Shown here: positions 1 to 64,000 of the stretch, in pieces | Numbering within the stretch: position 1 is the stretch's first letter | How the letters are laid out: every line of letters starts with the position of its first letter | Assembly (NCBI RefSeq): GCF_009184865.1 | Contig: NZ_CP045096.1 | Location: 5,146,001-5,210,000 of the forward strand | Source: Streptomyces phaeolivaceus | Lineage (GTDB): Bacteria; Actinomycetota; Actinomycetes; Streptomycetales; Streptomycetaceae | Length of the DNA stretch: 64,000 nucleotides | Reading direction: 5' to 3' | The notes under the pieces: generated by a model | The model's input: only the letters and a program-made list of their open reading frames with translations | Database searches by the model: none | What the model was told of the DNA's origin: nothing | Program-made: the position numbers and the translations under genes

Positions 1-1032
<1,032 letters not shown>

Positions 1033-1074
1033 TGCTGGTGGGGATCCTTCCTGGTGCGGTCAGCTGAGACCGAC

Positions 1075-3533
<2,459 letters not shown>

Positions 3534-4067
3534 TCACCCGTAGGTGTCGCCGGGCCCGGTGCTGCCCGGGGCCCGCAGAGGCCCGTAGCGACGGGCGGCG
3601 CCGGCCGGTCCGTGGACCTTCAGCAGCCGTACGGTGCCGTGCCCGAGGTCTTCATTGAGCCGGGCGACCAACTGCGGGGCCAGCAGCCGCACGTTCGTCG
3701 CCCACGCCGTCGAGTCGCACCGCACGTGCAGGACCCGCTCGTCCTCGTCGTACCGCTCCGGTACACATCGTCTGGCCAGGTCGTCGCCGACGATCTGCGG
3801 CCAACGCCCCATCACGCCCCCCACCGCGGCCGGCGTCTCCCAGCCCCGCTCGGTGATCAGCCGGTTGATCGCGGGGCCGAGCGGCATCGGGTCGCGCCCG
3901 TCGGCACGCGCGCCGGAGCGCAGCCCGCCGCCGCGCCTGGCCTGCTTCTTCTGCTGGGTGGCCTCGCCACGCGCGCGTGCGGCCTCCTTCGCGGCGCGCA
4001 GCGCCACGCGCGCGAGGTCCACGCCGGAGTGCTCGGGAGGCTTCGGTGCTTCCTCGGATCCGCTCAT
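3534..4067 (-). CDS. dciA: DciA family (DUF721) probable helicase loader
   Basis: A 177-aa DUF721/DciA protein. DciA is the widespread bacterial factor that helps load the replicative helicase DnaB where dnaC/dnaI-type loaders are absent; that role is known from other bacteria and is inferred here. The N-terminal 60 residues are basic and Ala/Arg-rich. The DUF721 core follows ([58 protein letters not shown]). Its start overlaps the recF stop as ATGA, so the two are translationally coupled. dnaB, the presumed partner, is near 45 kb in this window. Confidence 0.9.
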
Positions 4068-5188
4068 GCGCGCTCCACCGTCCCGTCCGACACGGTGTAC
4101 CGCGTCCCCGTCAGTACGTCCGGTACGTCGTCGTCGACCGCGGCGGTCACCAGGACCTGCTCGCCGGGCGCGACCAGCTCCGCCAGGCGCTCCCGCCGGC
4201 GGGAGTCCAGCTCGGCGAAGACGTCGTCGAGGATCAGCACCGGTTCGTTGCCCTCGGCCCGCAGCAGGTCGTACGAGGCGAGCCGCAGGGAGAGGGCGTA
4301 CGACCAGGACTCCCCGTGGGAGGCGTAGCCCTTGGCGGGCAGCTGACCGAGTTTGAGAACCAGATCGTCCCGGTGGGGCCCGACCAGGGTGACACCCCGC
4401 TCGATCTCCTGCTGGCGGCTCTCGGCGAGGGCCGCCAGCAGCTGCTCGTACAGGTCCTCGCGCGCGTGGCCGACGATGCCGGGCGAGGAGGGTTTGTATT
4501 CCAGACCCACCGGTCCGCCACCGGGTGCCAGCTGCTCGTAGGCCTTGTCGGCGAGCGGCTGGATCGTGGCGACCAGGTCCAGGCGCTGGGCGAGCAACTC
4601 GGCGCCCACGCGCGCGAGGTGCTGGTCCCAGACGTCGAGGGTGGAGAGGTCCATGGTGCGTCCGCCGTGTCGGCGGGCCAGCGCGGCCGTCTTCAGGAGC
4701 GTGTTGCGCTGCTTGAGCACCCGCTCGTAGTCGGAGCGCACGCCCGCCATGCGTGGGGCGCGGGCGGTGATCAGCTCGTCGAGGAAGCGCCGCCGCTCAC
4801 CGGGGTCGCCCTTGACCAGCGCGAGGTCCTCCGGCGCGAACAGCACCGTCCGCACGATGCCGAGCACATCACGCGGTCTGACCTGCGACGACCTGTTGAT
4901 GCGCGCCCGGTTCGCCTTGCCGGGGTTCAGCTCCAGCTCGACCAGCTGCTGACGCTCGCCCTGCCGCACCTGTGCCCGGATCACCGCGCGGTCGGCGCCC
5001 ATGCGGACCAAAGGCGCGTCCGAGGACACCCGGTGGCTGCCGAGGGAAGCGAGATAGCCGACCGCCTCGACCAGGTTCGTCTTGCCCTGCCCGTTGGGGC
5101 CGACGAACGCGGTGACGCCCGGGTCGAGCGGGACCTCGACCCGGGCGTAGGAGCGGAAGTCGGCGAGCGACAGGTGCGTGACGTGCAT
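4064..5188 (-). CDS. recF: DNA replication/repair protein RecF
   Basis: SMC-like ABC ATPase that helps load RecA at single-strand gaps, 374 aa, normal length. Walker A is GPNGQGKT (residues 30-37). The signature region and Walker B ([12 protein letters not shown]) lie near the C terminus. The protein begins [14 protein letters not shown], the usual RecF N terminus. It sits between gnd and dciA on the leftward strand, with a 4-base ATGA overlap to dciA downstream and about 100 bp to gnd upstream. Confidence 0.97.
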
Positions 5189-5290
5189 GGTCGGGTGCCG
5201 ACCTCCCCCAGGGTTGTGGACCGCCGTGCGGCCCTGTGGACGACTTCTCGTCGACCGTAGTGTGTTCGTCGTCGTCTTCTGTGCCGCGGG

Positions 5291-6166
5291 TTACTTCTTC
5301 TCGACCGCGTGGCCGCCGAACTGGTTCCGCAGCGCCGCGATCATCTTCATCTGCGGGGAGTCCTCCTGGCGCGACGCGAACCGCGCGAAGAGCGAGGCCG
5401 TGATCGCGGGCAGCGGCACGGCGTGGTCGATGGCGGCCTCCACGGTCCACCGGCCCTCGCCGGAGTCCTGTGCAAAGCCCTTCAGCCCGTCCAGGTGCTC
5501 GTCCGCGTCGAGGGAGTTCACCGCCAGGTCGAGCAGCCAGGAGCGGATGACCGTGCCGTCCTGCCAGGAGCGGAAGACCTCGCGGACGTCCGTCACCGAG
5601 TCGACCTTCTCCAGCAACTCCCAGCCCTCGGCGTACGCCTGCATCATCGCGTACTCGATGCCGTTGTGGACCATCTTCGCGAAGTGCCCGGCGCCGACCT
5701 TGCCTGCGTGCACCGCGCCGAGGTCGCCCTCGGGCTTCAGCGCGTCGAGGACCGGCCGCACCTTGGCGACGTGCTCCACGTCGCCGCCGTACATCAGCGC
5801 GTAGCCGTTCTCCAGGCCCCAGACGCCGCCGGAGACACCGCAGTCGACGAAGCCGATGCCCTTGGCCGCCAACTCCTCGGCGTGCTTCTCATCGTCCGTC
5901 CAGCGGGAGTTGCCGCCGTCCACGACGACGTCACCGGGTTCGAGCAGTTCGGCCAGTGCGTCGACGGTGGCCTGGGTCGCGGCACCGGCCGGGACCATCA
6001 CCCACACGACCCGCGGGCCCGCGAGCTTGCCCACCAGCTCTTCGAGGCTGTGGACATCGGCGAGTTCCGGGTTCCGGTCGTATCCGACGACGGTGTGGCC
6101 CGCGCGGCGGATCCGCTCGCGCATGTTGCCGCCCATCTTGCCGAGGCCGACGAGACCGAGCTCCAT
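5291..6166 (-). CDS. gnd: 6-phosphogluconate dehydrogenase (decarboxylating), short form
   Basis: Oxidises 6-phosphogluconate to ribulose-5-phosphate and CO2 in the pentose phosphate pathway. 291 aa from the ATG at 6166, which has AAGGA upstream. The Rossmann motif GLVGLGKMGGNM begins at residue 4. Also visible are the VVDGGNSRWTDD substrate loop, the catalytic FVDCGVSGGVWGLENGY segment and KMVHNGIEYAMMQ with the catalytic lysine. At about 290 residues it is the short form, not the roughly 470-aa E. coli form. Short forms are often NAD-preferring, but cofactor choice is not proven here. A metabolic gene between dnaN and recF is normal for Streptomyces. Confidence 0.94.
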   Translation of the reverse strand: MELGLVGLGKMGGNMRERIRRAGHTVVGYDRNPELADVHSLEELVGKLAGPRVVWVMVPAGAATQATVDALAELLEPGDVVVDGGNSRWTDDEKHAEELAAKGIGFVDCGVSGGVWGLENGYALMYGGDVEHVAKVRPVLDALKPEGDLGAVHAGKVGAGHFAKMVHNGIEYAMMQAYAEGWELLEKVDSVTDVREVFRSWQDGTVIRSWLLDLAVNSLDADEHLDGLKGFAQDSGEGRWTVEAAIDHAVPLPAITASLFARFASRQEDSPQMKMIAALRNQFGGHAVEKK

Positions 6167-6303
6167 CAGTTGTTCCTTAGGTTGCGACGTGGCATGAGGG
6201 CACCTGACCTGCGTACCCACGCACGAGCCTAAACCCGGACGCTCACGCACACCTGCGGGCATACCCGCTCAAAAGTACGCCCCGACCTGCGGCTTCGCGC
6301 CGA

Positions 6304-6326
6304 GGGCCCGGTGATCCACCGGGCCC
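6304..6326 (-). terminator. Hairpin downstream of dnaN
   Basis: A 10-bp stem (GGGCCCGGTG with CACCGGGCCC) and a 3-base loop lie about 50 bp past the dnaN stop in the direction of transcription. No T-run is evident, which is common in Streptomyces. Function inferred from position. Confidence 0.5.
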
Positions 6327-6378
6327 CGCGGTGCTGTGGACGACCTCCGGCGCCTCGGCCGCGGCGGTGTCCGGCCAG

Positions 6379-7509
6379 TCAGCCGCTGAGCCGCACCGGC
6401 ATGATCAGGTACTTGTAGGCCTCGTCCGCCTCGGCGTCCACGGCCGGCTTGCCGCTGAGCAGCGCGGGCTTGGTGGACGTCGTGAACGACAGCTGAGCGA
6501 CCGGGGAGTCGATGGCGCTCAGGCCGTCCAGCAGGAACGTCGGGTTGAAGGCGATCGAGATGTCGTCGCCCTCCAGCTGGGCGTCGACCCTTTCCACAGC
6601 CTGTGCGTCGTCGCTGGAACCGGCCTCCAGGATCAGCACGCCCTGCTCGAAGCTCAGCCGCACCGGGGTGTTCCGCTCGGCGACCAGGGCGACACGCTTG
6701 ACGGCCTCGACGAAGGGGGCGGTCTCGATGACGGCGACGCTGTTGAACTCCGTCGGGAACAGCGTGCGGTACTTCGGGAGGTCGCCCTCCAGCAGTCGTG
6801 TGGTCGTACGACGGCCGGCGCCCTCGAAACCGATCAGGCCCTCGCCGGAACCCGAGCCGGAGAGCGCCAGGATGACGCTGTCGCCGCTCGTGAGCGCCTT
6901 GGCGGTGTCCAGGAGCGTCTTGGCGGGCACCAGGGCCACCGCGGACGCCTCGGGGTTCTCCGGCTTCCACAGGAACTCGCGGACCGCGAAGCGGTAGCGG
7001 TCGGTGGAGGCCAGCGTGACCGTGTCGCCCTCGATCTCGATGCGCACACCGGTGAGGACGGGCAGGGTGTCGTCGCGCCCGGCGGCGATGGCCACCTGGG
7101 CGGCGGCGGAGGCGAAGACCTCGCCGGGAACGGTGCCTGTGGCGTTCGGCATCTGCGGCAGCGACGGGTACTCCTCCACAGGCAGTGTGTGGAGGGTGAA
7201 GCGCGAGGAGCCACAGACCACGGTCGCCCGCACACCGTCCGTGGAGATCTCCACCGGTCGGTTGGGGAGCGCGCGGCAGATGTCGGCGAGCAGTCGGCCG
7301 GAGACGAGCACCGTGCCCTCCTCGTCGACCTCCGCCTCCACGGACACTCGCGCCGAGACCTCGTAGTCGAAGCTGGAGAGGCTCAGCTGGCCTTCCTCGG
7401 CCTTCAGAAGGAGGCCGGCGAGGACAGGCGCCGGCGGACGGGCCGGGAGGCTGCGCGCCGCCCAGGCCACGGCCTCCGCGAGTACGTCGCGTTCCACCCG
7501 GATCTTCAC
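6379..7509 (-). CDS. dnaN: DNA polymerase III beta sliding clamp
   Basis: Ring-shaped processivity clamp that tethers the replicative polymerase and other enzymes to DNA, 376 aa. The GTG at 7509 is chosen because GGAGG lies 7 bases upstream and the product starts MKIRVERDVLAEAVAW, the family N terminus. Three clamp folds are expected at roughly 1-120, 130-250 and 255-376. The C terminus (YKYLIMPVRLSG) is the usual clamp ending with the conserved MPVRL strand. It is the first gene left of oriC and is transcribed away from it. Confidence 0.98.
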   Translation of the reverse strand: MKIRVERDVLAEAVAWAARSLPARPPAPVLAGLLLKAEEGQLSLSSFDYEVSARVSVEAEVDEEGTVLVSGRLLADICRALPNRPVEISTDGVRATVVCGSSRFTLHTLPVEEYPSLPQMPNATGTVPGEVFASAAAQVAIAAGRDDTLPVLTGVRIEIEGDTVTLASTDRYRFAVREFLWKPENPEASAVALVPAKTLLDTAKALTSGDSVILALSGSGSGEGLIGFEGAGRRTTTRLLEGDLPKYRTLFPTEFNSVAVIETAPFVEAVKRVALVAERNTPVRLSFEQGVLILEAGSSDDAQAVERVDAQLEGDDISIAFNPTFLLDGLSAIDSPVAQLSFTTSTKPALLSGKPAVDAEADEAYKYLIMPVRLSG

Positions 7510-8410
7510 TGTTGCCGCCTCCTGCTGTTGCCGGCGCTTCTCGCCCTGCCTGGCTTCGTCGTCTGTCCGGTGTCGCTGGTTCCTGTGAGGGGAAGGACAC
7601 CGGGGAACAGTCTGACGCACACCACTGACACTCGGAGCCTCTCGGGGTCAAGTCGTGACGAGGCGCGGTCAGGCAGCCCAGAGCGAGTTGTGCACAGGAC
7701 CCACTTCGAAACGGATTCCCAGCTCTCTCTAGTTGGGAGTAGTAGTAGGGCCTGTGGAAACCGTGGATAACCCCGTTTTCGCAGCTCAGGCGGCAAATTT
7801 TGTCCACCGGGCCTGTGGGCGGAGCCGGTGGACAACCGGGGGTATCTGTGGAGAACAGAAAGTTCTGCACACGCCGTGCACAGCCCCGGGGCACTTCTCC
7901 CCAACGGCGTCCCCAGGTTTACCCGCCTTTCCCACAGCCCAACCAGGCAACTTCATGTGACGCCTTTCACTCGACACGGTGAGGAGGCGCGTTGGCTTGC
8001 CGAACAGTGGACAGGCATGTGGAGAAGCCGACGATCACTGGGGACAACTGCCCTCAGCCTGTGGGTTGTCGGTGGACAACTCCGTCCACAGTCTGTGGAT
8101 CCCCGCTTCGTCCACAGCCTGTGGAGATCTTTCGTCCACGGATCCACAGGGGGTTGACCTGGCTCGATGATCCCTCGATCGTCCGCCCTGTGGACACGAT
8201 CTGCATAACTTCCCGGTCCCCAGGGTGTGGACGGGAAAAAGTCCCCGAATCTGTGGAGGGAGGCCGTAACGCGGCAGGTAATCGAACACCTGATGACGGC
8301 GCGACGACGGCCGAGGCCTGCCCGGAGGACGGACGGGGCCCCGCAGGAACGCCGAAGGCGCCCTCGGGAACTCGTCCCGGGGCGCCCTCAGCGACGTACG
8401 GCGGCCTCTG
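7510..8410. other. oriC: Chromosomal replication origin oriC
   Basis: A 900-bp gene-free region between dnaN and dnaA, the standard Streptomyces origin position. It is packed with 9-mers close to TTGTCCACA on both strands between about 7689 and 8262. Clear examples are 7800-7808 (TTGTCCACC), 7828-7836 (its complement), 7848-7856, 8039-8047 (complement of TTGTCCCCA), 8071-8079, 8082-8090 and 8108-8116. The densest and closest-spaced group is 8039-8155. I count at least fifteen with two or fewer mismatches by eye. No AT-rich 13-mer array of the E. coli type is obvious. The rightmost 50 bp hold the dnaA terminator. Confidence 0.95.
8357..8386 (-). terminator. dnaA terminator hairpin
   Basis: GGCGCCCTCGGGA pairs with TCCCGGGGCGCC with one bulged base. 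It lies 25 bp beyond the dnaA stop in the direction of transcription, and would keep dnaA transcripts out of oriC. Confidence 0.55.
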
Positions 8411-10444
8411 TCAGCCGTTCTTGATGCGGTTCGTCAGCTCCGTCACCTGGTTGTAGATGGAGCGGCGCTCGGCCATCAGCGCGCGGATCTTGCGGTCGGC
8501 GTGCATGACGGTGGTGTGGTCACGGTTGCCGAACTGCGCGCCGATCTTGGGCAGCGACAGATCGGTCAGCTCACGGCACAGATACATGGCGATCTGCCGG
8601 GCGGTGACCAGGGCGCGACCCCGTGAGGTGCCGCAGAGATCCTCCACCGTGAGCCCGAAGTAGTCGGCCGTCGCGGCCATGATCGCCCCGGCGGTGATCT
8701 CGGGGGACGCGTTCTCGCCGCCCGGGATCAGGTCCTTGAGCACGATCTCGGTCAGCCCGAGGTCCACCGGCTGCCGGTTGAGCGACGCGAACGCCGTCAC
8801 CCGGATCAGCGCGCCCTCCAGCTCGCGGATGTTGCGCGAGATACGGGACGCGATGAACTCCAGTACCTCCGGCGGGGCGTTGAGCTGCTCCTGCACCGCC
8901 TTCTTGCGGAGGATCGCGATACGCGTCTCCAGCTCCGGCGGCTGGACGTCGGTGATCAGACCCCACTCGAAACGGTTCCGCAGCCGGTCCTCCAGGGTCA
9001 CCAGCTGCTTCGGCGGCCGGTCGCTGGAGAGCACGATCTGCTTGTTCGCGTTGTGGAGCGTGTTGAAGGTGTGGAAGAACTCCTCCTGCGTCGACTCCTT
9101 GTCCGCCAGGAACTGGATGTCGTCCACGAGCAGGATGTCCATCTCCCGGTACCGCTTGCGGAAGCTGTCGCCCTTGCCGTCACGGATCGAGTTGATGAAC
9201 TCGTTGGTGAACTCCTCCGAGCTCACGTACCGCACCCGCGTACCCGGGTAGAGGCTGCGCGCGTAGTGCCCGATCGCGTGCAGCAGGTGCGTCTTGCCGA
9301 GTCCCGACTCCCCATAGATGAAGAGGGGGTTGTACGCCTTCGCCGGCGCTTCGGCGACGGCCACCGCCGCCGCGTGCGCGAAACGGTTCGAGGCACCGAT
9401 GACGAAGGTGTCGAAGAGGTACTTCGGGTTGAGGCGTGCGGTCGGTTCACCCGGACCGGGCGCCGGCGCGGGCTGCGCCGCCAGCGGGCCGGGCGCGCTG
9501 CTGGCCGGGCCGCCCCGGTGCACATGCCCCGAGCCCGGCGGCGGCTCGGGGAGCTCACGCCGGTCCGGACGCGCGTAGTCGGAGTCGGACCCCGGCCGGT
9601 CGTAGTCGCCGCGGCCCTGGTCGTAGTCGGAGCGCGGGGAGTCGTACTCGGAGCGCTGCTGGTCGTACGGCGGCCGGTCCATCGGCTGCGAGCGGTAGTC
9701 CGACGACGGCGAGGCGTACGGGTCCCGCTCCGGGAAGCCGAGCCGCTGCTGCTGCCAGCCGTAGTCGTCCTGCGACGGCCGCGGCCAGGCGCCGGGCTCG
9801 GGGCGCTGGTACTCGGACGGATACGCGGGGCGCGCGGTCGGAAGCTGGTCCGAGCGGCCGGTGGGGAGCTGTTCCGAGCGCGGGGGCGGCAACTGGTCGC
9901 CGGGCCCGCCGCTCAGCTGCTCGCCGCCACGTCCCGGACCGCGGTCGTCGGCCCGATGGCGGCCGTATCCCTCATAGGGGCCGCGGCCTTGGCCGTCGTA
10001 TCCGTTCTGATTGTCGTACGTGTTCTGGTTCTCGTACCCACCACGCGCGTCGCGCCCCTGGCCGTCGTACGCACCCCTGTTGTCGTAGCCGTCGCGGTTC
10101 TGCGACGGGACGGAAGGAAGCTCCGACTCCTCGAAACGGTGCTGCGCCGGCGGGGACGGCTGCTCGCCGACAGAGCTGTCGACGGTGATCGCGATACGGA
10201 TCGGGCGCCCGCACTCCCGGCTCAGGGTCTCGCTGACGATCGGCGCGAGCCGGCCTTCGAGTACGCCCTTCGCGAACTCGTTCGGAACGGCGAGAAGAGC
10301 CGTGTCCGCGACCAGCGCGAGGGGCTGGCAGCGCTTGATCCAGCGCTCGTCCTTCACCTCGACGCCTTGACCGCGGCCCTCACCGAGGAGCTTCTCCAAT
10401 ACTCGTGGCCACACTGCGGCAAGATCGGCAGGTACGTCAGCCAC
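8411..10444 (-). CDS. dnaA: Chromosomal replication initiator DnaA
   Basis: AAA+ initiator that binds DnaA boxes in oriC and melts the origin. 677 aa from the GTG at 10444, which gives [20 protein letters not shown] (domain I). Domain III begins near residue 338 ([13 protein letters not shown]). Walker A is GESGLGKT (378-385), and Walker B is [10 protein letters not shown]. The C-terminal domain IV helix-turn-helix contains [16 protein letters not shown]. Domain II, about residues 95-337, is unusually long: an acidic and polar linker rich in Tyr, Asp, Gly, Arg, Gln and Pro with repeated [17 protein letters not shown] units. Long linkers are a Streptomyces trait. Two DnaA boxes in its upstream region suggest autoregulation. 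Confidence 0.98.
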
Positions 10445-10622
10445 AGGGCACGCTCTCTCACAGGTCCCACGAACGTGTGGTTCTGGGACAGGTCGGTTTG
10501 AAACTCGGGTGGGGCTCTCGGGATGAGGTGCTGGTGGGTGGGTCGGGTCCCAGCAGCCAAAGGAAAGGGAACGAATCGGAGTTCCGTCACGGTAGTCACG
10601 GCGACGGGTGCGGTTCAAGTTG

Positions 10623-10643
10623 TTGTCCCCAGCCTGTGGATAG
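10623..10643. promoter_or_regulatory. Paired DnaA boxes in the dnaA promoter region
   Basis: TTGTCCCCA at 10623-10631 faces TGTGGATAG (complement CTATCCACA) at 10635-10643, three bases apart. They lie about 180 bp upstream of the dnaA start, in the dnaA-rpmH divergent region. A facing pair is what DnaA autorepression would need. Confidence 0.7.
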
Positions 10644-10861
10644 TGTCTCCCCGTGACCTCCGGTTTGACCGGATGGCGTAGCCGCGCGTACCGTAACCAG
10701 GTCGAGTTGTCGATGGCTGCTGCCGCCTGCCTCCGATGGGCACAGATCGCGTCAGGTGATCGGACAGCGGTGCACTCGGGCGTTTATACGAGCTACTCGT
10801 GGGCGCACGGTGACAGCCAGGACGGCACCCGCAAACACCGATTTCTTTCTGGAGCCCCCGA

Positions 10862-10999
10862 GTGAGCAAGCGCACCTTCCAGCCGAACAACCGTCGTCGC
10901 GCGAAGACCCACGGCTTCCGCCTGCGGATGCGTACCCGTGCCGGTCGCGCGATTCTCGCGAACCGCCGCAGCAAGGGTCGCGCCAGCCTGTCGGCCTGA
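10862..10999 (+). CDS. rpmH: 50S ribosomal protein L34
   Basis: Small basic ribosomal protein of 45 aa, beginning [19 protein letters not shown] and ending RASLSA. The start is GTG at 10862 with GGAG 7 bases upstream. It is transcribed away from dnaA, the classic divergent rpmH-dnaA pair, and is followed 21 bp later by rnpA in the same operon. The 418 bp between dnaA and rpmH otherwise holds no gene. Confidence 0.98.
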
Positions 11000-11020
11000 T
11001 CCAGATCAGGTCATGACGTC

Positions 11021-11392
11021 GTGCTGCCTACCGAGCATCGGCTGAGGCGGCGCGAGGACTTCGCGACCGCGGTACGCCGAGGACGCCGGGCCGGACGCCC
11101 GCTCCTCGTCGTTCACCTACGTAGCGGTGCCACGGACCCGCACGCGCCTGGGGAGAGCGCTCCCCCGACGCGTGCGGGTTTCGTCGTGAGCAAAGCCGTC
11201 GGTGGTTCGGTCGTACGCAACAAGGTGAAGCGCAAACTTCGCCATCTGATGCGCGATCGAGTCGCCCTGTTTCCCCCCGGTAGCCTGGTAGTCGTACGAG
11301 CGCTGCCCGGAGCGGGTGACGCCGACCACGTACAACTGGCCCAAGACCTGGATGCCGCCATAGGGCGGCTGCTGGGAGGGGGCGCACGATGA
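11021..11392 (+). CDS. rnpA: Ribonuclease P protein component
   Basis: Protein subunit of RNase P, which matures tRNA 5' ends together with the RNA subunit (not in this window). 123 aa from GTG. It begins [25 protein letters not shown] and carries the arginine-rich signature around [15 protein letters not shown] (residues about 66-80). The stop overlaps the yidD start as ATGA. Confidence 0.96.
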
Positions 11393-11742
11393 AGTACCCG
11401 CTGCTGGCGCTGATCAAGCTGTACCAGTGGACGATCAGTCCGCTGCTCGGGCCGGTGTGCAAGTACTACCCGTCGTGCTCCCACTACGGCTATACGGCCA
11501 TCGACAGGCACGGTGCGATCAAGGGAACGGCACTCACGGCCTGGCGCATCCTGCGGTGCAATCCGTGGTCGCTCGGCGGTGTGGACCATGTCCCGCCGCG
11601 CAAGCGCCCACGGTGGCACGAGATGCTGCGTGGCACGTGGCGCGCACGCAAGGGCGGGACCTCCGCCGCCGAACCGGCCACCGAGGGGCACGTCCCCTCG
11701 GGCCCGGCCGCCGAGAGCCCGTCCCATGCCCAAGGAGCATGA
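11389..11742 (+). CDS. yidD: Membrane protein insertion efficiency factor YidD
   Basis: Short membrane-associated protein, 117 aa, that helps YidC-dependent insertion. It carries the family hallmark [18 protein letters not shown] and the second conserved patch [17 protein letters not shown]. The N terminus ([18 protein letters not shown]) is an amphipathic membrane-binding helix. The C-terminal 35 residues are a low-complexity extension. It overlaps rnpA by 4 bases and ends 3 bases before yidC. Confidence 0.95.
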
Positions 11743-11745
11743 TTA

Positions 11746-13029
11746 GTGGACACGATTGCCAGCCTCTTCAGCTTCATCACGACACCTGTCTCCTGGGTCA
11801 TCGTCCAGTTCCACAGCGTGTACGGCGCCCTCTTCGGCGCGGACACCGGATGGGCCTGGGGCCTGTCCATCGTGTCCTTGGTGATCCTGATCCGTATCTG
11901 CCTGATCCCGCTCTTCGTGAAGCAGATCAAGGCGACCCGGGCGATGCAGACGCTGCAGCCCGAGATGAAGAAGATCCAGGAGCGCTACAAGAACGACAAG
12001 CAGCGTCAGTCCGAAGAGATGATGAAGCTGTACAAGGAGACGGGCACCAACCCGCTCTCCTCGTGCCTTCCCATCCTGGCGCAGTCCCCGTTCTTCTTCG
12101 CTCTGTACCACGTGCTCAACAGCATCGCGAACAACGACACCATCGGTGTCATCAACGAGAGCCTGCTGCAGAGCGCCCAGAAGGCGCACATCGTCGGTGC
12201 TCCGCTGGCCGCGAAGTTCACCGACAGCTCTGCTGACGTCGCCGCGCTCGACGCCTCGCTGACCACCGTCCGCGTCGTCACCGCGGTCATGATCGTCCTG
12301 ATGTCCGCGTCGCAGTTCTACACGCAGCGTCAGCTGATGACGAAGAACGTCGACACCACGGTGAAGACGCCCTTCATGCAGCAGCAGAAGATGCTGATGT
12401 ACATCTTCCCGGTCATGTTCGCAGTCTTCGGCATCAACTTCCCGGTCGGTGTCCTCGTCTACTGGCTGACCACCAACGTGTGGACCATGGGCCAGCAGAT
12501 GTACGTCATCCACAACAACCCGACCCCGGGTTCCAAGGCCCAGGCCGCTTACCTGGAGCGCCTCTTCAAGCACGTCACGCGGCACGGCAAGACCCGCAAC
12601 CGCCGTGAGCGCGCCATCGTCAAGGCGATCGTCGCCAAGGGCCGTGACCGCAACGAGTACGAGCGGAAGTTCATCACCGGCCTGGGCAAGGAGAGCCTCA
12701 CGGCTCAGGGCGACGGCACCGTGGTCAAGAGCGAGGTCTCGACCGTCGCCACGGCCGAGGACGGTACGCCCACGTCCGGTACCCCCAAGCGTCAGCAGCC
12801 CAAGCGCCAGACCAAGGCCCAGCGTCAGTCCGGTGCCGCGAAGACCGCCGACGACGACGAGCCGAAGACCGAGCCCACGTCGCTGACCAAGTCCGAACAG
12901 CCGGAGGACGCCAAGCCGGCGGCCGCTGCCCAGAAGGCGGCGCCCAAGCCCGGCGCCGGTGGCCGGAGCAAGGCCCAGTCCGGTCAGCGCAAGGGCCAGC
13001 AGCGCCCCAAGTCCCCGTCCAAGAAGTAA
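11746..13029 (+). CDS. yidC: Membrane protein insertase YidC
   Basis: Oxa1/YidC insertase that inserts and folds inner-membrane proteins, alone or with SecYEG. 427 aa from GTG with AAGGAG upstream. It is the five-helix Gram-positive type without a large periplasmic domain: helices near 10-30, 40-60, 100-125, 175-200 and 220-245. The cytoplasmic loop ([20 protein letters not shown]) and the conserved [20 protein letters not shown] segment are present. The last 130 residues are a charged Lys/Gln/Pro tail, probably ribosome-binding. Confidence 0.96.
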
Positions 13030-13044
13030 GAAGGAGCCCATCCC

Positions 13045-13557
13045 GTGACGGAAGGCACCACCTCCACCGCCTCCGAGGGTGGCGACACCCTCACCCGCCT
13101 GGAGCAGGAGGGTGAGATCGCGGCGGACTACCTGGAAGGTCTGCTGGACATCGCCGATCTCGACGGCGACATCGACATGGACGTCGAGGCCGACCGTGCC
13201 TCTGTCTCGATCATCAGCGACTCCGGCAGCCGCGATCTGACCAAGCTCGTCGGCCGCGAGGGCGAGGTGCTCGAGGCGCTCCAGGAGCTCACGCGCCTGG
13301 CCGTCCACCGCGAGACCGGTGACCGCAGCCGTCTGATGCTGGACATCGCGGGCTACCGGGCCAAGAAGCGCGCCGAGCTCTCCGAGCTGGGCGCCAAGGC
13401 GGCGGCCGAGGCCAAGAGCACCGGCGAGCCCGTGAAGCTGAAGGCGATGACGCCCTTCGAGCGCAAGGTCGTGCACGACGCGGTCAAGTCCGCAGGTCTG
13501 CGCAGCGAGTCGGAGGGCGAGGAGCCGCAGCGCTTCGTCGTCGTGCTGCCTGCCTGA
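13045..13557 (+). CDS. jag: Jag/KhpB family RNA-binding protein
   Basis: 170-aa single-strand nucleic-acid-binding protein with a KH-type domain (residues about 50-100, including GREGEVLEALQELTRLAV) and a C-terminal R3H domain (LKAMTPFERKVVHDAVKSAG). The acidic N terminus replaces the longer Jag-N domain of Firmicutes proteins. It is the last gene of the rpmH operon, 15 bp after yidC, and is followed by a terminator. It is usually linked to cell-wall and division control through RNA binding; the target is not visible here. Confidence 0.92.
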   Translation: MTEGTTSTASEGGDTLTRLEQEGEIAADYLEGLLDIADLDGDIDMDVEADRASVSIISDSGSRDLTKLVGREGEVLEALQELTRLAVHRETGDRSRLMLDIAGYRAKKRAELSELGAKAAAEAKSTGEPVKLKAMTPFERKVVHDAVKSAGLRSESEGEEPQRFVVVLPA

Positions 13558-13576
13558 TTCGGTACGTACGTTTCTC

Positions 13577-13604
13577 CGGCCCCGTCTGTCCGCAGACGGG
13601 GCCG
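13577..13604 (+). terminator. Terminator of the rpmH-jag operon
   Basis: A perfect 12-bp stem (CGGCCCCGTCTG with CAGACGGGGCCG), 4-base loop, then AACTTTGTC, 20 bp after the jag stop. Confidence 0.8.
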
Positions 13605-13672
13605 AACTTTGTCAGCCTGTTGTTCTGGTGTCAGCGCCCAGTGCGCTCTTGCGGTACGGAAGGACGGTCCCC

Positions 13673-14389
13673 GTGACGGAGTCAGCGGAGCTCCCCCCTG
13701 CGCCCGAGCAGGCGCGCGACGTATTCGGTGATCGCTACGCGGATGCGGTCCGGTACGCCGAGCTCCTGGCCGAGGCGGGAGTGCAGCGAGGGCTCATCGG
13801 CCCGCGGGAGGTACCCCGGCTGTGGGAGAGGCACCTGCTGAACTGCGCGGTGCTCTCCGAGGTCGTGCCCGAGGGGGTGATGGTGTGCGACGTCGGCTCC
13901 GGTGCCGGATTGCCCGGCATTCCGCTGGCCCTTGTCCGGGAGGATCTGAAGATCACGCTGCTCGAACCGCTCCTGCGACGCACGAACTTCCTGACCGAGG
14001 TCGTCGAACTCCTGGGTCTCGACCATGTGACCGTCGTCCGTGGCCGAGCCGAAGAAGTCCTCGGAACGCTGCAGCCGGTCCACGTGGTGACGGCTCGGGC
14101 CGTGGCGCCTCTCGACCGACTCGCCGCGTGGGGTATTCCGCTGCTGCGTCCGTACGGGGAGATGCTCGCGCTCAAGGGCGACACAGCGGAGGAGGAACTG
14201 AAGAGCGCTTCCACGGCTCTGAGCAAGCTCGGCGCGGTCGAGACCTCCATCCTGCATGTCGGTGAGGGTGTCGTCGATCCACTGTCCACGGTGGTCCGTG
14301 TGGAGGTCGGGGAGAGCCCGGGTGGTGTGCGCTTCGCGGCGAAACGGGCGAAGGCTGCTCGGACAGGGCGAGTACGTCGACGCCGTTAG
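13673..14389 (+). CDS. rsmG: 16S rRNA (guanine-527-N7)-methyltransferase RsmG
   Basis: SAM-dependent methylation of G527 in 16S rRNA; loss of the enzyme gives low-level streptomycin resistance in Streptomyces. 238 aa from the GTG at 13673, preferred over the GTG at 13628 because GGAAGGA lies 8 bases upstream. The SAM-binding motif is DVGSGAGLPGIPLAL and LLEPLLRRTNFL follows. The lysine/arginine-rich C terminus (KRAKAARTGRVRRRR) fits rRNA binding. It precedes parA by about 290 bp; the gidB-parA neighbourhood is conserved. Confidence 0.96.
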   Translation: MTESAELPPAPEQARDVFGDRYADAVRYAELLAEAGVQRGLIGPREVPRLWERHLLNCAVLSEVVPEGVMVCDVGSGAGLPGIPLALVREDLKITLLEPLLRRTNFLTEVVELLGLDHVTVVRGRAEEVLGTLQPVHVVTARAVAPLDRLAAWGIPLLRPYGEMLALKGDTAEEELKSASTALSKLGAVETSILHVGEGVVDPLSTVVRVEVGESPGGVRFAAKRAKAARTGRVRRRR

Positions 14390-14506
14390 GCATCGGATCG
14401 GAACGTTCGCTGATCCGTCCTGACGAAGAGTCGTACTCCACACAAGCTTCCCAACCTACGCATCTCGGAGTGTCGCGCGAGCGTGGCCTGTGCGGCTGGG
14501 CATCGT

Positions 14507-14520
14507 GTTTCACGTGAAAC
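14507..14520. promoter_or_regulatory. parS site 1
   Basis: Exact GTTTCACGTGAAAC, upstream of the parA start and about 120 bp past rsmG. ParB loading site. Confidence 0.95.
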
Positions 14521-14615
14521 GTCGCTCCCTGCTTCACGGCATCATCAGCCGTGGCCGCGCCGCGGCCGAACCGCGCGACCGGAAGCCTCTCGGGTCACTC
14601 GGAGAGGTAACGGAG

Positions 14616-14642
14616 TTTTCCACAGAGGTGGAATTCTCCACA
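14616..14642 (+). promoter_or_regulatory. Two DnaA-box-like 9-mers upstream of parA
   Basis: TTTTCCACA (14616-14624) and TTCTCCACA (14634-14642) are direct repeats nine bases apart, each one mismatch from TTGTCCACA. They sit 37-63 bp before the likely parA start. Binding is not shown. Confidence 0.45.
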
Positions 14643-14678
14643 GAAGACCAGGCCTCACTGGTTCATGACCCCGAAGAC

Positions 14679-15752
14679 ATGGGAGGCTCTGTTCATTGCG
14701 AGCCTGAAGTCGAGGAGAGTGAATCCTTGCGGTCCGACGCCAACATCGCGGGACCGATGACCGATCCGGTCCCCGGCCCCCGTACCGAGTCGATGGGGGA
14801 CGATGTTTCACGTGAAACACCGCCCCCGATGGACGACACTCCCATCGGTCGTGCTGCCCAACTGGCGGTAGAGGCTCTGGGCCGGGCCGGCGAAGGCCTG
14901 CCTCGACCCGAGCAGACCCGAGTCATGGTGGTCGCCAACCAGAAGGGCGGCGTCGGCAAGACCACGACGACGGTCAACCTCGCCGCTTCGCTGGCTCTGC
15001 ATGGCGCCCGTGTCCTGGTGATCGATCTCGACCCCCAGGGCAATGCCTCCACCGCGCTGGGGATCGACCATCACGCCGAGGTGCCGTCCATCTATGACGT
15101 GCTGATCGACAGCCAGCCGCTGGCAGAAGTCGTCCAGCCTGTTCCCGATGTAGAGGGCCTCTTCTGCGCGCCGGCCACGATCGATCTCGCCGGTGCGGAG
15201 ATCGAGCTGGTGTCCCTGGTGGCACGAGAGAGCCGGCTGCAGCGGGCGATTCAGGCGTACGAGCAGCCCCTGGACTACATCCTCATCGACTGCCCGCCCT
15301 CGCTCGGCCTGCTGACGGTGAACGCGATGGTCGCGGGCCAGGAGGTCCTCATTCCGATCCAGTGCGAGTACTACGCGCTGGAGGGCCTCGGGCAGCTGCT
15401 CCGCAATGTCGACCTCGTACGGGGGCACCTCAACCCCGTCCTCCATGTGTCGACCATCCTGCTCACCATGTACGACGGCCGGACGCGTCTGGCGTCCCAG
15501 GTCGCCGACGAGGTGCGCACGCACTTCGGCGAGGAGGTGCTGCGGACGAGCATTCCCCGTTCGGTCCGTATCTCCGAGGCGCCGAGCTATGGGCAGACGG
15601 TGCTGACCTACGATCCAGGATCGAGCGGTGCCCTCTCCTACCTTGAGGCGGCACGAGAAATCGCACTGAAGGGCGTAGGCGTCGGGTACGACCCGACGCA
15701 CGCCCATATCGGTGCTCAGAACAATCCGAGTGTGGTGGAGGGGATCCAGTGA
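14679..15752 (+). CDS. parA: Chromosome partitioning ATPase ParA
   Basis: Deviant-Walker ATPase that positions the ParB-parS complex; in Streptomyces it acts at hyphal tips and in sporulation septation. The core carries KGGVGKTTTTVNLAASLA, the DPQGNASTALG switch and IDCPPSLGLLTVNA. The N terminus is uncertain. The ATG at 14679 gives 357 aa; an ATG at 14757 gives 331 aa; a TTG at about 14727 follows GAGGAGAG at good spacing. All have a long polar extension before the ATPase fold. parS site 2 lies inside the gene and is read as VSRET. The stop overlaps the parB start as GTGA. Confidence 0.93.
   Translation: MGGSVHCEPEVEESESLRSDANIAGPMTDPVPGPRTESMGDDVSRETPPPMDDTPIGRAAQLAVEALGRAGEGLPRPEQTRVMVVANQKGGVGKTTTTVNLAASLALHGARVLVIDLDPQGNASTALGIDHHAEVPSIYDVLIDSQPLAEVVQPVPDVEGLFCAPATIDLAGAEIELVSLVARESRLQRAIQAYEQPLDYILIDCPPSLGLLTVNAMVAGQEVLIPIQCEYYALEGLGQLLRNVDLVRGHLNPVLHVSTILLTMYDGRTRLASQVADEVRTHFGEEVLRTSIPRSVRISEAPSYGQTVLTYDPGSSGALSYLEAAREIALKGVGVGYDPTHAHIGAQNNPSVVEGIQ
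14805..14818. promoter_or_regulatory. parS site 2 (inside parA)
   Basis: Exact 14-bp match within parA coding sequence, translated as Val-Ser-Arg-Glu-Thr in the N-terminal extension. Confidence 0.95.
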
Positions 15753-16843
15753 GTGATCGACGGAGGGGGTTGGGCCGTGGTCTCGCCGCACTGATCCCAG
15801 CAGCCGCGACAGGAGAGAAGGAGTCTCCGGCAGCGGCAGTACCTGCGCCCACGCCGCCGGCGGCGTCTGTGTTCACGCCCGAGCGCGGCGTGGGAGCCGC
15901 GAAGGTGGCCACGCTTCCGCATGTTTCACGTGAAACAGAGGAGACGTCGCCGAACGGAGCGGTGGAGCTGCCGGCGGCACCCATCGGTGCCTACTTCGCG
16001 GAACTGCCTCTCGACTCCATCACCCCGAACCCGCGTCAGCCGCGCGAGGTGTTCGACGAGGATCTGCTCCAGGAACTCGTCACCTCCATCAAGGAGGTCG
16101 GCCTTCTCCAGCCCATCGTCGTACGTCAGGCGGGCCCCGGTCGCTATGAGCTCATCATGGGTGAGCGGCGCTGGCGAGCCTGCCACGAGGCCGAGTTGGA
16201 GGCGATCCCGGCGATCGTCCGGGCCACGGACGACGAGAAGCTTCTCCTGGACGCCCTCCTGGAGAACCTGCATCGTGCGCAGCTGAACCCGCTGGAAGAG
16301 GCTTTCGCCTACGACCAGTTGCTCAAGGACTTCAACTGCACGCACGACCAGCTGGCGGACCGCATCGGCCGATCCCGTCCGCAGGTCTCCAACACACTGC
16401 GGCTGCTGAAGCTTTCGGCGGCGGTTCAGCGCCGTGTGGCCGCCGGAGTTCTCTCCGCAGGGCACGCACGGGCGCTGCTCTCTGTCGAGGACTCGGAGGA
16501 GCAGGACAAGCTGGCTCATCGGATCGTGGCCGAGGGGCTCTCCGTCCGAGCCGTCGAAGAGATCGTCACCCTCATGGGGTCGCATCCGAAGACCTCGGCA
16601 CGGTCCAAGGGCCCACGAGCGGGCTCCGTTCCCTCCCCGGCGCTGGGGGAGCTCGCGACGCGCCTCTCGGACCGCTTCGAGACGCGCGTGAAGATCGATC
16701 TGGGCCAGAAGAAGGGCAAGATCACCGTGGAGTTCGCGTCCACAGAGGACCTTGAGCGGATTCTGAGCACGCTCGCCCCGGGCGAGAAGCTCGCTCTCCA
16801 GAAGAGTCTCCTAGACGACGCCTCGGAGGAGGCGGAGGCCTGA
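15749..16843 (+). CDS. parB: Chromosome partitioning protein ParB
   Basis: CTP-dependent DNA clamp that loads at parS and spreads to organise the origin region. 364 aa from GTG, coupled to parA. The N terminus (DRRRGLGRGLAALIP) is the usual ParA-stimulating segment. A variable linker of about 65 residues follows and contains VSRET encoded by parS site 3. Then come the CTP-binding ParB/Srx domain with LMGERRWRACHEAELEAIP, the ENLHRAQLNPLEEA motif, the helix-turn-helix (QLADRIGRSRPQVSNTLRLLKL) and the C-terminal dimerisation domain. It is followed by a strong terminator. Confidence 0.97.
   Translation: MSDRRRGLGRGLAALIPAAATGEKESPAAAVPAPTPPAASVFTPERGVGAAKVATLPHVSRETEETSPNGAVELPAAPIGAYFAELPLDSITPNPRQPREVFDEDLLQELVTSIKEVGLLQPIVVRQAGPGRYELIMGERRWRACHEAELEAIPAIVRATDDEKLLLDALLENLHRAQLNPLEEAFAYDQLLKDFNCTHDQLADRIGRSRPQVSNTLRLLKLSAAVQRRVAAGVLSAGHARALLSVEDSEEQDKLAHRIVAEGLSVRAVEEIVTLMGSHPKTSARSKGPRAGSVPSPALGELATRLSDRFETRVKIDLGQKKGKITVEFASTEDLERILSTLAPGEKLALQKSLLDDASEEAEA
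15923..15936. promoter_or_regulatory. parS site 3 (inside parB)
   Basis: Exact match within parB, again translated VSRET, in the linker before the CTPase domain. Confidence 0.95.
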
Positions 16844-16885
16844 GCCGGTCGAATGGAGGGACGGCATTCGGCCCGTCGACAGCCT

Positions 16886-16925
16886 GAGCGGGCTGTGTCC
16901 GATGTATACCGGACACAGCCCGCTC
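16886..16925 (+). terminator. parAB terminator
   Basis: A perfect 16-bp stem (16886-16901 with 16910-16925, arm GAGCGGGCTGTGTCCG), 8-base loop, then TTTGCTTTG. It begins 42 bp after the parB stop. Confidence 0.88.
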
Positions 16926-17018
16926 TTTGCTTTGAGGCGGTATCTAGGCAATCGCATCGTGGATACGATGCGTTTGGGTATGGCGCATCGACCTGGTGAA
17001 TCTTTGGAGGGCGGGGCC

Positions 17019-17276
17019 ATGCGAACCGTGAGCCGATCCGGACTGGTGACCGCATGCCTGGGACTGGGGGCGGTCGGCGGGTTCGTCGGCAGTCTGCTCA
17101 GGGAGCGGAGCGCTCTGACAGCCGCTCGCGACGCTGCGGGCGAAGGAAGCGAGGAACAGCCTTCATGGGGCGTCGGCTCGTACCGCTCACGCTGGACAAC
17201 CTTCAGGACCTTCCCAAGCGCTGTCGCTCGTGTGTCTTCTGGGAGTTGGACCCAGTCAGCGGCGAGGCCGCACTAA
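17019..17276 (+). CDS. Possible small single-pass membrane protein
   Basis: An 85-codon frame from an ATG with GGAGG eight bases upstream, the best ribosome site in this stretch. Residues 7-27 (SGLVTACLGLGAVGGFVGSL) form a plausible signal anchor. A charged segment follows (LLRERSALTAARDAAGEGSEEQ). The frame then runs 112 bases into the GNAT gene in another frame, where the product looks like shadow translation. It may therefore be a real short membrane peptide whose extra C terminus is an accident of overlap, or it may only couple translation to the GNAT gene. Function unknown. Confidence 0.4.
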   Translation: MRTVSRSGLVTACLGLGAVGGFVGSLLRERSALTAARDAAGEGSEEQPSWGVGSYRSRWTTFRTFPSAVARVSSGSWTQSAARPH

Positions 17277-17782
17277 GGGCGGGCACCCCGGCCCTGGAGA
17301 AGGAGGCGTGGATCTCCGCGGTCCTGCTGGACTGGGGGTCCTGCGGTCGGGTCGTCTACGTGGACGAAGTGCCGGTGGGTTTCGTGCTGTACGCGCCGCC
17401 GGCTTATGTGCCCCGCGCCATGGCGTTCCCCACGAGCCCGGTGTCTCCCGACGCGGTCCAGTTGATGACCGCCTTCATCAGGCAGGGCTATCAGGGGCAG
17501 GGGCTCGGTCGAGTGATGGTCCAGACAGTGGCCAAGGATCTGCTGCGGCGGGGATTCAAGGCGATCGAGGCCTTCGGGGACGCCCGTTGGAAGGATCCGG
17601 CGTGCGTCCTACCCGCTGACCATCTGACAGCGGTGGGCTTCAAGACGGTCCGTCCCCACCCCACCTACCCCAGGCTTCGGCTGGAGCTGCGGACGACGCT
17701 TTCCTGGAAGGAGGACGTCGAGCTGGCCTTGGATCGGCTTCTGGGAGCCGTGCAGAAGGAACCGGCGTTGCGACCTCTCTGA
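17165..17782 (+). CDS. GNAT family N-acetyltransferase
   Basis: 205-aa acetyltransferase-like protein of unknown substrate, conserved beside parB in Streptomyces as far as I recall. The start at 17165 (MGRRLVPLTLDNLQDLP) has AGGA nine bases upstream. The acetyl-CoA-binding motif A is GYQGQGLGRVMVQTVAKDLLRRG (about residues 116-138). It is preceded by the beta strands GRVVYVDEVPVGFVLY and by a cysteine-containing CRSCVFWELD segment near residue 20. A shared bidirectional terminator separates it from the convergent trxA. Confidence 0.85.
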   Translation: MGRRLVPLTLDNLQDLPKRCRSCVFWELDPVSGEAALRAGTPALEKEAWISAVLLDWGSCGRVVYVDEVPVGFVLYAPPAYVPRAMAFPTSPVSPDAVQLMTAFIRQGYQGQGLGRVMVQTVAKDLLRRGFKAIEAFGDARWKDPACVLPADHLTAVGFKTVRPHPTYPRLRLELRTTLSWKEDVELALDRLLGAVQKEPALRPL

Positions 17783-17800
17783 GGGGGTCGTTGCAGAGCG

Positions 17801-17830
17801 AAGGGGCCGACCCGCCTGGGTCGGCCCCTT
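17801..17830. terminator. Bidirectional terminator between GNAT gene and trxA
   Basis: A perfect 13-bp stem (AAGGGGCCGACCC with GGGTCGGCCCCTT) and a 4-base loop. A on one side and T on the other suit both strands. Confidence 0.85.
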
Positions 17831-17833
17831 CAT

Positions 17834-17847
17834 GTTTCACGTGAAAC
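17834..17847. promoter_or_regulatory. parS site 4
   Basis: Exact match three bases from the terminator stem and immediately before the trxA stop codon, in a convergent gap. Confidence 0.95.
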
Positions 17848-17848
17848 A

Positions 17849-18181
17849 TCACTCGGCGATGAAGTCCTCGAGGTCACGCACGATCGCTGCCTTGGGCTTG
17901 GCACCGACGATGGTCTTGGCGACCTCGCCGCCCTGGTAGACGTTCAGCGTCGGGATGGACATGACGCCGTACTTGGCTGCCGTGGCGGGGTTCTCGTCGA
18001 TGTTGAGCTTGACGATCTCGATCTTGTCGCCGTACTCCTGGGCGATCGCTTCGAGGGACGGCGCGATCTGGCGGCACGGACCGCACCAAGCGGCCCAGAA
18101 GTCCACCAGGACGGGCTTGTCGTTCTTGAGGACGTCCTGCTCGAAGGAATCGTCGGTCACGTTCTTCAGGGTGCCGGCCAC
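17849..18181 (-). CDS. trxA: Thioredoxin
   Basis: 110-aa thioredoxin, a cytosolic disulfide reductant recycled by the adjacent trxB product with NADPH. The active site is WAAWCGPCRQIAPS (the CGPC motif near residues 33-36). The cis-proline MSIPTLNVYQGG follows near 75. The start is GTG at 18181. It lies about 40 bp downstream of trxB on the same strand, so it shares the trxB promoter. Confidence 0.97.
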   Translation of the reverse strand: MAGTLKNVTDDSFEQDVLKNDKPVLVDFWAAWCGPCRQIAPSLEAIAQEYGDKIEIVKLNIDENPATAAKYGVMSIPTLNVYQGGEVAKTIVGAKPKAAIVRDLEDFIAE

Positions 18182-18222
18182 TGAGGGCTCCTAACTGGTT
18201 GGTGCGGTGGGGCGGACGGGGG

Positions 18223-19194
18223 TCAGACGGTGGTCTTCTCGGGCTCGGCGGCCTGGTCGCCGTCGGCGAGGGCGGCGAGGTAGCGCTCGGCGTCGAGGGC
18301 GGCGGAACAGCCGGTGCCGGCCGCGGTGATCGCCTGGCGGTACGTGTGGTCGACGACATCACCAGCGGCGAAGACACCGGTCAGGTTCGTCCGGGTCGAG
18401 GGAGAGGCCACCTTCAGATAGCCCTCGTCGTCCAGGTCGAGCTGCCCCTTGAAGAGTTCCGTGCGCGGGTCGTGGCCGATCGCGATGAACAGACCCGTCA
18501 CCGGCAGCTCGGAGGTCTCGCCCGTCTTGAGGTTGCGCAGCTTCAGTCCGGCGAGCTTCTGGTCACCCTGGATCTCGGCTACCTCGCTGTCCCACACGAA
18601 GGAGATCTTCGGGTCGGCGAACGCACGCTCCTGCATCGCCTTGGAGGCACGCAGGGTGTCCCGGCGGTGGACGATGGTCACGGACTTGGCGAACCGCGAG
18701 AGGAAGGTGGCCTCCTCCATGGCCGTGTCACCGCCGCCGATCACGGCGATGTCCTGGTCTTTGAAGAAGAACCCGTCACAGGTGGCACACCAGGAGACAC
18801 CGCGGCCGGAGAGCGCGTCCTCGCTGGGCAGCCCGAGCTTGCGGTGCTGGGAGCCGGTGGTGACGATGACGGCCCTGGCGCGGTGCACCGTGCCAGCGGT
18901 GTCCGTGACGGTCTTGATCTCGCCGCTCAGGTCGACGGCGACGATGTCGTCCGGAATCAGCTCGGCACCGAAGCGCTCGGCCTGCCCCCGCATGTTGTCC
19001 ATGAGGTCGGGGCCCATGATGCCGTCCCGGAAGCCCGGGAAGTTCTCCACCTCAGTGGTGTTCATCAGCGCGCCGCCTGCGGTGACGGCGCCCTCGAACA
19101 CCAGCGGCTTCAGCGACGCGCGCGCGGTGTAGAGCGCCGCCGTGTAGCCGGCGGGCCCGGAGCCGATGATGATCACGTTTCGGACGTCGCTCAC
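18223..19194 (-). CDS. trxB: Thioredoxin reductase (NADPH)
   Basis: Low-molecular-weight flavoprotein, 323 aa from the GTG at 19194 with GAGGAA upstream, that reduces thioredoxin. The FAD-binding motif is [16 protein letters not shown] at the N terminus. The redox-active pair is WCATCDG, the NADPH motif is [10 protein letters not shown], and the C-terminal FAD segment is [23 protein letters not shown]. It forms an operon with trxA and has a sigma-R-type promoter upstream. Confidence 0.97.
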
Positions 19195-19266
19195 GGCTTG
19201 ATTCCTCGTCTCTGGAGACTGCTGCGTACTGCCGGTGGGAGCTGCTCTCGGAACTCTCACCCCACC

Positions 19267-19294
19267 CAACGGATCCTAAGGGGCGCGCATTCCC
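19267..19294 (-). promoter_or_regulatory. Sigma-R-type promoter of trxBA
   Basis: On the minus strand, GGGAAT (19294-19289) is followed by exactly 18 bases and then GTTG (19270-19267). This is the disulfide-stress sigma-R consensus known for Streptomyces trxBA, about 75 bp before the trxB start. It predicts induction by thiol oxidants. Confidence 0.85.
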
Positions 19295-19365
19295 ACTGTG
19301 TCCGGGCACACGGAGACTGGACACCCCACCGGGATGCCAGGACGGCACGAGGAGCGAGACAGTCC

Positions 19366-20262
19366 TCAGGGACGGTCGTACGAGTGCTTCGCCAGAATGT
19401 CGGCAGCGGGCTCCGAAGCCTTGTCCAAGCAGGAGGCGTCGGCCACGTAGGCAGTCACGCGGGAGTCGTCGGAGCGGTCAGGCAGCAGCACAAGATACGC
19501 GTCGGTTCCCTGGTAGCTACCGGGCTCGGAAGCGATGGCGTCCGTGGTGTCGCCAATGCCCTTCGCGATGCAGTCGGGCACCTCGGTCTTGAAGAGCGTG
19601 TTCGTGCTCTTGTCCTTGGTTCCCTGGGTCCCGTAGATATCCCTTTCCGGCGTGCTCTCCTTCTCCGTATCGCCCAGGAGGTCCTGGACCCGCTTCTCCA
19701 GCTTGACGCCGGAGAAGACATCGGAGGCCGTCGGAGACGCACTCGGGGGGCTGTCGTCCTCACCGATCGACTGGACGAGGACGGCACCGAAACCCAGGGC
19801 CGCGATCGCGAAGACGGCGCCGATAGCCGTCCTGCGACGGTTGTGCCGCCTCTGGCTCGTCCGGCCTGGGCCGGTGGACGCGCGTGGATGACCGGCATAG
19901 CGATCAGCCGCAGACGATGTTTCACGTGAAACATGCGCGCCGCTGCCGCTCGTCACTGTGTGGGAGACGTCGGAACGGTCTTCGGTGTCCTGGCTCTGGG
20001 ACGCCGTGGCGTCCAGCAGCGCCTCGGCGGCCAGGGCGGCATCGATCCGTCCCGCCACGTCGTCGGGCATACGGGGAGGGCCCGGCAGGGTGCCGAGAAG
20101 GCTGCGGATCTCCTCCAGTGAGGCGTACACGTCGGCGCAGAGGGGGCACTCCTCCAGGTGCTGTCGGACGTCCGAGGTACGGGACGGAGGCAGCAGCCCC
20201 TCGCTGAGGTCGGAGATCTCGGTGACTTCCGGGTGCCCGGCCGTGTCGGTCGTGGATGTCAC
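19366..20262 (-). CDS. Zinc-type anti-sigma factor of SigM
   Basis: 298-aa single-pass membrane protein. The N-terminal cytoplasmic domain has the ZAS motif HxxxCxxC (His35, Cys39, Cys42 in RQHLEECPLC), typical of redox-responsive or structural zinc anti-sigma factors. Next come a disordered linker, a basic RRHNRRRT stop-transfer patch and a transmembrane helix (AIGAVFAIAALGFGAVLVQSI, about 147-167). The extracellular domain of about 130 residues has two cysteines (PDCIAKG and DASCLDK) that could pair. The GTG start overlaps the sigM stop (GTGA). It corresponds in position to RsmA of mycobacteria. parS site 5 lies in the linker and is read as VSRET. Confidence 0.85.
   Translation of the reverse strand: MTSTTDTAGHPEVTEISDLSEGLLPPSRTSDVRQHLEECPLCADVYASLEEIRSLLGTLPGPPRMPDDVAGRIDAALAAEALLDATASQSQDTEDRSDVSHTVTSGSGAHVSRETSSAADRYAGHPRASTGPGRTSQRRHNRRRTAIGAVFAIAALGFGAVLVQSIGEDDSPPSASPTASDVFSGVKLEKRVQDLLGDTEKESTPERDIYGTQGTKDKSTNTLFKTEVPDCIAKGIGDTTDAIASEPGSYQGTDAYLVLLPDRSDDSRVTAYVADASCLDKASEPAADILAKHSYDRP
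19919..19932. promoter_or_regulatory. parS site 5 (inside the anti-sigma gene)
   Basis: Exact match in coding sequence on the minus strand. Translated VSRET, the same frame as in parA and parB. Confidence 0.95.
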
Positions 20263-20972
20263 GCTCGCCCACCTCCGCCCTTCACAGCAGCTGAATCGCT
20301 TGGCCCTGCATCATGTGGTCCCGCTGCGGGTGGGACGGATGTCCCCTGCGCCCGGTTCCTTCCACGCCCCGACTTTCTGCCGCCGTCACCCTCGCCATCC
20401 GCACGGAGATGGGTCAGGAGCGGCAGGAGTCTGGCTCTGCCACGGGCGCAGCGGCTCTTCACCGTGCCGGTCGGCACGTCGAGGATCCGCGCGGCCTCCG
20501 CTACCGGGTAGCCCTGCATGTCCACCAGCACGAGCGCCGCCCGCTGATCCTGCGGCAGGGTGCCGAGCGCCTCCAGCAGCTGGCGGTGCAGATCGTTGCG
20601 CTCGGCCGGAGCGGAAGCCGACTCGTGCGGCTCCAGGAGCTGCTCCAAGCGCTCGGTGTCGTCGACGGGCGACGTCTTACGGGATGCCGCCTTGCGGGCA
20701 CGGTCCAGGCAGGCGTTCACCGTGATGCGGTGCAGCCAGGTCGTGACGGCCGACTGGCCACGGAAGGTGTGGGCGGCCCGATAGGCGGACACCAGCGCGT
20801 CCTGGACGGCGTCGGCGGCCTCCTCACGGTCCCCCAGCGTCCGCAGCGCCACCGCCCACAGCCGGTCCCGGTGCCGCCGCACCAGCTCACCGAAGGCGTC
20901 GGGGTCGCCCTTGACGTGCCGGGCCAGGAGATCCTGATCGCTTACCCCGCTGTGGTCAGCACTGTGCGCCAT
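20259..20972 (-). CDS. sigM: ECF RNA polymerase sigma factor SigM
   Basis: 237-aa group 4 sigma factor. Region 2 includes AFGELVRRHRDRLWAVALR and EEAADAVQDALVSAYRAAHTFRG; region 4 includes LPQDQRAALVLVDMQGYPVAEAARILDVPTGTVKSRCARGRARL, a helix-turn-helix for the -35 element. The C-terminal 45 residues are a low-complexity basic and glycine tail not needed for sigma function. It is coupled to its anti-sigma gene. The order sigM, anti-sigma, trxB, trxA is the same as in Mycobacterium, which supports the name. Confidence 0.9.
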   Translation of the reverse strand: MAHSADHSGVSDQDLLARHVKGDPDAFGELVRRHRDRLWAVALRTLGDREEAADAVQDALVSAYRAAHTFRGQSAVTTWLHRITVNACLDRARKAASRKTSPVDDTERLEQLLEPHESASAPAERNDLHRQLLEALGTLPQDQRAALVLVDMQGYPVAEAARILDVPTGTVKSRCARGRARLLPLLTHLRADGEGDGGRKSGRGRNRAQGTSVPPAAGPHDAGPSDSAAVKGGGGRA

Positions 20973-20996
20973 CGGATCCCCTCCCTCGATGAGCTC

Positions 20997-22724
20997 TCAG
21001 CCCGTGAACTTCACGTCGGTGATCGCCTGCTTGTAGCCGGCACCACTGAACTGGTCACCGTTCGCGTAGGGCACATCGGTGAGCCAGACGAGAACGTACC
21101 GGGTCTTCACCGACTTCTTGGCCGAGATCTTCAGTTCCGTGCCACTCGTCCTGCTCGTGGCGATCTTCGTCATGGAGCTGAGGGGAGCGGACGAAGACAG
21201 GGAGTGGGCCGCGTACAGCGTGGCTGTCGTGTGGTCGCCGGTGTAGTACAGCCCTATTGAGGCCGCCGACACCTCCTGGGCCGAGCCCAGGTCGTAGACG
21301 ATGCCGACGCCCTGCTTGAACGGCGCCAGTGTGGGGCCGCCGTTGTAGGAGTAGGTCCGCCAGTACGTCGACGAGCTGCTGTCGTACGTCAGCTTCGCGT
21401 CGTTCGCGTGCTGGGGCTTGCCGTCCGGGTAGTACTCCGCGGCGTCCTTGATACCGAGCGTGGTGACGGGCTTGGCCTTGTCGGTGCCCTTGTCGCCGCC
21501 GTCCGACGTCTGGCTCGTGTCCGGCTCGCCGGACTGGCCGCCACCGTTCATGAGCGCGTCGGCCAACTGCCAGCTGCCGAGACCGAGCGCGGCGATCAGC
21601 AGCGCCGAGACGGCCCATTTGAGGGCCTTGCCGGTCCGGCTCTGCAGCGGGGGCGGCGGGGTCTGCAGCGGCTGGGTGACGCCGGCGTGCGGTGACTGAC
21701 GGCCGTACGACCCCTGCTGGTACGTCGTCCGCTGATAGTCGGGTGGCGCGGTGAACGCGGGCTCCGGCGGACGGATGCGCGGCATCTCGCCGACCGCCTT
21801 CACCAGCTCCTCCGGCGTCGTGCACGGAGACTCGTGACGTGAGGCGGTGGCACCGTCGTTGACGAGCGCGCGCATGGAGAGCTCCGACAGCCCCCGGTGG
21901 ACGCCCGCACGGACCTGGTCGGGCGCGATGAGCCCGACGCCCTTGGGTAGCCCGGAGAGACCGTGTGCGTCGTTCTCGTACGGCCAGCGCTGGGTGAGCG
22001 CCGAGTACAGCAGCGCGCCGATCGCCTCCGTGTCCGTGCGCTGCGGGGTGTCCGAGCTGATGCCACGCAGCGCCGCGTTCACCGCGAGACCACGGATGCG
22101 CCACTGCCCGGAGGCGGAACGCAGCACGGCGCTCGGATTGAGCCGCAGATGCGAGAGGCCCTCGCGGTGTGCGGCGGCCATGGCGTGGGAGACCTGAGTG
22201 ACCATCTGGTACGCGTCGTGCGGTTCCAGTGGACCGGAGGCCAGCAGAGCCGTCAGCTCCGTGGCGTCGGGCAGCCACTCGTGCACCACGTACACGAGGT
22301 CGTTCTCCTCGACCGCGTCCAGCACCTGGACGAAGCGGGGATCACCCAGCAGCGCCGAGGAGCGGGCCGCCGCCAGCACGGAACGAGCGCGCGCATGGTC
22401 GGCGGGCAGGACATGCACCCCGACCGCGCGACGCAGTTTCTCGTCCACGGCACGCCAACTGCTGAAACCGTCCAGACGGGTGACGCACTCTTCGAGGCGA
22501 TAGCGCCTGGCGAGTTTGTGGCCGCTGTGCAGTTCGGGCGGTGTCGTCTTCGAAGGGCTCTCGGTACCGCCGCTCCCCTGTGCCTCTTCGCTCGCCGAGC
22601 TTTCCGTGTCCCGCTCCCGGTTCTGGGCCTCCCCGTCGGCCGTGGACTGGTCCGCTTGTGCGGTCAGCGGCTCGTCGCCGCTGTTGTCTGCCACGTCGAC
22701 GGCAGCCGTGCTCCGTTCCGCCAC
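20997..22724 (-). CDS. Membrane-anchored pseudokinase associated with MurJ
   Basis: 575 aa from the GTG at 22724 (AGGA upstream). A disordered acidic N terminus precedes a protein-kinase-like fold (about 70-320). Catalytic residues are missing: the VAIK lysine strand reads VGVHVL, the HRD loop reads LSHLRLNPSAVL, and the DFG position reads IRGLAVN. It should not phosphorylate. A transmembrane helix (ALKWAVSALLIAALGLGSW, about 382-400) leads to an extracellular discoidin-like domain (YDLGSAQEVSAASIGLYY). In mycobacteria the MurJ protein carries a pseudokinase and a similar outer domain in one chain; here they are a separate gene just downstream of murJ. Likely role: regulation of lipid II flipping through FHA partners. 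Confidence 0.85.
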   Translation of the reverse strand: MAERSTAAVDVADNSGDEPLTAQADQSTADGEAQNRERDTESSASEEAQGSGGTESPSKTTPPELHSGHKLARRYRLEECVTRLDGFSSWRAVDEKLRRAVGVHVLPADHARARSVLAAARSSALLGDPRFVQVLDAVEENDLVYVVHEWLPDATELTALLASGPLEPHDAYQMVTQVSHAMAAAHREGLSHLRLNPSAVLRSASGQWRIRGLAVNAALRGISSDTPQRTDTEAIGALLYSALTQRWPYENDAHGLSGLPKGVGLIAPDQVRAGVHRGLSELSMRALVNDGATASRHESPCTTPEELVKAVGEMPRIRPPEPAFTAPPDYQRTTYQQGSYGRQSPHAGVTQPLQTPPPPLQSRTGKALKWAVSALLIAALGLGSWQLADALMNGGGQSGEPDTSQTSDGGDKGTDKAKPVTTLGIKDAAEYYPDGKPQHANDAKLTYDSSSSTYWRTYSYNGGPTLAPFKQGVGIVYDLGSAQEVSAASIGLYYTGDHTTATLYAAHSLSSSAPLSSMTKIATSRTSGTELKISAKKSVKTRYVLVWLTDVPYANGDQFSGAGYKQAITDVKFTG

Positions 22725-22842
22725 CGTCGTTCCTGCCTCCCCATCCGTTGAGCGCTCTGAGACGCCAAAGCCAATTGTGCCCACAGTCCGCCGCTATGAG
22801 CGACACGCGGCGGCGGACGATGGTTGTGCGCGTACCCCAGCC

Positions 22843-25074
22843 TCAGCGCCCCAGCCGTCCGCGGACCATACCGACCATCGAGTTGAGCTCTTCGATGCGC
22901 ATGCGTCGCGCGGCGACGTAGAAGACACCGAGCAGAACGATTCCTCCCCCGACGAGTGCGAGCATCGAGCCGCCGACACCCTGTCCCAGCGTCCGGCTGA
23001 TGCCGTAGCAGGCCGCGCCGCTGAGCAGCGCCGCGGGCAGCGAGGCGATGGACAGCCTCGCGTACGTCCGCATCACCTTGGATCCGTCCAGGTCCCCGCC
23101 CAGCCGCTTCTTGAGCCGACGCCAGGCGACGCCGACACCGATCATGTACGCCAGACCGTACGAGGCCGCCATACCGACCACCGCCCAGCGGGCCGGGATC
23201 ACGAAGAAGCAGACCGCGGAGGCGCTTGCGTTGACGGCGGCCACGATGACCGTGTTGTAGAACGGGGTCCGGGTGTCCTCGTACGCGTAGAAGGCGCGGA
23301 GAACGACGTACTGCACGGAGTACGGGATCAGGCCGAGCCCGAAGGCCATCAGCATGAAGCCCATGTTCGTGGCGGCGCCGGTGCCGGAGGAACCGAAGAT
23401 CAGCGTGCACATCGGGATGCCGAGCGCGACGAAGCCGAAGGCGATCGGCACGATGGCGACCGCGGTGGTGCGCAGACCTTGTGAGATGTCGTCACGAACG
23501 GCGCCAGTGTCGTCCTCGGCGGCCGAGCGCGAGATGCGCGGCAGGAGGGCGGCCATGAGCGAGACGGTGATGATGGCCTGTGGCAGGCCCCAGATGAGCT
23601 GGGCGTTGGCGTAGGCGCTGAAACCGGTGCCGGCGATTTTCGTCTCGGTGACGGCTGCGGTCGCCAGCTGAGTGACGACGAGGGCGCCCGCCTGGTTGGC
23701 GAGCACGAACAGGATCGTCCACTTGGCGAGCATCGCGGCTTTGCCGAGGCCGTGGCCCTTCCAGTCGAAACGCAGGCGCATCCGGAACCCGGTCTCCCGC
23801 AGGTACGGGATCATCGCCAGGGCCTGGACCACGAGGCCGAGGAGGATACCGATACCGAGGAGCTGCTCGCCTTCCGGCGGGATGTTCTCGACCGTCATGT
23901 GGGAGTCGGCCGCGCTGCCGTAGACCCAGAGAAATGCGCCGAGGGTGACGATGATGACGATGTTGTTGAGGACCGGGGTCCACATCATCGCGCCGAAGCG
24001 GCCACGGGCGTTGAGGATCTGCCCCATCACCACATGGATGCCCATGAAGAAGATCGAGGGCAGGAAGTACCGGGTGAAGGTGACGGCGACGTCATTGGCT
24101 GCGGCGTCGTCGGCGAGAGGGGTCGACAGCGCGCGGACCAGCAGTGGTGCGGCGAACATGGCGAGCGCGGTGAGGAGCCCCAGGATCACCATGACCAGGG
24201 TCAGCAACCTGTTGGCGTACGCCTCTCCACCGTCGTCGTCATCCTTCATGGCACGGACGAGCTGTGGCACGAAGACCGAGTTGAGACCACCGCCGACGGT
24301 AAGGATGTAGATCATCGTCGGCAGTTGGTAGGCGACCTGGAAGGACTCACCGAGCAGGGCGAGGCCGAGCGCGGAGACGATCATCGCCGAGCGGATGAAC
24401 CCGGTGAGGCGCGACACCATGGTGCCCGCCGCCATCACGGCGCTCGACTTCAGCAGGCCCGAGGCCTTCCCGCCCTTCTTCGCCGCGGGCGCGGGCGCGG
24501 GCGGGGGCGTGGGAGCCGGTGAGGGCGCGGGGGCCTCGTACGTTGGGCGGCCCGGACCGGGCGCCGGGGCAGGCCCGGGAACGGAGGGCTGTCCCACGGG
24601 GGTCTGGCCGCTCTGCTGCTGGTCGCGGAAGAGGTGGGCGAACGCGTCCGGCTCGTGGCGCTCCTCGCCGGCCTGGGTCACCAGGTCGTCCACGCCGACG
24701 AACTGGGTCGTGCGGGCGTCGTCGCCGTACGGCAGATGCCGGGTCGGGCCTTCGGGCTCGGGGGCCGGAGTCTGGGCCCACACCCGCGGGTCGGGCGCGT
24801 ACTGCGGGGTAAACGGCTGCGCGTAGAGCGGCTGCTGGGGCTGGTAGGTGCCCGGAGCCGGCGGCGGGTGCGCGGCGCGGTCGTAGAGCGCCTCGGCCAC
24901 CGGGTCCTGGGCGACGAGATCCCGCGCGCGGTAGGGGTCCTGGTCGTAGGCGTCCTGGAGGTACATGTCCGCGGGAGGCTGCGGCGGCACCTGGCCCGTC
25001 CCGGGGAGCGGGCCGTCGGGATACCCCGAGTCGGCTGCGCCCTGGCCGCGGTCACCGTCGTACGGCGCGTTCAT
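22843..25074 (-). CDS. murJ: Lipid II flippase MurJ (MviN)
   Basis: 743-aa member of the MOP exporter family that moves lipid II across the membrane for peptidoglycan synthesis. The first roughly 205 residues are a cytoplasmic Pro/Gln/Ala-rich extension (repeated PAPGPGRP and PAPAP). About 14 transmembrane segments begin at SSAVMAAGTMVSRLTGFIRSAMI. Family motifs include GGGLNSVFVPQLVRA and ANAQLIWGLPQAIITVSLMAALLPRIS. It lies downstream of the DUF6049 gene (48 bp) and upstream of the pseudokinase gene, all leftward. Confidence 0.95.
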   Translation of the reverse strand: MNAPYDGDRGQGAADSGYPDGPLPGTGQVPPQPPADMYLQDAYDQDPYRARDLVAQDPVAEALYDRAAHPPPAPGTYQPQQPLYAQPFTPQYAPDPRVWAQTPAPEPEGPTRHLPYGDDARTTQFVGVDDLVTQAGEERHEPDAFAHLFRDQQQSGQTPVGQPSVPGPAPAPGPGRPTYEAPAPSPAPTPPPAPAPAAKKGGKASGLLKSSAVMAAGTMVSRLTGFIRSAMIVSALGLALLGESFQVAYQLPTMIYILTVGGGLNSVFVPQLVRAMKDDDDGGEAYANRLLTLVMVILGLLTALAMFAAPLLVRALSTPLADDAAANDVAVTFTRYFLPSIFFMGIHVVMGQILNARGRFGAMMWTPVLNNIVIIVTLGAFLWVYGSAADSHMTVENIPPEGEQLLGIGILLGLVVQALAMIPYLRETGFRMRLRFDWKGHGLGKAAMLAKWTILFVLANQAGALVVTQLATAAVTETKIAGTGFSAYANAQLIWGLPQAIITVSLMAALLPRISRSAAEDDTGAVRDDISQGLRTTAVAIVPIAFGFVALGIPMCTLIFGSSGTGAATNMGFMLMAFGLGLIPYSVQYVVLRAFYAYEDTRTPFYNTVIVAAVNASASAVCFFVIPARWAVVGMAASYGLAYMIGVGVAWRRLKKRLGGDLDGSKVMRTYARLSIASLPAALLSGAACYGISRTLGQGVGGSMLALVGGGIVLLGVFYVAARRMRIEELNSMVGMVRGRLGR

Positions 25075-25121
25075 GGTTACCCCACCTCATCGTCCCCGGG
25101 CCAACCGGCCACGACAGTCGC

Positions 25122-27530
25122 TCAACGGTCCACTCTCTCACCCGTGCCGGACGGGTCGGCGCTTTCCGGAGCGGTGTCCGGGGCCGGGTCACTCGGGTGC
25201 TCCGGCTCGTCTTTCCCGGCCTCGGCCGGTGACTCCTCCTCGGCAGTGTGTACGACCGAGGCCGCCTCGGCGTTCGCGCCCCCGTCCTTCGGGAGGCTTT
25301 CCGACGAGTCGTCGCCCGTCGAGGTCCCCTCCGCCTCCAGCCGGGCGGCGGCACGCTTGCGCTGTGTGTACATCCGGAATCCGGCCAGGACAAGGAGCAG
25401 CACGCCACCGGCGATCACCAGCATCACCGCCGGTGTGATCTCGGTGACGTTCACCGTGAACCTGACCTCGTCACCGTACTTCTCGCCGTCCGCCGTGTAG
25501 AGCTGGGCGACGACGTCGGCCTTGCCGTTGGCCTCGGCGTTCGTGGTGAACTTCACCGACTCGCTGTGCCCGCCGGAGATGTCGACGGACTGCTCCGCGA
25601 AGACCTTGTCATCGATCTTCAGACGCTTCGAGGACAGGGAGGTGAGGCGGAGTGTCAGGTTGCCGACACCCTGCACGAGGTTGTTCTGCACGGTCACGGG
25701 GATCGTCGCGCTGCGGCCCGAGAGCTTCGTCTCGGACTTCTCGATCAGCCGGACCTGTTCGGTGAGCGAGTTGAGGTAACTCTGCACACCGTTGCGGTAG
25801 ACCGCCGCGTCCATGGACCGGCCCCGCCAGGAGGTGGACATCTCCCGGTCCATGGTCCTGCCGAACGGCGTGACCACGCGCGACTGGTCGGAGAGGATCA
25901 CCTTGAAACGGTCGAGGTCCGTCTGCGTGGTCTGGATCTCCTTGAACGCCGACTTGGACAGCGCCTGCTTCCGCAGCGACGACGGGTACGCCGAGGCCGA
26001 CGGGATCTTGGTGTTGGCGCCGGGATCGGGCTTCGCGGCGGCTGCAGCGGACAGCTCCTGGGGCTGCGACCAGTTTCCGCCCTGGAGCGCGGTCAGGGCT
26101 TGTGCCATCGTCTGTGCCTGGCTTGCCGACGGCATGCGCTGCGGGGCGATCACGATGCTGCGCTGCTTGTTGTTCTGCAGATCCGTCATCAGGCTCTGGG
26201 CGAGGAATCTCTGCACCGCCAGCGTGGAACTCTCGGCCTTCGTCATATCGCCCTGGAACGCCGTCGACAGCCGTGCGTCGGAGACCACCGCCGTGGTGCC
26301 GCCGCCGATGGGCCGGGCCGCGTTGGGCGTGTAGGACAGGCTGTCGCTCTCTCGCAGGCTGTCACTGCGGGCGATCACCTTGTCGGCGCCCGCGGAGATG
26401 GCCACATTGACGATCGACGGGTCGACGGCGCCGTTGACGGGCCAGGCGAAGTCCGTCTCCGGTACCACCCGGAGGATGTTCTGGACGGTGTCCGAGGCCA
26501 CATCGGTGGCGTCCTTCAGCCGGCTGAGGGAACCGGTGATCGTCTTGCCGTTGTGGGCCAGCGACGCGAGGTCCGGGTCCGCGAAGGGGAGGGCGACCAC
26601 CTCCTCGCCCTGGACCGCCGTCTCCAGCTCCGCCAGCCACTCCTTGGCGACGGCCTGGTTCCTGCCCTCGACGGTAGTGCCCCCGCTGCGGACCCGGTAG
26701 CTCTCCGTCATCGCGACGACCGAGGCCAGCAGGTCCGGATCGATCACCCAGGTGATGTCCAGGTCCTTGCCCAGCGTCAGCATCTGCTCCAGGCGTCCGC
26801 CCGCCGAGATCTCCTTGGCCAGATCGTCGTTCAGGAAGACCGGCGTCTGCTGCTCGCCGGGACCGGTCTCCGCCGTCAGGTGGGTGGTGGAGATCAGCGG
26901 CCAGAGATACGTCGTCTTCGTCTTGGTCCCTGCCTCGTCGGGCTGCCACGGCAGGAACGTGCGCTGGATCCCGAGGACGTGGTCGTACGGGGCTGCCGCG
27001 GTCCTGCCCGAGAGCGAGACGCCCAGCTGATAGACACCGTCCGAGCCGAGGTCCAGCTCCTTGACGGGAACCGAGATGGTGAAGGGCTGGGCCACACCGG
27101 AGGCGAGCTCGGAGAACTCCTCCACATACTTCCCGCCGACCTCCGTCCCGTCGGCGTACTGGTCGAAGCCGGTGCGTTTGGCCCTGTCGTCGATGGCTGA
27201 ACGGCCCGTGACGGCGGCCGAGGCCACACGCAGGCCCACATGGGCGTCCGTGACCGTCTGCTTGCCCTTGTTCGTGACCGTTCCGGACACGGTCACCGTG
27301 TCGCCGTCGCTGGGCACGCTGGGGCTGAGTGAGTCCAGGGAGACCTCGACGGTGCTGGACCCCGTCGCCTCGGCCAGGGAGGCCTGCGGCGTCGCTTGCG
27401 CGGACGGGGCCACGGGCAGCTGGAACAGGCCGGCCAGCAGGGGCGCCCCGGCGAACAGTGCCCCGGTGCGCAGCAGCCACCGGCGGGCAGGTGAGGGACT
27501 CGTCCCCTGGAAGTCTGCCGCCTCGGCCAC
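25122..27530 (-). CDS. DUF6049 family exported membrane-anchored protein
   Basis: 802 aa. A signal sequence (RRWLLRTGALFAGAPLLAGLFQLPVAPSAQA, residues 17-47) is followed by a large extracellular region with an Ig-like beta domain near 50-150 (VSGTVTNKGKQTVTDAHVGL) and a long central domain. A C-terminal helix (AVMLVIAGGVLLLVLAGF) comes before a basic, then acidic, cytoplasmic tail. A homologue stands in the same position before mviN in mycobacteria. The biochemical role is unknown; the gene neighbourhood suggests cell-wall export or assembly. It is the first gene of the leftward wall/sigM block and diverges from the CCA gene. Confidence 0.8.
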   Translation of the reverse strand: MAEAADFQGTSPSPARRWLLRTGALFAGAPLLAGLFQLPVAPSAQATPQASLAEATGSSTVEVSLDSLSPSVPSDGDTVTVSGTVTNKGKQTVTDAHVGLRVASAAVTGRSAIDDRAKRTGFDQYADGTEVGGKYVEEFSELASGVAQPFTISVPVKELDLGSDGVYQLGVSLSGRTAAAPYDHVLGIQRTFLPWQPDEAGTKTKTTYLWPLISTTHLTAETGPGEQQTPVFLNDDLAKEISAGGRLEQMLTLGKDLDITWVIDPDLLASVVAMTESYRVRSGGTTVEGRNQAVAKEWLAELETAVQGEEVVALPFADPDLASLAHNGKTITGSLSRLKDATDVASDTVQNILRVVPETDFAWPVNGAVDPSIVNVAISAGADKVIARSDSLRESDSLSYTPNAARPIGGGTTAVVSDARLSTAFQGDMTKAESSTLAVQRFLAQSLMTDLQNNKQRSIVIAPQRMPSASQAQTMAQALTALQGGNWSQPQELSAAAAAKPDPGANTKIPSASAYPSSLRKQALSKSAFKEIQTTQTDLDRFKVILSDQSRVVTPFGRTMDREMSTSWRGRSMDAAVYRNGVQSYLNSLTEQVRLIEKSETKLSGRSATIPVTVQNNLVQGVGNLTLRLTSLSSKRLKIDDKVFAEQSVDISGGHSESVKFTTNAEANGKADVVAQLYTADGEKYGDEVRFTVNVTEITPAVMLVIAGGVLLLVLAGFRMYTQRKRAAARLEAEGTSTGDDSSESLPKDGGANAEAASVVHTAEEESPAEAGKDEPEHPSDPAPDTAPESADPSGTGERVDR

Positions 27531-27762
27531 GCGCTCGCCCGTCCCTCGTCGTCAGTGGTCGTCGGAATGTGCGTCCACGCATGGTAACGATGCGCGCTGA
27601 GGGGAAGTGCCGCGGTCCGCTCCACAAGATCGGGGGTGAGGCCGGGCTGTCCCCGTATGTGCACGTATCGAGGGAGTCGGCGAGACGGCCGGCTGCGGGA
27701 AGCCGTTGTGCACATTCAATGGAGGCGACCGGTGCCACCGGCGCCACGTACCCTTTTCTGTT

Positions 27763-29211
27763 GTGCCGAACGCCAACGAAGACAACAGTGCCCTGAGCCA
27801 GGTGCAGCGCCGCGCGGTGAGTGAACTGCTGAGGGTCTCCCCTGTAGCCGACGACCTCGCCCGCCGTTTCCAGCAGGCCGGGTTCTCGCTCGCCCTGGTC
27901 GGCGGTTCGGTGAGGGACGCGTTGCTCGGCCGGCTCGGCAACGACCTGGACTTCACGACGGACGCCCGCCCCGAGGACGTGCTGAAGATCGTGCGGCCCT
28001 GGGCGGACTCGGTCTGGGAGGTCGGGATCGCTTTCGGCACGGTGGGAGCGCAGAAGGACGGCTACCAGATCGAGGTCACGACCTATCGCTCCGAGGCGTA
28101 CGACCGGACCTCGCGCAAGCCCGAGGTGTCGTATGGCGACTCGATCGAGGAAGATCTCGTACGTCGCGACTTCACGGTGAACGCGATGGCGGTGGCCCTC
28201 CCCGAGAAGGAGTTCATCGACCCCCACGGTGGGCTCGAGGACCTCTCCGCGCGTGTGCTGCGTACGCCTGGCACCCCGGAGGAGTCCTTCTCCGACGACC
28301 CGCTGCGCATGATGCGGGCCGCGCGTTTCGCCGCCCAGCTGGACTTCGAGGTGGCCCCCGAGGTCGTCGCGGCGATGACGGACATGGCCGGCCGTCTTGA
28401 GATCGTCTCGACCGAGCGGGTGCGGGACGAGCTGAACAAGCTGCTCCTGTCCGCCCACCCTCGCGAGGGCCTGAGCCTGCTGGTCGACACCGGCCTCGCC
28501 GAGCACGTCCTGCCCGAGCTGCCCGCGCTGCGTCTGGAACGGGACGAGCATCATCGGCACAAGGACGTCTACGACCACACACTGATCGTCCTGGAGCAGG
28601 CGATCGCGCTCGAGGACGACGGGCCGGACCTCACCCTGCGGCTCGCCGCGCTGCTGCACGACATCGGCAAGCCGCGTACCCGACGATTCGAGAAGGACGG
28701 CCGGGTCTCCTTCCACCACCACGAGATGGTGGGCGCCAAGATGACCAAGAAGCGCATGGTGGCCCTCAAGTACTCCAACGACCTCGTCAGGGACGTCTCG
28801 CGTCTGGTCGAACTTCACCTGCGCTTCCATGGATACGGCACCGGTGAGTGGACGGACTCCGCGGTCCGCCGCTACGTGCGCGACGCCGGCCCGCTCCTGG
28901 ACCGGCTCCACCGGCTGACCCGTTCCGACTGCACGACACGGAACAAGCGCAGGGCTAACGCTCTGTCGCGTGCGTACGACGGCCTGGAGGAGCGCATCGC
29001 CCAACTGCAGGACCAGGAGGAGCTGGACGCCATCCGCCCGGACCTCGACGGCAACCAGATCATGGAGATCCTGGGTGTCGGCCCCGGCCCCGTCATCGGG
29101 CAGGCGTACAAGTTCCTGCTGGAGCTGAGGCTGGAGAACGGGCCGATGGAACACGATGAGGCGGTCACCGCACTCAAGGAGTGGTGGGCTCAGACGTCGC
29201 AGGCATCGTGA
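27763..29211 (+). CDS. cca: CCA tRNA nucleotidyltransferase
   Basis: Adds or repairs the CCA 3' end of tRNAs. 482 aa from the GTG at 27763 (VPNANEDNSALSQ). There is no ribosome site upstream, but TACCCT lies 8 bases before the GTG, so a leaderless transcript is plausible; a start further upstream is the alternative. The nucleotidyltransferase core has GGSVRDALLGR and the catalytic pair NDLDF. RRDFTVNAMA follows, then an HD domain (HHRHKDVYDHTLIVLEQA, LLHDIGKPRTRRF) that would act as a phosphohydrolase. The HD fusion is usual in this family. Confidence 0.94.
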   Translation: MPNANEDNSALSQVQRRAVSELLRVSPVADDLARRFQQAGFSLALVGGSVRDALLGRLGNDLDFTTDARPEDVLKIVRPWADSVWEVGIAFGTVGAQKDGYQIEVTTYRSEAYDRTSRKPEVSYGDSIEEDLVRRDFTVNAMAVALPEKEFIDPHGGLEDLSARVLRTPGTPEESFSDDPLRMMRAARFAAQLDFEVAPEVVAAMTDMAGRLEIVSTERVRDELNKLLLSAHPREGLSLLVDTGLAEHVLPELPALRLERDEHHRHKDVYDHTLIVLEQAIALEDDGPDLTLRLAALLHDIGKPRTRRFEKDGRVSFHHHEMVGAKMTKKRMVALKYSNDLVRDVSRLVELHLRFHGYGTGEWTDSAVRRYVRDAGPLLDRLHRLTRSDCTTRNKRRANALSRAYDGLEERIAQLQDQEELDAIRPDLDGNQIMEILGVGPGPVIGQAYKFLLELRLENGPMEHDEAVTALKEWWAQTSQAS

Positions 29212-29244
29212 CGACCAGTACTCCGAAGTCCCGGTGAGGCTCCG

Positions 29245-29284
29245 GCGCGGGCGCGATGTTTCACGTGAAACATCGCGCCCGCGC
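29245..29284. promoter_or_regulatory. parS site 6 within a 40-bp perfect palindrome
   Basis: Exact parS at 29258-29271 forms the centre of an uninterrupted 40-bp palindrome whose outer arms are GC-rich (GCGCGGGCGCGAT and its complement). It lies 33 bp past the cca stop, in the convergent gap with the MFS gene, where a bidirectional terminator would be expected. It may serve both functions. Confidence 0.9.
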
Positions 29285-29333
29285 TGTTGTGTCAGCGGAG
29301 TCTGCGAGGGAAGGCAGGCGCCGAGGGGTCGAT

Positions 29334-29347
29334 GTTTCACGTGAAAC
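29334..29347. promoter_or_regulatory. parS site 7
   Basis: Exact match 62 bp from site 6, in the same convergent gap; the palindrome extends to 22 bp (29330-29351). Confidence 0.95.
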
Positions 29348-29362
29348 ATCGGTGCCCCTGCG

Positions 29363-30652
29363 TCAGCGCTGCCTCGTCACCTCGACTCTGGCCATGGCCG
29401 CGGCGATCACTCCATAGATCACGGCCACGGTGATGACCAGGGCGACCGAGCGGCCGTCCGGTGGAAGCATCAGGGCTGCCACGGCGGCGGCACCGACGAA
29501 GGCGATGTTGAACAGGACGTCGTAGAGGGAGAAGATCCGTCCCCGGTAGCCGTCCTCGACGGAGGACTGGACGATCGTGTCCGTGGAGATCTTCGCTCCC
29601 TGTGTGACCAGACCCAGGACGAACGCCGCGATCAATATCGGTACTTCCGTGAACGGCAGGCCGAGGGCCGGTTCCAACAGGGCGGCAGCCGCGGAGCAGG
29701 TGACGATCCACATGCCCGGCCCCAGTCGCCCGGCTGCCCAGGGCGTGATCACCGCCGCGGTGAAGAACCCGGCTCCCGAGATCCCCACGGCGAGACCGAG
29801 AAGGGCCAGCCCCTGCTCGGAGTCGGATGCCGCGGAGGTGTCGGACGACCAGGCGTATCGGCAGAGCATGAGCACCATGACCGTCAGGGCGCCGTAGCAG
29901 AACCGCATCAGCGTCATCGAGGTCAACGCCCAGGCAGCCGCCCGTCGCCCCGGCTCGGCGAGGTGCCGTACGCCTGCTGCCAGACCTCGCGCGGTCCCGG
30001 CGAGCGCAGCGCAGAGCCGCGGCTGGACCAACTCCGGATCCGGGCCGAGCAGTTCCCGGGCCATGCGCAGGGAAGCCAGGGCCGCGCAGAGGTACAGGGT
30101 CGAGCCGAGGAGGACCACCACGGCGTCGGAGTCCGAGGCCACCAGCCGTACGACGAAAGCGAGTCCGCCGCCGGCGGTCGCGGCGAGCGTTCCGGCGGTC
30201 GGTGAGAGGGAGTTGGCGATCACCAGGCGGTCGGCGTCCACCACACGGGGCAGCGCCGCGGAGAGTCCCGCCAGTACGAAGCGGTTGACCGCCGTGACAC
30301 AGAGCGCGGAGGCGTAGAAGAGCCAGTCGGGCACGTCGCCCAGGATCAGGACGGCGGTCACGGACGCCAGCAGGGCACGCAGCAGGTTTCCGTACAGCAG
30401 CACCTGGCGACGTCGCCAGCGGTCCAGCAGGACGCCGGCGAAGGGGCCGACGAGGGAGTACGGGAGAAGCAGGACCGCCATCGCGGAGGCGATGGCCGCC
30501 GCCGAGGTCTGCTTCTCGGGCGAGAAGACGACGTAGGTGGCGAGCGCGACCTGGTAGACGCCGTCGGCTCCCTGGGACAGCAGCCGTACGGTCAGCAGAT
30601 GCCGGAAGTCCCGGAGGCGGAGCAGGACACGCAGGTCGCGCACGACGGACAT
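29363..30652 (-). CDS. MFS transporter
   Basis: 429-aa multi-pass protein of the major facilitator superfamily, resembling the macrolide-efflux (MefA-like) or enterobactin-exporter group. About 12 hydrophobic helices. The early motif LLPYSLVGPFAGVLLDRWRRRQVLLYGNLLRAL matches the family's loop 2-3 signature (GVLLDRWRRR), and a second copy of that loop pattern appears after helix 8. The ATG at 30652 gives MSVVRDLRVLLRLRDFR; a GTG five codons upstream is possible. Substrate unknown. It is separated from cca by two parS sites and follows ino1 leftward. Confidence 0.85.
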   Translation of the reverse strand: MSVVRDLRVLLRLRDFRHLLTVRLLSQGADGVYQVALATYVVFSPEKQTSAAAIASAMAVLLLPYSLVGPFAGVLLDRWRRRQVLLYGNLLRALLASVTAVLILGDVPDWLFYASALCVTAVNRFVLAGLSAALPRVVDADRLVIANSLSPTAGTLAATAGGGLAFVVRLVASDSDAVVVLLGSTLYLCAALASLRMARELLGPDPELVQPRLCAALAGTARGLAAGVRHLAEPGRRAAAWALTSMTLMRFCYGALTVMVLMLCRYAWSSDTSAASDSEQGLALLGLAVGISGAGFFTAAVITPWAAGRLGPGMWIVTCSAAAALLEPALGLPFTEVPILIAAFVLGLVTQGAKISTDTIVQSSVEDGYRGRIFSLYDVLFNIAFVGAAAVAALMLPPDGRSVALVITVAVIYGVIAAAMARVEVTRQR

Positions 30653-30682
30653 GGGGCACAGCCTCACATACGGGGAGGGCCC

Positions 30683-30700
30683 CCGGGGCACATGCCCCGG
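30683..30700 (-). terminator. Weak palindrome after ino1
   Basis: CCGGGGCA and TGCCCCGG flank two bases, 30 bp past the ino1 stop. The loop is too tight for a normal hairpin, so the terminator role is doubtful. Confidence 0.3.
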
Positions 30701-30731
30701 AGACCCTCAACAGCCCACTACGAACGCCCGG

Positions 30732-31814
30732 TCAGCGCTCGACCTCGCCCTTGATGAACTTCTCGACGTTCTCACGGGCCTCGTCGTCGAAGTACTGCAC
30801 CGGCGGGGACTTCATGAAGTACGAGGACGCCGACAGGATCGGACCCCCGATACCGCGGTCCTTGGCGATCTTCGCGGCGCGCAGGGCGTCGATGATGACA
30901 CCGGCGGAGTTCGGGGAGTCCCAGACCTCGAGCTTGTACTCCAGGTTCAGCGGGACGTCACCGAAGGCGCGGCCCTCAAGACGGACGTACGCCCACTTGC
31001 GGTCGTCGAGCCAGGCGACGTAGTCGGACGGGCCGATGTGGACGTTCTTCTCGCCCAGTTCCCGGTCGGGGATCTGGGAGGTGACGGCCTGGGTCTTGGA
31101 GATTTTCTTGGACTCCAGGCGGTCACGCTCGAGCATGTTCTTGAAGTCCATGTTGCCGCCGACGTTCAGCTGCATCGTGCGGTCCAGGACCACGCCCCGG
31201 TCCTCGAACAGCTTCGCCATCACGCGGTGCGTGATGGTGGCGCCGACCTGCGACTTGATGTCGTCGCCCACGATCGGGACGCCCGCCTCGACGAACTTGT
31301 CCGCCCATTCCTTGGTGCCGGCGATGAAGACCGGCAGGGCGTTGACGAAGGCGACCTTGGCGTCGATGGCGCACTGGGCGTAGAACTTCGCTGCGTCCTC
31401 GGAACCGACGGGCAGGTAGCAGACGAGAACGTCGACCTGCTTGTCCCTGAGGATCTGGACCACGTCGACCGGGGTCTCGGCGGACTCCTCGATGGTCTCG
31501 CGGTAGTACTTGCCGAGACCGTCGAGGGTGTGGCCGCGCTGCACGGTCACACCCGTGGCCGGCACGTCACAGATCTTGATGGTGTTGTTCTCGGAGGCGC
31601 CGATGGCGTCCGAGAGGTCCAGACCGACCTTCTTGGCGTCGACATCGAAGGCGGCGACGAACTCCACGTCGCTGACGTGGTACTCACCGAACTGCACATG
31701 CATGAGGCCCGGGACCTTCGACGCCGGGTCGGCGTCCTTGTAGTACTCGACTCCCTGCACCAGCGACGCGGCGCAGTTGCCCACACCGACGACGGCTACG
31801 CGAACCGAACCCAT
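30732..31814 (-). CDS. ino1: Inositol-3-phosphate synthase
   Basis: NAD-dependent cyclisation of glucose-6-phosphate to myo-inositol phosphate, the precursor of phosphatidylinositol and mycothiol in actinobacteria. 360 aa from the ATG at 31814 with GGGAGC upstream. The NAD motif is [20 protein letters not shown]. The SxxN/K-rich catalytic region includes [21 protein letters not shown] and [14 protein letters not shown], and the family signature is [17 protein letters not shown]. It is 45 bp downstream of padR on the same strand, so the two probably form a unit controlled by the padR operator. Confidence 0.95.
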
Positions 31815-31858
31815 TCCGGTTGCTCCCTGTGTGTACGAGTGAGGTCCTGGCAGGGACC

Positions 31859-32539
31859 TCACGTGGTGGTGTCGCCGGGCGCATCCGGCCGGGGGGTTTC
31901 CCCGGGCCGGGGCAGGGCGCCCGGCGCTCCCTCTGTGGTGTCGCGAGCGGGTTCTCCGTGGGCGGGGCCCTTCAGGTCCCGGCCCGCCCGCTCGCTCTCG
32001 ATGAGCTCGTTCAGCCAGCGCACTTCGCGCTCCACGGACTCCATCCCGTGGCGCTGGAGCTCGAGCGTGTAGTCGTCGAGGCGCTCGCGGGTGCGTGCCA
32101 GGGAGGCACGCATCTTCTCCAGCCGTTCCTCCAAACGGCTGCGACGGCCCTCCAGGACGCGCATGCGCACATCACGGGAGGTCTGCCCGAAGAACGCGAA
32201 GCGAGCGGCGAAGTGCTCGTCCTCGTAGGCATCGGGACCCGTCTGCGAGAGCAGCTCCTCGAAGTGCTCCTTACCTTCCGCCGTCAACCGGTAGACGATC
32301 TTGGCGCGGCGTCCCGTGAGCGGGGCGGCGGCAGCATCCTCCGGGGTACCCGCCGATTCCTCGATCAACCAGCCGTTGGCGACCAGCGTCTTGAGGCAGG
32401 GGTAGAGCGTCCCGTAGCTGAACGCCCGGAACACGCCCAACGACGTGTTGAGCCGTTTGCGCAGCTCGTAACCGTGCATCGGGGCTTCGCGGAGCAGACC
32501 GAGGACAGCGAACTCGAGTATCCCGGAGCGCCGGCTCAT
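31859..32539 (-). CDS. PadR family transcriptional regulator
   Basis: 226-aa repressor-type protein. The winged helix at the N terminus ([42 protein letters not shown], then [18 protein letters not shown]) is the PadR domain. A long helical dimerisation segment ([36 protein letters not shown], about 128-163) is the Vir-type C-terminal domain. The Pro/Gly tail is disordered. A 21-bp inverted repeat stands about 50 bp upstream. Effector unknown; the ino1 linkage points to inositol or mycothiol supply. Confidence 0.92.
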
Positions 32540-32589
32540 CGTCGCCTCCCCTCTCCCGCTGGCCCTGTCGTCACGGTTTATGCCGAGCT

Positions 32590-32610
32590 GATGTATCGAC
32601 TCGATACATC
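32590..32610. promoter_or_regulatory. Probable PadR operator
   Basis: A perfect inverted repeat: arm GATGTATCGA and its complement around one central C. The ATGTAT/ATACAT core matches the operators known for PadR proteins. It is AT-rich for this genome and lies in the padR promoter region. Confidence 0.75.
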
Positions 32611-32912
32611 CAGACGATAGAACGCCCCTACGGATGCGACAAGTGGGGATCCGGTGAACGGGGTCACATCACCGATCAGTAGGAAGCAAGTTGCCTGATT
32701 TGGGGTGAAGTTCGGTGCTCAGTGGGTTTTGGCGGTGCGTAGTCTGTGCGGCATGCACACCACCGGGAACCGAGTGACGTTTGAGCACGTAGTGGTCCTG
32801 GGTGCGGTACGGATGAATACCCACACGACCGCATCCGTACTTCGGGGGGACCGGAAACCAGCCGCCGTTTCCAGGCGCGCACGGGTGCGCCTGCCCGAGG
32901 AGTAGTCGTTCG
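32611..32912. other. padR-PBP divergent region
   Basis: A 300-bp divergent region holding the promoters of padR and the penicillin-binding protein gene. A short frame (ATG 32813 or upstream ATG 32753, stop TAG 32903-32905) ends inside the PBP ribosome site and would encode MNTHTTASVLRGDRKP and a basic tail. It could be a leader peptide, but no ribosome site supports it. Confidence 0.35.
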
Positions 32913-35585
32913 ATGAGCGAGCACCGTCGCAAACCGCCGCAGCCGCAGGGAGGCGGACGTGCCGCGGCCCGACGCGGCCAGTCGGCGTCCTCCGGCCGCC
33001 GCGCGGCACCGCCGGGCGCCACCGGGTCACTTTCCGACACCTATGGCGCGGGGGGTGAGGAGAACCATTACGAGGGCCGTGCCGCGTCTCGGCGGGCGTC
33101 GCAGAGAAGCACCGGCATGGCCGCCGGCGCAGGTGGCGGTCGCCGCAGAGCCGCCGAACCCACGGGGCGCGGACCGGGCCGCGGTCGTGGACGCGCCGCT
33201 CCACCGGGGAAGAAGCGCTTTATCGATTACCCGCGTGCCGGCAAGTACGGAGCCATGCGCTGGGTCCCGTCGTGGCGCCAGGTGACAGGACTGCTCATCG
33301 GGTTCTTCGGAAGCCTGGTGGCCGCGGCCGGCATCGGATACGCGGTCGTGGCCGTGCCCAACGCGGCCGAGGCCGCGACAGCGCAGAACAACGTCTATTA
33401 CTGGTCGGACGGCTCGCAGATGGTCGCGACGGGTGGTGAGGTCAACCGCCAGATCATCGCGTACGAGAAGATCCCCAAGGCGATGCGCTACGCCGTCATG
33501 TCGGCCGAGAACAAGACGTTCGAGACCGACAGCGGCGTCGACCCCATGGGTATCGCCCGCGCCGTCGTCAACATGGCCAAGGGTGGTCAGACGCAGGGTG
33601 GTTCGACCATCACCCAGCAGTACGTGAAGAACGCCATGCTCGACGACCAGTCGCAGACGCTGTCCCGGAAGGTGAAGGAACTCTTCATCTCTGTGAAGGT
33701 GGGCGCGTCCGTCGACAAGGACGAGATCATGCGCGGCTACCTGAACACGGCCTACTTCGGCCGTGGCGCCTACGGTCTGCAGGCGGCCGCCCGTACGTAC
33801 TTCGGTGTGGACGCGGAGAAGCTCAACCCCAGTCAGTGCGCCTTCCTCGCCGCTGTCCTCAAGGGCGCGACGTACTACGACCCGGCCGGAGCGACGTCGA
33901 TCGACCCGGCGGCCACGTCTCAGGCGAACACCAAGCGGGCCACGGAACGCTGGATCTGGATCTTCAACGAGATGGTCAAGGACAACCATCTGTCGGCGGC
34001 CGAGCGGGCCAAGTACCCGGACTTCCCCAAGATCCAGCGTCCTCGCTCCAACGCCCAGCTGGGAGGCCAGATCGGCTACCTCGTCGACACGGCCAAGGGC
34101 TACATCCTCAACAACACGAAGATCACGCAGAAGCAGCTCGAGCAGGGCGGCTTCGAGATCCACACGACCTTCGACAAGGACAAGGTCAAGGAACTCGAGA
34201 AGGCTGTGAACAAGGTCCGGAAGGAGAACATCAAGCCGGATCTGCGCCCGGATACCGACACCCATGTGCAGTTCGGTGGCGCGTCGGTGAGTCCGAAGTC
34301 CGGCGCCATCGAGGCGATCTACGGCGGTGAGGACGCCACCAAGCACTTCACCAACAACGCCGACGTCACCGGAGCCCAGGTCGGCTCGGTGTTCAAGCCG
34401 TACGTCCTGGCGGCAGCCATGACCTGGGGCAAGCGCGATCCCGACCTCGATCCGGATCAGGCACAGGACGAGCGGACCATCGTCTCGCCGAAGAGCCTCT
34501 ACAACGGCAAGAACAACCTCAAGATCAGGGACTACAACGGCGAGATCTGGACCAACGAAGAGGGCAAGGAGTGGCTGCAGGCCAACGACGGCGACGAGTC
34601 GTACGGCAGTGCGCCGAAGTACCAGATCGATCTCCGTGAGGCGATGCGGGTCTCGGCGAACTCCCCCTACGTGCAGTTGGGTATGGACGTCGGTCTGGAC
34701 CGGGTGAAGGAGGCGGCCATCGAGGCGGGCCTCAAGAAGGACAGCCTCACTGGCACGGGCTTCCCGTCGTTCTCCATCGGTATCTCCGATCCCAGCGCGA
34801 TCCGTATGGCGGGCTCCTACGCGACCTTCGCCGCCAGCGGCAAGCAGAACGACCCGTTCTCGGTGAAGACGGTCGAGTACGAGGGCCTGACGGTGTTCGA
34901 CCACGACGAGGTCTCCAAGCCCAAGCGGGCCTTCACGGCTGCGGTGGCCGACAACGTCACCGATGTCCTCAAGACCGTCGTCGACGAGGGCACCGGTACG
35001 TCGGCTCAGCTGACCGGCCGTGAGGTGGCGGGCAAGACCGGTACCACCGACGGCAACAAGTCGGCCTGGTTCGTCGGGTACACCCCGCAGCTGTCGACCG
35101 CGATCAGCATGTACCGCATGGACGACGACGAGTCGAACAAGAACCGCACGTTCCTGGAGATGTACGGCACGGGCGGTCAGGAGACGATCCACGGTGCCTC
35201 GTTCCCGGCCGAGATCTGGCACGACTACATGGAGGACGCGCTCAAGGGTGTGGAGCCGGAGGACTTCCCGGAGCCCGAGCCGATCGGTGTGATCGTCAAC
35301 GACGATCCGGACCCGACGCCGACCCCGACGCCGACCCAGTCCGAGGAGGAAGAGGACCCCGAGCCGAGCCCGACGCCGACCGAGAGCGAGATCCTGCCCT
35401 CACCGTCGCCCAGCGAGACCTGCACCAACCCGTTCGACACCACCTGTGAGGAGACGGGAGGCACGGACACGGGAGGTACGGATGTCGGTGGCACCGATGG
35501 CGGGGTGACAGCGTCACCGAGTGAGCCGGAGGACGATTCGAGAGGCAACCAGAACGGGGGACTCTTCGGAGGGAACGACGGGTAG
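32913..35585 (+). CDS. Class A penicillin-binding protein (transglycosylase/transpeptidase)
   Basis: 890-aa bifunctional peptidoglycan polymerase. The ATG at 32913 has GAGGAG upstream. A basic Arg/Gly-rich cytoplasmic tail of about 120 residues precedes the signal anchor (VTGLLIGFFGSLVAAAGIGYAVVAV). The GT51 glycosyltransferase has SAENKTFETDSGVDPMG with the catalytic Glu, then GGSTITQQYVKN. The transpeptidase has the nucleophile motif GSVFKPY (SxxK), then SANSPY (SxN), then GKTGTTDG (KTG). The C-terminal 110 residues are a Pro/Thr/Glu then Gly/Thr-rich wall-spanning tail. It is followed by a terminator and parS sites. Confidence 0.96.
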   Translation: MSEHRRKPPQPQGGGRAAARRGQSASSGRRAAPPGATGSLSDTYGAGGEENHYEGRAASRRASQRSTGMAAGAGGGRRRAAEPTGRGPGRGRGRAAPPGKKRFIDYPRAGKYGAMRWVPSWRQVTGLLIGFFGSLVAAAGIGYAVVAVPNAAEAATAQNNVYYWSDGSQMVATGGEVNRQIIAYEKIPKAMRYAVMSAENKTFETDSGVDPMGIARAVVNMAKGGQTQGGSTITQQYVKNAMLDDQSQTLSRKVKELFISVKVGASVDKDEIMRGYLNTAYFGRGAYGLQAAARTYFGVDAEKLNPSQCAFLAAVLKGATYYDPAGATSIDPAATSQANTKRATERWIWIFNEMVKDNHLSAAERAKYPDFPKIQRPRSNAQLGGQIGYLVDTAKGYILNNTKITQKQLEQGGFEIHTTFDKDKVKELEKAVNKVRKENIKPDLRPDTDTHVQFGGASVSPKSGAIEAIYGGEDATKHFTNNADVTGAQVGSVFKPYVLAAAMTWGKRDPDLDPDQAQDERTIVSPKSLYNGKNNLKIRDYNGEIWTNEEGKEWLQANDGDESYGSAPKYQIDLREAMRVSANSPYVQLGMDVGLDRVKEAAIEAGLKKDSLTGTGFPSFSIGISDPSAIRMAGSYATFAASGKQNDPFSVKTVEYEGLTVFDHDEVSKPKRAFTAAVADNVTDVLKTVVDEGTGTSAQLTGREVAGKTGTTDGNKSAWFVGYTPQLSTAISMYRMDDDESNKNRTFLEMYGTGGQETIHGASFPAEIWHDYMEDALKGVEPEDFPEPEPIGVIVNDDPDPTPTPTPTQSEEEEDPEPSPTPTESEILPSPSPSETCTNPFDTTCEETGGTDTGGTDVGGTDGGVTASPSEPEDDSRGNQNGGLFGGNDG

Positions 35586-35605
35586 CTCCACGTCCGCCGG
35601 ACTGT

Positions 35606-35619
35606 GTTTCACGTGAAAC
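35606..35619. promoter_or_regulatory. parS site 8
   Basis: Exact match 20 bp after the PBP stop, directly abutting the terminator stem at 35620. Confidence 0.95.
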
Positions 35620-35655
35620 AAGGGCCACCGCACCGATCAAGGTGCGGTGGCCCTT
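35620..35655 (+). terminator. PBP gene terminator
   Basis: A perfect 15-bp stem (arm AAGGGCCACCGCACC) and a 6-base loop; the stem ends CCCTT. Confidence 0.85.
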
Positions 35656-35694
35656 GCCGTGTCCCCAAGAGGCCGGGTAGGGACGACGGCTCAT

Positions 35695-35708
35695 GTTTCA
35701 CGTGAAAC
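35695..35708. promoter_or_regulatory. parS site 9
   Basis: Exact match; the palindrome extends to 26 bp (35689-35714). It lies between the PBP terminator and the next gene. Confidence 0.95.
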
Positions 35709-35778
35709 ATGAGCGTGGCCCACGGCGGATGCGATGGTCCTCGGCGTATTCCTAGGCGCGTACGGCAGGATGTGCGGC

Positions 35779-37278
35779 ATGCCTAGTGCAGAGACGACGC
35801 GAGTGAGTACGGACGAGCCGGAGCCGGTGCGGCCGACCAAGGAGGACGAGGTCGCTTCGACCGGCAGCGAGCTGATCGGCGGCCCGATCGGGCGGCGGGC
35901 GCTGCTCGGCACGTCCTGGTGGACACCGGTGCGGGTCGTCGCACTGGTGGCGATCGGCGTGTTCGCGCTGGGCATGGTCCAGAAGCTGCCCTGCTACGAC
36001 GGTGCCTGGTTCTTCGGAGCCAGCTCCCAGTACACGCACGCCTGCTACTCGGACATCCCGCACCTCTACCAGGGGCGTGGGTTCGCCGACGGGTTGGTGC
36101 CGTACTTCGACAAGATCCCCGGCGACATGGAGTACCTCGAGTACCCGGTGCTGACCGGTGTGTTCATGGAGGTCGCCGCCTGGCTCACCCCGGGCAGCGG
36201 CACCATCCAGGAACAAGAGCAGTGGTACTGGATGGTCAACGCCGGGATGCTGATGGTGTGCGCGGCGGTCATCGCGGTCTGCTGTGCGCGCATCCACCGT
36301 CGGCGCCCCTGGGACGGCCTCCTGGTGGCCCTGGCGCCCGCTTTCGCGCTGACCGCCACGATCAACTGGGACCTCCTCGCCGTGGCCCTGCTGGCTGCCG
36401 CGATGCTGATGTGGTCGCGCCGGCGCCCCCTCGCCTTCGGTGTGCTGATCGGGCTCGCCACGGCCGCCAAGTTCTATCCGTTCCTGGTGCTCGGACCGCT
36501 CTTCGTGCTGTGCTGGCGAGCGGGCAAATGGCGTGCCTTCGCGACGGCCCTGCTCGGCGCCGTCGGGGCCTGGCTCGCGGTGAACGTTCCGGTGATGCTC
36601 CTGGCACCCGACGGGTGGTCGAAGTTCTACCGCTTCAGCCAGGAACGCGGCGTCGACTTCGGATCCTTCTTCCTCGTCCTCTCGCAACGGCTGAACATCC
36701 AGATCACCGCCGAGACGGCAAACACCTACGCGATGGTCTCGATGGTGCTCGTCTGCGCCGGCATCGCCGCGCTCACGCTCACCGCCCCGCGCCGCCCGCG
36801 CTTCGCGCAGCTCGCCTTCCTGATCGTCGCGGCCTTCATCCTCACCAACAAGGTCTACTCACCGCAGTACGTGCTCTGGCTGGTCCCGCTTGCCGCGCTG
36901 GCCCGGCCCCGCTGGCGGGACTTCCTCATCTGGCAGGCGTGCGAGGTCGCGTACTTCCTGGGGATCTGGATGTACCTCGCGTACACGACCAGCGGGGACG
37001 CCCACAAGGGTCTGCCGGCCGAGGGCTATCAACTCGCCATCATGGCTCACCTGTTGGGGACGCTCTATCTCTGCGTCATCGTCGTGCGGGACATCTTCAT
37101 GCCCGACCGGGACGTGGTGCGCCGGGCGGGTGACGACGATCCCTCCGGCGGCGTGCTCGACGGTGCGCAGGACGTTCATGTCTACGGCGCGGCGGCCCGT
37201 CCCTCGAGGCACGCGATGCACTTCGAAGGGCCGCAGGTGGAGTGGGGCAACCGTGGACCGGAGGAAAGTTCGCTCTGA
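35779..37278 (+). CDS. GT87 family (DUF2029) membrane glycosyltransferase
   Basis: 499 aa from the ATG at 35779 (AGGA upstream). A polyprenol-phosphate-sugar-dependent mannosyltransferase-like protein with about ten transmembrane helices. A short cytoplasmic N terminus precedes helix 1 (VVALVAIGVFALGMVQ). The first outer loop carries an acidic Asp/Glu-rich active-site candidate region (YSDIPHLYQGRGFADGLVPYFDKIPGDMEYLEYPVLTG). FALTATINWDLLAVALLAAAM and FLILTNKVYSPQYVLWLVPL are typical of GT-C87. The acceptor is unknown; wall or lipoglycan building is likely from the neighbours. Confidence 0.85.
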   Translation: MPSAETTRVSTDEPEPVRPTKEDEVASTGSELIGGPIGRRALLGTSWWTPVRVVALVAIGVFALGMVQKLPCYDGAWFFGASSQYTHACYSDIPHLYQGRGFADGLVPYFDKIPGDMEYLEYPVLTGVFMEVAAWLTPGSGTIQEQEQWYWMVNAGMLMVCAAVIAVCCARIHRRRPWDGLLVALAPAFALTATINWDLLAVALLAAAMLMWSRRRPLAFGVLIGLATAAKFYPFLVLGPLFVLCWRAGKWRAFATALLGAVGAWLAVNVPVMLLAPDGWSKFYRFSQERGVDFGSFFLVLSQRLNIQITAETANTYAMVSMVLVCAGIAALTLTAPRRPRFAQLAFLIVAAFILTNKVYSPQYVLWLVPLAALARPRWRDFLIWQACEVAYFLGIWMYLAYTTSGDAHKGLPAEGYQLAIMAHLLGTLYLCVIVVRDIFMPDRDVVRRAGDDDPSGGVLDGAQDVHVYGAAARPSRHAMHFEGPQVEWGNRGPEESSL

Positions 37279-37300
37279 GCGAACAGAGCACGGGCGCGCA

Positions 37301-37345
37301 ACGCGGAAGGCCGTACACGAGGTTCTTGTGTACGGCCTTCCGCGT
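37301..37345. terminator. Bidirectional terminator between GT87 and alanine racemase-like gene
   Basis: A perfect 18-bp stem (37301-37318 with 37328-37345, arm starting ACGCGGAAGGCCG) and a 9-base loop between convergent genes. Confidence 0.88.
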
Positions 37346-37400
37346 CGGACCGCGGACGATCCGCCCGACGACTCGCCCCCGCCCCCTGGCGCGGCAGGGG

Positions 37401-38432
37401 TCAGCGGTCGACGATCCGGTCGAACTGCGTGGTGGTGTGCCGCAGATGGGCCACCAGTTCCTCGCCGACCTTCGGCTCCGGGGCGTCCGACGGAACGAAG
37501 AGGATCGACACCTGCATGTGCGGTGGCTCGGCGAACCAGCGCTGCTTGCCGCCCCAGACGAACGGAGAAAGGTTCCGGTTGACCGTGGCGAGGCCCGCCC
37601 GCGCCACGCCCTTCGCGCGCGGCATGACGCCGTGCAGCGCCTTTGGTGCCTCCAGACCCACCCCGTGCGACGTACCGCCCGCCACGACCACCAGGAAGCC
37701 GTCGGAGGCCGCCTTCTGCTGCCGGTAGCCGAAGCGGTCGCCCTTGGCGACGCGGGTGACGTCCAGCACGGCCCCGCGGTACTCGGTCGCCTCGTGGTCG
37801 CCCAGCCACAGCCGCGTGCCGATACGAGCCCGGAAACGAGTCTGCGGGAACTGCTGCTGAAGGCGGATGAGGTCCTCGGACTTGAGGTGGCTGACGAACA
37901 TGGTGTGCAGCGGCAGACGGGCCGCGCGCAGGCGGTCCATCCAGCCGATGACCTCCTCGACGGCGTCCGAGCCGTCGGTGCGGTCCAGCGGCAGGTGGAT
38001 GGCGAAGCCCTCCAGGCGCACGTTCTCTATGGCCGCGTGGAGCTGGGGCAGCTCCTGTTCACTCACTCCGTGCCGCTTCATCGAGGACATGACCTCGATG
38101 ACGACACGGGCACCCACGAGGCCGTAGACGCCGTCGACCGACGATACGGAGCGGATGACGCGGTCGGGCAGGGGGACGGGCTCCTCCGCGCGTCGGTAGG
38201 GCGTCAGCACCAGCAGGTCACCGCTGAACCAGTCCTTGATCCGGGCGGCCTCGTACGTGGTGCCGACGGCGAGGATGTCCGACCCGAGGCGCGTGGCCTC
38301 TTCGGCCAGCTTCTCGTGCCCGAAGCCGTAGCCGTTGCCCTTGCAGACGGGGACGAGTCCCGGGAACTGCTCCTGAACGTGCTTGTGGTGTGCCCGCCAG
38401 CGCGCGGTGTCGACGTACAGGGTGAGCGCCAT
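37401..38432 (-). CDS. Alanine racemase N-terminal domain protein
   Basis: 343-aa fold-type III PLP protein. The PLP lysine is Lys31 in VCKGNGYGFGH, the alanine racemase signature. The barrel carries LAVGTTYEAARIKD and VVIEVMSSMKRHGV. The segment FVVAGGTSHGVGLEAPKALHGVMPRAKGVARAG resembles the racemase C-terminal beta domain. It is shorter than a housekeeping Alr and is probably a paralogue; D/L-alanine or serine racemisation for wall or antibiotic precursors is possible but unproven. It is 66 bp downstream of femX on the same strand, so they are likely co-transcribed. Confidence 0.8.
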   Translation of the reverse strand: MALTLYVDTARWRAHHKHVQEQFPGLVPVCKGNGYGFGHEKLAEEATRLGSDILAVGTTYEAARIKDWFSGDLLVLTPYRRAEEPVPLPDRVIRSVSSVDGVYGLVGARVVIEVMSSMKRHGVSEQELPQLHAAIENVRLEGFAIHLPLDRTDGSDAVEEVIGWMDRLRAARLPLHTMFVSHLKSEDLIRLQQQFPQTRFRARIGTRLWLGDHEATEYRGAVLDVTRVAKGDRFGYRQQKAASDGFLVVVAGGTSHGVGLEAPKALHGVMPRAKGVARAGLATVNRNLSPFVWGGKQRWFAEPPHMQVSILFVPSDAPEPKVGEELVAHLRHTTTQFDRIVDR

Positions 38433-38498
38433 GGACGGTCCCGGAACCTTTCTCGTGGCTGCGGTGTATCAGAGATATGGAAGCAAAAACGGGGGGTG

Positions 38499-39620
38499 TC
38501 AGCGCCGCGACATATAGATGTCGAGCGCCTTGTGGAGCAGCTTGTTCAGCGGGAAGTCCCACTCACCGAGGTATTCGGCGGCCTGTCCGCCGGTGCCCAC
38601 CTTGAACTGGATCAGGCCGAAGAGGTGATCCGTCTCGTCCAGCGAGTCGGAGATGCCGCGCAGGTCGTAGACGGTCGCGCCGAGGGCGTAGGCGTCGCGC
38701 AGCATGCGCCACTGCATCGCGTTCGAGGGCCGGACCTCACGGCCGATGTTGTCCGAGGCTCCGTAGGAGTACCAGACGTGCCCGCCGACGACCAGCATCG
38801 TCGCCGCGGACAGGTTCACCCCGTTGTGCCGGGCGAAGTAGAGCCGCATGCGGTTGGGGTCCTCGGTGTTGAGGGCCGTCCACATGCGCTGGAAGTACGA
38901 CAGCGGGCGGGGCCGGAAGCGGTCACGGACGGCCGTGATCTCGTACAGCCGCTGCCATTCCTCCAGGTCCTGATAGCCGCCCTGGACGACCTCGACGCCC
39001 GCCTTCTCGGCCTTCTTGATGTTTCGGCGCCACAACTGGTTGAAGTTCTTGTGGACCTCTTCCAGCGAGCGGTTGGCGAGCGGCACCTGGTAGACGTATC
39101 GGGGTTGTACGTCACCGAAGCCGGCCCCGCCGTCCTCGCCCTGCTGCCAGCCCATCCGGCGGAGCTTGTCCGCCACCTCGAAGGCACGCGGTTCGATGAA
39201 GTCGGCCTCAATGTCACGCAGGCGCTTCACGTCCGGGTTCTGGATGCCCGCCTTGATGGAGGTGGCCTCCCAGCGCCGGATGATCACCGGAGGTCCCATC
39301 TTCACCGAGAAGGCGCCCTGCTGCTTCAGATGGGCGAGCATCGGCTCCAGCCAGTCGGTCAGATTCGGCGTGAACCAGTTGATGACCGGGCCCTCTGGCA
39401 GATAGGCGAGATAGCGCTTGATCTTGGGCAACTGGCGGTACAGCACCAGGCCCGCGCCGACAATCTCACCGGTCTTGCCGTCGAACCACCCGAGGCTCTC
39501 TGAGCGCCACTCGGCCTTGACGTCGGCCCAGGCCGGGACCTGCATGTGGCTGGCCGAGGGCAGGCTCTGGATGTATGCCAGATGCTGCTCACGGCTGATC
39601 GTCCTCAGGGTCAGGCTCAT
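38499..39620 (-). CDS. femX: Peptidoglycan bridge formation glycyltransferase FemX
   Basis: 373-aa FemABX-family aminoacyltransferase that uses aminoacyl-tRNA to add the first residue (Gly in Streptomyces) of the interpeptide bridge to lipid II. It has two GNAT-like subdomains. Family features include GAGLVLYRQLPKIKRYLAYLPEGPVINW near 55-82, NFNQLWRRNIKKAEKAGVEV near 195-215, and the C-terminal RPSNAMQWRMLRDAYALGATVYDLRG. No coiled-coil tRNA-synthetase arm is seen, as expected for FemX. The product supports growth of the LL-Dap/Gly type wall. It is known to be essential in S. coelicolor. Confidence 0.92.
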   Translation of the reverse strand: MSLTLRTISREQHLAYIQSLPSASHMQVPAWADVKAEWRSESLGWFDGKTGEIVGAGLVLYRQLPKIKRYLAYLPEGPVINWFTPNLTDWLEPMLAHLKQQGAFSVKMGPPVIIRRWEATSIKAGIQNPDVKRLRDIEADFIEPRAFEVADKLRRMGWQQGEDGGAGFGDVQPRYVYQVPLANRSLEEVHKNFNQLWRRNIKKAEKAGVEVVQGGYQDLEEWQRLYEITAVRDRFRPRPLSYFQRMWTALNTEDPNRMRLYFARHNGVNLSAATMLVVGGHVWYSYGASDNIGREVRPSNAMQWRMLRDAYALGATVYDLRGISDSLDETDHLFGLIQFKVGTGGQAAEYLGEWDFPLNKLLHKALDIYMSRR

Positions 39621-39728
39621 TCGGGGCGCTCCTCGGGCTGGTGTGTCCCCATGGGTACAGGGGCTCCGGCTCTCGCGCCGAAGCCTACTGCGCCCTGCGG
39701 GCGCCTCGAATGGCCGTATGGAACCTGG

Positions 39729-39753
39729 GTCCCGGCCGACACGTGGCCGGGAC
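39729..39753 (-). terminator. Hairpin after small membrane protein gene
   Basis: A 9-bp stem (GTCCCGGCC with GGCCGGGAC) and a 7-base loop, 90 bp past the stop of the leftward gene that starts at 40158. Confidence 0.55.
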
Positions 39754-39843
39754 GTCAGGCGGTGTTATTCGGCCGCTTGGTCCGATGTAAGCCGATGGAC
39801 GGCAGGGAGCACGGTCCGTCAATTGTGCGGCCGGGGCACGGAG

Positions 39844-40158
39844 TCAGCCGATGACCCCGCCGAAAAGACCTCCGTGTGCCATGCCGAGGAAGAAACCGAC
39901 GGCTGAGGCACCGAGACCCACGATCAGGCCGAAGCGCTCACGGGTCGTCTCGGAGATGAACTGTCCGTACGCGCCGGTCAGAATGCCCACCAGCCCCGCC
40001 CAGGAACTCAGCAGATGCAGATGGTGGAACATCGCCGTGACGAAGGACAGCACGCCGAGCACGAGCGTCACGGCGAGCAGGGTGTCCTGCACGGGGTGGG
40101 GCTTGTCGTCGGTGGCGAGCAGAGAGCCGGCGATGTTGGGTCGCAATGTCTGTGCCAT
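39844..40158 (-). CDS. Small integral membrane protein of unknown function
   Basis: 104 aa from the ATG at 40158 with a strong AGGAGGTG site. Three predicted helices: TLLAVTLVLGVLSFVTAMF (about 30-48), WAGLVGILTGAYGQFI (about 55-70) and FGLIVGLGASAVGFFLGMA (about 78-97). A short polar N terminus (MAQTLRPNIAG) lies before them. It diverges from the rpsF operon. I know no function; it is conserved at this place in Streptomyces as far as I recall. Confidence 0.75.
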   Translation of the reverse strand: MAQTLRPNIAGSLLATDDKPHPVQDTLLAVTLVLGVLSFVTAMFHHLHLLSSWAGLVGILTGAYGQFISETTRERFGLIVGLGASAVGFFLGMAHGGLFGGVIG

Positions 40159-40373
40159 GGGGCACCTCCTGCGGAAGGCGGCGCATCGTAGCGCCATACA
40201 CACCCGATGTGTACAGATTGAGGGTCACCACCCCCGGATTTCAACCGGAAGCGGGTGTGCGGGTAGTCTGTACCCTCTGCACCGGTGTCTGCCCAGGCCA
40301 TGACAGGGATCCCTAGCGGGACCCCGATTGTCAGTGGCGGCGGATACCGTTGCGTACGCATCACAACCCTCCT

Positions 40374-40392
40374 GCCACGGAACGACCGTGGC
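40374..40392 (+). promoter_or_regulatory. Leader hairpin upstream of rpsF
   Basis: GCCACGG and CCGTGGC enclose five bases (AACGA), ending 13 bases before the rpsF ribosome site. Autoregulation of rpsF leaders by S6:S18 is known in many bacteria. Whether this hairpin has that motif needs structural comparison. Confidence 0.4.
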
Positions 40393-40420
40393 CGCTGAGT
40401 CCAAAGGAGGTGGGTTCCAC

Positions 40421-40711
40421 ATGCGTCACTACGAGGTGATGGTCATCCTCGACCCCGATCTGGAGGAGCGCGCTGTCGCCCCCCTGATCGAGAACTTCCT
40501 CTCCGTCGTCCGTGAGGGCAACGGAAAGGTCGAGAAGGTCGACACCTGGGGCCGTCGTCGTCTCTCGTACGAGATCAAGAAGAAGCCTGAGGGCATCTAC
40601 TCGGTCATCGACCTGCAGGCCGAGCCTGCGGTCGTCAAGGAGCTCGACCGCCAGATGAACCTGAACGAGTCGGTCCTCCGGACCAAGGTCCTCCGCCCCG
40701 AGACCCACTGA
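40421..40711 (+). CDS. rpsF: 30S ribosomal protein S6
   Basis: 96-aa small-subunit protein that pairs with S18. It starts [19 protein letters not shown] after a near-perfect [28 protein letters not shown] is the family's central strand. It ends VLRPETH without the long acidic tail of E. coli S6. First gene of rpsF-ssb-rpsR-rplI. Confidence 0.98.
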
Positions 40712-40788
40712 GCTCTCCCGCTCAGTCGATCCCGGGATCCGAGTAGCAGCACAAGCAGCCAGCAGCAAACCCGCCGAGAGGTTCCCCC

Positions 40789-41394
40789 ATGGCAGGCGAG
40801 ACCGTCATCACGGTCGTCGGCAATCTTGTCGACGACCCCGAGCTGCGCTTCACCCCTTCCGGTGCGGCGGTCGCGAAGTTCCGTGTCGCGTCCACCCCCC
40901 GCACCTTCGACCGTCAGACCAATGAGTGGAAGGACGGCGAGAGCCTGTTCCTGACCTGCTCGGTCTGGCGTCAGGCGGCGGAGAACGTCGCCGAGTCGCT
41001 CCAGCGAGGCATGCGCGTCATCGTGCAGGGCCGGCTGAAGCAGCGGTCCTACGAGGACCGTGAGGGCGTCAAGCGCACGGTCTACGAGCTGGACGTCGAG
41101 GAAGTCGGCGCCAGCCTGCGCAGTGCCACGGCCAAGGTCACCAAGACCGCCGCGGGTGGCCGCGGTGGCCAGGGTGGTTACGGCGGCGGCAACGGCGGTG
41201 GCCAGGGTGGCGGCGGCTGGGGCGGAGGCCCCGGCGGCGGTCAGCAGGGCGGCGGCGCTCCCGCCGACGACCCGTGGGCCAGCGGCGCTCCCGCCGGTGG
41301 CAACCAGGGCGGCGGCGGAGGCGGCGGTTGGGGCGGAAGCTCCGGCGGCGGCGGTGGCGGTGGCGGCGGCTACTCGGACGAGCCCCCCTTCTAG
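40789..41394 (+). CDS. ssb: Single-stranded DNA-binding protein
   Basis: 201 aa. The N-terminal OB fold (residues 1-110: [50 protein letters not shown]) binds single-stranded DNA as a tetramer. The linker (about 120-195) is almost pure Gly with Trp, Gln and Pro. The acidic tip SDEPPF is the protein-interaction peptide. Streptomyces usually have two SSBs; this one, in the ribosomal operon, is the essential SsbA type. Confidence 0.97.
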
Positions 41395-41476
41395 GACCCC
41401 TGAGGCCGGATCACCGGTCTTCGAGGTCGAGGGCGGGGTCGTACCCCAAACTTCTTGATCACACAGGAGATACACC

Positions 41477-41713
41477 ATGGCGAAGCCGCCTGTGCGCAAG
41501 CCGAAGAAGAAGGTCTGCGCTTTCTGCAAGGACAAGGTCACGTACGTGGACTACAAGGACACGAACATGCTGCGGAAGTTCATTTCCGACCGCGGCAAGA
41601 TCCGTGCCCGCCGCGTGACCGGCAATTGCACGCAGCACCAGCGTGACGTCGCCACGGCCGTCAAGAACAGCCGTGAGATGGCGCTGCTGCCCTACACGTC
41701 CACCGCGCGATAA
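41477..41713 (+). CDS. rpsR: 30S ribosomal protein S18 (cysteine-containing form)
   Basis: 78 aa, [20 protein letters not shown]. It has the zinc-ribbon-type cysteines (Cys14, Cys17 and a later Cys in GNCTQHQ), the C+ form. A cysteine-free paralogue used under zinc limitation often exists elsewhere in Streptomyces genomes. The core [19 protein letters not shown] is the S18 signature. Confidence 0.97.
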
Positions 41714-41731
41714 GGGAAGGGTGACCGACAC

Positions 41732-42178
41732 ATGAAGATCATCCTCACCCACGAGGTCTCTGGCCTTGGCGCTGCCGGCGACGTCGTCGACGTCAAGGAC
41801 GGCTACGCTCGCAACTACCTGATCCCGCGGAAGTTCGCTATCCGCTGGACCAAGGGCGGCGAGAAGGACGTCGAGCAGATCCGTCGTGCTCGCAAGATCC
41901 ACGAGATTCAGACCATCGAGCAGGCCAACCAGGTCAAGGGCCAGCTCGAGGCCGTCAAGGTCCGTCTGGCTGTCCGCTCCGGCGACGCCGGTCGTCTCTT
42001 CGGTTCCGTCACCCCCGCCGACATCGCTTCCGCGATCAAGGCTTCCGGTGGCCCCGAGGTCGACAAGCGCCGCATCGAACTGACCTCTCCGATCAAGACG
42101 CTGGGCGCTCACGAGACGTCCGTGCGTCTGCACCCCGAGGTTGCCGCCAAGGTCAACATCGAGGTCATCGCGGCCTAA
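41732..42178 (+). CDS. rplI: 50S ribosomal protein L9
   Basis: 148-aa two-domain protein. The N-terminal domain ([36 protein letters not shown]) and the C-terminal rRNA-binding domain ([40 protein letters not shown]) are joined by a long helix. Last gene of the rpsF operon, followed by a strong terminator. Confidence 0.98.
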
Positions 42179-42199
42179 GGGTCGTGCTCGCTGAAGCGA

Positions 42200-42240
42200 C
42201 GTGTGGGGCCGCACCCTGTGATGGGGTGCGGCCCCACACG
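42200..42240 (+). terminator. rpsF-rplI operon terminator
   Basis: A perfect 17-bp stem (arm CGTGTGGGGCCGCACCC) and a 7-base loop, then CTTGTC, 22 bp after rplI. Confidence 0.88.
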
Positions 42241-42297
42241 CTTGTCGAGCCCTCGGTGACGAGACGTGGATCGGCTCAGGATGCCCACGGGGCGGTT

Positions 42298-42311
42298 GTT
42301 TCACGTGAAAC
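42298..42311. promoter_or_regulatory. parS site 10
   Basis: Exact match in the convergent gap between rplI and the MATE gene. Confidence 0.95.
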
Positions 42312-42330
42312 ACGGCGAATCCGGGGCGAT

Positions 42331-42344
42331 GTTTCACGTGAAAC
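42331..42344. promoter_or_regulatory. parS site 11
   Basis: Exact match, 33 bp from site 10 centre to centre (about three helical turns). The last parS seen in the window. Confidence 0.95.
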
Positions 42345-42367
42345 AACGCCGGGCTCAGCTCCTGCTC

Positions 42368-43705
42368 TCAGCGCGTTGCTCCGGTGACGATCCAGAGGCC
42401 GGAACGGGACCGCAGCCAGAGAGTCAGCATACGGGTCGCCATCATCAGCGTCATGGCGCCCCAGAGGGCGGTCAGACCACCGCCGAGGGTGGGAACGAGC
42501 AGCGCGGCCGGGATGAAGATCGCCAGGGTCAGCAGCATGGCTCGGGCGAGATAGGGACCGTCTCCCGCGCCCATGAGTATGCCGTCGAGCACGAAGACGA
42601 TCCCGGAGATCGGCTGGGCGAGTGCCACCACGATCAGAGCGGGAAGCGCGGCTTCCTGCACTGTCGGATCGTCCGTGAAGAGAGGGATGAACACGGGGCG
42701 GGCGAGGATCACCAGTAGGCCGAGTACGGCACCTGTGGCGATCCCCCACTGCACCATCCGGCGGCAGGCCTCGCGTGCTCCCTGGGTATCGCCTGCGCCG
42801 AGGTAGCGGCCGATGATGGCCTGCCCGGCGATGGCGATCGCGTCCAGGGCGAAGGCGAGCAGGCTCCAGAGCGAGAGGATGATCTGGTGCGCGGCGATGT
42901 CCTTGTCCCCGAGCCGGGCGGCGACCGCAGTGGCGATCATGAGGACAGCTCGCAGCGAGAGCGTACGGACCAGCAGGGGGACTCCTGCCTGGGCCGAGGC
43001 GCGTATGCCGGCTGCGTTCGGCCGCAATGAGGCGCCGTGTCTGCGTGCACCGCGGATGACGACGTAGAGGTAAGCGACAGCCATGCCGGCCTGGGCGATG
43101 ACCGTGCCCCAGGCGGATCCCGCGATGCCCAGATCGGCGCCGTAGACGAGGCCTACGTTCAGGGCGCCGTTGGCGATGAAGCCCGCCACGGCGACGTACA
43201 GAGGGGTCTTCGTGTCCTGGAGGCCGCGCAGTACGCCGGTGGCGGCGAGAACGACGAGCATGGCCGGGATGCCGAGCGCCGAGATCCGCAGATAGGTCGT
43301 GGCGTAAGGGGCCGCGGTGTCCGAGGAGCCGAAGAGAGCCACGAGGGTGGGTGCGGTGGGAATGACGACGGCCACGACGGCCGCGCCCAGTAGCAGGGCG
43401 AGCCAGATGCTGTCCATGCCCTGGCGGATGGCGGCCCGCAGATCTCCGGCTCCGACGCGCCGGGCGACGGCGGCCGTGGTGGCGTAGGCCAGGAAGACGA
43501 AGACACTCACGGCGGTGACGAGGAGTGCGGAAGCGATCCCGAGACCGGCCAGTTGCGCCGTGCCGAGGTGGCCGACGACAGCCGTGTCGACCATCAGGAA
43601 GAGAGGCTCGGCGACGAGCGCGCCGAAGGCGGGAACGGCCAGCGTGACGATCTCGCGATCATGTCGACGTCGGGTGGCCCTGGGGGTCACGGGAGCCTGT
43701 GTCAT
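42368..43705 (-). CDS. MATE family efflux transporter
   Basis: 445-aa multi-pass cation-coupled multidrug/toxin exporter of the DinF-like MATE branch. The ATG at 43705 follows AGGTGG. It has about 12 helices in two homologous halves. The first half begins IVTLAVPAFGALVAEPLFLMVDTAVVGHLG, the DinF/MATE hallmark. The second starts near VPLLVRTLSLRAVLMIATAVAARLGDKDIAAHQIIL. Substrate unknown. It is placed between rplI and dnaB. Confidence 0.92.
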   Translation of the reverse strand: MTQAPVTPRATRRRHDREIVTLAVPAFGALVAEPLFLMVDTAVVGHLGTAQLAGLGIASALLVTAVSVFVFLAYATTAAVARRVGAGDLRAAIRQGMDSIWLALLLGAAVVAVVIPTAPTLVALFGSSDTAAPYATTYLRISALGIPAMLVVLAATGVLRGLQDTKTPLYVAVAGFIANGALNVGLVYGADLGIAGSAWGTVIAQAGMAVAYLYVVIRGARRHGASLRPNAAGIRASAQAGVPLLVRTLSLRAVLMIATAVAARLGDKDIAAHQIILSLWSLLAFALDAIAIAGQAIIGRYLGAGDTQGAREACRRMVQWGIATGAVLGLLVILARPVFIPLFTDDPTVQEAALPALIVVALAQPISGIVFVLDGILMGAGDGPYLARAMLLTLAIFIPAALLVPTLGGGLTALWGAMTLMMATRMLTLWLRSRSGLWIVTGATR

Positions 43706-43893
43706 GACCACCTATCCAACCTTCCACAGGTAATAGATGAAGTAAGTCAGTGACCATTACATCATGCCTCGTCGGGTGCGCTCTCGTGCACTGACTGTGA
43801 TGATCTTGATCCGGTCGAGGAAGTTTTTCTTCTGCACAGCCGGTGGATGGTAAAGATGCAGGTCAGATGGGGTGCGACGAAAAGAGCGAGGTC

Positions 43894-43982
43894 TTGTTCA
43901 CAGGGCTGTCCACCGAGTCGTGCACAGGTTTCGCGGGGTTCTCCACAGCATCTGGGCCGTCGTCCACATGGCCTGTGGATAA
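43894..43982. promoter_or_regulatory. DnaA-box cluster upstream of dnaB
   Basis: Within 90 bp: TTGTTCACA (43894-43902), TTCTCCACA (43939-43947), TCGTCCACA (43960-43968) and TGTGGATAA (43974-43982, complement of the classic TTATCCACA). Weaker copies lie at 43906 and 43918. This is in the 460-bp MATE-dnaB divergent region, which otherwise has no gene. Similarity seen; binding is inferred. Confidence 0.6.
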
Positions 43983-44163
43983 CCAGATTGGCTGACGGTG
44001 CCGACGGGCCTACGGTGGTGCGGCGCCCGTTCCTCGGCAGATCACGAAAAGCTCGCAAAACCGACGCGCCAGAACCGGAGTTGGGCCTCTTATTTGTCAG
44101 TGTCGTGCCGTAGAAATGAGAAGCACGGCGAGGTCCGCTCGGCGGACGGGAGGAGGTCGCTCG

Positions 44164-45639
44164 GTGAGCATTTCCGAGCCCCTGGACGACCCGTGGGCCG
44201 ACAGCGGGCCCAGTGATCGTCTGCCCTCTTCCCGCCGCCGTGACGACGGCGGCCGGAGCAGGGACGACCGGCACGACCGCGGCCGGGACAACGGGGAGTG
44301 GGAGGGCGGAGGCTCGGCCTTCGAGCGCGTCCCACCCCAGGACCTCGACGCCGAGCAGTCGGTTCTCGGCGGCATGCTGCTGTCCAAGGACGCCATCGCC
44401 GACGTGGTGGAGATCCTCAAGGGCCCCGACTTCTACAAGCCGGCGCACGAGACCATCTATCAGGCGATCCTCGACATCTACGCCAAGGGCGAGCCCGCCG
44501 ACCCCATCACCATCGCCGCCGAACTCACCAAGCGCGGCGAGATCACCAAGGTCGGCGGCGCCTCCTATCTGCATACCCTCGTCCAGACCGTGCCCACGGC
44601 GGCGAACGCCGAGTACTACGCGGAGATCGTCCACGAGCGCGCCGTTCTGCGCCGCCTGGTCGAGGCCGGCACCCGAATCACCCAGATGGGATATGCGGCC
44701 GACGACGACGTCGACGAGATCGTCAACAGAGCCCAGGCCGAGATCTTCGCGGTCACCGAGCAGCGCACCACCGAGGACTATCTGCCCCTCGGCGACATCA
44801 TGGAGGGCGCGCTCGACGAGATCGAGGCGATCGGTTCACGTTCGGGGGAGATGACCGGTGTGCCGACCGGCTTCACCGACCTCGATCAGCTCACCAACGG
44901 CCTCCACCCAGGTCAGATGATCATCATTGCGGCCCGTCCCGCCATGGGTAAGTCCACCCTGGCGCTGGACTTCGCGCGCGCTTGTTCGATCAAGCACAAC
45001 ATGCCGAGCGTGATCTTCTCGCTCGAAATGGGTCGCAACGAGATCGCGATGCGTCTGCTGTCGGCCGAGGCACGCGTGGCCCTGCACCACATGCGCTCCG
45101 GCACGATGACGGACGAGGACTGGACGCGGCTGGCCCGCCGGATGCCGGACGTCTCGGCCGCGCCGCTCTACATCGACGACTCCCCGAACCTGTCGATGAT
45201 GGAGATCCGCGCCAAGTGCCGACGGCTGAAGCAGCGCAACGACCTGAAGCTCGTGATCATCGACTATCTGCAGCTCATGCAGTCCGGTGGCAAGCGATCC
45301 GAGAGCCGTCAGCAGGAAGTCTCGGACATGTCGCGAAACCTGAAGCTGCTGGCCAAGGAGCTGGAGCTGCCGGTGATCGCGCTCTCCCAGCTCAACCGTG
45401 GTCCCGAGCAGCGCACGGACAAGAAGCCCATGGTCTCCGACCTGCGTGAGTCGGGATCGATCGAGCAGGACGCGGACATGGTGATCCTGTTGCACCGCGA
45501 GGACGCGTACGAGAAGGAGTCGCCGCGCGCCGGCGAGGCCGACATCATCGTCGGCAAGCACCGTAACGGCCCGACGGCCACGATCACGGTCGCCTTCCAG
45601 GGCCACTACTCACGGTTCGTGGACATGGCACAGACCTGA
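44164..45639 (+). CDS. dnaB: Replicative DNA helicase DnaB
   Basis: Hexameric 5'-3' helicase at the replication fork, 491 aa from the GTG at 44164 with GGAGGT upstream. The first 50 residues are polar and disordered. The N-terminal domain begins VPPQDLDAEQSVLGGMLLS. The RecA-like motor has Walker A ARPAMGKST, Walker B LKLVIIDYLQLM, ELPVIALSQLNRGPEQR and DADMVILLHRED. No intein is present. Upstream lies a DnaA-box cluster. Ten bases after its stop a Tn7-like left end begins. Confidence 0.97.
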   Translation: MSISEPLDDPWADSGPSDRLPSSRRRDDGGRSRDDRHDRGRDNGEWEGGGSAFERVPPQDLDAEQSVLGGMLLSKDAIADVVEILKGPDFYKPAHETIYQAILDIYAKGEPADPITIAAELTKRGEITKVGGASYLHTLVQTVPTAANAEYYAEIVHERAVLRRLVEAGTRITQMGYAADDDVDEIVNRAQAEIFAVTEQRTTEDYLPLGDIMEGALDEIEAIGSRSGEMTGVPTGFTDLDQLTNGLHPGQMIIIAARPAMGKSTLALDFARACSIKHNMPSVIFSLEMGRNEIAMRLLSAEARVALHHMRSGTMTDEDWTRLARRMPDVSAAPLYIDDSPNLSMMEIRAKCRRLKQRNDLKLVIIDYLQLMQSGGKRSESRQQEVSDMSRNLKLLAKELELPVIALSQLNRGPEQRTDKKPMVSDLRESGSIEQDADMVILLHREDAYEKESPRAGEADIIVGKHRNGPTATITVAFQGHYSRFVDMAQT

Positions 45640-45649
45640 CCCGGGGAAA

Positions 45650-45876
45650 TGTAGGGTCTCAGATTTCGTGGCACAGTCTCAGCCGCGATGGCACAACGGT
45701 GGCACTTATGCCGCCATCGTGAGACTCCCTGGTCGGAGCTGTCCGGTCTCAGTGAAGCGGGGCCTGTCGCACTCATCTGCGTGCTGACCGTGCCGTGTAC
45801 GGGGCGGGGACAGGTTTGAGTGAGACGGTGTCCCGCTTTGGGGTGGCTCTTGTCTCGCTACAGGTGGCTTGTCTCA
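45650..45876. repeat. Left-end repeats of the Tn7-like element
   Basis: GTCTCA occurs at 45656, 45676, 45746 and 45871, and the complement TGAGAC at 45720 and 45821. That is six copies in 221 bp, far above chance. Such repeated motifs are what TnsB-type transposases bind at an element end. The outermost TGT matches Tn7-family termini. The adjoining 230 bp before tnsA hold no other gene. Confidence 0.6.
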
Positions 45877-45898
45877 TTTCAGTGGACATCGTCCTGGT

Positions 45899-46648
45899 GT
45901 GGATGATCAGGGGAAGTCGCAGAGCGGCAGGCACAGGGCAGTCGATTTCGAGGTGGCCTGGGTTCAGGGCGGGGTCGAGGTACGCGGGTCGCTGGCGGAC
46001 GTGACGGAGCTGGCCTTCGAGGAGGCCGATCCGGTACGGGAGTTCCCGTCGTACCGGGGGCAGAGGAACTTTCCGGGCTTGTACTGGGCGGCCACGATGC
46101 TGCGGCACGTGGGGTTCGAGTCCTGGCTGGAGCGGGATCATGCGATCTCGATGGACTTCGACCCGCGCGTCATGTGGTTCGCGTCGCAGCCGTTCTGGCT
46201 GTCCTGGACGTCGCCGGAGGGGGTGCGGCTGTCCCACGCGCCGGACTACTTCGCCCGGCGGACCGACGGAACGGCCGTGGTGGTGGACTGCCGGCCGGAG
46301 GCTCGCCGGAGCAAGCCGAGGGACCTGGCCAAGTTCGCCGGTACGCAGATGGCGTGCGAGGCCGTGGGCTGGGACTTCCAGCTCGTGGGCGAGATCGACC
46401 GGGTGCGGGTGGCGAACCTGCGGTGGCTTGCCGGGTTTCGTCATCCGCGTTTCGCCCAGGCCGGGTTGGAGGAAGTGGTCGGGGCCGCCTTCGCCGTTCC
46501 AGGACCACTGGTGGGCCAGGCAGCGCAGGTCGGTGACCCGATCCTGGTGCTGCCGGTCGTCTTTCATCTGCTGTGGTGCGGACGGCTGACGACAGACCTG
46601 TCGCGCCCCTTGGGTGATCACTCTTTGGTGAGCCGGGTGGAGGGCTGA
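45899..46648 (+). CDS. tnsA: TnsA-like transposase endonuclease subunit
   Basis: About 249 aa from the GTG at 45899; the start is uncertain because no ribosome site is clear. It is a heteromeric transposase endonuclease subunit that would cut the 5' strand at transposon ends. Conserved segments: REFPSYRGQRNFPGLYWAAT, VGFESWLERDHAISMDFDP with the acidic catalytic Glu, and HAPDYFARRTDGTAVVVDCRPE with the catalytic Asp. The usual E-x-K of PDDEXK nucleases is replaced by VDCRP, as in other actinobacterial TnsA-like proteins I know. The stop overlaps the tnsB start by one base (TGATG). Confidence 0.8.
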   Translation: MDDQGKSQSGRHRAVDFEVAWVQGGVEVRGSLADVTELAFEEADPVREFPSYRGQRNFPGLYWAATMLRHVGFESWLERDHAISMDFDPRVMWFASQPFWLSWTSPEGVRLSHAPDYFARRTDGTAVVVDCRPEARRSKPRDLAKFAGTQMACEAVGWDFQLVGEIDRVRVANLRWLAGFRHPRFAQAGLEEVVGAAFAVPGPLVGQAAQVGDPILVLPVVFHLLWCGRLTTDLSRPLGDHSLVSRVEG

Positions 46649-48696
46649 TGACCGAGCACGAGCGGCCCAAGGGCGTGTTGCGGGTGGGCGACCGTGTCCG
46701 GTTCGAGGACCGGGTCCACACAGTGGTGGGTCTGTCGGGCACGACGGTCCGCCTGCTCGACGAGCACAACAGCGCGAGCATGGTGATGTTCGCCCACCTG
46801 ATGGCGTCAGAAGGGTTCGAGCTGCTGGACTCAACGGCACCCACGCCGGGGCTTCCGCCCTTCGGCCTGTTGGACACCGTTCCCGAAGTGGCCCTGCGCA
46901 AGGCCCGGTTCTATGAGAAGCACCTGATCGAGGTGGAGACCGGGCTCCCTCCCGAGGCGCCGAAGGGAGCTGTTCCTCGGCCTGAGTACGACCCGCAGTG
47001 GCGAACCGTGAACGAACGCGTCGTGGCCAAAGCGGCCGAGTTGACCGCAGCAGGCAACGAGGTGTCGGACCGGACCCTGTTCCGGCTGAGGTCGAAGTGG
47101 CGGGACGAGGGGCTCTGGGGGCTGGTGGACCGGCGAGCCACCCGGCTGTCCATGGCGCCGGGCATCGGGCGGGTGGACGAGCGCCTGGTCGAGGCGGTGC
47201 TGGAGGTCCTGACCGCGCAGGAGGATTCCTCGTCGGGGACCCGCACCCGCGTGATCCGGCTGGCCGAGAAACTCGTCGCCGAGCGGCACGGGGAGGGCAC
47301 GGTCCCACTGCCGTCGAGGGCGACGTACTTCCGGCTGCTCAAGTCGCTTTCCGAGGGGCGTCACAGCTTCGGGGCGGCCACGACCCGGCGCTCTCTGGCC
47401 GGGCGCCCGGAGGCTCCGTTCACTCCGACGCTGGCCGCCAGGCCCGGTGAGGTGGTGCAGATCGACACCACTCCGCTGGACGTGCTGGCCGTCCTGGACG
47501 ACGGCGTGACCGGCCGGGTTGAGCTGACGATCGCGGTCGATGTCGCCTCGCGCACCATCTGCGCGGCGATCCTGCGTCCGGCCGGAACGAAGGCCGTGGA
47601 TGCCGCACTGCTGCTGGCGCGGATGCTGGTGCCCGAACCGATGCGGCCCGGCTGGTCGGACGCCCTGCGGATGTCCGCCTCGCTGATCCCGCACGCCCGG
47701 CTGATGAGCGTGGATGCCCGTCTGGAGCACGCCGCGGCACGTCCGGTGATCGTCCCGGACACGATCATCGTGGACCGGGGCAAGGTCTTCGTCTCGGACA
47801 CGTTCGTCGCGGCCTGCCGTTCGCTGGGCATGTCCTTCCAGCCCGCACGGCCGGCCACGCCGACGGACAAGGGAATCGTGGAACGGACTTTCGAATCGAT
47901 CAACACGCTGTTCTGCCAGCATGTCGCTGGATATGTCGGCTCCGACACCACCCGCCGCGGCCGCGACGTCCAGGCGGTCTGGACGATCGCGGAACTTGCC
48001 GATCTCTTCCACGAGTGGGTTATCGCCCGGTGGCAGACCCGACCGCACGATGCTCTGCGCAGTCCGTTCCTGCCGGGCAAGGCCCTCTCGCCGAACGAGG
48101 TCTACGCCATGCTGGTCTCCCGCACCGGCTACCTGCCGGTCTGTCTCGACGGTGACGACTACATCGAGTTGCTGCCCGTCGAGTGGCGGAAGATCAACGA
48201 CTACGGCATCACGCTCGACTACCGCACCTACGACTGCCGGGAGTTGGGCTCCTACCGGCGCCAGCCGTCCGGAGTGGACACCAAGGGCAACCTATGGGAG
48301 GTCCATTACGACCCCTACGACCTCTCGCATGTCTGGGTACGCGACACCCGGGCCGGAGGCTGGATCACCGTTCCCTGGACCCGGCTGGGCACGGTCTCCG
48401 CGCCGTTCGCCGACTTCACCTGGCGCCATGCCCGAGCCGTGCTGGCCGCCAAGGGCGCCGACGACTCCGACGAGGACGCCATCGCCGTCGTCATCGATGA
48501 CCTGCTGACCCGCGCCGGGAGCGGGCCCGACCGGCGCATCGCCGCCCGCACCAAGGCGGCAACTGCCGTTCCCGCGCTGCCGCAGGCACGGCGCGAACCC
48601 CAGCCGGAGACGGACGAGGAACCTGACGGCGAGGGCGAGATCGCCCAGGTCATCCCGTTCGGTGTGTTCGATGCCTTCACCGATGGGAGTCGCTGA
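46648..48696 (+). CDS. tnsB: TnsB/Mu-type DDE transposase
   Basis: 682 aa. It contains an N-terminal DNA-binding region with helix-turn-helix character (VSDRTLFRLRSKWRDEGLWGLVDRR), then the RNase H-like core with the DDE triad Asp273 (VVQIDTTPLDV), Asp376 (TIIVDRGKVFVS) and Glu412 (DKGIVERTFESI). The last two have the classic D-35-E spacing. The Mu-type C-terminal beta-barrel follows (DYIELLPVEWRKINDYGITLDYRTYDCREL). All catalytic residues are present and the frame is intact. Its stop and the next start overlap by one base (TGATG). Confidence 0.9.
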   Translation: MTEHERPKGVLRVGDRVRFEDRVHTVVGLSGTTVRLLDEHNSASMVMFAHLMASEGFELLDSTAPTPGLPPFGLLDTVPEVALRKARFYEKHLIEVETGLPPEAPKGAVPRPEYDPQWRTVNERVVAKAAELTAAGNEVSDRTLFRLRSKWRDEGLWGLVDRRATRLSMAPGIGRVDERLVEAVLEVLTAQEDSSSGTRTRVIRLAEKLVAERHGEGTVPLPSRATYFRLLKSLSEGRHSFGAATTRRSLAGRPEAPFTPTLAARPGEVVQIDTTPLDVLAVLDDGVTGRVELTIAVDVASRTICAAILRPAGTKAVDAALLLARMLVPEPMRPGWSDALRMSASLIPHARLMSVDARLEHAAARPVIVPDTIIVDRGKVFVSDTFVAACRSLGMSFQPARPATPTDKGIVERTFESINTLFCQHVAGYVGSDTTRRGRDVQAVWTIAELADLFHEWVIARWQTRPHDALRSPFLPGKALSPNEVYAMLVSRTGYLPVCLDGDDYIELLPVEWRKINDYGITLDYRTYDCRELGSYRRQPSGVDTKGNLWEVHYDPYDLSHVWVRDTRAGGWITVPWTRLGTVSAPFADFTWRHARAVLAAKGADDSDEDAIAVVIDDLLTRAGSGPDRRIAARTKAATAVPALPQARREPQPETDEEPDGEGEIAQVIPFGVFDAFTDGSR

Positions 48697-49520
48697 TGAC
48701 GCACTTCCTGGAGCCGGAAGAGGTCGACCACCCGCTGACGACGAAGGAGGGCTGGACCGCCTTCACCGCGGAGGCCACCACTCCGCCGGCTGTCTTGGCG
48801 CCCGCGGCCCTGCAGCGGCTCAGCGAGGCGGAGCGAACCGCCTACGACCAGGCTCTGGAGGACTATCACGCGCAACTCGTCATCGTCTCCACGCCGACGA
48901 TCCGCCATGTCACCGCGACCGGACGCAAGCGCATCGTGCTCAACCGGCACCAGCACTCCGCGCGCCGCGGACTGATCGTCTCGGGCCCCGCCGGGACCGG
49001 GAAGACCACCGCCATCACTCAACTGGGCAAGAACTACGAACAGTTGGGACGGCGCCGCGGCGAGATCATGCCGGAATCCCTGCCGGTCGTCTACGTCACC
49101 GTCCCGCCCGCGGCCACCCCGAAAATGCTGGCCATCGAGTTCGCACGATTCATCGGCCTGCCGCTGCCCTCGCGCTTCAGCCAGGTCGAAGTGACCAACA
49201 AGGTCTGCGATCTGCTCTGCACCCTCGGCTGCCGTCTCGTGCTCATCGACGAACTGCACAATCTCGACATCGGTACGCGGGTGGGCGCCGAGGCATCCGA
49301 CCAGATCAAGTACCTGTCCGAGCGCATCCCCGCGACGTTCGTCCTGGCCGGCGTCGAGGGCACCGGACTATTCGCCGGACGCCGCGGCGGACAGATCGCC
49401 AGCCGTTACACCCTCATTCCCACCAGCCCGTTCCACCACAAGACCGAGGAACAGCGCGGCTCCTGGTGTTCTCTCGTGGTGACTTTGGAGGAGTCCCTGC
49501 GGCTGCGAGCCCACCGGCTG
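48696..49520 (+). pseudogene. tnsC: Truncated TnsC-like AAA+ ATPase (first copy)
   Basis: Starts at ATG 48696. About 275 residues look like TnsC: Walker A GPAGTGKT (97-104), Walker B CRLVLIDELHNL, sensor region ATFVLAGVEGTGLFAG, and RYTLIPTSPFHHKTEEQRGSW leading into a helical lid. At about 49510-49535 the homology stops and the frame continues as Arg-rich shadow translation to 50399. The expected C-terminal domain (lid and TniQ or TnsB contacts) is missing. The AAA+ core could still fold, but normal function is unlikely. Confidence 0.8.
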
Positions 49521-50604
49521 GGGACGCACCGTCCTCGTCGATGTCGAGGGCGCCACCGGGCCGGGGCTCGCCTCGCCGCCCCTGGTTCCCGAGACGCTGG
49601 TGGTCGATCACGGCAAGGTCTACGTCTCCGAGCATCTGACGAGTGTCTGCCGTCGGATAGGCATTTCGATCCAACCAGCGAGGCTGCGAACGGGCCGGGA
49701 CAAAGGGCCGGTGGAGCGCTATTTCCGCACGCTGCGCGAGGGCCTGCTGCAGGCCCTGCCCGGCTACAAAGGTCCCGACATCCACTCCCGTGGCGAGAGC
49801 CCGGAAGACGACGCGTTCTTCTTCCTCGACGAGTTGGAGGCGATCATCCGGGAGTGGACCGCGACGGTCTACCACAGCCGGCCGCACTCCAGTCTGGTCG
49901 ATCCAGGCATGCCGGGGCTGCGGATGTCCCCGGCGAAGATGTTCGAGCACGGGATGGCCAGGGCCGGCTACATCGAGGTCCCCCGCGACCGGGACCTCGC
50001 CTTCGAGTTCCTGAAGACCGAGTGGCGCACGATCCAGCATTACGGCGTGGAGATCGGCCACCGTCGCTACAGCGGCCCGGGCCTGCCCGATCCCGGGATC
50101 CGCAGTCCCTACGACGGCCTGGTGAAGAACGGCTGGCCGTTCCAGGTCGACCCCGACGACATCACTCGCATCTACTTCCGCGACTCTGGTCGTCACTGGC
50201 AGACGTTGACCTGGGAGCACGCGCCGTCGGCGCGGATGCCGCTGAGCGAGGACGCGCTGGCCTTCGCCCGGAAGCTGGCCGCCGTGAAATACCGCTACCC
50301 CGACGACCGGCTCGCCGTCGCCGACCTGCTGGAACGCTGGAACCTCGGGCTGGGCACCACACTCGCCGAACGGCGCATGGCCCTGCGGCTCTCGCGTGAA
50401 CAGGCCGCCATCGACCTCCCCGACACCGAGCAGGAGGCGGTCGTTTCTCTTCCGTCGGTACGCGAAGCCCTGGGCCACGACGACGGACCGTCAGAGGCCG
50501 AAGCCCGGGAGCCGGTGGCTGAGACGGGCGATGACGACGAGGCCGACCTCGAAGACCTCGCCCAGGAGAGCGACTTCTACGCGGACGCCCTGGAGGACGT
50601 GTGA
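49505..50604 (+). pseudogene. tnsB: 5'-truncated TnsB-like transposase (second copy)
   Basis: The frame is open from 49483. Transposase-like sequence begins near 49517 (TVLVDVEGATGPGL) and runs to the TGA at 50604. It keeps the second catalytic Asp (LVVDHGKVYVSEH, codon at 49606) and the Glu (DKGPVERYFRTLRE, codon at 49714), again D-35-E. It also has the C-terminal Mu-type barrel (EWRTIQHYGVEIGHRRYSGPGLPDPG). The N-terminal DNA-binding part and the first Asp are gone. A GTG at 49600 could restart translation. The stop overlaps the next gene (GTGA), so this half keeps its native order. Confidence 0.82.
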
Positions 50605-51719
50605 CTACGGCCAGTCTGCCGAACCTGGGAAACCTGGCGCTGTCGCGGAAGGAAGACTTCAAAGTGTTCGCCGAGGCTGCCTGCCGCGACCAGCCCCCGG
50701 TGCTGAACCGGACTCAGTTGAACGCCTTGAGTGAACCGGCAAGAGCCGATTACGACCGTCGGCGGCGTGAGTGGCACGCGAACCTCGGACCGATCAAGAC
50801 ACCTCAACTGGCCGAACTGCACAGTGACTTGTGGGACATCGTCGACAGCAACCAGCAGGACGGGGACAAAGCCAAGGGAGCAGTGGCCGTCGACGCCTTC
50901 CCGGGTCTGGGCAAGACCACTTCGGTGCTGGCCTTCGCGCGTAAGTTCCACCGCAGGGAGATCGCCGAACAGGGAGAGTTCACTGCGGCCGGCCATGAGC
51001 GCTGGCCCGTCTGCAGGGTCGGGCTCACGGGCAACACCGGTATGAAGGATCTCAACCGGTCCCTGGTGGAGTTCTTCGGCCACCCCGGCCGTATCCGCGG
51101 AACCACCGCTCAGCTCGGGCAGCAGGCCCTGGACTGCGTTCTGTCCTGTGAGGTCCGTGTCCTGGTACTCGACGACCTGCACTTCTTGAAGTGGGGCAAG
51201 ACGAACGGCATCGAGGTCAGCAACCACCTCAAGTGGATCGCCAACGAGTTCCCCGTGACCCTGGTGATGATCGGCGTCGGTCTCGCCGGGAAAGGTCTGT
51301 TCAGCGAGGGGGACAAGCAGAGCGATTCCGCCCTGGCCCAGACGGGCCGTCGCACCACCCGCCTGGGCATGCCTCCCTTCGCCATCAAGACCGAGAAGGG
51401 ACGGCAGGCCTGGCGGCAGATGCTGCTGACCCTCGAACAGCGCGTTGTTCTCGCGGACAAGTACCCCGGCATGCTCGCCGACGACCTGTCCGACGACCTC
51501 TTCGCCCGCAGCACCGGGCACATCGGATCGCTTATGACGCTGATCAACCGCGGCTGCCAGCGCGCCGTCCGCAGCGGCGCCGAATGCCTCAGCCGCGATC
51601 TGCTCGCCGGAGTGAAGAACGACGAGGCATCCGAAAACGCCCGCCAGGAGCTCGAAGCCGCCCTGCAGACAGGACGCCTGACCAGCCGCCCTCAGACTGG
51701 CCGCGGGAAAGCGGCATGA
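50601..51719 (+). CDS. tnsC: TnsC/TniB-like AAA+ ATPase (second copy)
   Basis: 372 aa from GTG, coupled to the upstream tnsB fragment. Walker A AFPGLGKTT (99-107), Walker B VRVLVLDDLHFLKW, sensor VTLVMIGVGLAGKGLFSEGD, then an arginine-containing RTTRLGMPPF and a helical lid (RSTGHIGSLMTLINRGCQRAV). It is complete at both ends by comparison with the first copy's core. It would pass target information from TniQ to the transposase. It overlaps tniQ as ATGA. Confidence 0.88.
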   Translation: MTTASLPNLGNLALSRKEDFKVFAEAACRDQPPVLNRTQLNALSEPARADYDRRRREWHANLGPIKTPQLAELHSDLWDIVDSNQQDGDKAKGAVAVDAFPGLGKTTSVLAFARKFHRREIAEQGEFTAAGHERWPVCRVGLTGNTGMKDLNRSLVEFFGHPGRIRGTTAQLGQQALDCVLSCEVRVLVLDDLHFLKWGKTNGIEVSNHLKWIANEFPVTLVMIGVGLAGKGLFSEGDKQSDSALAQTGRRTTRLGMPPFAIKTEKGRQAWRQMLLTLEQRVVLADKYPGMLADDLSDDLFARSTGHIGSLMTLINRGCQRAVRSGAECLSRDLLAGVKNDEASENARQELEAALQTGRLTSRPQTGRGKAA

Positions 51720-52750
51720 CGGCCGCACCGAGGACACTGCCACTCAGACTGCAGCCTGCTGAAGGAGAAGCTCTCGATTCCTGGCTGGAAGCCCTGGCCC
51801 ACCGGCATCACAGCCCCCTTGGGAACCTGCTGGAGGCTCTTGGTCTGCCTTCGCCCAAAGGTCAGCAAGCTCCGCGGTGCTCCAGCCCAACGGAGCGGAC
51901 GATCAAGCTGAGGCCGCATGAGATTTCGTCCATCGCGCACGCGACGGGTGTCGAGCCAGCGCGGATCGCTCGCATGACGCTCGCCCATTTCCACGGGAGG
52001 GCCCTCCTTTTGAGGGAGCGCCAGCCCCGCGTCAACCGCCACATTCTATGGGGCCGTGCCTCAGGATCACGATTCTGCCCGGACTGCCTTGCCTCCTCCG
52101 GCGGGAGGTGGCAACTGACCTGGCGCCTCGGATGGTCCTTCGCCTGCGTCCACCACCTGCGGCTCCTCGCTGACGCCTGTCCCTGCTGCGGCAACACGCA
52201 ACGAGACCGGCCCCATCAGCGCACGGAGATCCCCCACCCCGGACGCTGCCGAAGAGCCGGGAATTGTGAACCGGATGATCGCCGTTCAGCCCTCTGCGGT
52301 CACGACCTCACCGACGTCTCCACGCTCACACTGCCTGCCGGGCACTTCGCGCTGCGAGCGCAGACTCTGATCCTGGACGCGATCACCTCCGGAGCCGCCC
52401 AGTTCGGCGTCTACGCGAGGTCACCTCAACCAGTGGCCGTCGCTCTGGCCGACGTCCGTACGGTCGCGAGCCGACTCCTGGCCACCGCCAACTCCGAAGA
52501 ACTGTCGTCCGTAGTCCCTGGGGACCTGATCGACGAGCACCTGTCCGTTCCCCGCGGACGCCGCATGGCGCTCAAACGACCAGGTTTCATGGCACCGTCC
52601 ACCGCGGTCAGCACCGCCGTCGCGATCACAGCAGTCCTGAAAGCCCTGAGTGAACCGGACATCCAGCAGGCCGGCAGCATCATGCGTGACCTCCTCCGGG
52701 CGATGGAACGAGAAGACCGGGCAGTTACCGCGAGCGACATCTACCACTGA
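51716..52750 (+). CDS. tniQ: TniQ family target-selection protein, 3' end probably lost
   Basis: 344 aa. The TniQ zinc-binding N-terminal domain is visible: LPLRLQPAEGEALDSWLEALAHRHHSPLGNLLEALG, then GSRFCPDCLASSGGRWQLTWRLGWSFACVHHLRLLADACPCCG with CxxC pairs. A further Cys/His stretch contains HPGRCRRAGNC and ALCGHDL. The C-terminal part (about 225-344) is helical. The TGA that ends it (52748-52750) overlaps the first bases of the adjacent IS, so the native C terminus may have been cut and the stop supplied by the insertion. Confidence 0.75.
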   Translation: MTAAPRTLPLRLQPAEGEALDSWLEALAHRHHSPLGNLLEALGLPSPKGQQAPRCSSPTERTIKLRPHEISSIAHATGVEPARIARMTLAHFHGRALLLRERQPRVNRHILWGRASGSRFCPDCLASSGGRWQLTWRLGWSFACVHHLRLLADACPCCGNTQRDRPHQRTEIPHPGRCRRAGNCEPDDRRSALCGHDLTDVSTLTLPAGHFALRAQTLILDAITSGAAQFGVYARSPQPVAVALADVRTVASRLLATANSEELSSVVPGDLIDEHLSVPRGRRMALKRPGFMAPSTAVSTAVAITAVLKALSEPDIQQAGSIMRDLLRAMEREDRAVTASDIYH

Positions 52751-52780
52751 GCGACTCTGTCGGGAATCTTGAGGATGGGC
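52749..52780 (+). repeat. IS left inverted repeat
   Basis: Starts GAGCGACTCTGTCGGG, then AATCTTGAGGATGGGC. It pairs with 54514-54545. Confidence 0.8.
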
Positions 52781-52847
52781 AGTTAACGATCGTGACGTTG
52801 CGTCAGGCTCGTTGGAACGTTCCGCCCTCGTTCCCCAGGAGCCCGAT

Positions 52848-54512
52848 GTGTCCCTCCAGCCTCACTCCGGAGCCGAGATCCCGCCGCTGACCGCCCGGGT
52901 TGCCCGCGCGGCCAACCCCAAAGGCACCACCGCGATGTGGATCCGCGACCGCCTCGACGGCCTCTGGAGCGACGAGGACTTCACCGCCTGGTACCCGCGT
53001 GACGGCCGACCTGGGCTCTCACCCGCCCAACTCGCCACCGTCTGCGTGCTGCAGTACGCGATGAACCTCTCCGACCGCCAGGCCGCCGAGGCAGTGCGCT
53101 GCCGAATCGACTTCAAGTACGCCCTCGGCCTGGACCTGGACGATCCCGGCTTCCACCACAGCGTCCTGTCCGACTTCCGCGACCGGCTCGCCGAAGGCGA
53201 CCGCGCCGACCGGCTACTGGGCCTCGCACTCACCCGGATCCGACGGGCCGGCCTGCTCAAAGGGCGGGTCACGCAGCGCACCGACTCCACCCACGTCCTG
53301 TCCGCCGCACGGGAGCTGACCCGCCTGGAGCTGGCGTGCGAGGCGGTCCGCGCCGTGCTGGAAGAGGCGGCCCGCGACGCGCCAGAGGTGCTGGACGAGC
53401 TGGTCACCGCCGAATGGGCCCAACGCTACGGCCGGCCGGTTCGCCTGTGCTCCCAGCCCAGCCACCCCGTCGCCCGCCTGGAGCAGGTGGGCAACGACGC
53501 CCGCGAACTGCTGTACCGTCTCGACGCCCGGTTCCCCGGCGGCGCTCCGGCGCAGGCGAACGTGCTCCGAACGATCCTGGTGCAGCACTTCTTGGTGGAT
53601 GCCAAGGGGCGGTTCAGGCCGCGCACGAAACGCGACGGCCAGCCGCCCTCCCGAGTCCGAATCGAATCCCCGTACGAGACCGAGGCCCGCTGCACCATGC
53701 GCGGTGACACACGCTGGACCGGCTACCTCGTGCACCTGACCGAGACCTGCGACGACAAGCGGGTCAACATCATCACCGACGTGGCCACGGCCGTCTCCAG
53801 CGCGGACAGCCAGGCGCTGCCCGGCATCCACGCCCGCCTCAGGCGACGGCGTCTACTGCCGAATCGGCACTTGGTCGACGGCGGCTACACCTCCGTGGCC
53901 GGCATGGACGAAGCCGCCCGCCTGCACCGCGTCACCCTGATCGGGCCGCTTCCGCCCAGCACCACCCCGCAGCACCGGGCAGGGGACGGCTTCGGCCGGG
54001 AGAACTTCATCATCGACTTCGACCAGCGCGAGGTGACCTGCCCCAACGGGCAGGTCAGCGGCAACTGGCAGGACCTGCCGACAGTCGAGCCGACCAAGGT
54101 CACAGTCCGGTTCGACGCCCGCCAGTGCGGCCGCTGCCCCGAGCGGGCCAAGTGCACTCCGGGCCGGTTTCGCAGCCTGTACTTCCCGACACGGCGCCTG
54201 TACGAACTCCAGGTCAAGAACCGGGCCGATCAGCAGGATGCGGACTGGCGCCGGCTCTACAGGCGGCGCTCGGGGGCCGAGGGCACCATCGAGGAGTTCG
54301 CGGACGGCCACCGCGGACGCCGGTGCCGCTACCGCGGCCTGGCCAAGACGCACGTCCAGCACGTCCTGACCGCACTCGCGATCAACATCGAGCGGCTGAG
54401 CCTTCAAGAACCCGCCGACAGCTCGTACCGGCCCCGCCCTCCCACAGCATTCCAGCAGTACCTCGACGCACGCGACTTACCCCGGCCGCTGTGGTGGCGC
54501 CAAGGGAAGTGA
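52848..54512 (+). CDS. IS1182-like family DDE transposase
   Basis: 554 aa from the GTG at 52848, chosen for AGGAG upstream; a TTG at 52812 is an alternative. The InsH-type N-terminal domain (ARAANPKGTTAMWIRDRLDGLW, LSPAQLATVCVLQYAMNLSDRQAAEAVRCRIDFKYALGL) precedes the catalytic core: Asp in QRTDSTHVLSAAR, Asp in LVDGGYTSV, and Glu in RSGAEGTIEEF. A zinc-finger-like insert (CGRCPERAKCTPG) sits before the final Glu, as in IS1182/ISL-type enzymes. The frame is intact, so this IS may be active. Confidence 0.88.
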   Translation: MSLQPHSGAEIPPLTARVARAANPKGTTAMWIRDRLDGLWSDEDFTAWYPRDGRPGLSPAQLATVCVLQYAMNLSDRQAAEAVRCRIDFKYALGLDLDDPGFHHSVLSDFRDRLAEGDRADRLLGLALTRIRRAGLLKGRVTQRTDSTHVLSAARELTRLELACEAVRAVLEEAARDAPEVLDELVTAEWAQRYGRPVRLCSQPSHPVARLEQVGNDARELLYRLDARFPGGAPAQANVLRTILVQHFLVDAKGRFRPRTKRDGQPPSRVRIESPYETEARCTMRGDTRWTGYLVHLTETCDDKRVNIITDVATAVSSADSQALPGIHARLRRRRLLPNRHLVDGGYTSVAGMDEAARLHRVTLIGPLPPSTTPQHRAGDGFGRENFIIDFDQREVTCPNGQVSGNWQDLPTVEPTKVTVRFDARQCGRCPERAKCTPGRFRSLYFPTRRLYELQVKNRADQQDADWRRLYRRRSGAEGTIEEFADGHRGRRCRYRGLAKTHVQHVLTALAINIERLSLQEPADSSYRPRPPTAFQQYLDARDLPRPLWWRQGK

Positions 54513-54513
54513 C

Positions 54514-54545
54514 GCCCGTCCTCAAGATCCCCGACAGAGTCGCTC
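54514..54545 (-). repeat. IS right inverted repeat
   Basis: The complement reads GAGCGACTCTGTCGGG, then GATCTTGAGGACGGGC. It differs from the left repeat at two positions. Confidence 0.8.
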
Positions 54546-54573
54546 ACTGCCCACTGCCCACTGCCCACTGCCC
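54546..54573 (+). repeat. Four tandem copies of ACTGCCC at the IS edge
   Basis: Four perfect 7-bp units start directly at the IS boundary, followed by about 40 bp of unremarkable sequence to the next gene's stop. Confidence 0.85.
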
Positions 54574-54615
54574 GCAGTCCGCCAGACGGGGGTTTCGCCA
54601 AGTGGGGTGAGGGGC

Positions 54616-54855
54616 CTAGTACCCCTGGTACCCACCCCGCTGCTGGCCGTTCTCGTCGACGATCTGAGTGGTGGGGGGCGGTACCACGACCCGCCTCCGC
54701 TTGGCGATGCTGCTGAACGTCGCGACGCCGATGAGTCCGACGATCATGAAGATGATGCCGACCAGGTCGAGGTTGACGCCCTGCATGTCCCAGTCGGTGG
54801 CGAACGTGAGGATGGCCCCCACCGCGATCAGAATGATGCACCCGCCCAGGCCCAT
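54616..54855 (-). CDS. DUF6458 family small membrane protein
   Basis: 79 aa with two hydrophobic helices: GGCIILIAVGAILTFAT (4-20) and LDLVGIIFMIVGLIGVATF (29-47). A basic KRRRVVV patch follows, with a polar tail ending GGYQGY. This pattern is the actinobacterial DUF6458 family. The GGGAGG before the ATG supports the start. Function unknown. It is the first host-type gene beyond the insertion sequence. Confidence 0.82.
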   Translation of the reverse strand: MGLGGCIILIAVGAILTFATDWDMQGVNLDLVGIIFMIVGLIGVATFSSIAKRRRVVVPPPTTQIVDENGQQRGGYQGY

Positions 54856-54978
54856 GAGTGTTCCCTCCCAGTGTCCGGTTGGGTCGGCCGGTCGTTCCGG
54901 TCGTTCGGTCCTACCGGTGGCTACCGGGTACCCGGAGGGGCCGTTCAGTAACAGCAGTTGAGGGTCGGGCCCTACGGG

Positions 54979-56277
54979 TCAGCCCTCCAGGAAGGACACC
55001 AGGGCGTTCGCGAGGAGGTAGGGGTCCTTCGCGCCGCACAGCTCGCGGACGCTGTGCATCGAGAGGATGGCGACGCCGATGTCGACGGTGCGGATGCCGT
55101 GCCGGGCGGCGGTGATGGGGCCGATGGTGGTGCCGCAGGGCATGGAGTTGTTGGAGACGAACGTCTGGAAGGGCACGCCGGCCTTCTCGCAGGCGGCGGC
55201 GAAGACGGCACGGCCCGAACCGTCCGTGGCGTAGCGGTTGTTGACGTTGACCTTGAGGATCGGGCCGGCGTCCGCGCGGGGGTGGTGCGTCGGGTCGTGG
55301 CGCTCCGCGTAGTTGGGGTGGACGGCGTGCCCGGTGTCGGAGGAGAGACAGACCGAGCCGGCGAGGGCACGGGCACGGTCCTCGTAGGAGCCGCCGCGGG
55401 CGAGGACCGAGCGCTCCAGCACCCCGCCGAGCAGCGGGCCGTCCGCACCGGTGTCGGACTGGGAGCCGTTCTCCTCGTGGTCGAAGGCGGCGAGGACGGG
55501 GATGTACGGAAGGTCGTCACCGGAGGTGGCGACCGAGGCGAGTGCGGCCGTACCGGCGTGCACGGAGAGGAGGTTGTCCATGCGGGGACCGGCGAGCAGT
55601 TCGTTGTCGCGGCCCAGATAGGCGGGCGGTTCGACGGAGTGGGTCATCAGGTCCCAGCCGGTGACCTCGCCCTTGGGGAGACCCGACTCCTCCTCCAGGA
55701 AGGCGATCAGATCGCCGTCGCGGACGTCGTCGCCGAGGCCCCAGACGGGCTGGAGATGACGCTGCTTGTCGAGCTTGAGGCCGTCGGAGGTGACGTTGCG
55801 GTCGAGGTGGATGGCGAGTTGGGGGACGCGCAGGAGGGGTCTGTCGACGTTGACGAGACGGCTGCCGCCGTCGCGCAGGGAGAGCCGGCCGGCGATACCG
55901 AGGTCGCGGTCGAGCCAGGAGTTCAGCAGCGGGCCGCCGTAGATCTCGACGGCGATCTGGCGCCAGCCGTGGGCGCCGCTGTCGGGGCGGGGTTTGACCC
56001 GCAGATTGGGGGAGTCGGTGTGGGCACCGACGATACGGAAGGGGGTGTGGGGGTGAGCGCCCTCCGGCACGTACCAGGCGATGATCGCGCCGCCGCGCAG
56101 CACGTACCGGCCGCCCAGCGATCCGTCCCACGCGTCGGTCTCCGAGAGCTGCCGGAAGCCTGCCTTCTCCAGCCGTTCCGCGGCGCTCGCCACCGCGTGG
56201 TACGGGGTGGGGCTGCTCGCCAGAAAGGTCATGAGGTCGTCGGTGTGGCCGCGATCGAAGCGTGGGGGTGTGCGCAT
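54979..56277 (-). CDS. M18 family aminopeptidase
   Basis: 432-aa dinuclear-zinc aminopeptidase (ApeB/aspartyl aminopeptidase type) that removes N-terminal residues, often acidic ones. The ATG at 56277 has AAGGTG upstream. Metal ligands and catalytic residues: VGAHTDSPNLRVKP (first His and Asp), FDHEENGSQSDTGADGP (catalytic Glu and metal Glu), and SSDTGHAVHPNYAERHDP. The C-terminal ligand region is near NNSMPCGTTIGPITAAR. Cytosolic; normal length. Confidence 0.92.
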   Translation of the reverse strand: MRTPPRFDRGHTDDLMTFLASSPTPYHAVASAAERLEKAGFRQLSETDAWDGSLGGRYVLRGGAIIAWYVPEGAHPHTPFRIVGAHTDSPNLRVKPRPDSGAHGWRQIAVEIYGGPLLNSWLDRDLGIAGRLSLRDGGSRLVNVDRPLLRVPQLAIHLDRNVTSDGLKLDKQRHLQPVWGLGDDVRDGDLIAFLEEESGLPKGEVTGWDLMTHSVEPPAYLGRDNELLAGPRMDNLLSVHAGTAALASVATSGDDLPYIPVLAAFDHEENGSQSDTGADGPLLGGVLERSVLARGGSYEDRARALAGSVCLSSDTGHAVHPNYAERHDPTHHPRADAGPILKVNVNNRYATDGSGRAVFAAACEKAGVPFQTFVSNNSMPCGTTIGPITAARHGIRTVDIGVAILSMHSVRELCGAKDPYLLANALVSFLEG

Positions 56278-56357
56278 GGGGTTCACCTTAACGACGTACG
56301 AGAGCCCACTCCGGGGGATGGGAGCGGGCCCTCGTGGTGAGCGTGTGGAGGAAGGGA

Positions 56358-56388
56358 CGCCGGACGGACGGGCAGGGTCCGTCCGGCG
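56358..56388 (-). terminator. Acyl-CoA dehydrogenase gene terminator
   Basis: An 11-bp perfect stem (CGCCGGACGGA with TCCGTCCGGCG) and a 9-base loop, about 33 bp beyond the stop at 56421. Confidence 0.7.
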
Positions 56389-56420
56389 CCACGACCGGGG
56401 TGCGGCCGGAAAAGGGGTGT

Positions 56421-58262
56421 CTAGAACGCCGCCTCGTCCAGCTCCATCAGGTCCAGGTCGACGCCCTCGGAGATCTTGCGGGCGAGGGTGACGCCCGGGA
56501 GGACGTTGGCCGCGAAGAACTTCGCCGCCGCGATCTTGCCGGTGTAGAAGGCCACATCCTTGGCGGACACAGCCTTCGCGGAGGCGGTCTCCAGCTTCTC
56601 GGCGGCGACGGCGGCGCCCTTGAGGAGCAGGTAGCCGACGACCACGTCACCGGAGGCCAGCAGCAGACGGGTGGTGTTGAGGCCCACCTTGTAGATGTTC
56701 TTGACGTCCTGCTCGGTGGCGGCCAGGTCGGTGAGGAGGAGACCGACGATGGCCTCCAGCTCGACGGCGGCCTTGGCGAGGTGCTCGCGGGCGCCGTCCA
56801 GCTGCTCGCCGCCCTCGCCGAGCGCCAGGAACTTCTTGATCTCCTCGGCGAGGGTGTTCAGCGCGGCGCCCTGGTTGCGGACGATCTTCCGGAAGAAGAA
56901 GTCCTGGCCCTGGATCGCGGTGGTGCCCTCGTACAGGGTGTCGATCTTGGCGTCGCGGATGTACTGCTCGATCGGGTACTCCTGGAGGAACCCGGAGCCG
57001 CCGAAGGTCTGCAGCGACTGGGCGAGCTGCTCGTAGCCCTTCTCGGAGCCGTAGCCCTTGACGATGGGCAGGAGCAGGTCGTTCAGGGCCTCCAGGGCGG
57101 AGATGTCCTCGCCCGCGGCCTCCTTGACCTGGATCTCGTCCTGGATGGAGGCCGTGTAGAGGACGAGGGCGCGCATGCCCTCCGCGTACGCCTTCTGCGT
57201 CATCAGCGAGCGGCGGACGTCGGGGTGGTGGGTGATGGTGACCTTGGGGGCGGTCTTGTCCATGAAGTTCGCCAGGTCGGTGCCCTGGACGCGCTCCTTG
57301 GCGTACTCCAGCGCGTTCAGGTAGCCCGTGGACAGCGTGGAGATCGCCTTCGTGCCGACCATCATCCGGGCGAACTCGATGATGCGGAACATCTGGCGGA
57401 TGCCGTCGTGCTTGTCGCCGATCAGCCAGCCCTTGGCCGGGTGGCGGTCGCCGAAGGTCATCTCGCACGTGTTGGAGGCCTTGAGGCCCATCTTGTGCTC
57501 GACGTTGGTGGCGTAGGCGCCGTTGCGCATCCCCAGCTCGCCGGTCTCGAAGTCGAAGAGGTACTTCGGGACGAGGAAGAGGGAGAGGCCCTTGGTGCCG
57601 GGGCCGTGGCCCTCGGGGCGGGCGAGGACGTAGTGGAGGATGTTCTCCTCCATGTCGTGCTCACCGGAGGTGATGAACCGCTTCACGCCCTCGATGTGCC
57701 AGGAGCCGTCCTCCTGCTGGATGGCCTTGGTGCGGCCGGCGCCGACGTCCGAGCCGGCGTCCGGCTCGGTGAGGACCATGGTGGAGCCCCAGGTCTTCTC
57801 GACGGCGATCCGGGCGATCTTCTTCTGGACGTCGTTGCCCTCGTCGTAGAGGATCCCGGCGAACGCCGGACCGGAGGCGTACATCCACACGGCCGGGTTC
57901 GCGCCGAGCAGCAGCTCCGCGTACGACCAGATCAGGGAGCGCGGGGCGGTGGTGCCGCCGATCTCCTCGGGCAGGCCGAGCCGCCAGTACTCGGAGTCCA
58001 TGAAGGCCTTGTAGCTCTTCTTGAAGGAGGCCGGCACCGGAGCGGTGTTGGTCTCCGGGTCGAAGACCGGGGGGTTGCGGTCGGCGTCGACGAAGGACTC
58101 GGCCAGCTCGTTCTCGGCGAGACGGGCCAGCTCCTCCAGGATGCTCTTGGCGGTGTCCGTGTCCATCTCCGCGAACGGGCCGGTGCCGTACAGCTTGTCG
58201 CGCCCGAGCACCTCGAAGAGGTTGAACTCGATGTCGCGGAGATTCGACTTGTAGTGCCCCAT
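56421..58262 (-). CDS. Acyl-CoA dehydrogenase, FadE5 type
   Basis: 613-aa FAD enzyme for the first step of fatty-acid beta-oxidation. It is longer than classic 380-aa enzymes because of an N-terminal extension and a C-terminal extra domain, as in the broad-range mycobacterial FadE5 group. FAD-binding segment: [19 protein letters not shown]. Catalytic Glu: [17 protein letters not shown]. The C-terminal domain holds [23 protein letters not shown] at 58262. There is no obvious partner gene beside it. Confidence 0.92.
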
Positions 58263-58411
58263 GGCGACGGCTCCGTAAGAGGGATCGGCGAGGCACTGGA
58301 TCCTCGCGCTGGTTCACGTACCAACAAGTAGCTTGTATGTCGATGATGCTACCCATCAGTAATAAGAAGCAACCCCGAGCGGTCCATCTGTGACTCGTTA
58401 CGCTTTGCCGC

Positions 58412-58906
58412 ATGTACGGCTACGACCAGAGCGCCGGCCCTCAGCAGCAGTACGCCCCGCCGCCGCAGCAGCAGATGTCCGGGCAGATGCCCGGCGGCCA
58501 GATGGGGGGCGGCTACGGGCAGCAGGCACCCCTGTACCCGGAGCCGTCCCCGCCCTCCCTCGCGGACGCGGTGCGGGCCTTCACCACCGGGCAGCTGGCG
58601 GCGGAGGACTTCCAGCAGGTCTTCGCCACCTCCAAGGTGTACTGCCCGCGCGGTGACAACCCCGGGTTCCTGGCGCTGCACAACACGCAGCAGCCGGTGA
58701 TCCCGATGTTCACCTCGCTCAAGGAGCTCCGCCGGTACGCAGGCAAGGAGTCCAAGTACTTCGTGATCACCGGTGCGGAGGTGATCGATCTGCTGCCGAC
58801 CGGGTACGGCTTCGTCCTCGACATGGAGGGGGAGCACCGGATGGTGTTCGACGCGAAGGCGGTGGAGCAGATGGTGGAGTTCGCGATGCGGCGGATGTAT
58901 GGCTAG
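58412..58906 (+). CDS. SseB-like protein
   Basis: 164 aa. The N-terminal 45 residues are a Gln/Pro/Gly/Met/Tyr low-complexity segment (GPQQQYAPPPQQQMSGQMPGG). The rest matches the SseB N-terminal domain: LADAVRAFTTGQLAAEDFQQVFATSKVYCP, VIPMFTSLKELRRYAG, and GYGFVLDMEGEHRMVFDAKAVEQM. Function unknown in actinobacteria. It diverges from the dehydrogenase gene. The start at 58412 is the only in-frame ATG before the domain. Confidence 0.8.
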   Translation: MYGYDQSAGPQQQYAPPPQQQMSGQMPGGQMGGGYGQQAPLYPEPSPPSLADAVRAFTTGQLAAEDFQQVFATSKVYCPRGDNPGFLALHNTQQPVIPMFTSLKELRRYAGKESKYFVITGAEVIDLLPTGYGFVLDMEGEHRMVFDAKAVEQMVEFAMRRMYG

Positions 58907-59230
58907 ACGCCATTGCTTCGCGGACGGGTGACTCCGTCGGTCGGGCCGGGTTCGGGTTCGGGGCGGGGGGTCGCGGTTCGTCGCGGGCTGCGGGTCTGTG
59001 GGGGTTGTTCGCGCAGTTCCCCGCGCCCCTTGGGTGGGCTGCGGCTGGGCCATGTGGGTTTGCTGAACCGTTTCTTCCGGTCTCTTGGGTCCCCTACTGT
59101 CGCCGCTGGCCTCTGTGGCCGGCGGCGTTCTGTTGCCCGGGTCGTTAGGGAATGGGATGCGGGCTGTGTGTGTTGGGCCTGGCAGAAAGTTCAATAATCA
59201 ACTAAACTGAGCGCACAAGGAGGTACCGAC
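58907..59230. other. Intergenic region with a Streptomyces dispersed repeat
   Basis: At 59007-59031 lies GTTCGCGCAGTTCCCCGCGC followed by CCCTT, a short sequence I recall recurring in many Streptomyces intergenic regions. Nothing else gene-like is seen until the AT-rich pirin promoter near 59188-59210. Confidence 0.5.
59188..59224 (+). promoter_or_regulatory. AT-rich pirin promoter/operator region and strong ribosome site
   Basis: AAGTTCAATAATCAACTAAA (59188-59207) is the most AT-rich 20 bases in this half of the window. It contains TTCAATAATCAA, which could be a MarR-type operator or a -10 region (TAAACT). AAGGAGGT follows 7 bases before the ATG. Role inferred. Confidence 0.45.
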
Positions 59231-60202
59231 ATGCCTGCAGTGACCGTCGAGAACCCGCTGATCCTGCCCCGTGTCGCCGCACCGACCGACGCGGTGGCCC
59301 GTCCGGTGCTCACCGTGACGACCGCGCCCAGTGGTTTCGAGGGCGAGGGCTTCCCGGTCCGCCGTGCGTTCGCCGGGATCAACTACCGCCACCTCGACCC
59401 GTTCATCATGATGGACCAGATGGGCGAGGTGGACTACGCGCCGGGAGAGCCGAAGGGCACCCCCTGGCACCCCCACCGAGGCTTCGAGACCGTCACCTAC
59501 ATCATCGACGGGGTCTTCGACCACCAGGACAGCCACGGTGGTGGCGGCACCATCACCAACGGCGACACCCAGTGGATGACTGCCGGCTCGGGTCTGCTGC
59601 ACATCGAGGCGCCGCCGGAGTCCCTCGTCGTGTCCGGTGGTCTCTTCCACGGCATCCAGCTGTGGGTGAACCTGCCGGCCCGCGACAAGATGATGGCCCC
59701 CAAGTACCAGGACATCCGCGGCGGCCAGGTCCAGCTGCTCACCACCCCGGACGGCGGCGCGCTGCTCCGCGTCATCGCCGGTGAGCTGGACGGCCACGAG
59801 GGGCCGGGGGTCACCCACACCCCGATCACCCTGCTGCACGCGACCGTCGCTGCGGGCGCGGAGATCACCCTGCCGTGGCGCGAGGACTTCAACGCCCTGG
59901 CGTACGTGCTGGCCGGGCGCGGCAGCGTCGGTGTGGACCGGCGCCCGATCCACCTCGGTCAGACGGCCGTCTTCGGCGCGGGCTCCTCGATCACCTTCCG
60001 CGCGGAGGAGCAGCAGGACTCCCATGCGCCCGACCTGGAGATCGTGCTCCTCGGCGGACAGCCGATCCGTGAGCCCATGGCCCACTACGGCCCGTTCGTG
60101 ATGAACACCCGCGACGAGCTGCAGCAGGCGTTCGAGGACTTCCAGAAGGGGCGGCTGGGCACGATCCCGGCGGTTCACGGGATGACCGCCGAAGGGTTGT
60201 AG
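59231..60202 (+). CDS. Pirin family bicupin protein
   Basis: 323-aa bicupin. The N-terminal cupin holds the iron-site motif WHPHRGFETVTYIIDG (two His) and the later GGGGTITNGDTQWMTAGSGLLHIE (His and Glu). The second cupin is near 215-290 (LPWREDFNALAYVLAGRGSVG). Pirins have quercetin 2,3-dioxygenase activity in vitro and act as redox sensors or enzyme partners in vivo; which applies here is unknown. It is preceded by a consensus ribosome site and followed by a good terminator, so it is a single-gene unit. Confidence 0.92.
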   Translation: MPAVTVENPLILPRVAAPTDAVARPVLTVTTAPSGFEGEGFPVRRAFAGINYRHLDPFIMMDQMGEVDYAPGEPKGTPWHPHRGFETVTYIIDGVFDHQDSHGGGGTITNGDTQWMTAGSGLLHIEAPPESLVVSGGLFHGIQLWVNLPARDKMMAPKYQDIRGGQVQLLTTPDGGALLRVIAGELDGHEGPGVTHTPITLLHATVAAGAEITLPWREDFNALAYVLAGRGSVGVDRRPIHLGQTAVFGAGSSITFRAEEQQDSHAPDLEIVLLGGQPIREPMAHYGPFVMNTRDELQQAFEDFQKGRLGTIPAVHGMTAEGL

Positions 60203-60219
60203 TCCCGGGAGGAAGCTCG

Positions 60220-60253
60220 AAAAGGCCCCGTCCGCATGTGGACGGGGCCTTTT
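60220..60253 (+). terminator. Pirin gene terminator
   Basis: A perfect 14-bp stem (arm AAAAGGCCCCGTCC) and a 6-base loop, ending in TTTT then CTTG. A textbook intrinsic terminator. Confidence 0.9.
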
Positions 60254-60543
60254 CTTGCGGTAAACGCGGTAAATGTGGTGCACCTTCTCCAATCGGGCTT
60301 CTGGATTTCTCCGGGTTGCCTCGCTTTCGGGTGATCATGCCCACCCTGGAATTACTGGATGGGTTCATTCCCCGCGCGTAGATTCTGGCGTGTCCGCTCG
60401 ATTCGGCCGGCTTGCGAAACGGGTGGCGCTCAGGGGGATACCGGCACGTCAGGCCCCGCGTTGGCCGACGGCCAGGGCGTGATTCGGCGTGCCCGTCGCC
60501 CCGCCGTACGAAGCTGCGAAGCAGGGGAACGGGGAGAGAGAAA

Positions 60544-60567
60544 ATGGGCGCGGTGCTTGACGGGTGA
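60544..60567 (+). CDS. Seven-codon leader ORF before the glycosyltransferase gene
   Basis: ATG at 60544 with GGGGAG seven bases upstream, encoding MGAVLDG. Its TGA (60565-60567) overlaps the glycosyltransferase GTG as GTGA. The downstream gene has no ribosome site of its own, so translation probably depends on this mini-ORF. The 290 bp before it, from the pirin terminator, hold no other gene. Confidence 0.5.
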   Translation: MGAVLDG

Positions 60568-62108
60568 ATGCGCTGCCGGCACAGGGAATTCGGTCGGTCG
60601 GGCTGCGGAGACCGCCGGTCTGGTCTATTCCGATGGTGTGGACCCTCGTTCTCGGTCTGTGGGGAATGTCCCGGCAGAACAGCGTGTGGCGGGACGAGGC
60701 GGCGACCTGGCAGGTGGCGCGACGGTCGGCCGCCGAGATCTGGCATCTGCTGGGGCAGGTCGATGTCGTACACGGGTTCTACTACCTGCTGATGCACGGT
60801 CTCTTCGAGCGTTTCGGGCCCGGCACGACGACGCTGCGGCTGCCCTCGGTGCTGGCCATGGCGGTGGCGGCCGTCTGTGTGACGGTCGTCGGACGCCGGC
60901 TGGCCGGGGTCTGGGCCGGGCTGGGTGGCGGACTGGGGTTCGGGTTGCTGCCGGCCGTGCAGTTCCAGATGCAGGAGGGCCGTCCGTACGCGCTGATAGC
61001 GGCGGGCGCGGGAATCTCGACGCTGGTACTGGTGACCGTGCTCCAGCGAGAGGGAGAGGGAGAAGCGGAAGGGGAAGGGGAGGAGGAAGGAGAGCGGGAC
61101 GGGAGGCGGGAGTGGGGTTCGGAGCGGTGGGGGCGGGGTGGCCGAGGGGCGCATTGGGTCGCGTACGGGAGTGCGGTCCTGGTGTGTGCGCTGCTGAACT
61201 GGCTGTCGCTACTGATTCTGCCCGCGCATGCGGCGACCCTGCTGTGGACGCGGGCCTCGCGAGCGACCTGGGTGCGCTGGGGCGGGGCCTCGGCGGTCGC
61301 CACGGCGGGTGTCCTGCCGTTGATCCTGTTCAGCCGGCGGCAGTCCGGCCAGGTCTCCTGGATACCGCCGCTGACCTGGCACATGCTGATCGGCCCGGCG
61401 GTCCTTCTGGCGATCGGCGCGCTGGGAGCGGTGCTCGACCGGTCACGGGCGGGGCGGCTGTCGGTGACGGCCGTCGGACTGCCGCTGCTGGCGGTGCCGC
61501 AGCTCGGGCTGCTCGGTCTCTCGCTGGTCCACCCCTTGTTCCTGGAGCGGTACGTCCTCTTCGGCATGCTGGGGCTGGCGCTCCTGGTCGGGGCGGCGCT
61601 GGACGCGGCGGTGCGGGGCGTCCGGCCACGGTTTCCACGGGCGGCGTCGTGGTTCGTTCCGGTGGTGGTCGCCGTCGCGGTGGTGGCGCTGTTGCCGCAT
61701 TCGCTGGCCAAACGGTCCCCCGCCAGCCGGATCGACGACGTCCTGGCGACCGCCGTCGACGTGCGACGCCTGAAGCAGCCCGGCGACGCGGTGCTCTTCG
61801 CGCCGTCCGCCCGGCGCGACACCGCGCTGGTCTCCCCCGACGACTTCGCGGGGTTGCGGGACATCGCGCTGGCGCGGAGTCCGGCGGAGTCCGGGACGCT
61901 GAAGGGGGTGGAGTCGGACGCGGCCCGGATACGAGCCGCGATGCTCGCGGAGCGGCGGATCCTGCTGGTCACCGATACCCCTGGTGCGGGCCGGTCGCCG
62001 TCCGGGGTGAGGGACAGGGTGAAGGCCGCCGTGCTGGAGGAGCACTTCACGGTGGTGGCGGAGGAGCGGGGGCACGGGCGGCGGGTGCTCGTGTACGAGC
62101 GGCGATGA
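60564..62108 (+). CDS. Multi-pass membrane glycosyltransferase (GT39-like)
   Basis: 514 aa from the GTG at 60564. It resembles actinobacterial dolichyl/polyprenol-sugar transferases of the PMT/GT39 group. The first outer loop contains NSVWRDEAATWQVARRS with the Asp-Glu pair typical of GT-C active sites. About nine to ten helices follow. Residues 161-192 are an odd Glu/Gly/Arg insert (REGEGEAEGEGEEEGERDG) encoded by a purine-only tract. The C-terminal 140 residues are a soluble domain (LKQPGDAVLFAPSARRDTALV). Acceptor unknown. Confidence 0.8.
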   Translation: MNALPAQGIRSVGLRRPPVWSIPMVWTLVLGLWGMSRQNSVWRDEAATWQVARRSAAEIWHLLGQVDVVHGFYYLLMHGLFERFGPGTTTLRLPSVLAMAVAAVCVTVVGRRLAGVWAGLGGGLGFGLLPAVQFQMQEGRPYALIAAGAGISTLVLVTVLQREGEGEAEGEGEEEGERDGRREWGSERWGRGGRGAHWVAYGSAVLVCALLNWLSLLILPAHAATLLWTRASRATWVRWGGASAVATAGVLPLILFSRRQSGQVSWIPPLTWHMLIGPAVLLAIGALGAVLDRSRAGRLSVTAVGLPLLAVPQLGLLGLSLVHPLFLERYVLFGMLGLALLVGAALDAAVRGVRPRFPRAASWFVPVVVAVAVVALLPHSLAKRSPASRIDDVLATAVDVRRLKQPGDAVLFAPSARRDTALVSPDDFAGLRDIALARSPAESGTLKGVESDAARIRAAMLAERRILLVTDTPGAGRSPSGVRDRVKAAVLEEHFTVVAEERGHGRRVLVYERR

Positions 62109-62142
62109 GCGGGCGGGGAGTCGTTGAATTCCGGTACGGTAC

Positions 62143-62189
62143 GGCCGGGCCCGAAGCCGCAACTTGGATTTGCGACTTCGGGCCCGGCC
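62143..62189 (+). terminator. Glycosyltransferase gene terminator
   Basis: A 14-bp stem (GGCCGGGCCCGAAG and its complement), one mismatch, then 5 more pairs and a 7-base loop, 34 bp after the stop. It is also usable as a terminator from the right. Confidence 0.8.
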
Positions 62190-62220
62190 TATGTGAGCCG
62201 CTTCGTCACGGCGTCAGTGC

Positions 62221-62284
62221 GTGACCGCGTGACCGCGTGACCGCGTGACCGCGTGACCGCGTGACCGCGTGACCGCGTGACCGC
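62221..62284. repeat. Eight perfect tandem copies of GTGACCGC
   Basis: An 8-bp unit is repeated eight times without error, ending one base before the stop codon of the Bro-N gene. There are no spacers, so it is not a CRISPR. Confidence 0.97.
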
Positions 62285-62285
62285 G

Positions 62286-63200
62286 TCACGGCAGGACGAA
62301 AACCGGTGCGCTGTCGACCGTGCGGCCTGCCGGGCGGACGCAGCCCTGTTCGAACAGCAGCTCCATGCAGTGGCGTACGCGCTCCTGCGACAGCCCCGTA
62401 CGGGTCGCGATCTCCTCGACCCGGTAGGCGGCGCCTCCGTGGAGCAGCGCCGGTGCCAGATAGGCCGCCACGGTGTGGACGTCGTCGGTGACGACGAGGT
62501 TCTTCGCCTTCCAGTTGGCGAGGAGCTGCCGGGGTGTCAGCTCCGGCGCCGGGGAGGGGCGAGGACTGTCGGCCGGGTGCCTGAGAGCCTGGGCGATGTC
62601 CCGGAGGCTCCGGCTGATGTCCCTCAGGAGATCGTTGCGCACCTCCTGGAACGCAGTCAGCATCTCGTCCGCCCGGATGTTCCGCTCTTCCAGCCGGACG
62701 ATGGCGTCGGCCACCTGTGGGGGCATGGCGTAGGCCGTGGTGCCGGTGGGGGTGGGTTGTACGGGGGACGGTTCGAGGGAGTAGGAGCCGTCGCGCTGGA
62801 TGGTGGCGATGACTTCGGAGACCCAGGTTTTGAAGGGGGTGCACTCGGGTTTGGAGCAACCGTTGACGAGTGCGATGAGCCCGCGCAGGTTCACCATCTT
62901 CATCGACCTTTGCAGCCTGTGATCTGCAAGTTTGCGTGAGGTGTCTGTTGTATAGACGCCTTGTGCAATCTCATTCAGCCGCTTTGCGCAATCCGGTGCA
63001 ACGTGCCAGATGAGCGCTTGACGCGTGTTCGCGTAGCCGAGGTCCGTGGCCACGTCCGCCGCTACGAACCAGTGCTCGCCGTCCGGGGTCGTCAGCCTTC
63101 GGATGCGTGCTCCCGTCGCCGCGAAGACGAAGTCGTTGATGTCGATCGCGTCCTGGTGTGCCGTCGGTTCTTCCGGCGGCGTGTTGTTCTGCTCGTGCAT
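62286..63200 (-). CDS. Bro-N domain (phage antirepressor-like) protein
   Basis: 304 aa. The N-terminal Bro-N domain (about 25-125: DFVFAATGARIRRLTTPDGEHWFVAADVATDLGYANTRQAL, then MKMVNLRGLIALVNGCSKPECTPFKTWVSEVIATIQRDGSY) is common in phage and virus antirepressors. A middle helical segment (VADAIVRLEERNIRADEMLTAFQEVRNDLLRDI) may be a coiled coil. The C-terminal part (YRVEEIATRTGLSQERVRHCMELLFEQGCVRP) is a winged-helix-like DNA-binding domain. No other phage genes adjoin it. GGAGGTG upstream of the ATG at 63200. Confidence 0.85.
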   Translation of the reverse strand: MHEQNNTPPEEPTAHQDAIDINDFVFAATGARIRRLTTPDGEHWFVAADVATDLGYANTRQALIWHVAPDCAKRLNEIAQGVYTTDTSRKLADHRLQRSMKMVNLRGLIALVNGCSKPECTPFKTWVSEVIATIQRDGSYSLEPSPVQPTPTGTTAYAMPPQVADAIVRLEERNIRADEMLTAFQEVRNDLLRDISRSLRDIAQALRHPADSPRPSPAPELTPRQLLANWKAKNLVVTDDVHTVAAYLAPALLHGGAAYRVEEIATRTGLSQERVRHCMELLFEQGCVRPAGRTVDSAPVFVLP

Positions 63201-63348
63201 CGAGCATCACCTCCGCTTCGGAAGCCAGGCAGAGGGGGGTGCAACTCGTGTCCGTGGCAAGGATGTTCACTCGATGGGGGACAGGGCATCGATTCTGCGG
63301 TCGTCGTACGCCGTTTGAGGTCGGGTCACCCGGGCGGGGTGTCATCCC

Positions 63349-64000
63349 GTGGCAGGGGTGTTCGGGGCGTGGTCCGCTGGGGGTGTGCAGTTGCTCCCCG
63401 AACCCGTGCGGCGTGTGGCCGCGTGGTGTGCCGTCGTGCTGCTGGTGGCCGGGGTCGGGTATGTCGGGGTCCGCCTGTGCGTGGAGTTCCGGACGGCGGT
63501 GACGCCGGTGCTGCTCGCGCTGCTGGGGACCGCGCTGCTCGGGCCGTTGCACCGGAGGCTGGTGAAGGCGCGGGTGCATCGGTCGGTGGCGGCGGGGCTC
63601 ACGTGCGTGGCCGTGGTCGGGGTGGTCGGCGGGGCCGTGTACATCGTGGTCGCGGCGCTCATCGAGACCGGCGATCAGATCATCGCCTCGCTGCGGAACG
63701 CGGCCGGGGATCTGACCTCGCGCTTCGGGGCGGCGGGGACCTCGCTGGACGATCTGGCCGCCAACGCGAAGGAGTTGCTCAGCAGGTTCGGGGGGACGGC
63801 GGCGTCCAACGTCATCAGCGGGGTGAGCGTCGTCGGGGAGGCCCTCGCCATGGCCGTACTCGCGCTGTTCCTCGTCTTCTTCTTCCTGCGGGACTCCCAC
63901 CGGGCCGTGGACGTGATCCGGGCGCTGTCGCCGCGTGGGGGAGCGGACATGGTCGAGGCGATCGCGCGGCGGGCCTACGAGGGGGTCGAGGGCTTCATGC
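63349..64000 (+). CDS. AI-2E family transporter (N-terminal part, cut by window edge)
   Basis: At least 217 residues from the GTG at 63349; later GTGs at 63358 and 63385 are possible starts. The frame opens after a TGA at 63316. Paired helices (CAVVLLVAGVGYVGVRL, VTPVLLALLGTALLGPL) lead to the positive loop HRRLVKARVHRSVAAGL, then VAVVGVVGGAVYIVVAAL. An amphipathic region follows (LRNAAGDLTSRFGAAGTSLDDLAANAKELLSRFG), then LAMAVLALFLVFFFLRDS. This layout is the PF01594 permease family. It may export autoinducer-2 or other small molecules; function here is unknown. Confidence 0.85.
   Translation, partial: MAGVFGAWSAGGVQLLPEPVRRVAAWCAVVLLVAGVGYVGVRLCVEFRTAVTPVLLALLGTALLGPLHRRLVKARVHRSVAAGLTCVAVVGVVGGAVYIVVAALIETGDQIIASLRNAAGDLTSRFGAAGTSLDDLAANAKELLSRFGGTAASNVISGVSVVGEALAMAVLALFLVFFFLRDSHRAVDVIRALSPRGGADMVEAIARRAYEGVEGFM

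Follow-up and report, generated by a model that had tools for sequence, protein, structure and literature searches.

The 64,000-nucleotide stretch of Streptomyces phaeolivaceus DNA analysed here (the window; genome G000) carries two different sets of Tn7-like tns genes, family 1 (f1) and family 2 (f2), joined in mid-gene next to dnaB, and raises the question of how the join arose and whether the hybrid can still move. The locus very probably represents the remains of two nested Tn7-like transposons that were fused by a deletion, with the target selector also split and part of the structure inverted.

All genes expected from the original prediction were recovered as open reading frames and domain matches on the + strand. 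The f1 set comprises tnsA1 (45869–46648; intact ORF; NF033179, 292 bits against a cut-off of 110, with the Pfam TnsA domain slightly under its cut-off), tnsB1 (46648–48696; intact; 92.8 % amino acid identity and Ka/Ks 0.109 versus G155) and codons 1–276 of tnsC1 (48696–49525), whose full length of 351 codons was taken from G155. The f2 set comprises the C-terminal 359 codons of tnsB2 (49525–50604), identified by comparison with f2 relatives and lacking the N-terminal half, tnsC2 (50601–51719; intact ORF with a TniB/AAA+ domain match) and a TniQ-domain ORF of 344 residues (51716–52750). The last had been called tniQ; the domain is present, but domain match and relatives identify the ORF as merely the first ∼340 codons of a TnsD-like gene (tnsD2), with a stop at the border of an IS1182-family insertion sequence.

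Homology to tnsC1 had been predicted to fail between 49510 and 49535, and the break was located at 49525, where codon 276 of tnsC1 meets the tnsB2 remnant with one base (C) common to both sides. Relatives of f1 aligned up to this base and relatives of f2 from it onward; in one plasmid record (H3) the f2 match begins at exactly base 49525. Apart from the window's own match, none of the matches listed from two samples of related genomes (392 and 394) crossed the junction, and in the 394-genome search (E ≤ 1e−40) every one of the 27 listed rows beyond the window's own was confined to one side. When the two halves were searched separately, each was found in its own element elsewhere, which supports the proposal that a deletion fused two distinct Tn7-like modules; conservation of the whole arrangement, junction included, in unrelated strains was not seen among these matches. 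A sequencing error that hides one long tnsC, the other explanation raised beforehand, does not account for the junction, since the joined genes occur apart in other genomes. In a motif comparison by eye, the second Asp and the Glu are still present in the truncated TnsB2 (TnsB2'), separated by 35 residues as in TnsB1, in line with the predicted D-35-E spacing of both cores; the segment bearing the first Asp is absent from TnsB2'. The Asp and Glu residues of this motif have catalytic roles.

The f2 element lies directly after dnaB (44116–45639, + strand; identified as an ORF), the 3′ end of which serves as its attachment site. Tn7 is characterised by TGT...ACA ends and 5-bp repeats, and both were found for f2 in G000: the left copy of the target duplication, GGAAA (45645–45649), is identical to the 5 bp after the right end at G000:C2:5056330, and the outer 90 bp of the left end (TGTAGGGTCTCA...; 45650–45739, + strand) are similar to the left ends of other dnaB-site elements. 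The exact left-end motif followed the dnaB stop codon in 33 of 392 genomes of the genus, counting that of the window (reversed-pattern control: 1/392); in Streptomyces, Tn7-like elements thus recurrently use dnaB as an attachment site. Relatives of the f2 type such as G348, G367 and G003 carry TnsA, TnsB, TnsC and TniQ/TnsD genes; tnsA2 and half of tnsB2 are missing from the window. The 5-bp repeats match in G367, G003, G009, G293 and G033, are mismatched in G028 and G333 and differ by one base in G155; no right end was seen for G348, G283 and G130 in the DNA examined. A search of the main text of open-access papers found none combining Tn7-like elements, Streptomyces and dnaB. The word dnaB was absent from PMC8649781, PMC10293859 and PMC12915292, and occurred in other senses in PMC10991518 and PMC11208146.

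The left end of f1 itself (TGTCCGGTCTCA...; 45740–45868, + strand) begins 90 bp inside that of f2, at the border from which the f1 sequences of G155 and S. actuosus agree. It is preceded by GGAGC (45735–45739), presumably the left copy of the f1 duplication, at a position equivalent to ACTGC in G155; the right copy is lost. In G155 a complete f1 of 5,565 bp (L136, 9097–14661), with TnsA, TnsB, TnsC and a 268-residue TniQ1 whose TniQ domain scores above cut-off, occupies the spot that matches the f1 end of the window. It is flanked on both sides by ACTGC, and after it a G003-type left end resumes (95 % identity over 121 bp). The same site is empty in G003, where the left end is uninterrupted. 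Five-base duplications also flank f1 in G248 (CCCCT), G350 (TCTTC), G253 (GAAGC) and L139 (GACCG), that of S. actuosus has 6 bp, and the flanking repeats in L140 and L141 do not match. The right side of f1 is lost or unseen in G000, G187 and G262, and no f1 right end was found near the G000 locus. As neither this end nor its repeat survives in G000, the case for nesting there is built on the left boundary and on the G155 copy.

On the G155/G003 comparison, f1 would thus have been nested in f2 and not, as originally proposed, its neighbour. Adjacent insertion of two elements at dnaB, with a deletion running from tnsC1 into tnsB2, was the first reading of the locus, and head-to-tail Tn7-like ends with 2–6 bp between them in G028, G166 and G248 show that tandem arrays exist. 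This reading was dropped when the alignment placed f1 inside the f2 end: the f1 end of the window lies at 45740 and not at 45650, and the complete G155 copy with its repeats and the empty G003 site largely contradict it, so that we consider it very improbable. Free reassortment of ends between the two tns families, suggested by the left-end types, was likewise set aside, as nesting fits G155 and G000 better. An aberrant f1 insertion, with a normal left join at +90 and the other side broken and joined to tnsB2, would mean that a full f1 was never present. Such an abortive insertion with an adjacent deletion is expected to leave the same scar, which counts against the nesting model, and agrees with the missing f1 right end near the locus; it requires a two-part accident, however, and G155, G248, G253 and G350 contain nested f1 copies that have both ends and repeats that match. 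We allow it only a small chance.

On the other side of tnsC2, the element had been thought to end at 52.75 kb. This proved wrong: an IS1182-family insertion sequence (approximately 52751–54547, + strand; transposase 52812–54512) is inserted there, and the remainder of f2 lies ∼134 kb away. Of five relatives translated, four have a TnsD-like protein of 877–885 residues and the fifth one of 770; TnsD2 ends in a C-terminal LysR-type HTH. In G000 the gene for this ∼880-residue TnsD-like selector is interrupted by IS1182 and an ISAs1-type insertion: residues 1–340 are encoded in the window, whereas residues 340–637 and 628–879 are encoded ∼134 kb away (5879–6766 and 8208–8939, reverse complement of L125), with an ISAs1-family transposase between them. 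The distant right half of f2 terminates with the matching GGAAA repeat. Positions 52744–54549 recur in inverted orientation, with 100 % identity, at G000:C2:5062612–5064417 (1,806 nt; pair 134,327 bp apart), and the usual downstream flank of dnaB is 135–140 kb distant in G000. The host DNA that now adjoins the insertion sequence (54548–56286, assigned by its position in relatives; M18 aminopeptidase at 54979–56286 on the − strand) lies ∼122–221 kb upstream of dnaB in six of seven relatives searched; in the seventh, G024, it and dnaB are on different contigs. The two IS1182 copies therefore probably bound a ∼134-kb inversion that took the right half of f2 away, provided that the assembly over the 1.8-kb repeat is correct.

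A history of five steps would account for this anatomy. An f2 element with TnsA2, TnsB2, TnsC2 and a long TnsD2 would have inserted just 3′ of dnaB, duplicating GGAAA; f1 (TnsA1, TnsB1, TnsC1 and the 268-residue TniQ1; 5.6 kb in G155) would then have entered the left end of f2, at 90 bp from the tip, with GGAGC as the presumed duplication. An illegitimate deletion of ∼3.65 kb (size estimated from relatives) would have fused tnsC1 to tnsB2; the lost stretch would have run from the last part of tnsC1 through tniQ1, the right end of f1, the inner left end of f2 and tnsA2 into tnsB2, whose first half went with it. Interruption of tnsD2 by IS1182 and the ISAs1-type element may have followed, and recombination between the two inverted IS1182 copies would finally have flipped ∼134 kb and carried off the right half of f2. 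The present anatomy is read directly from the sequence; we infer the events, including which of the third and fourth steps came first.

The predicted single heteromeric set is not supported for the present state, in which f1 has lost its right end, f2 has lost TnsA2 and the N-terminal half of TnsB2, and the selector is in three pieces. Judged from its gene content, the hybrid is probably no longer able to transpose by itself: f1 has no complete TnsC, no TniQ and only one end, and f2 is without TnsA, a complete TnsB and an unbroken selector. The window was not found to hold a complete transposase together with TnsC, a selector and matching ends. A working hybrid, in which TnsA1 and TnsB1, both derived from f1, work together with TnsC2 and TniQ2 at the ends of f2, is considered very unlikely. 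Both f2 ends are still present with matching repeats, the tips of f1 and f2 agree at 10 of 12 bases, and tnsA1, tnsB1 and tnsC2 are intact; together with the truncated tnsC1' and tnsB2' they remain open at Ka/Ks 0.11–0.24 (tnsC2: 0.20–0.24 versus L043, L051 and L042; tnsC1' versus the decayed G262 copy: 0.29), so that decay would be recent or slow. Against this, the selector is broken by two insertions and the inversion, f1 ends differ from f2 ends, and no second copy was seen among the matches listed from the 392 and 394 genomes. A Ka/Ks above 1 for tnsC2 versus L040 was a reading-frame artefact and was excluded.

The hybrid itself is a fossil, and explaining it brought out two testable matters. 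One is the dnaB site, used in Streptomyces by elements whose long TnsD ends in a LysR-type DNA-binding domain; the other is the landing spot of f1, a second Tn7-like family that has landed repeatedly at one spot in the ends of other Tn7-like elements. Of 11 f1-type flanks, 5 have the f1 end 89–92 bp inside a left end of this kind; the remaining 6 are not in such a tip, which counts against targeting. In S. actuosus and G187, Tn7-like end motifs lie ∼60 bp before f1; no right end was found for the guest in G311, and only in G155 was the inner left end of the carrier seen to continue after f1, whereas G248, G350 and G253 did not show this. We lean slightly towards f1 being a Tn7-like transposon that prefers the left ends of other Tn7-like elements as a "safe site", 84–92 bp from the tip, just within the end repeats and ahead of tnsA, where it can spare the mobility of its carrier and ride along; the fusion in the window would then be debris of such hitchhiking. 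Recurrence of the same nesting spot in related bacteria hints at transposons that target transposons. If so, transposon ends would join the known Tn7-type targets, and a route would exist by which transposase modules meet and recombine.

Elements of the Tn5053/Tn402 family, to our knowledge, lack TnsA. Passages of PMC7765201 describe them as res-site hunters: these TniABQ elements, flanked by 5-bp repeats, nest within a carrier transposon at a fixed position and with a preferred orientation. Fixed-place nesting and repeats are shared with f1, whereas their target is the resolvase res site; f1 has TnsA and sits inside a Tn7-like left end, and its target in G155 is the f2 left end rather than a res site. 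Tn7-like transposons commonly harbour other nested mobile elements, namely IS, compound and Tn3-family guests, according to passages of PMC8649781; here, by contrast, the guest is itself Tn7-like and lies at a fixed point in the carrier end. With homing Tn7-like transposons, as covered in passages of PMC11406308 and PMC10293859, the f2 elements share TnsA, TnsB, TnsC and TniQ/TnsD and insertion by a conserved host or RNA gene. The sites named there are glmS, parE, comM and tRNA genes, whereas here the host gene is dnaB and TnsD2 carries a C-terminal LysR-type HTH.

Downstream of dnaB (44116-45639) the window carries, in order, tnsA1, tnsB1, a cut tnsC1 (tnsC1'), the C-terminal half of a second tnsB (tnsB2'), a second tnsC and a TniQ-domain ORF (51716-52750); suffixes 1 and 2 mark two Tn7-like families, f1 and f2, and a prime marks a truncated copy. 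The window corresponds to G000:C2:5146001-5210000, G000 being its own genome (10.18 Mb, 2 contigs). The five closest matches of TnsB1 among named records were all from Streptomyces.

The junction was searched with window 48696-50604 as query (query base 830 = 49525) against 392 same-genus genomes, 278 of which gave some match, and against a second sample of 394 genomes that overlaps the first in part (E <= 1e-40), with matches in 27. In the first sample, left-only strong matches ended at query base 823-830 (G155, G248, G349, G253, G262, G350) and right-only ones began at 830-833 (G195, G348, G028, G367, G283, G003, G009, G168, G248, G166, G293), further ones beginning slightly beyond base 833. 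The likeness of tnsC1 to its relatives thus ends at 49525, inside the interval of about 49510-49535 originally predicted. The junction was not found conserved in unrelated strains: among the matches listed, base 830 was crossed by that of G000 alone in the first sample, and in the second the 27 listed besides its own kept to one side of 49525. Homologous recombination would be an unlikely origin of the junction, because the f1 and f2 parent sequences, when aligned there, have one base in common. As estimated from relatives, 1,777 bp of f1, 1,865 bp of f2 and the repeat were lost, about 3.65 kb in all.

The 3′ end of dnaB, after which the f2 left end starts at window position 45650, is a repeatedly used Tn7-like attachment site in the genus. 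Elements of f2 (tnsA2, tnsB2, tnsC2, tnsD2) lie directly 3′ of dnaB in ten comparison genomes (G348, G367, G003, G009, G293, G333, G033, G283, G028, G130), with a left end TGTRGG.TCTCA separated from the dnaB stop by a 7-11 bp spacer and a right end that is the tip in inverted form. Their 5-bp repeats agree in G367, G003, G009, G293 and G033 and do not agree in G028 and G333. An exact pattern of dnaB stop plus left end, which overlooks variant ends like the ones in G155 and G348, was present in 33 of the 392 genomes including the window (reversed control, 1/392). Thirty of these 33 loci were inspected, and tnsA was found in the ca. 1.5 kb examined at 12; many dnaB-site loci are therefore remnants, rearranged, or cut by contig ends. 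In a plasmid collection 19 records matched, none over 80 % of the query, and f2-like stretches were present on Streptomyces and Rhodococcus plasmids. Head-to-tail Tn7-like ends, with 2-6 bp from one right end to the next left end, were seen at L037/L038 (G248), L046 (G166) and L052 (G028).

The original prediction had the fusion arise between two neighbouring elements; comparison of relatives puts f1 inside the f2 left end instead. G155 carries f1 beside dnaB. In alignment with G003 it is homologous throughout dnaB and along 89 bp of the left end; after an interruption of 5,565 bp the match continues for 121 bp at 95 % identity. The interrupting segment starts TGTCCCGTC and finishes GACGGGACA, with ACTGC at each side, and the f1 of S. 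actuosus matches it from the same left border onward. The window counterpart of this border is position 45740, which is 90 bp inside the f2 tip. On these alignments f1 lay within f2, and both the outer left end and the distant right end are those of f2.

The remainder of f2 was traced through its selector, TnsD2, which is 877-885 aa long in four of five translated relatives and 770 aa in the fifth. In the two relatives tested, a TniQ domain occupies residues 9-151 and a LysR-type HTH lies near the C terminus (ca. 880-aa selectors at L040 12213-14858 and L044 5553-8203, minus strand); the latter is a possible candidate for the domain that reads dnaB. The window ORF corresponds to the first ca. 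340 residues only. Residues 340-637 and 628-879, with an ISAs1-family transposase in between, adjoin another IS1182 copy (L125, G000:C2:5062612-5064417), which is inverted with respect to that at window 52744-54549, identical to it over 1,806 nt and 134,327 bp away. There the f2 right arm finishes in a proper right end at G000:C2:5056330, after which comes GGAAA, the same 5 bp as directly ahead of window 45650; over its final 2.78 kb the arm has 96.4-96.7 % identity to the elements of G003 and G333. The inverted IS1182 pair borders a ca. 134-kb chromosomal inversion that includes dnaB. The dnaB-downstream DNA of relatives sits 135-140 kb away in G000. In six of seven relatives the counterpart of the DNA now adjoining the IS is found upstream of dnaB, at a distance of about 122-221 kb, the seventh having the two on separate contigs; this displacement and upstream origin make the inversion derived in G000, barring misassembly of the 1.8-kb repeat. 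A short CACTGCC repeat array is present at the IS1182 border (54548-54577), and the outer edge of the other copy bears the same repeat.

An active hybrid transposon is very improbable. f1 now lacks the end of TnsC, TniQ and its right end (the TnsC match of G155 to the solved VchTnsC extends to residue 320, 44 past the break), and f2 has neither TnsA2 nor the N-terminal half of TnsB2, and its selector is broken. The heteromeric set tnsA1, tnsB1, tnsC2 and tniQ2 of the original prediction is not supported as things now stand, its tniQ2 being the front part of a broken selector. Ka/Ks of the surviving pieces against intact relatives was 0.11-0.24; for codons 114-276 of tnsC1' against the decayed G262 copy it was 0.29, and for G155 against G262 0.16, values that indicate at most past constraint and recent decay, not activity. 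Three more TnsA-like genes of G000 (L054, L055; 4647172, 4649405, 8149104) are over the family cut-off, two of them being divergent neighbours at 4.65 Mb.

Five of 11 f1-type left flanks lie inside a TGTRGG-type tip (G000, 90; G155, 89; G248, 92; G350, 92; G253, 90 bp), with TGAGA beginning 20-22 bp ahead of the guest; the remaining six do not (S. actuosus, L139, G187, L140, L141, G262). With one mismatch allowed, 62 copies of the tip motif were counted in the 342 kb (single strand) of nine loci, some bearing such elements. Four of the f1 copies have both ends, and their repeats all differ (ACTGC, CCCCT, TCTTC, GAAGC); these are therefore independent insertions. Among 11 additional, more distant loci, five have an f1-like end (G311, G525, G459, G439, G632); that of G311, at dnaB, is the one 84 bp inside a tip, and the right end of its guest was looked for and not found. 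The G525 locus breaks off 2 bp ahead of the f1-like end. No nearer f1 member emerged when 345 family genomes were searched, the best besides the window's own being 75 % (G595), then 69 %. The recurrence inside tips may mean either that f1 targets them or that they are a hot spot. One 5,916-bp contig (L053/L137) starts 2 bp before the f1 left end and finishes exactly at the f1 right end, as a multi-copy repeat would if the assembly had collapsed its copies into one.

On the Tn7-like traits that could be checked in the sequences, f1 and f2 both qualify as Tn7-like transposons. The portions of the literature consulted contained no report of dnaB as attachment site or of Tn7-like ends as targets. 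The Tn5053-family res-site hunters are described as having a fixed insertion point and a preferred orientation inside carrier transposons, with 5-bp repeats (PMC7765201). f1 resembles them in its nesting habit and differs from them in targeting something other than a res site.
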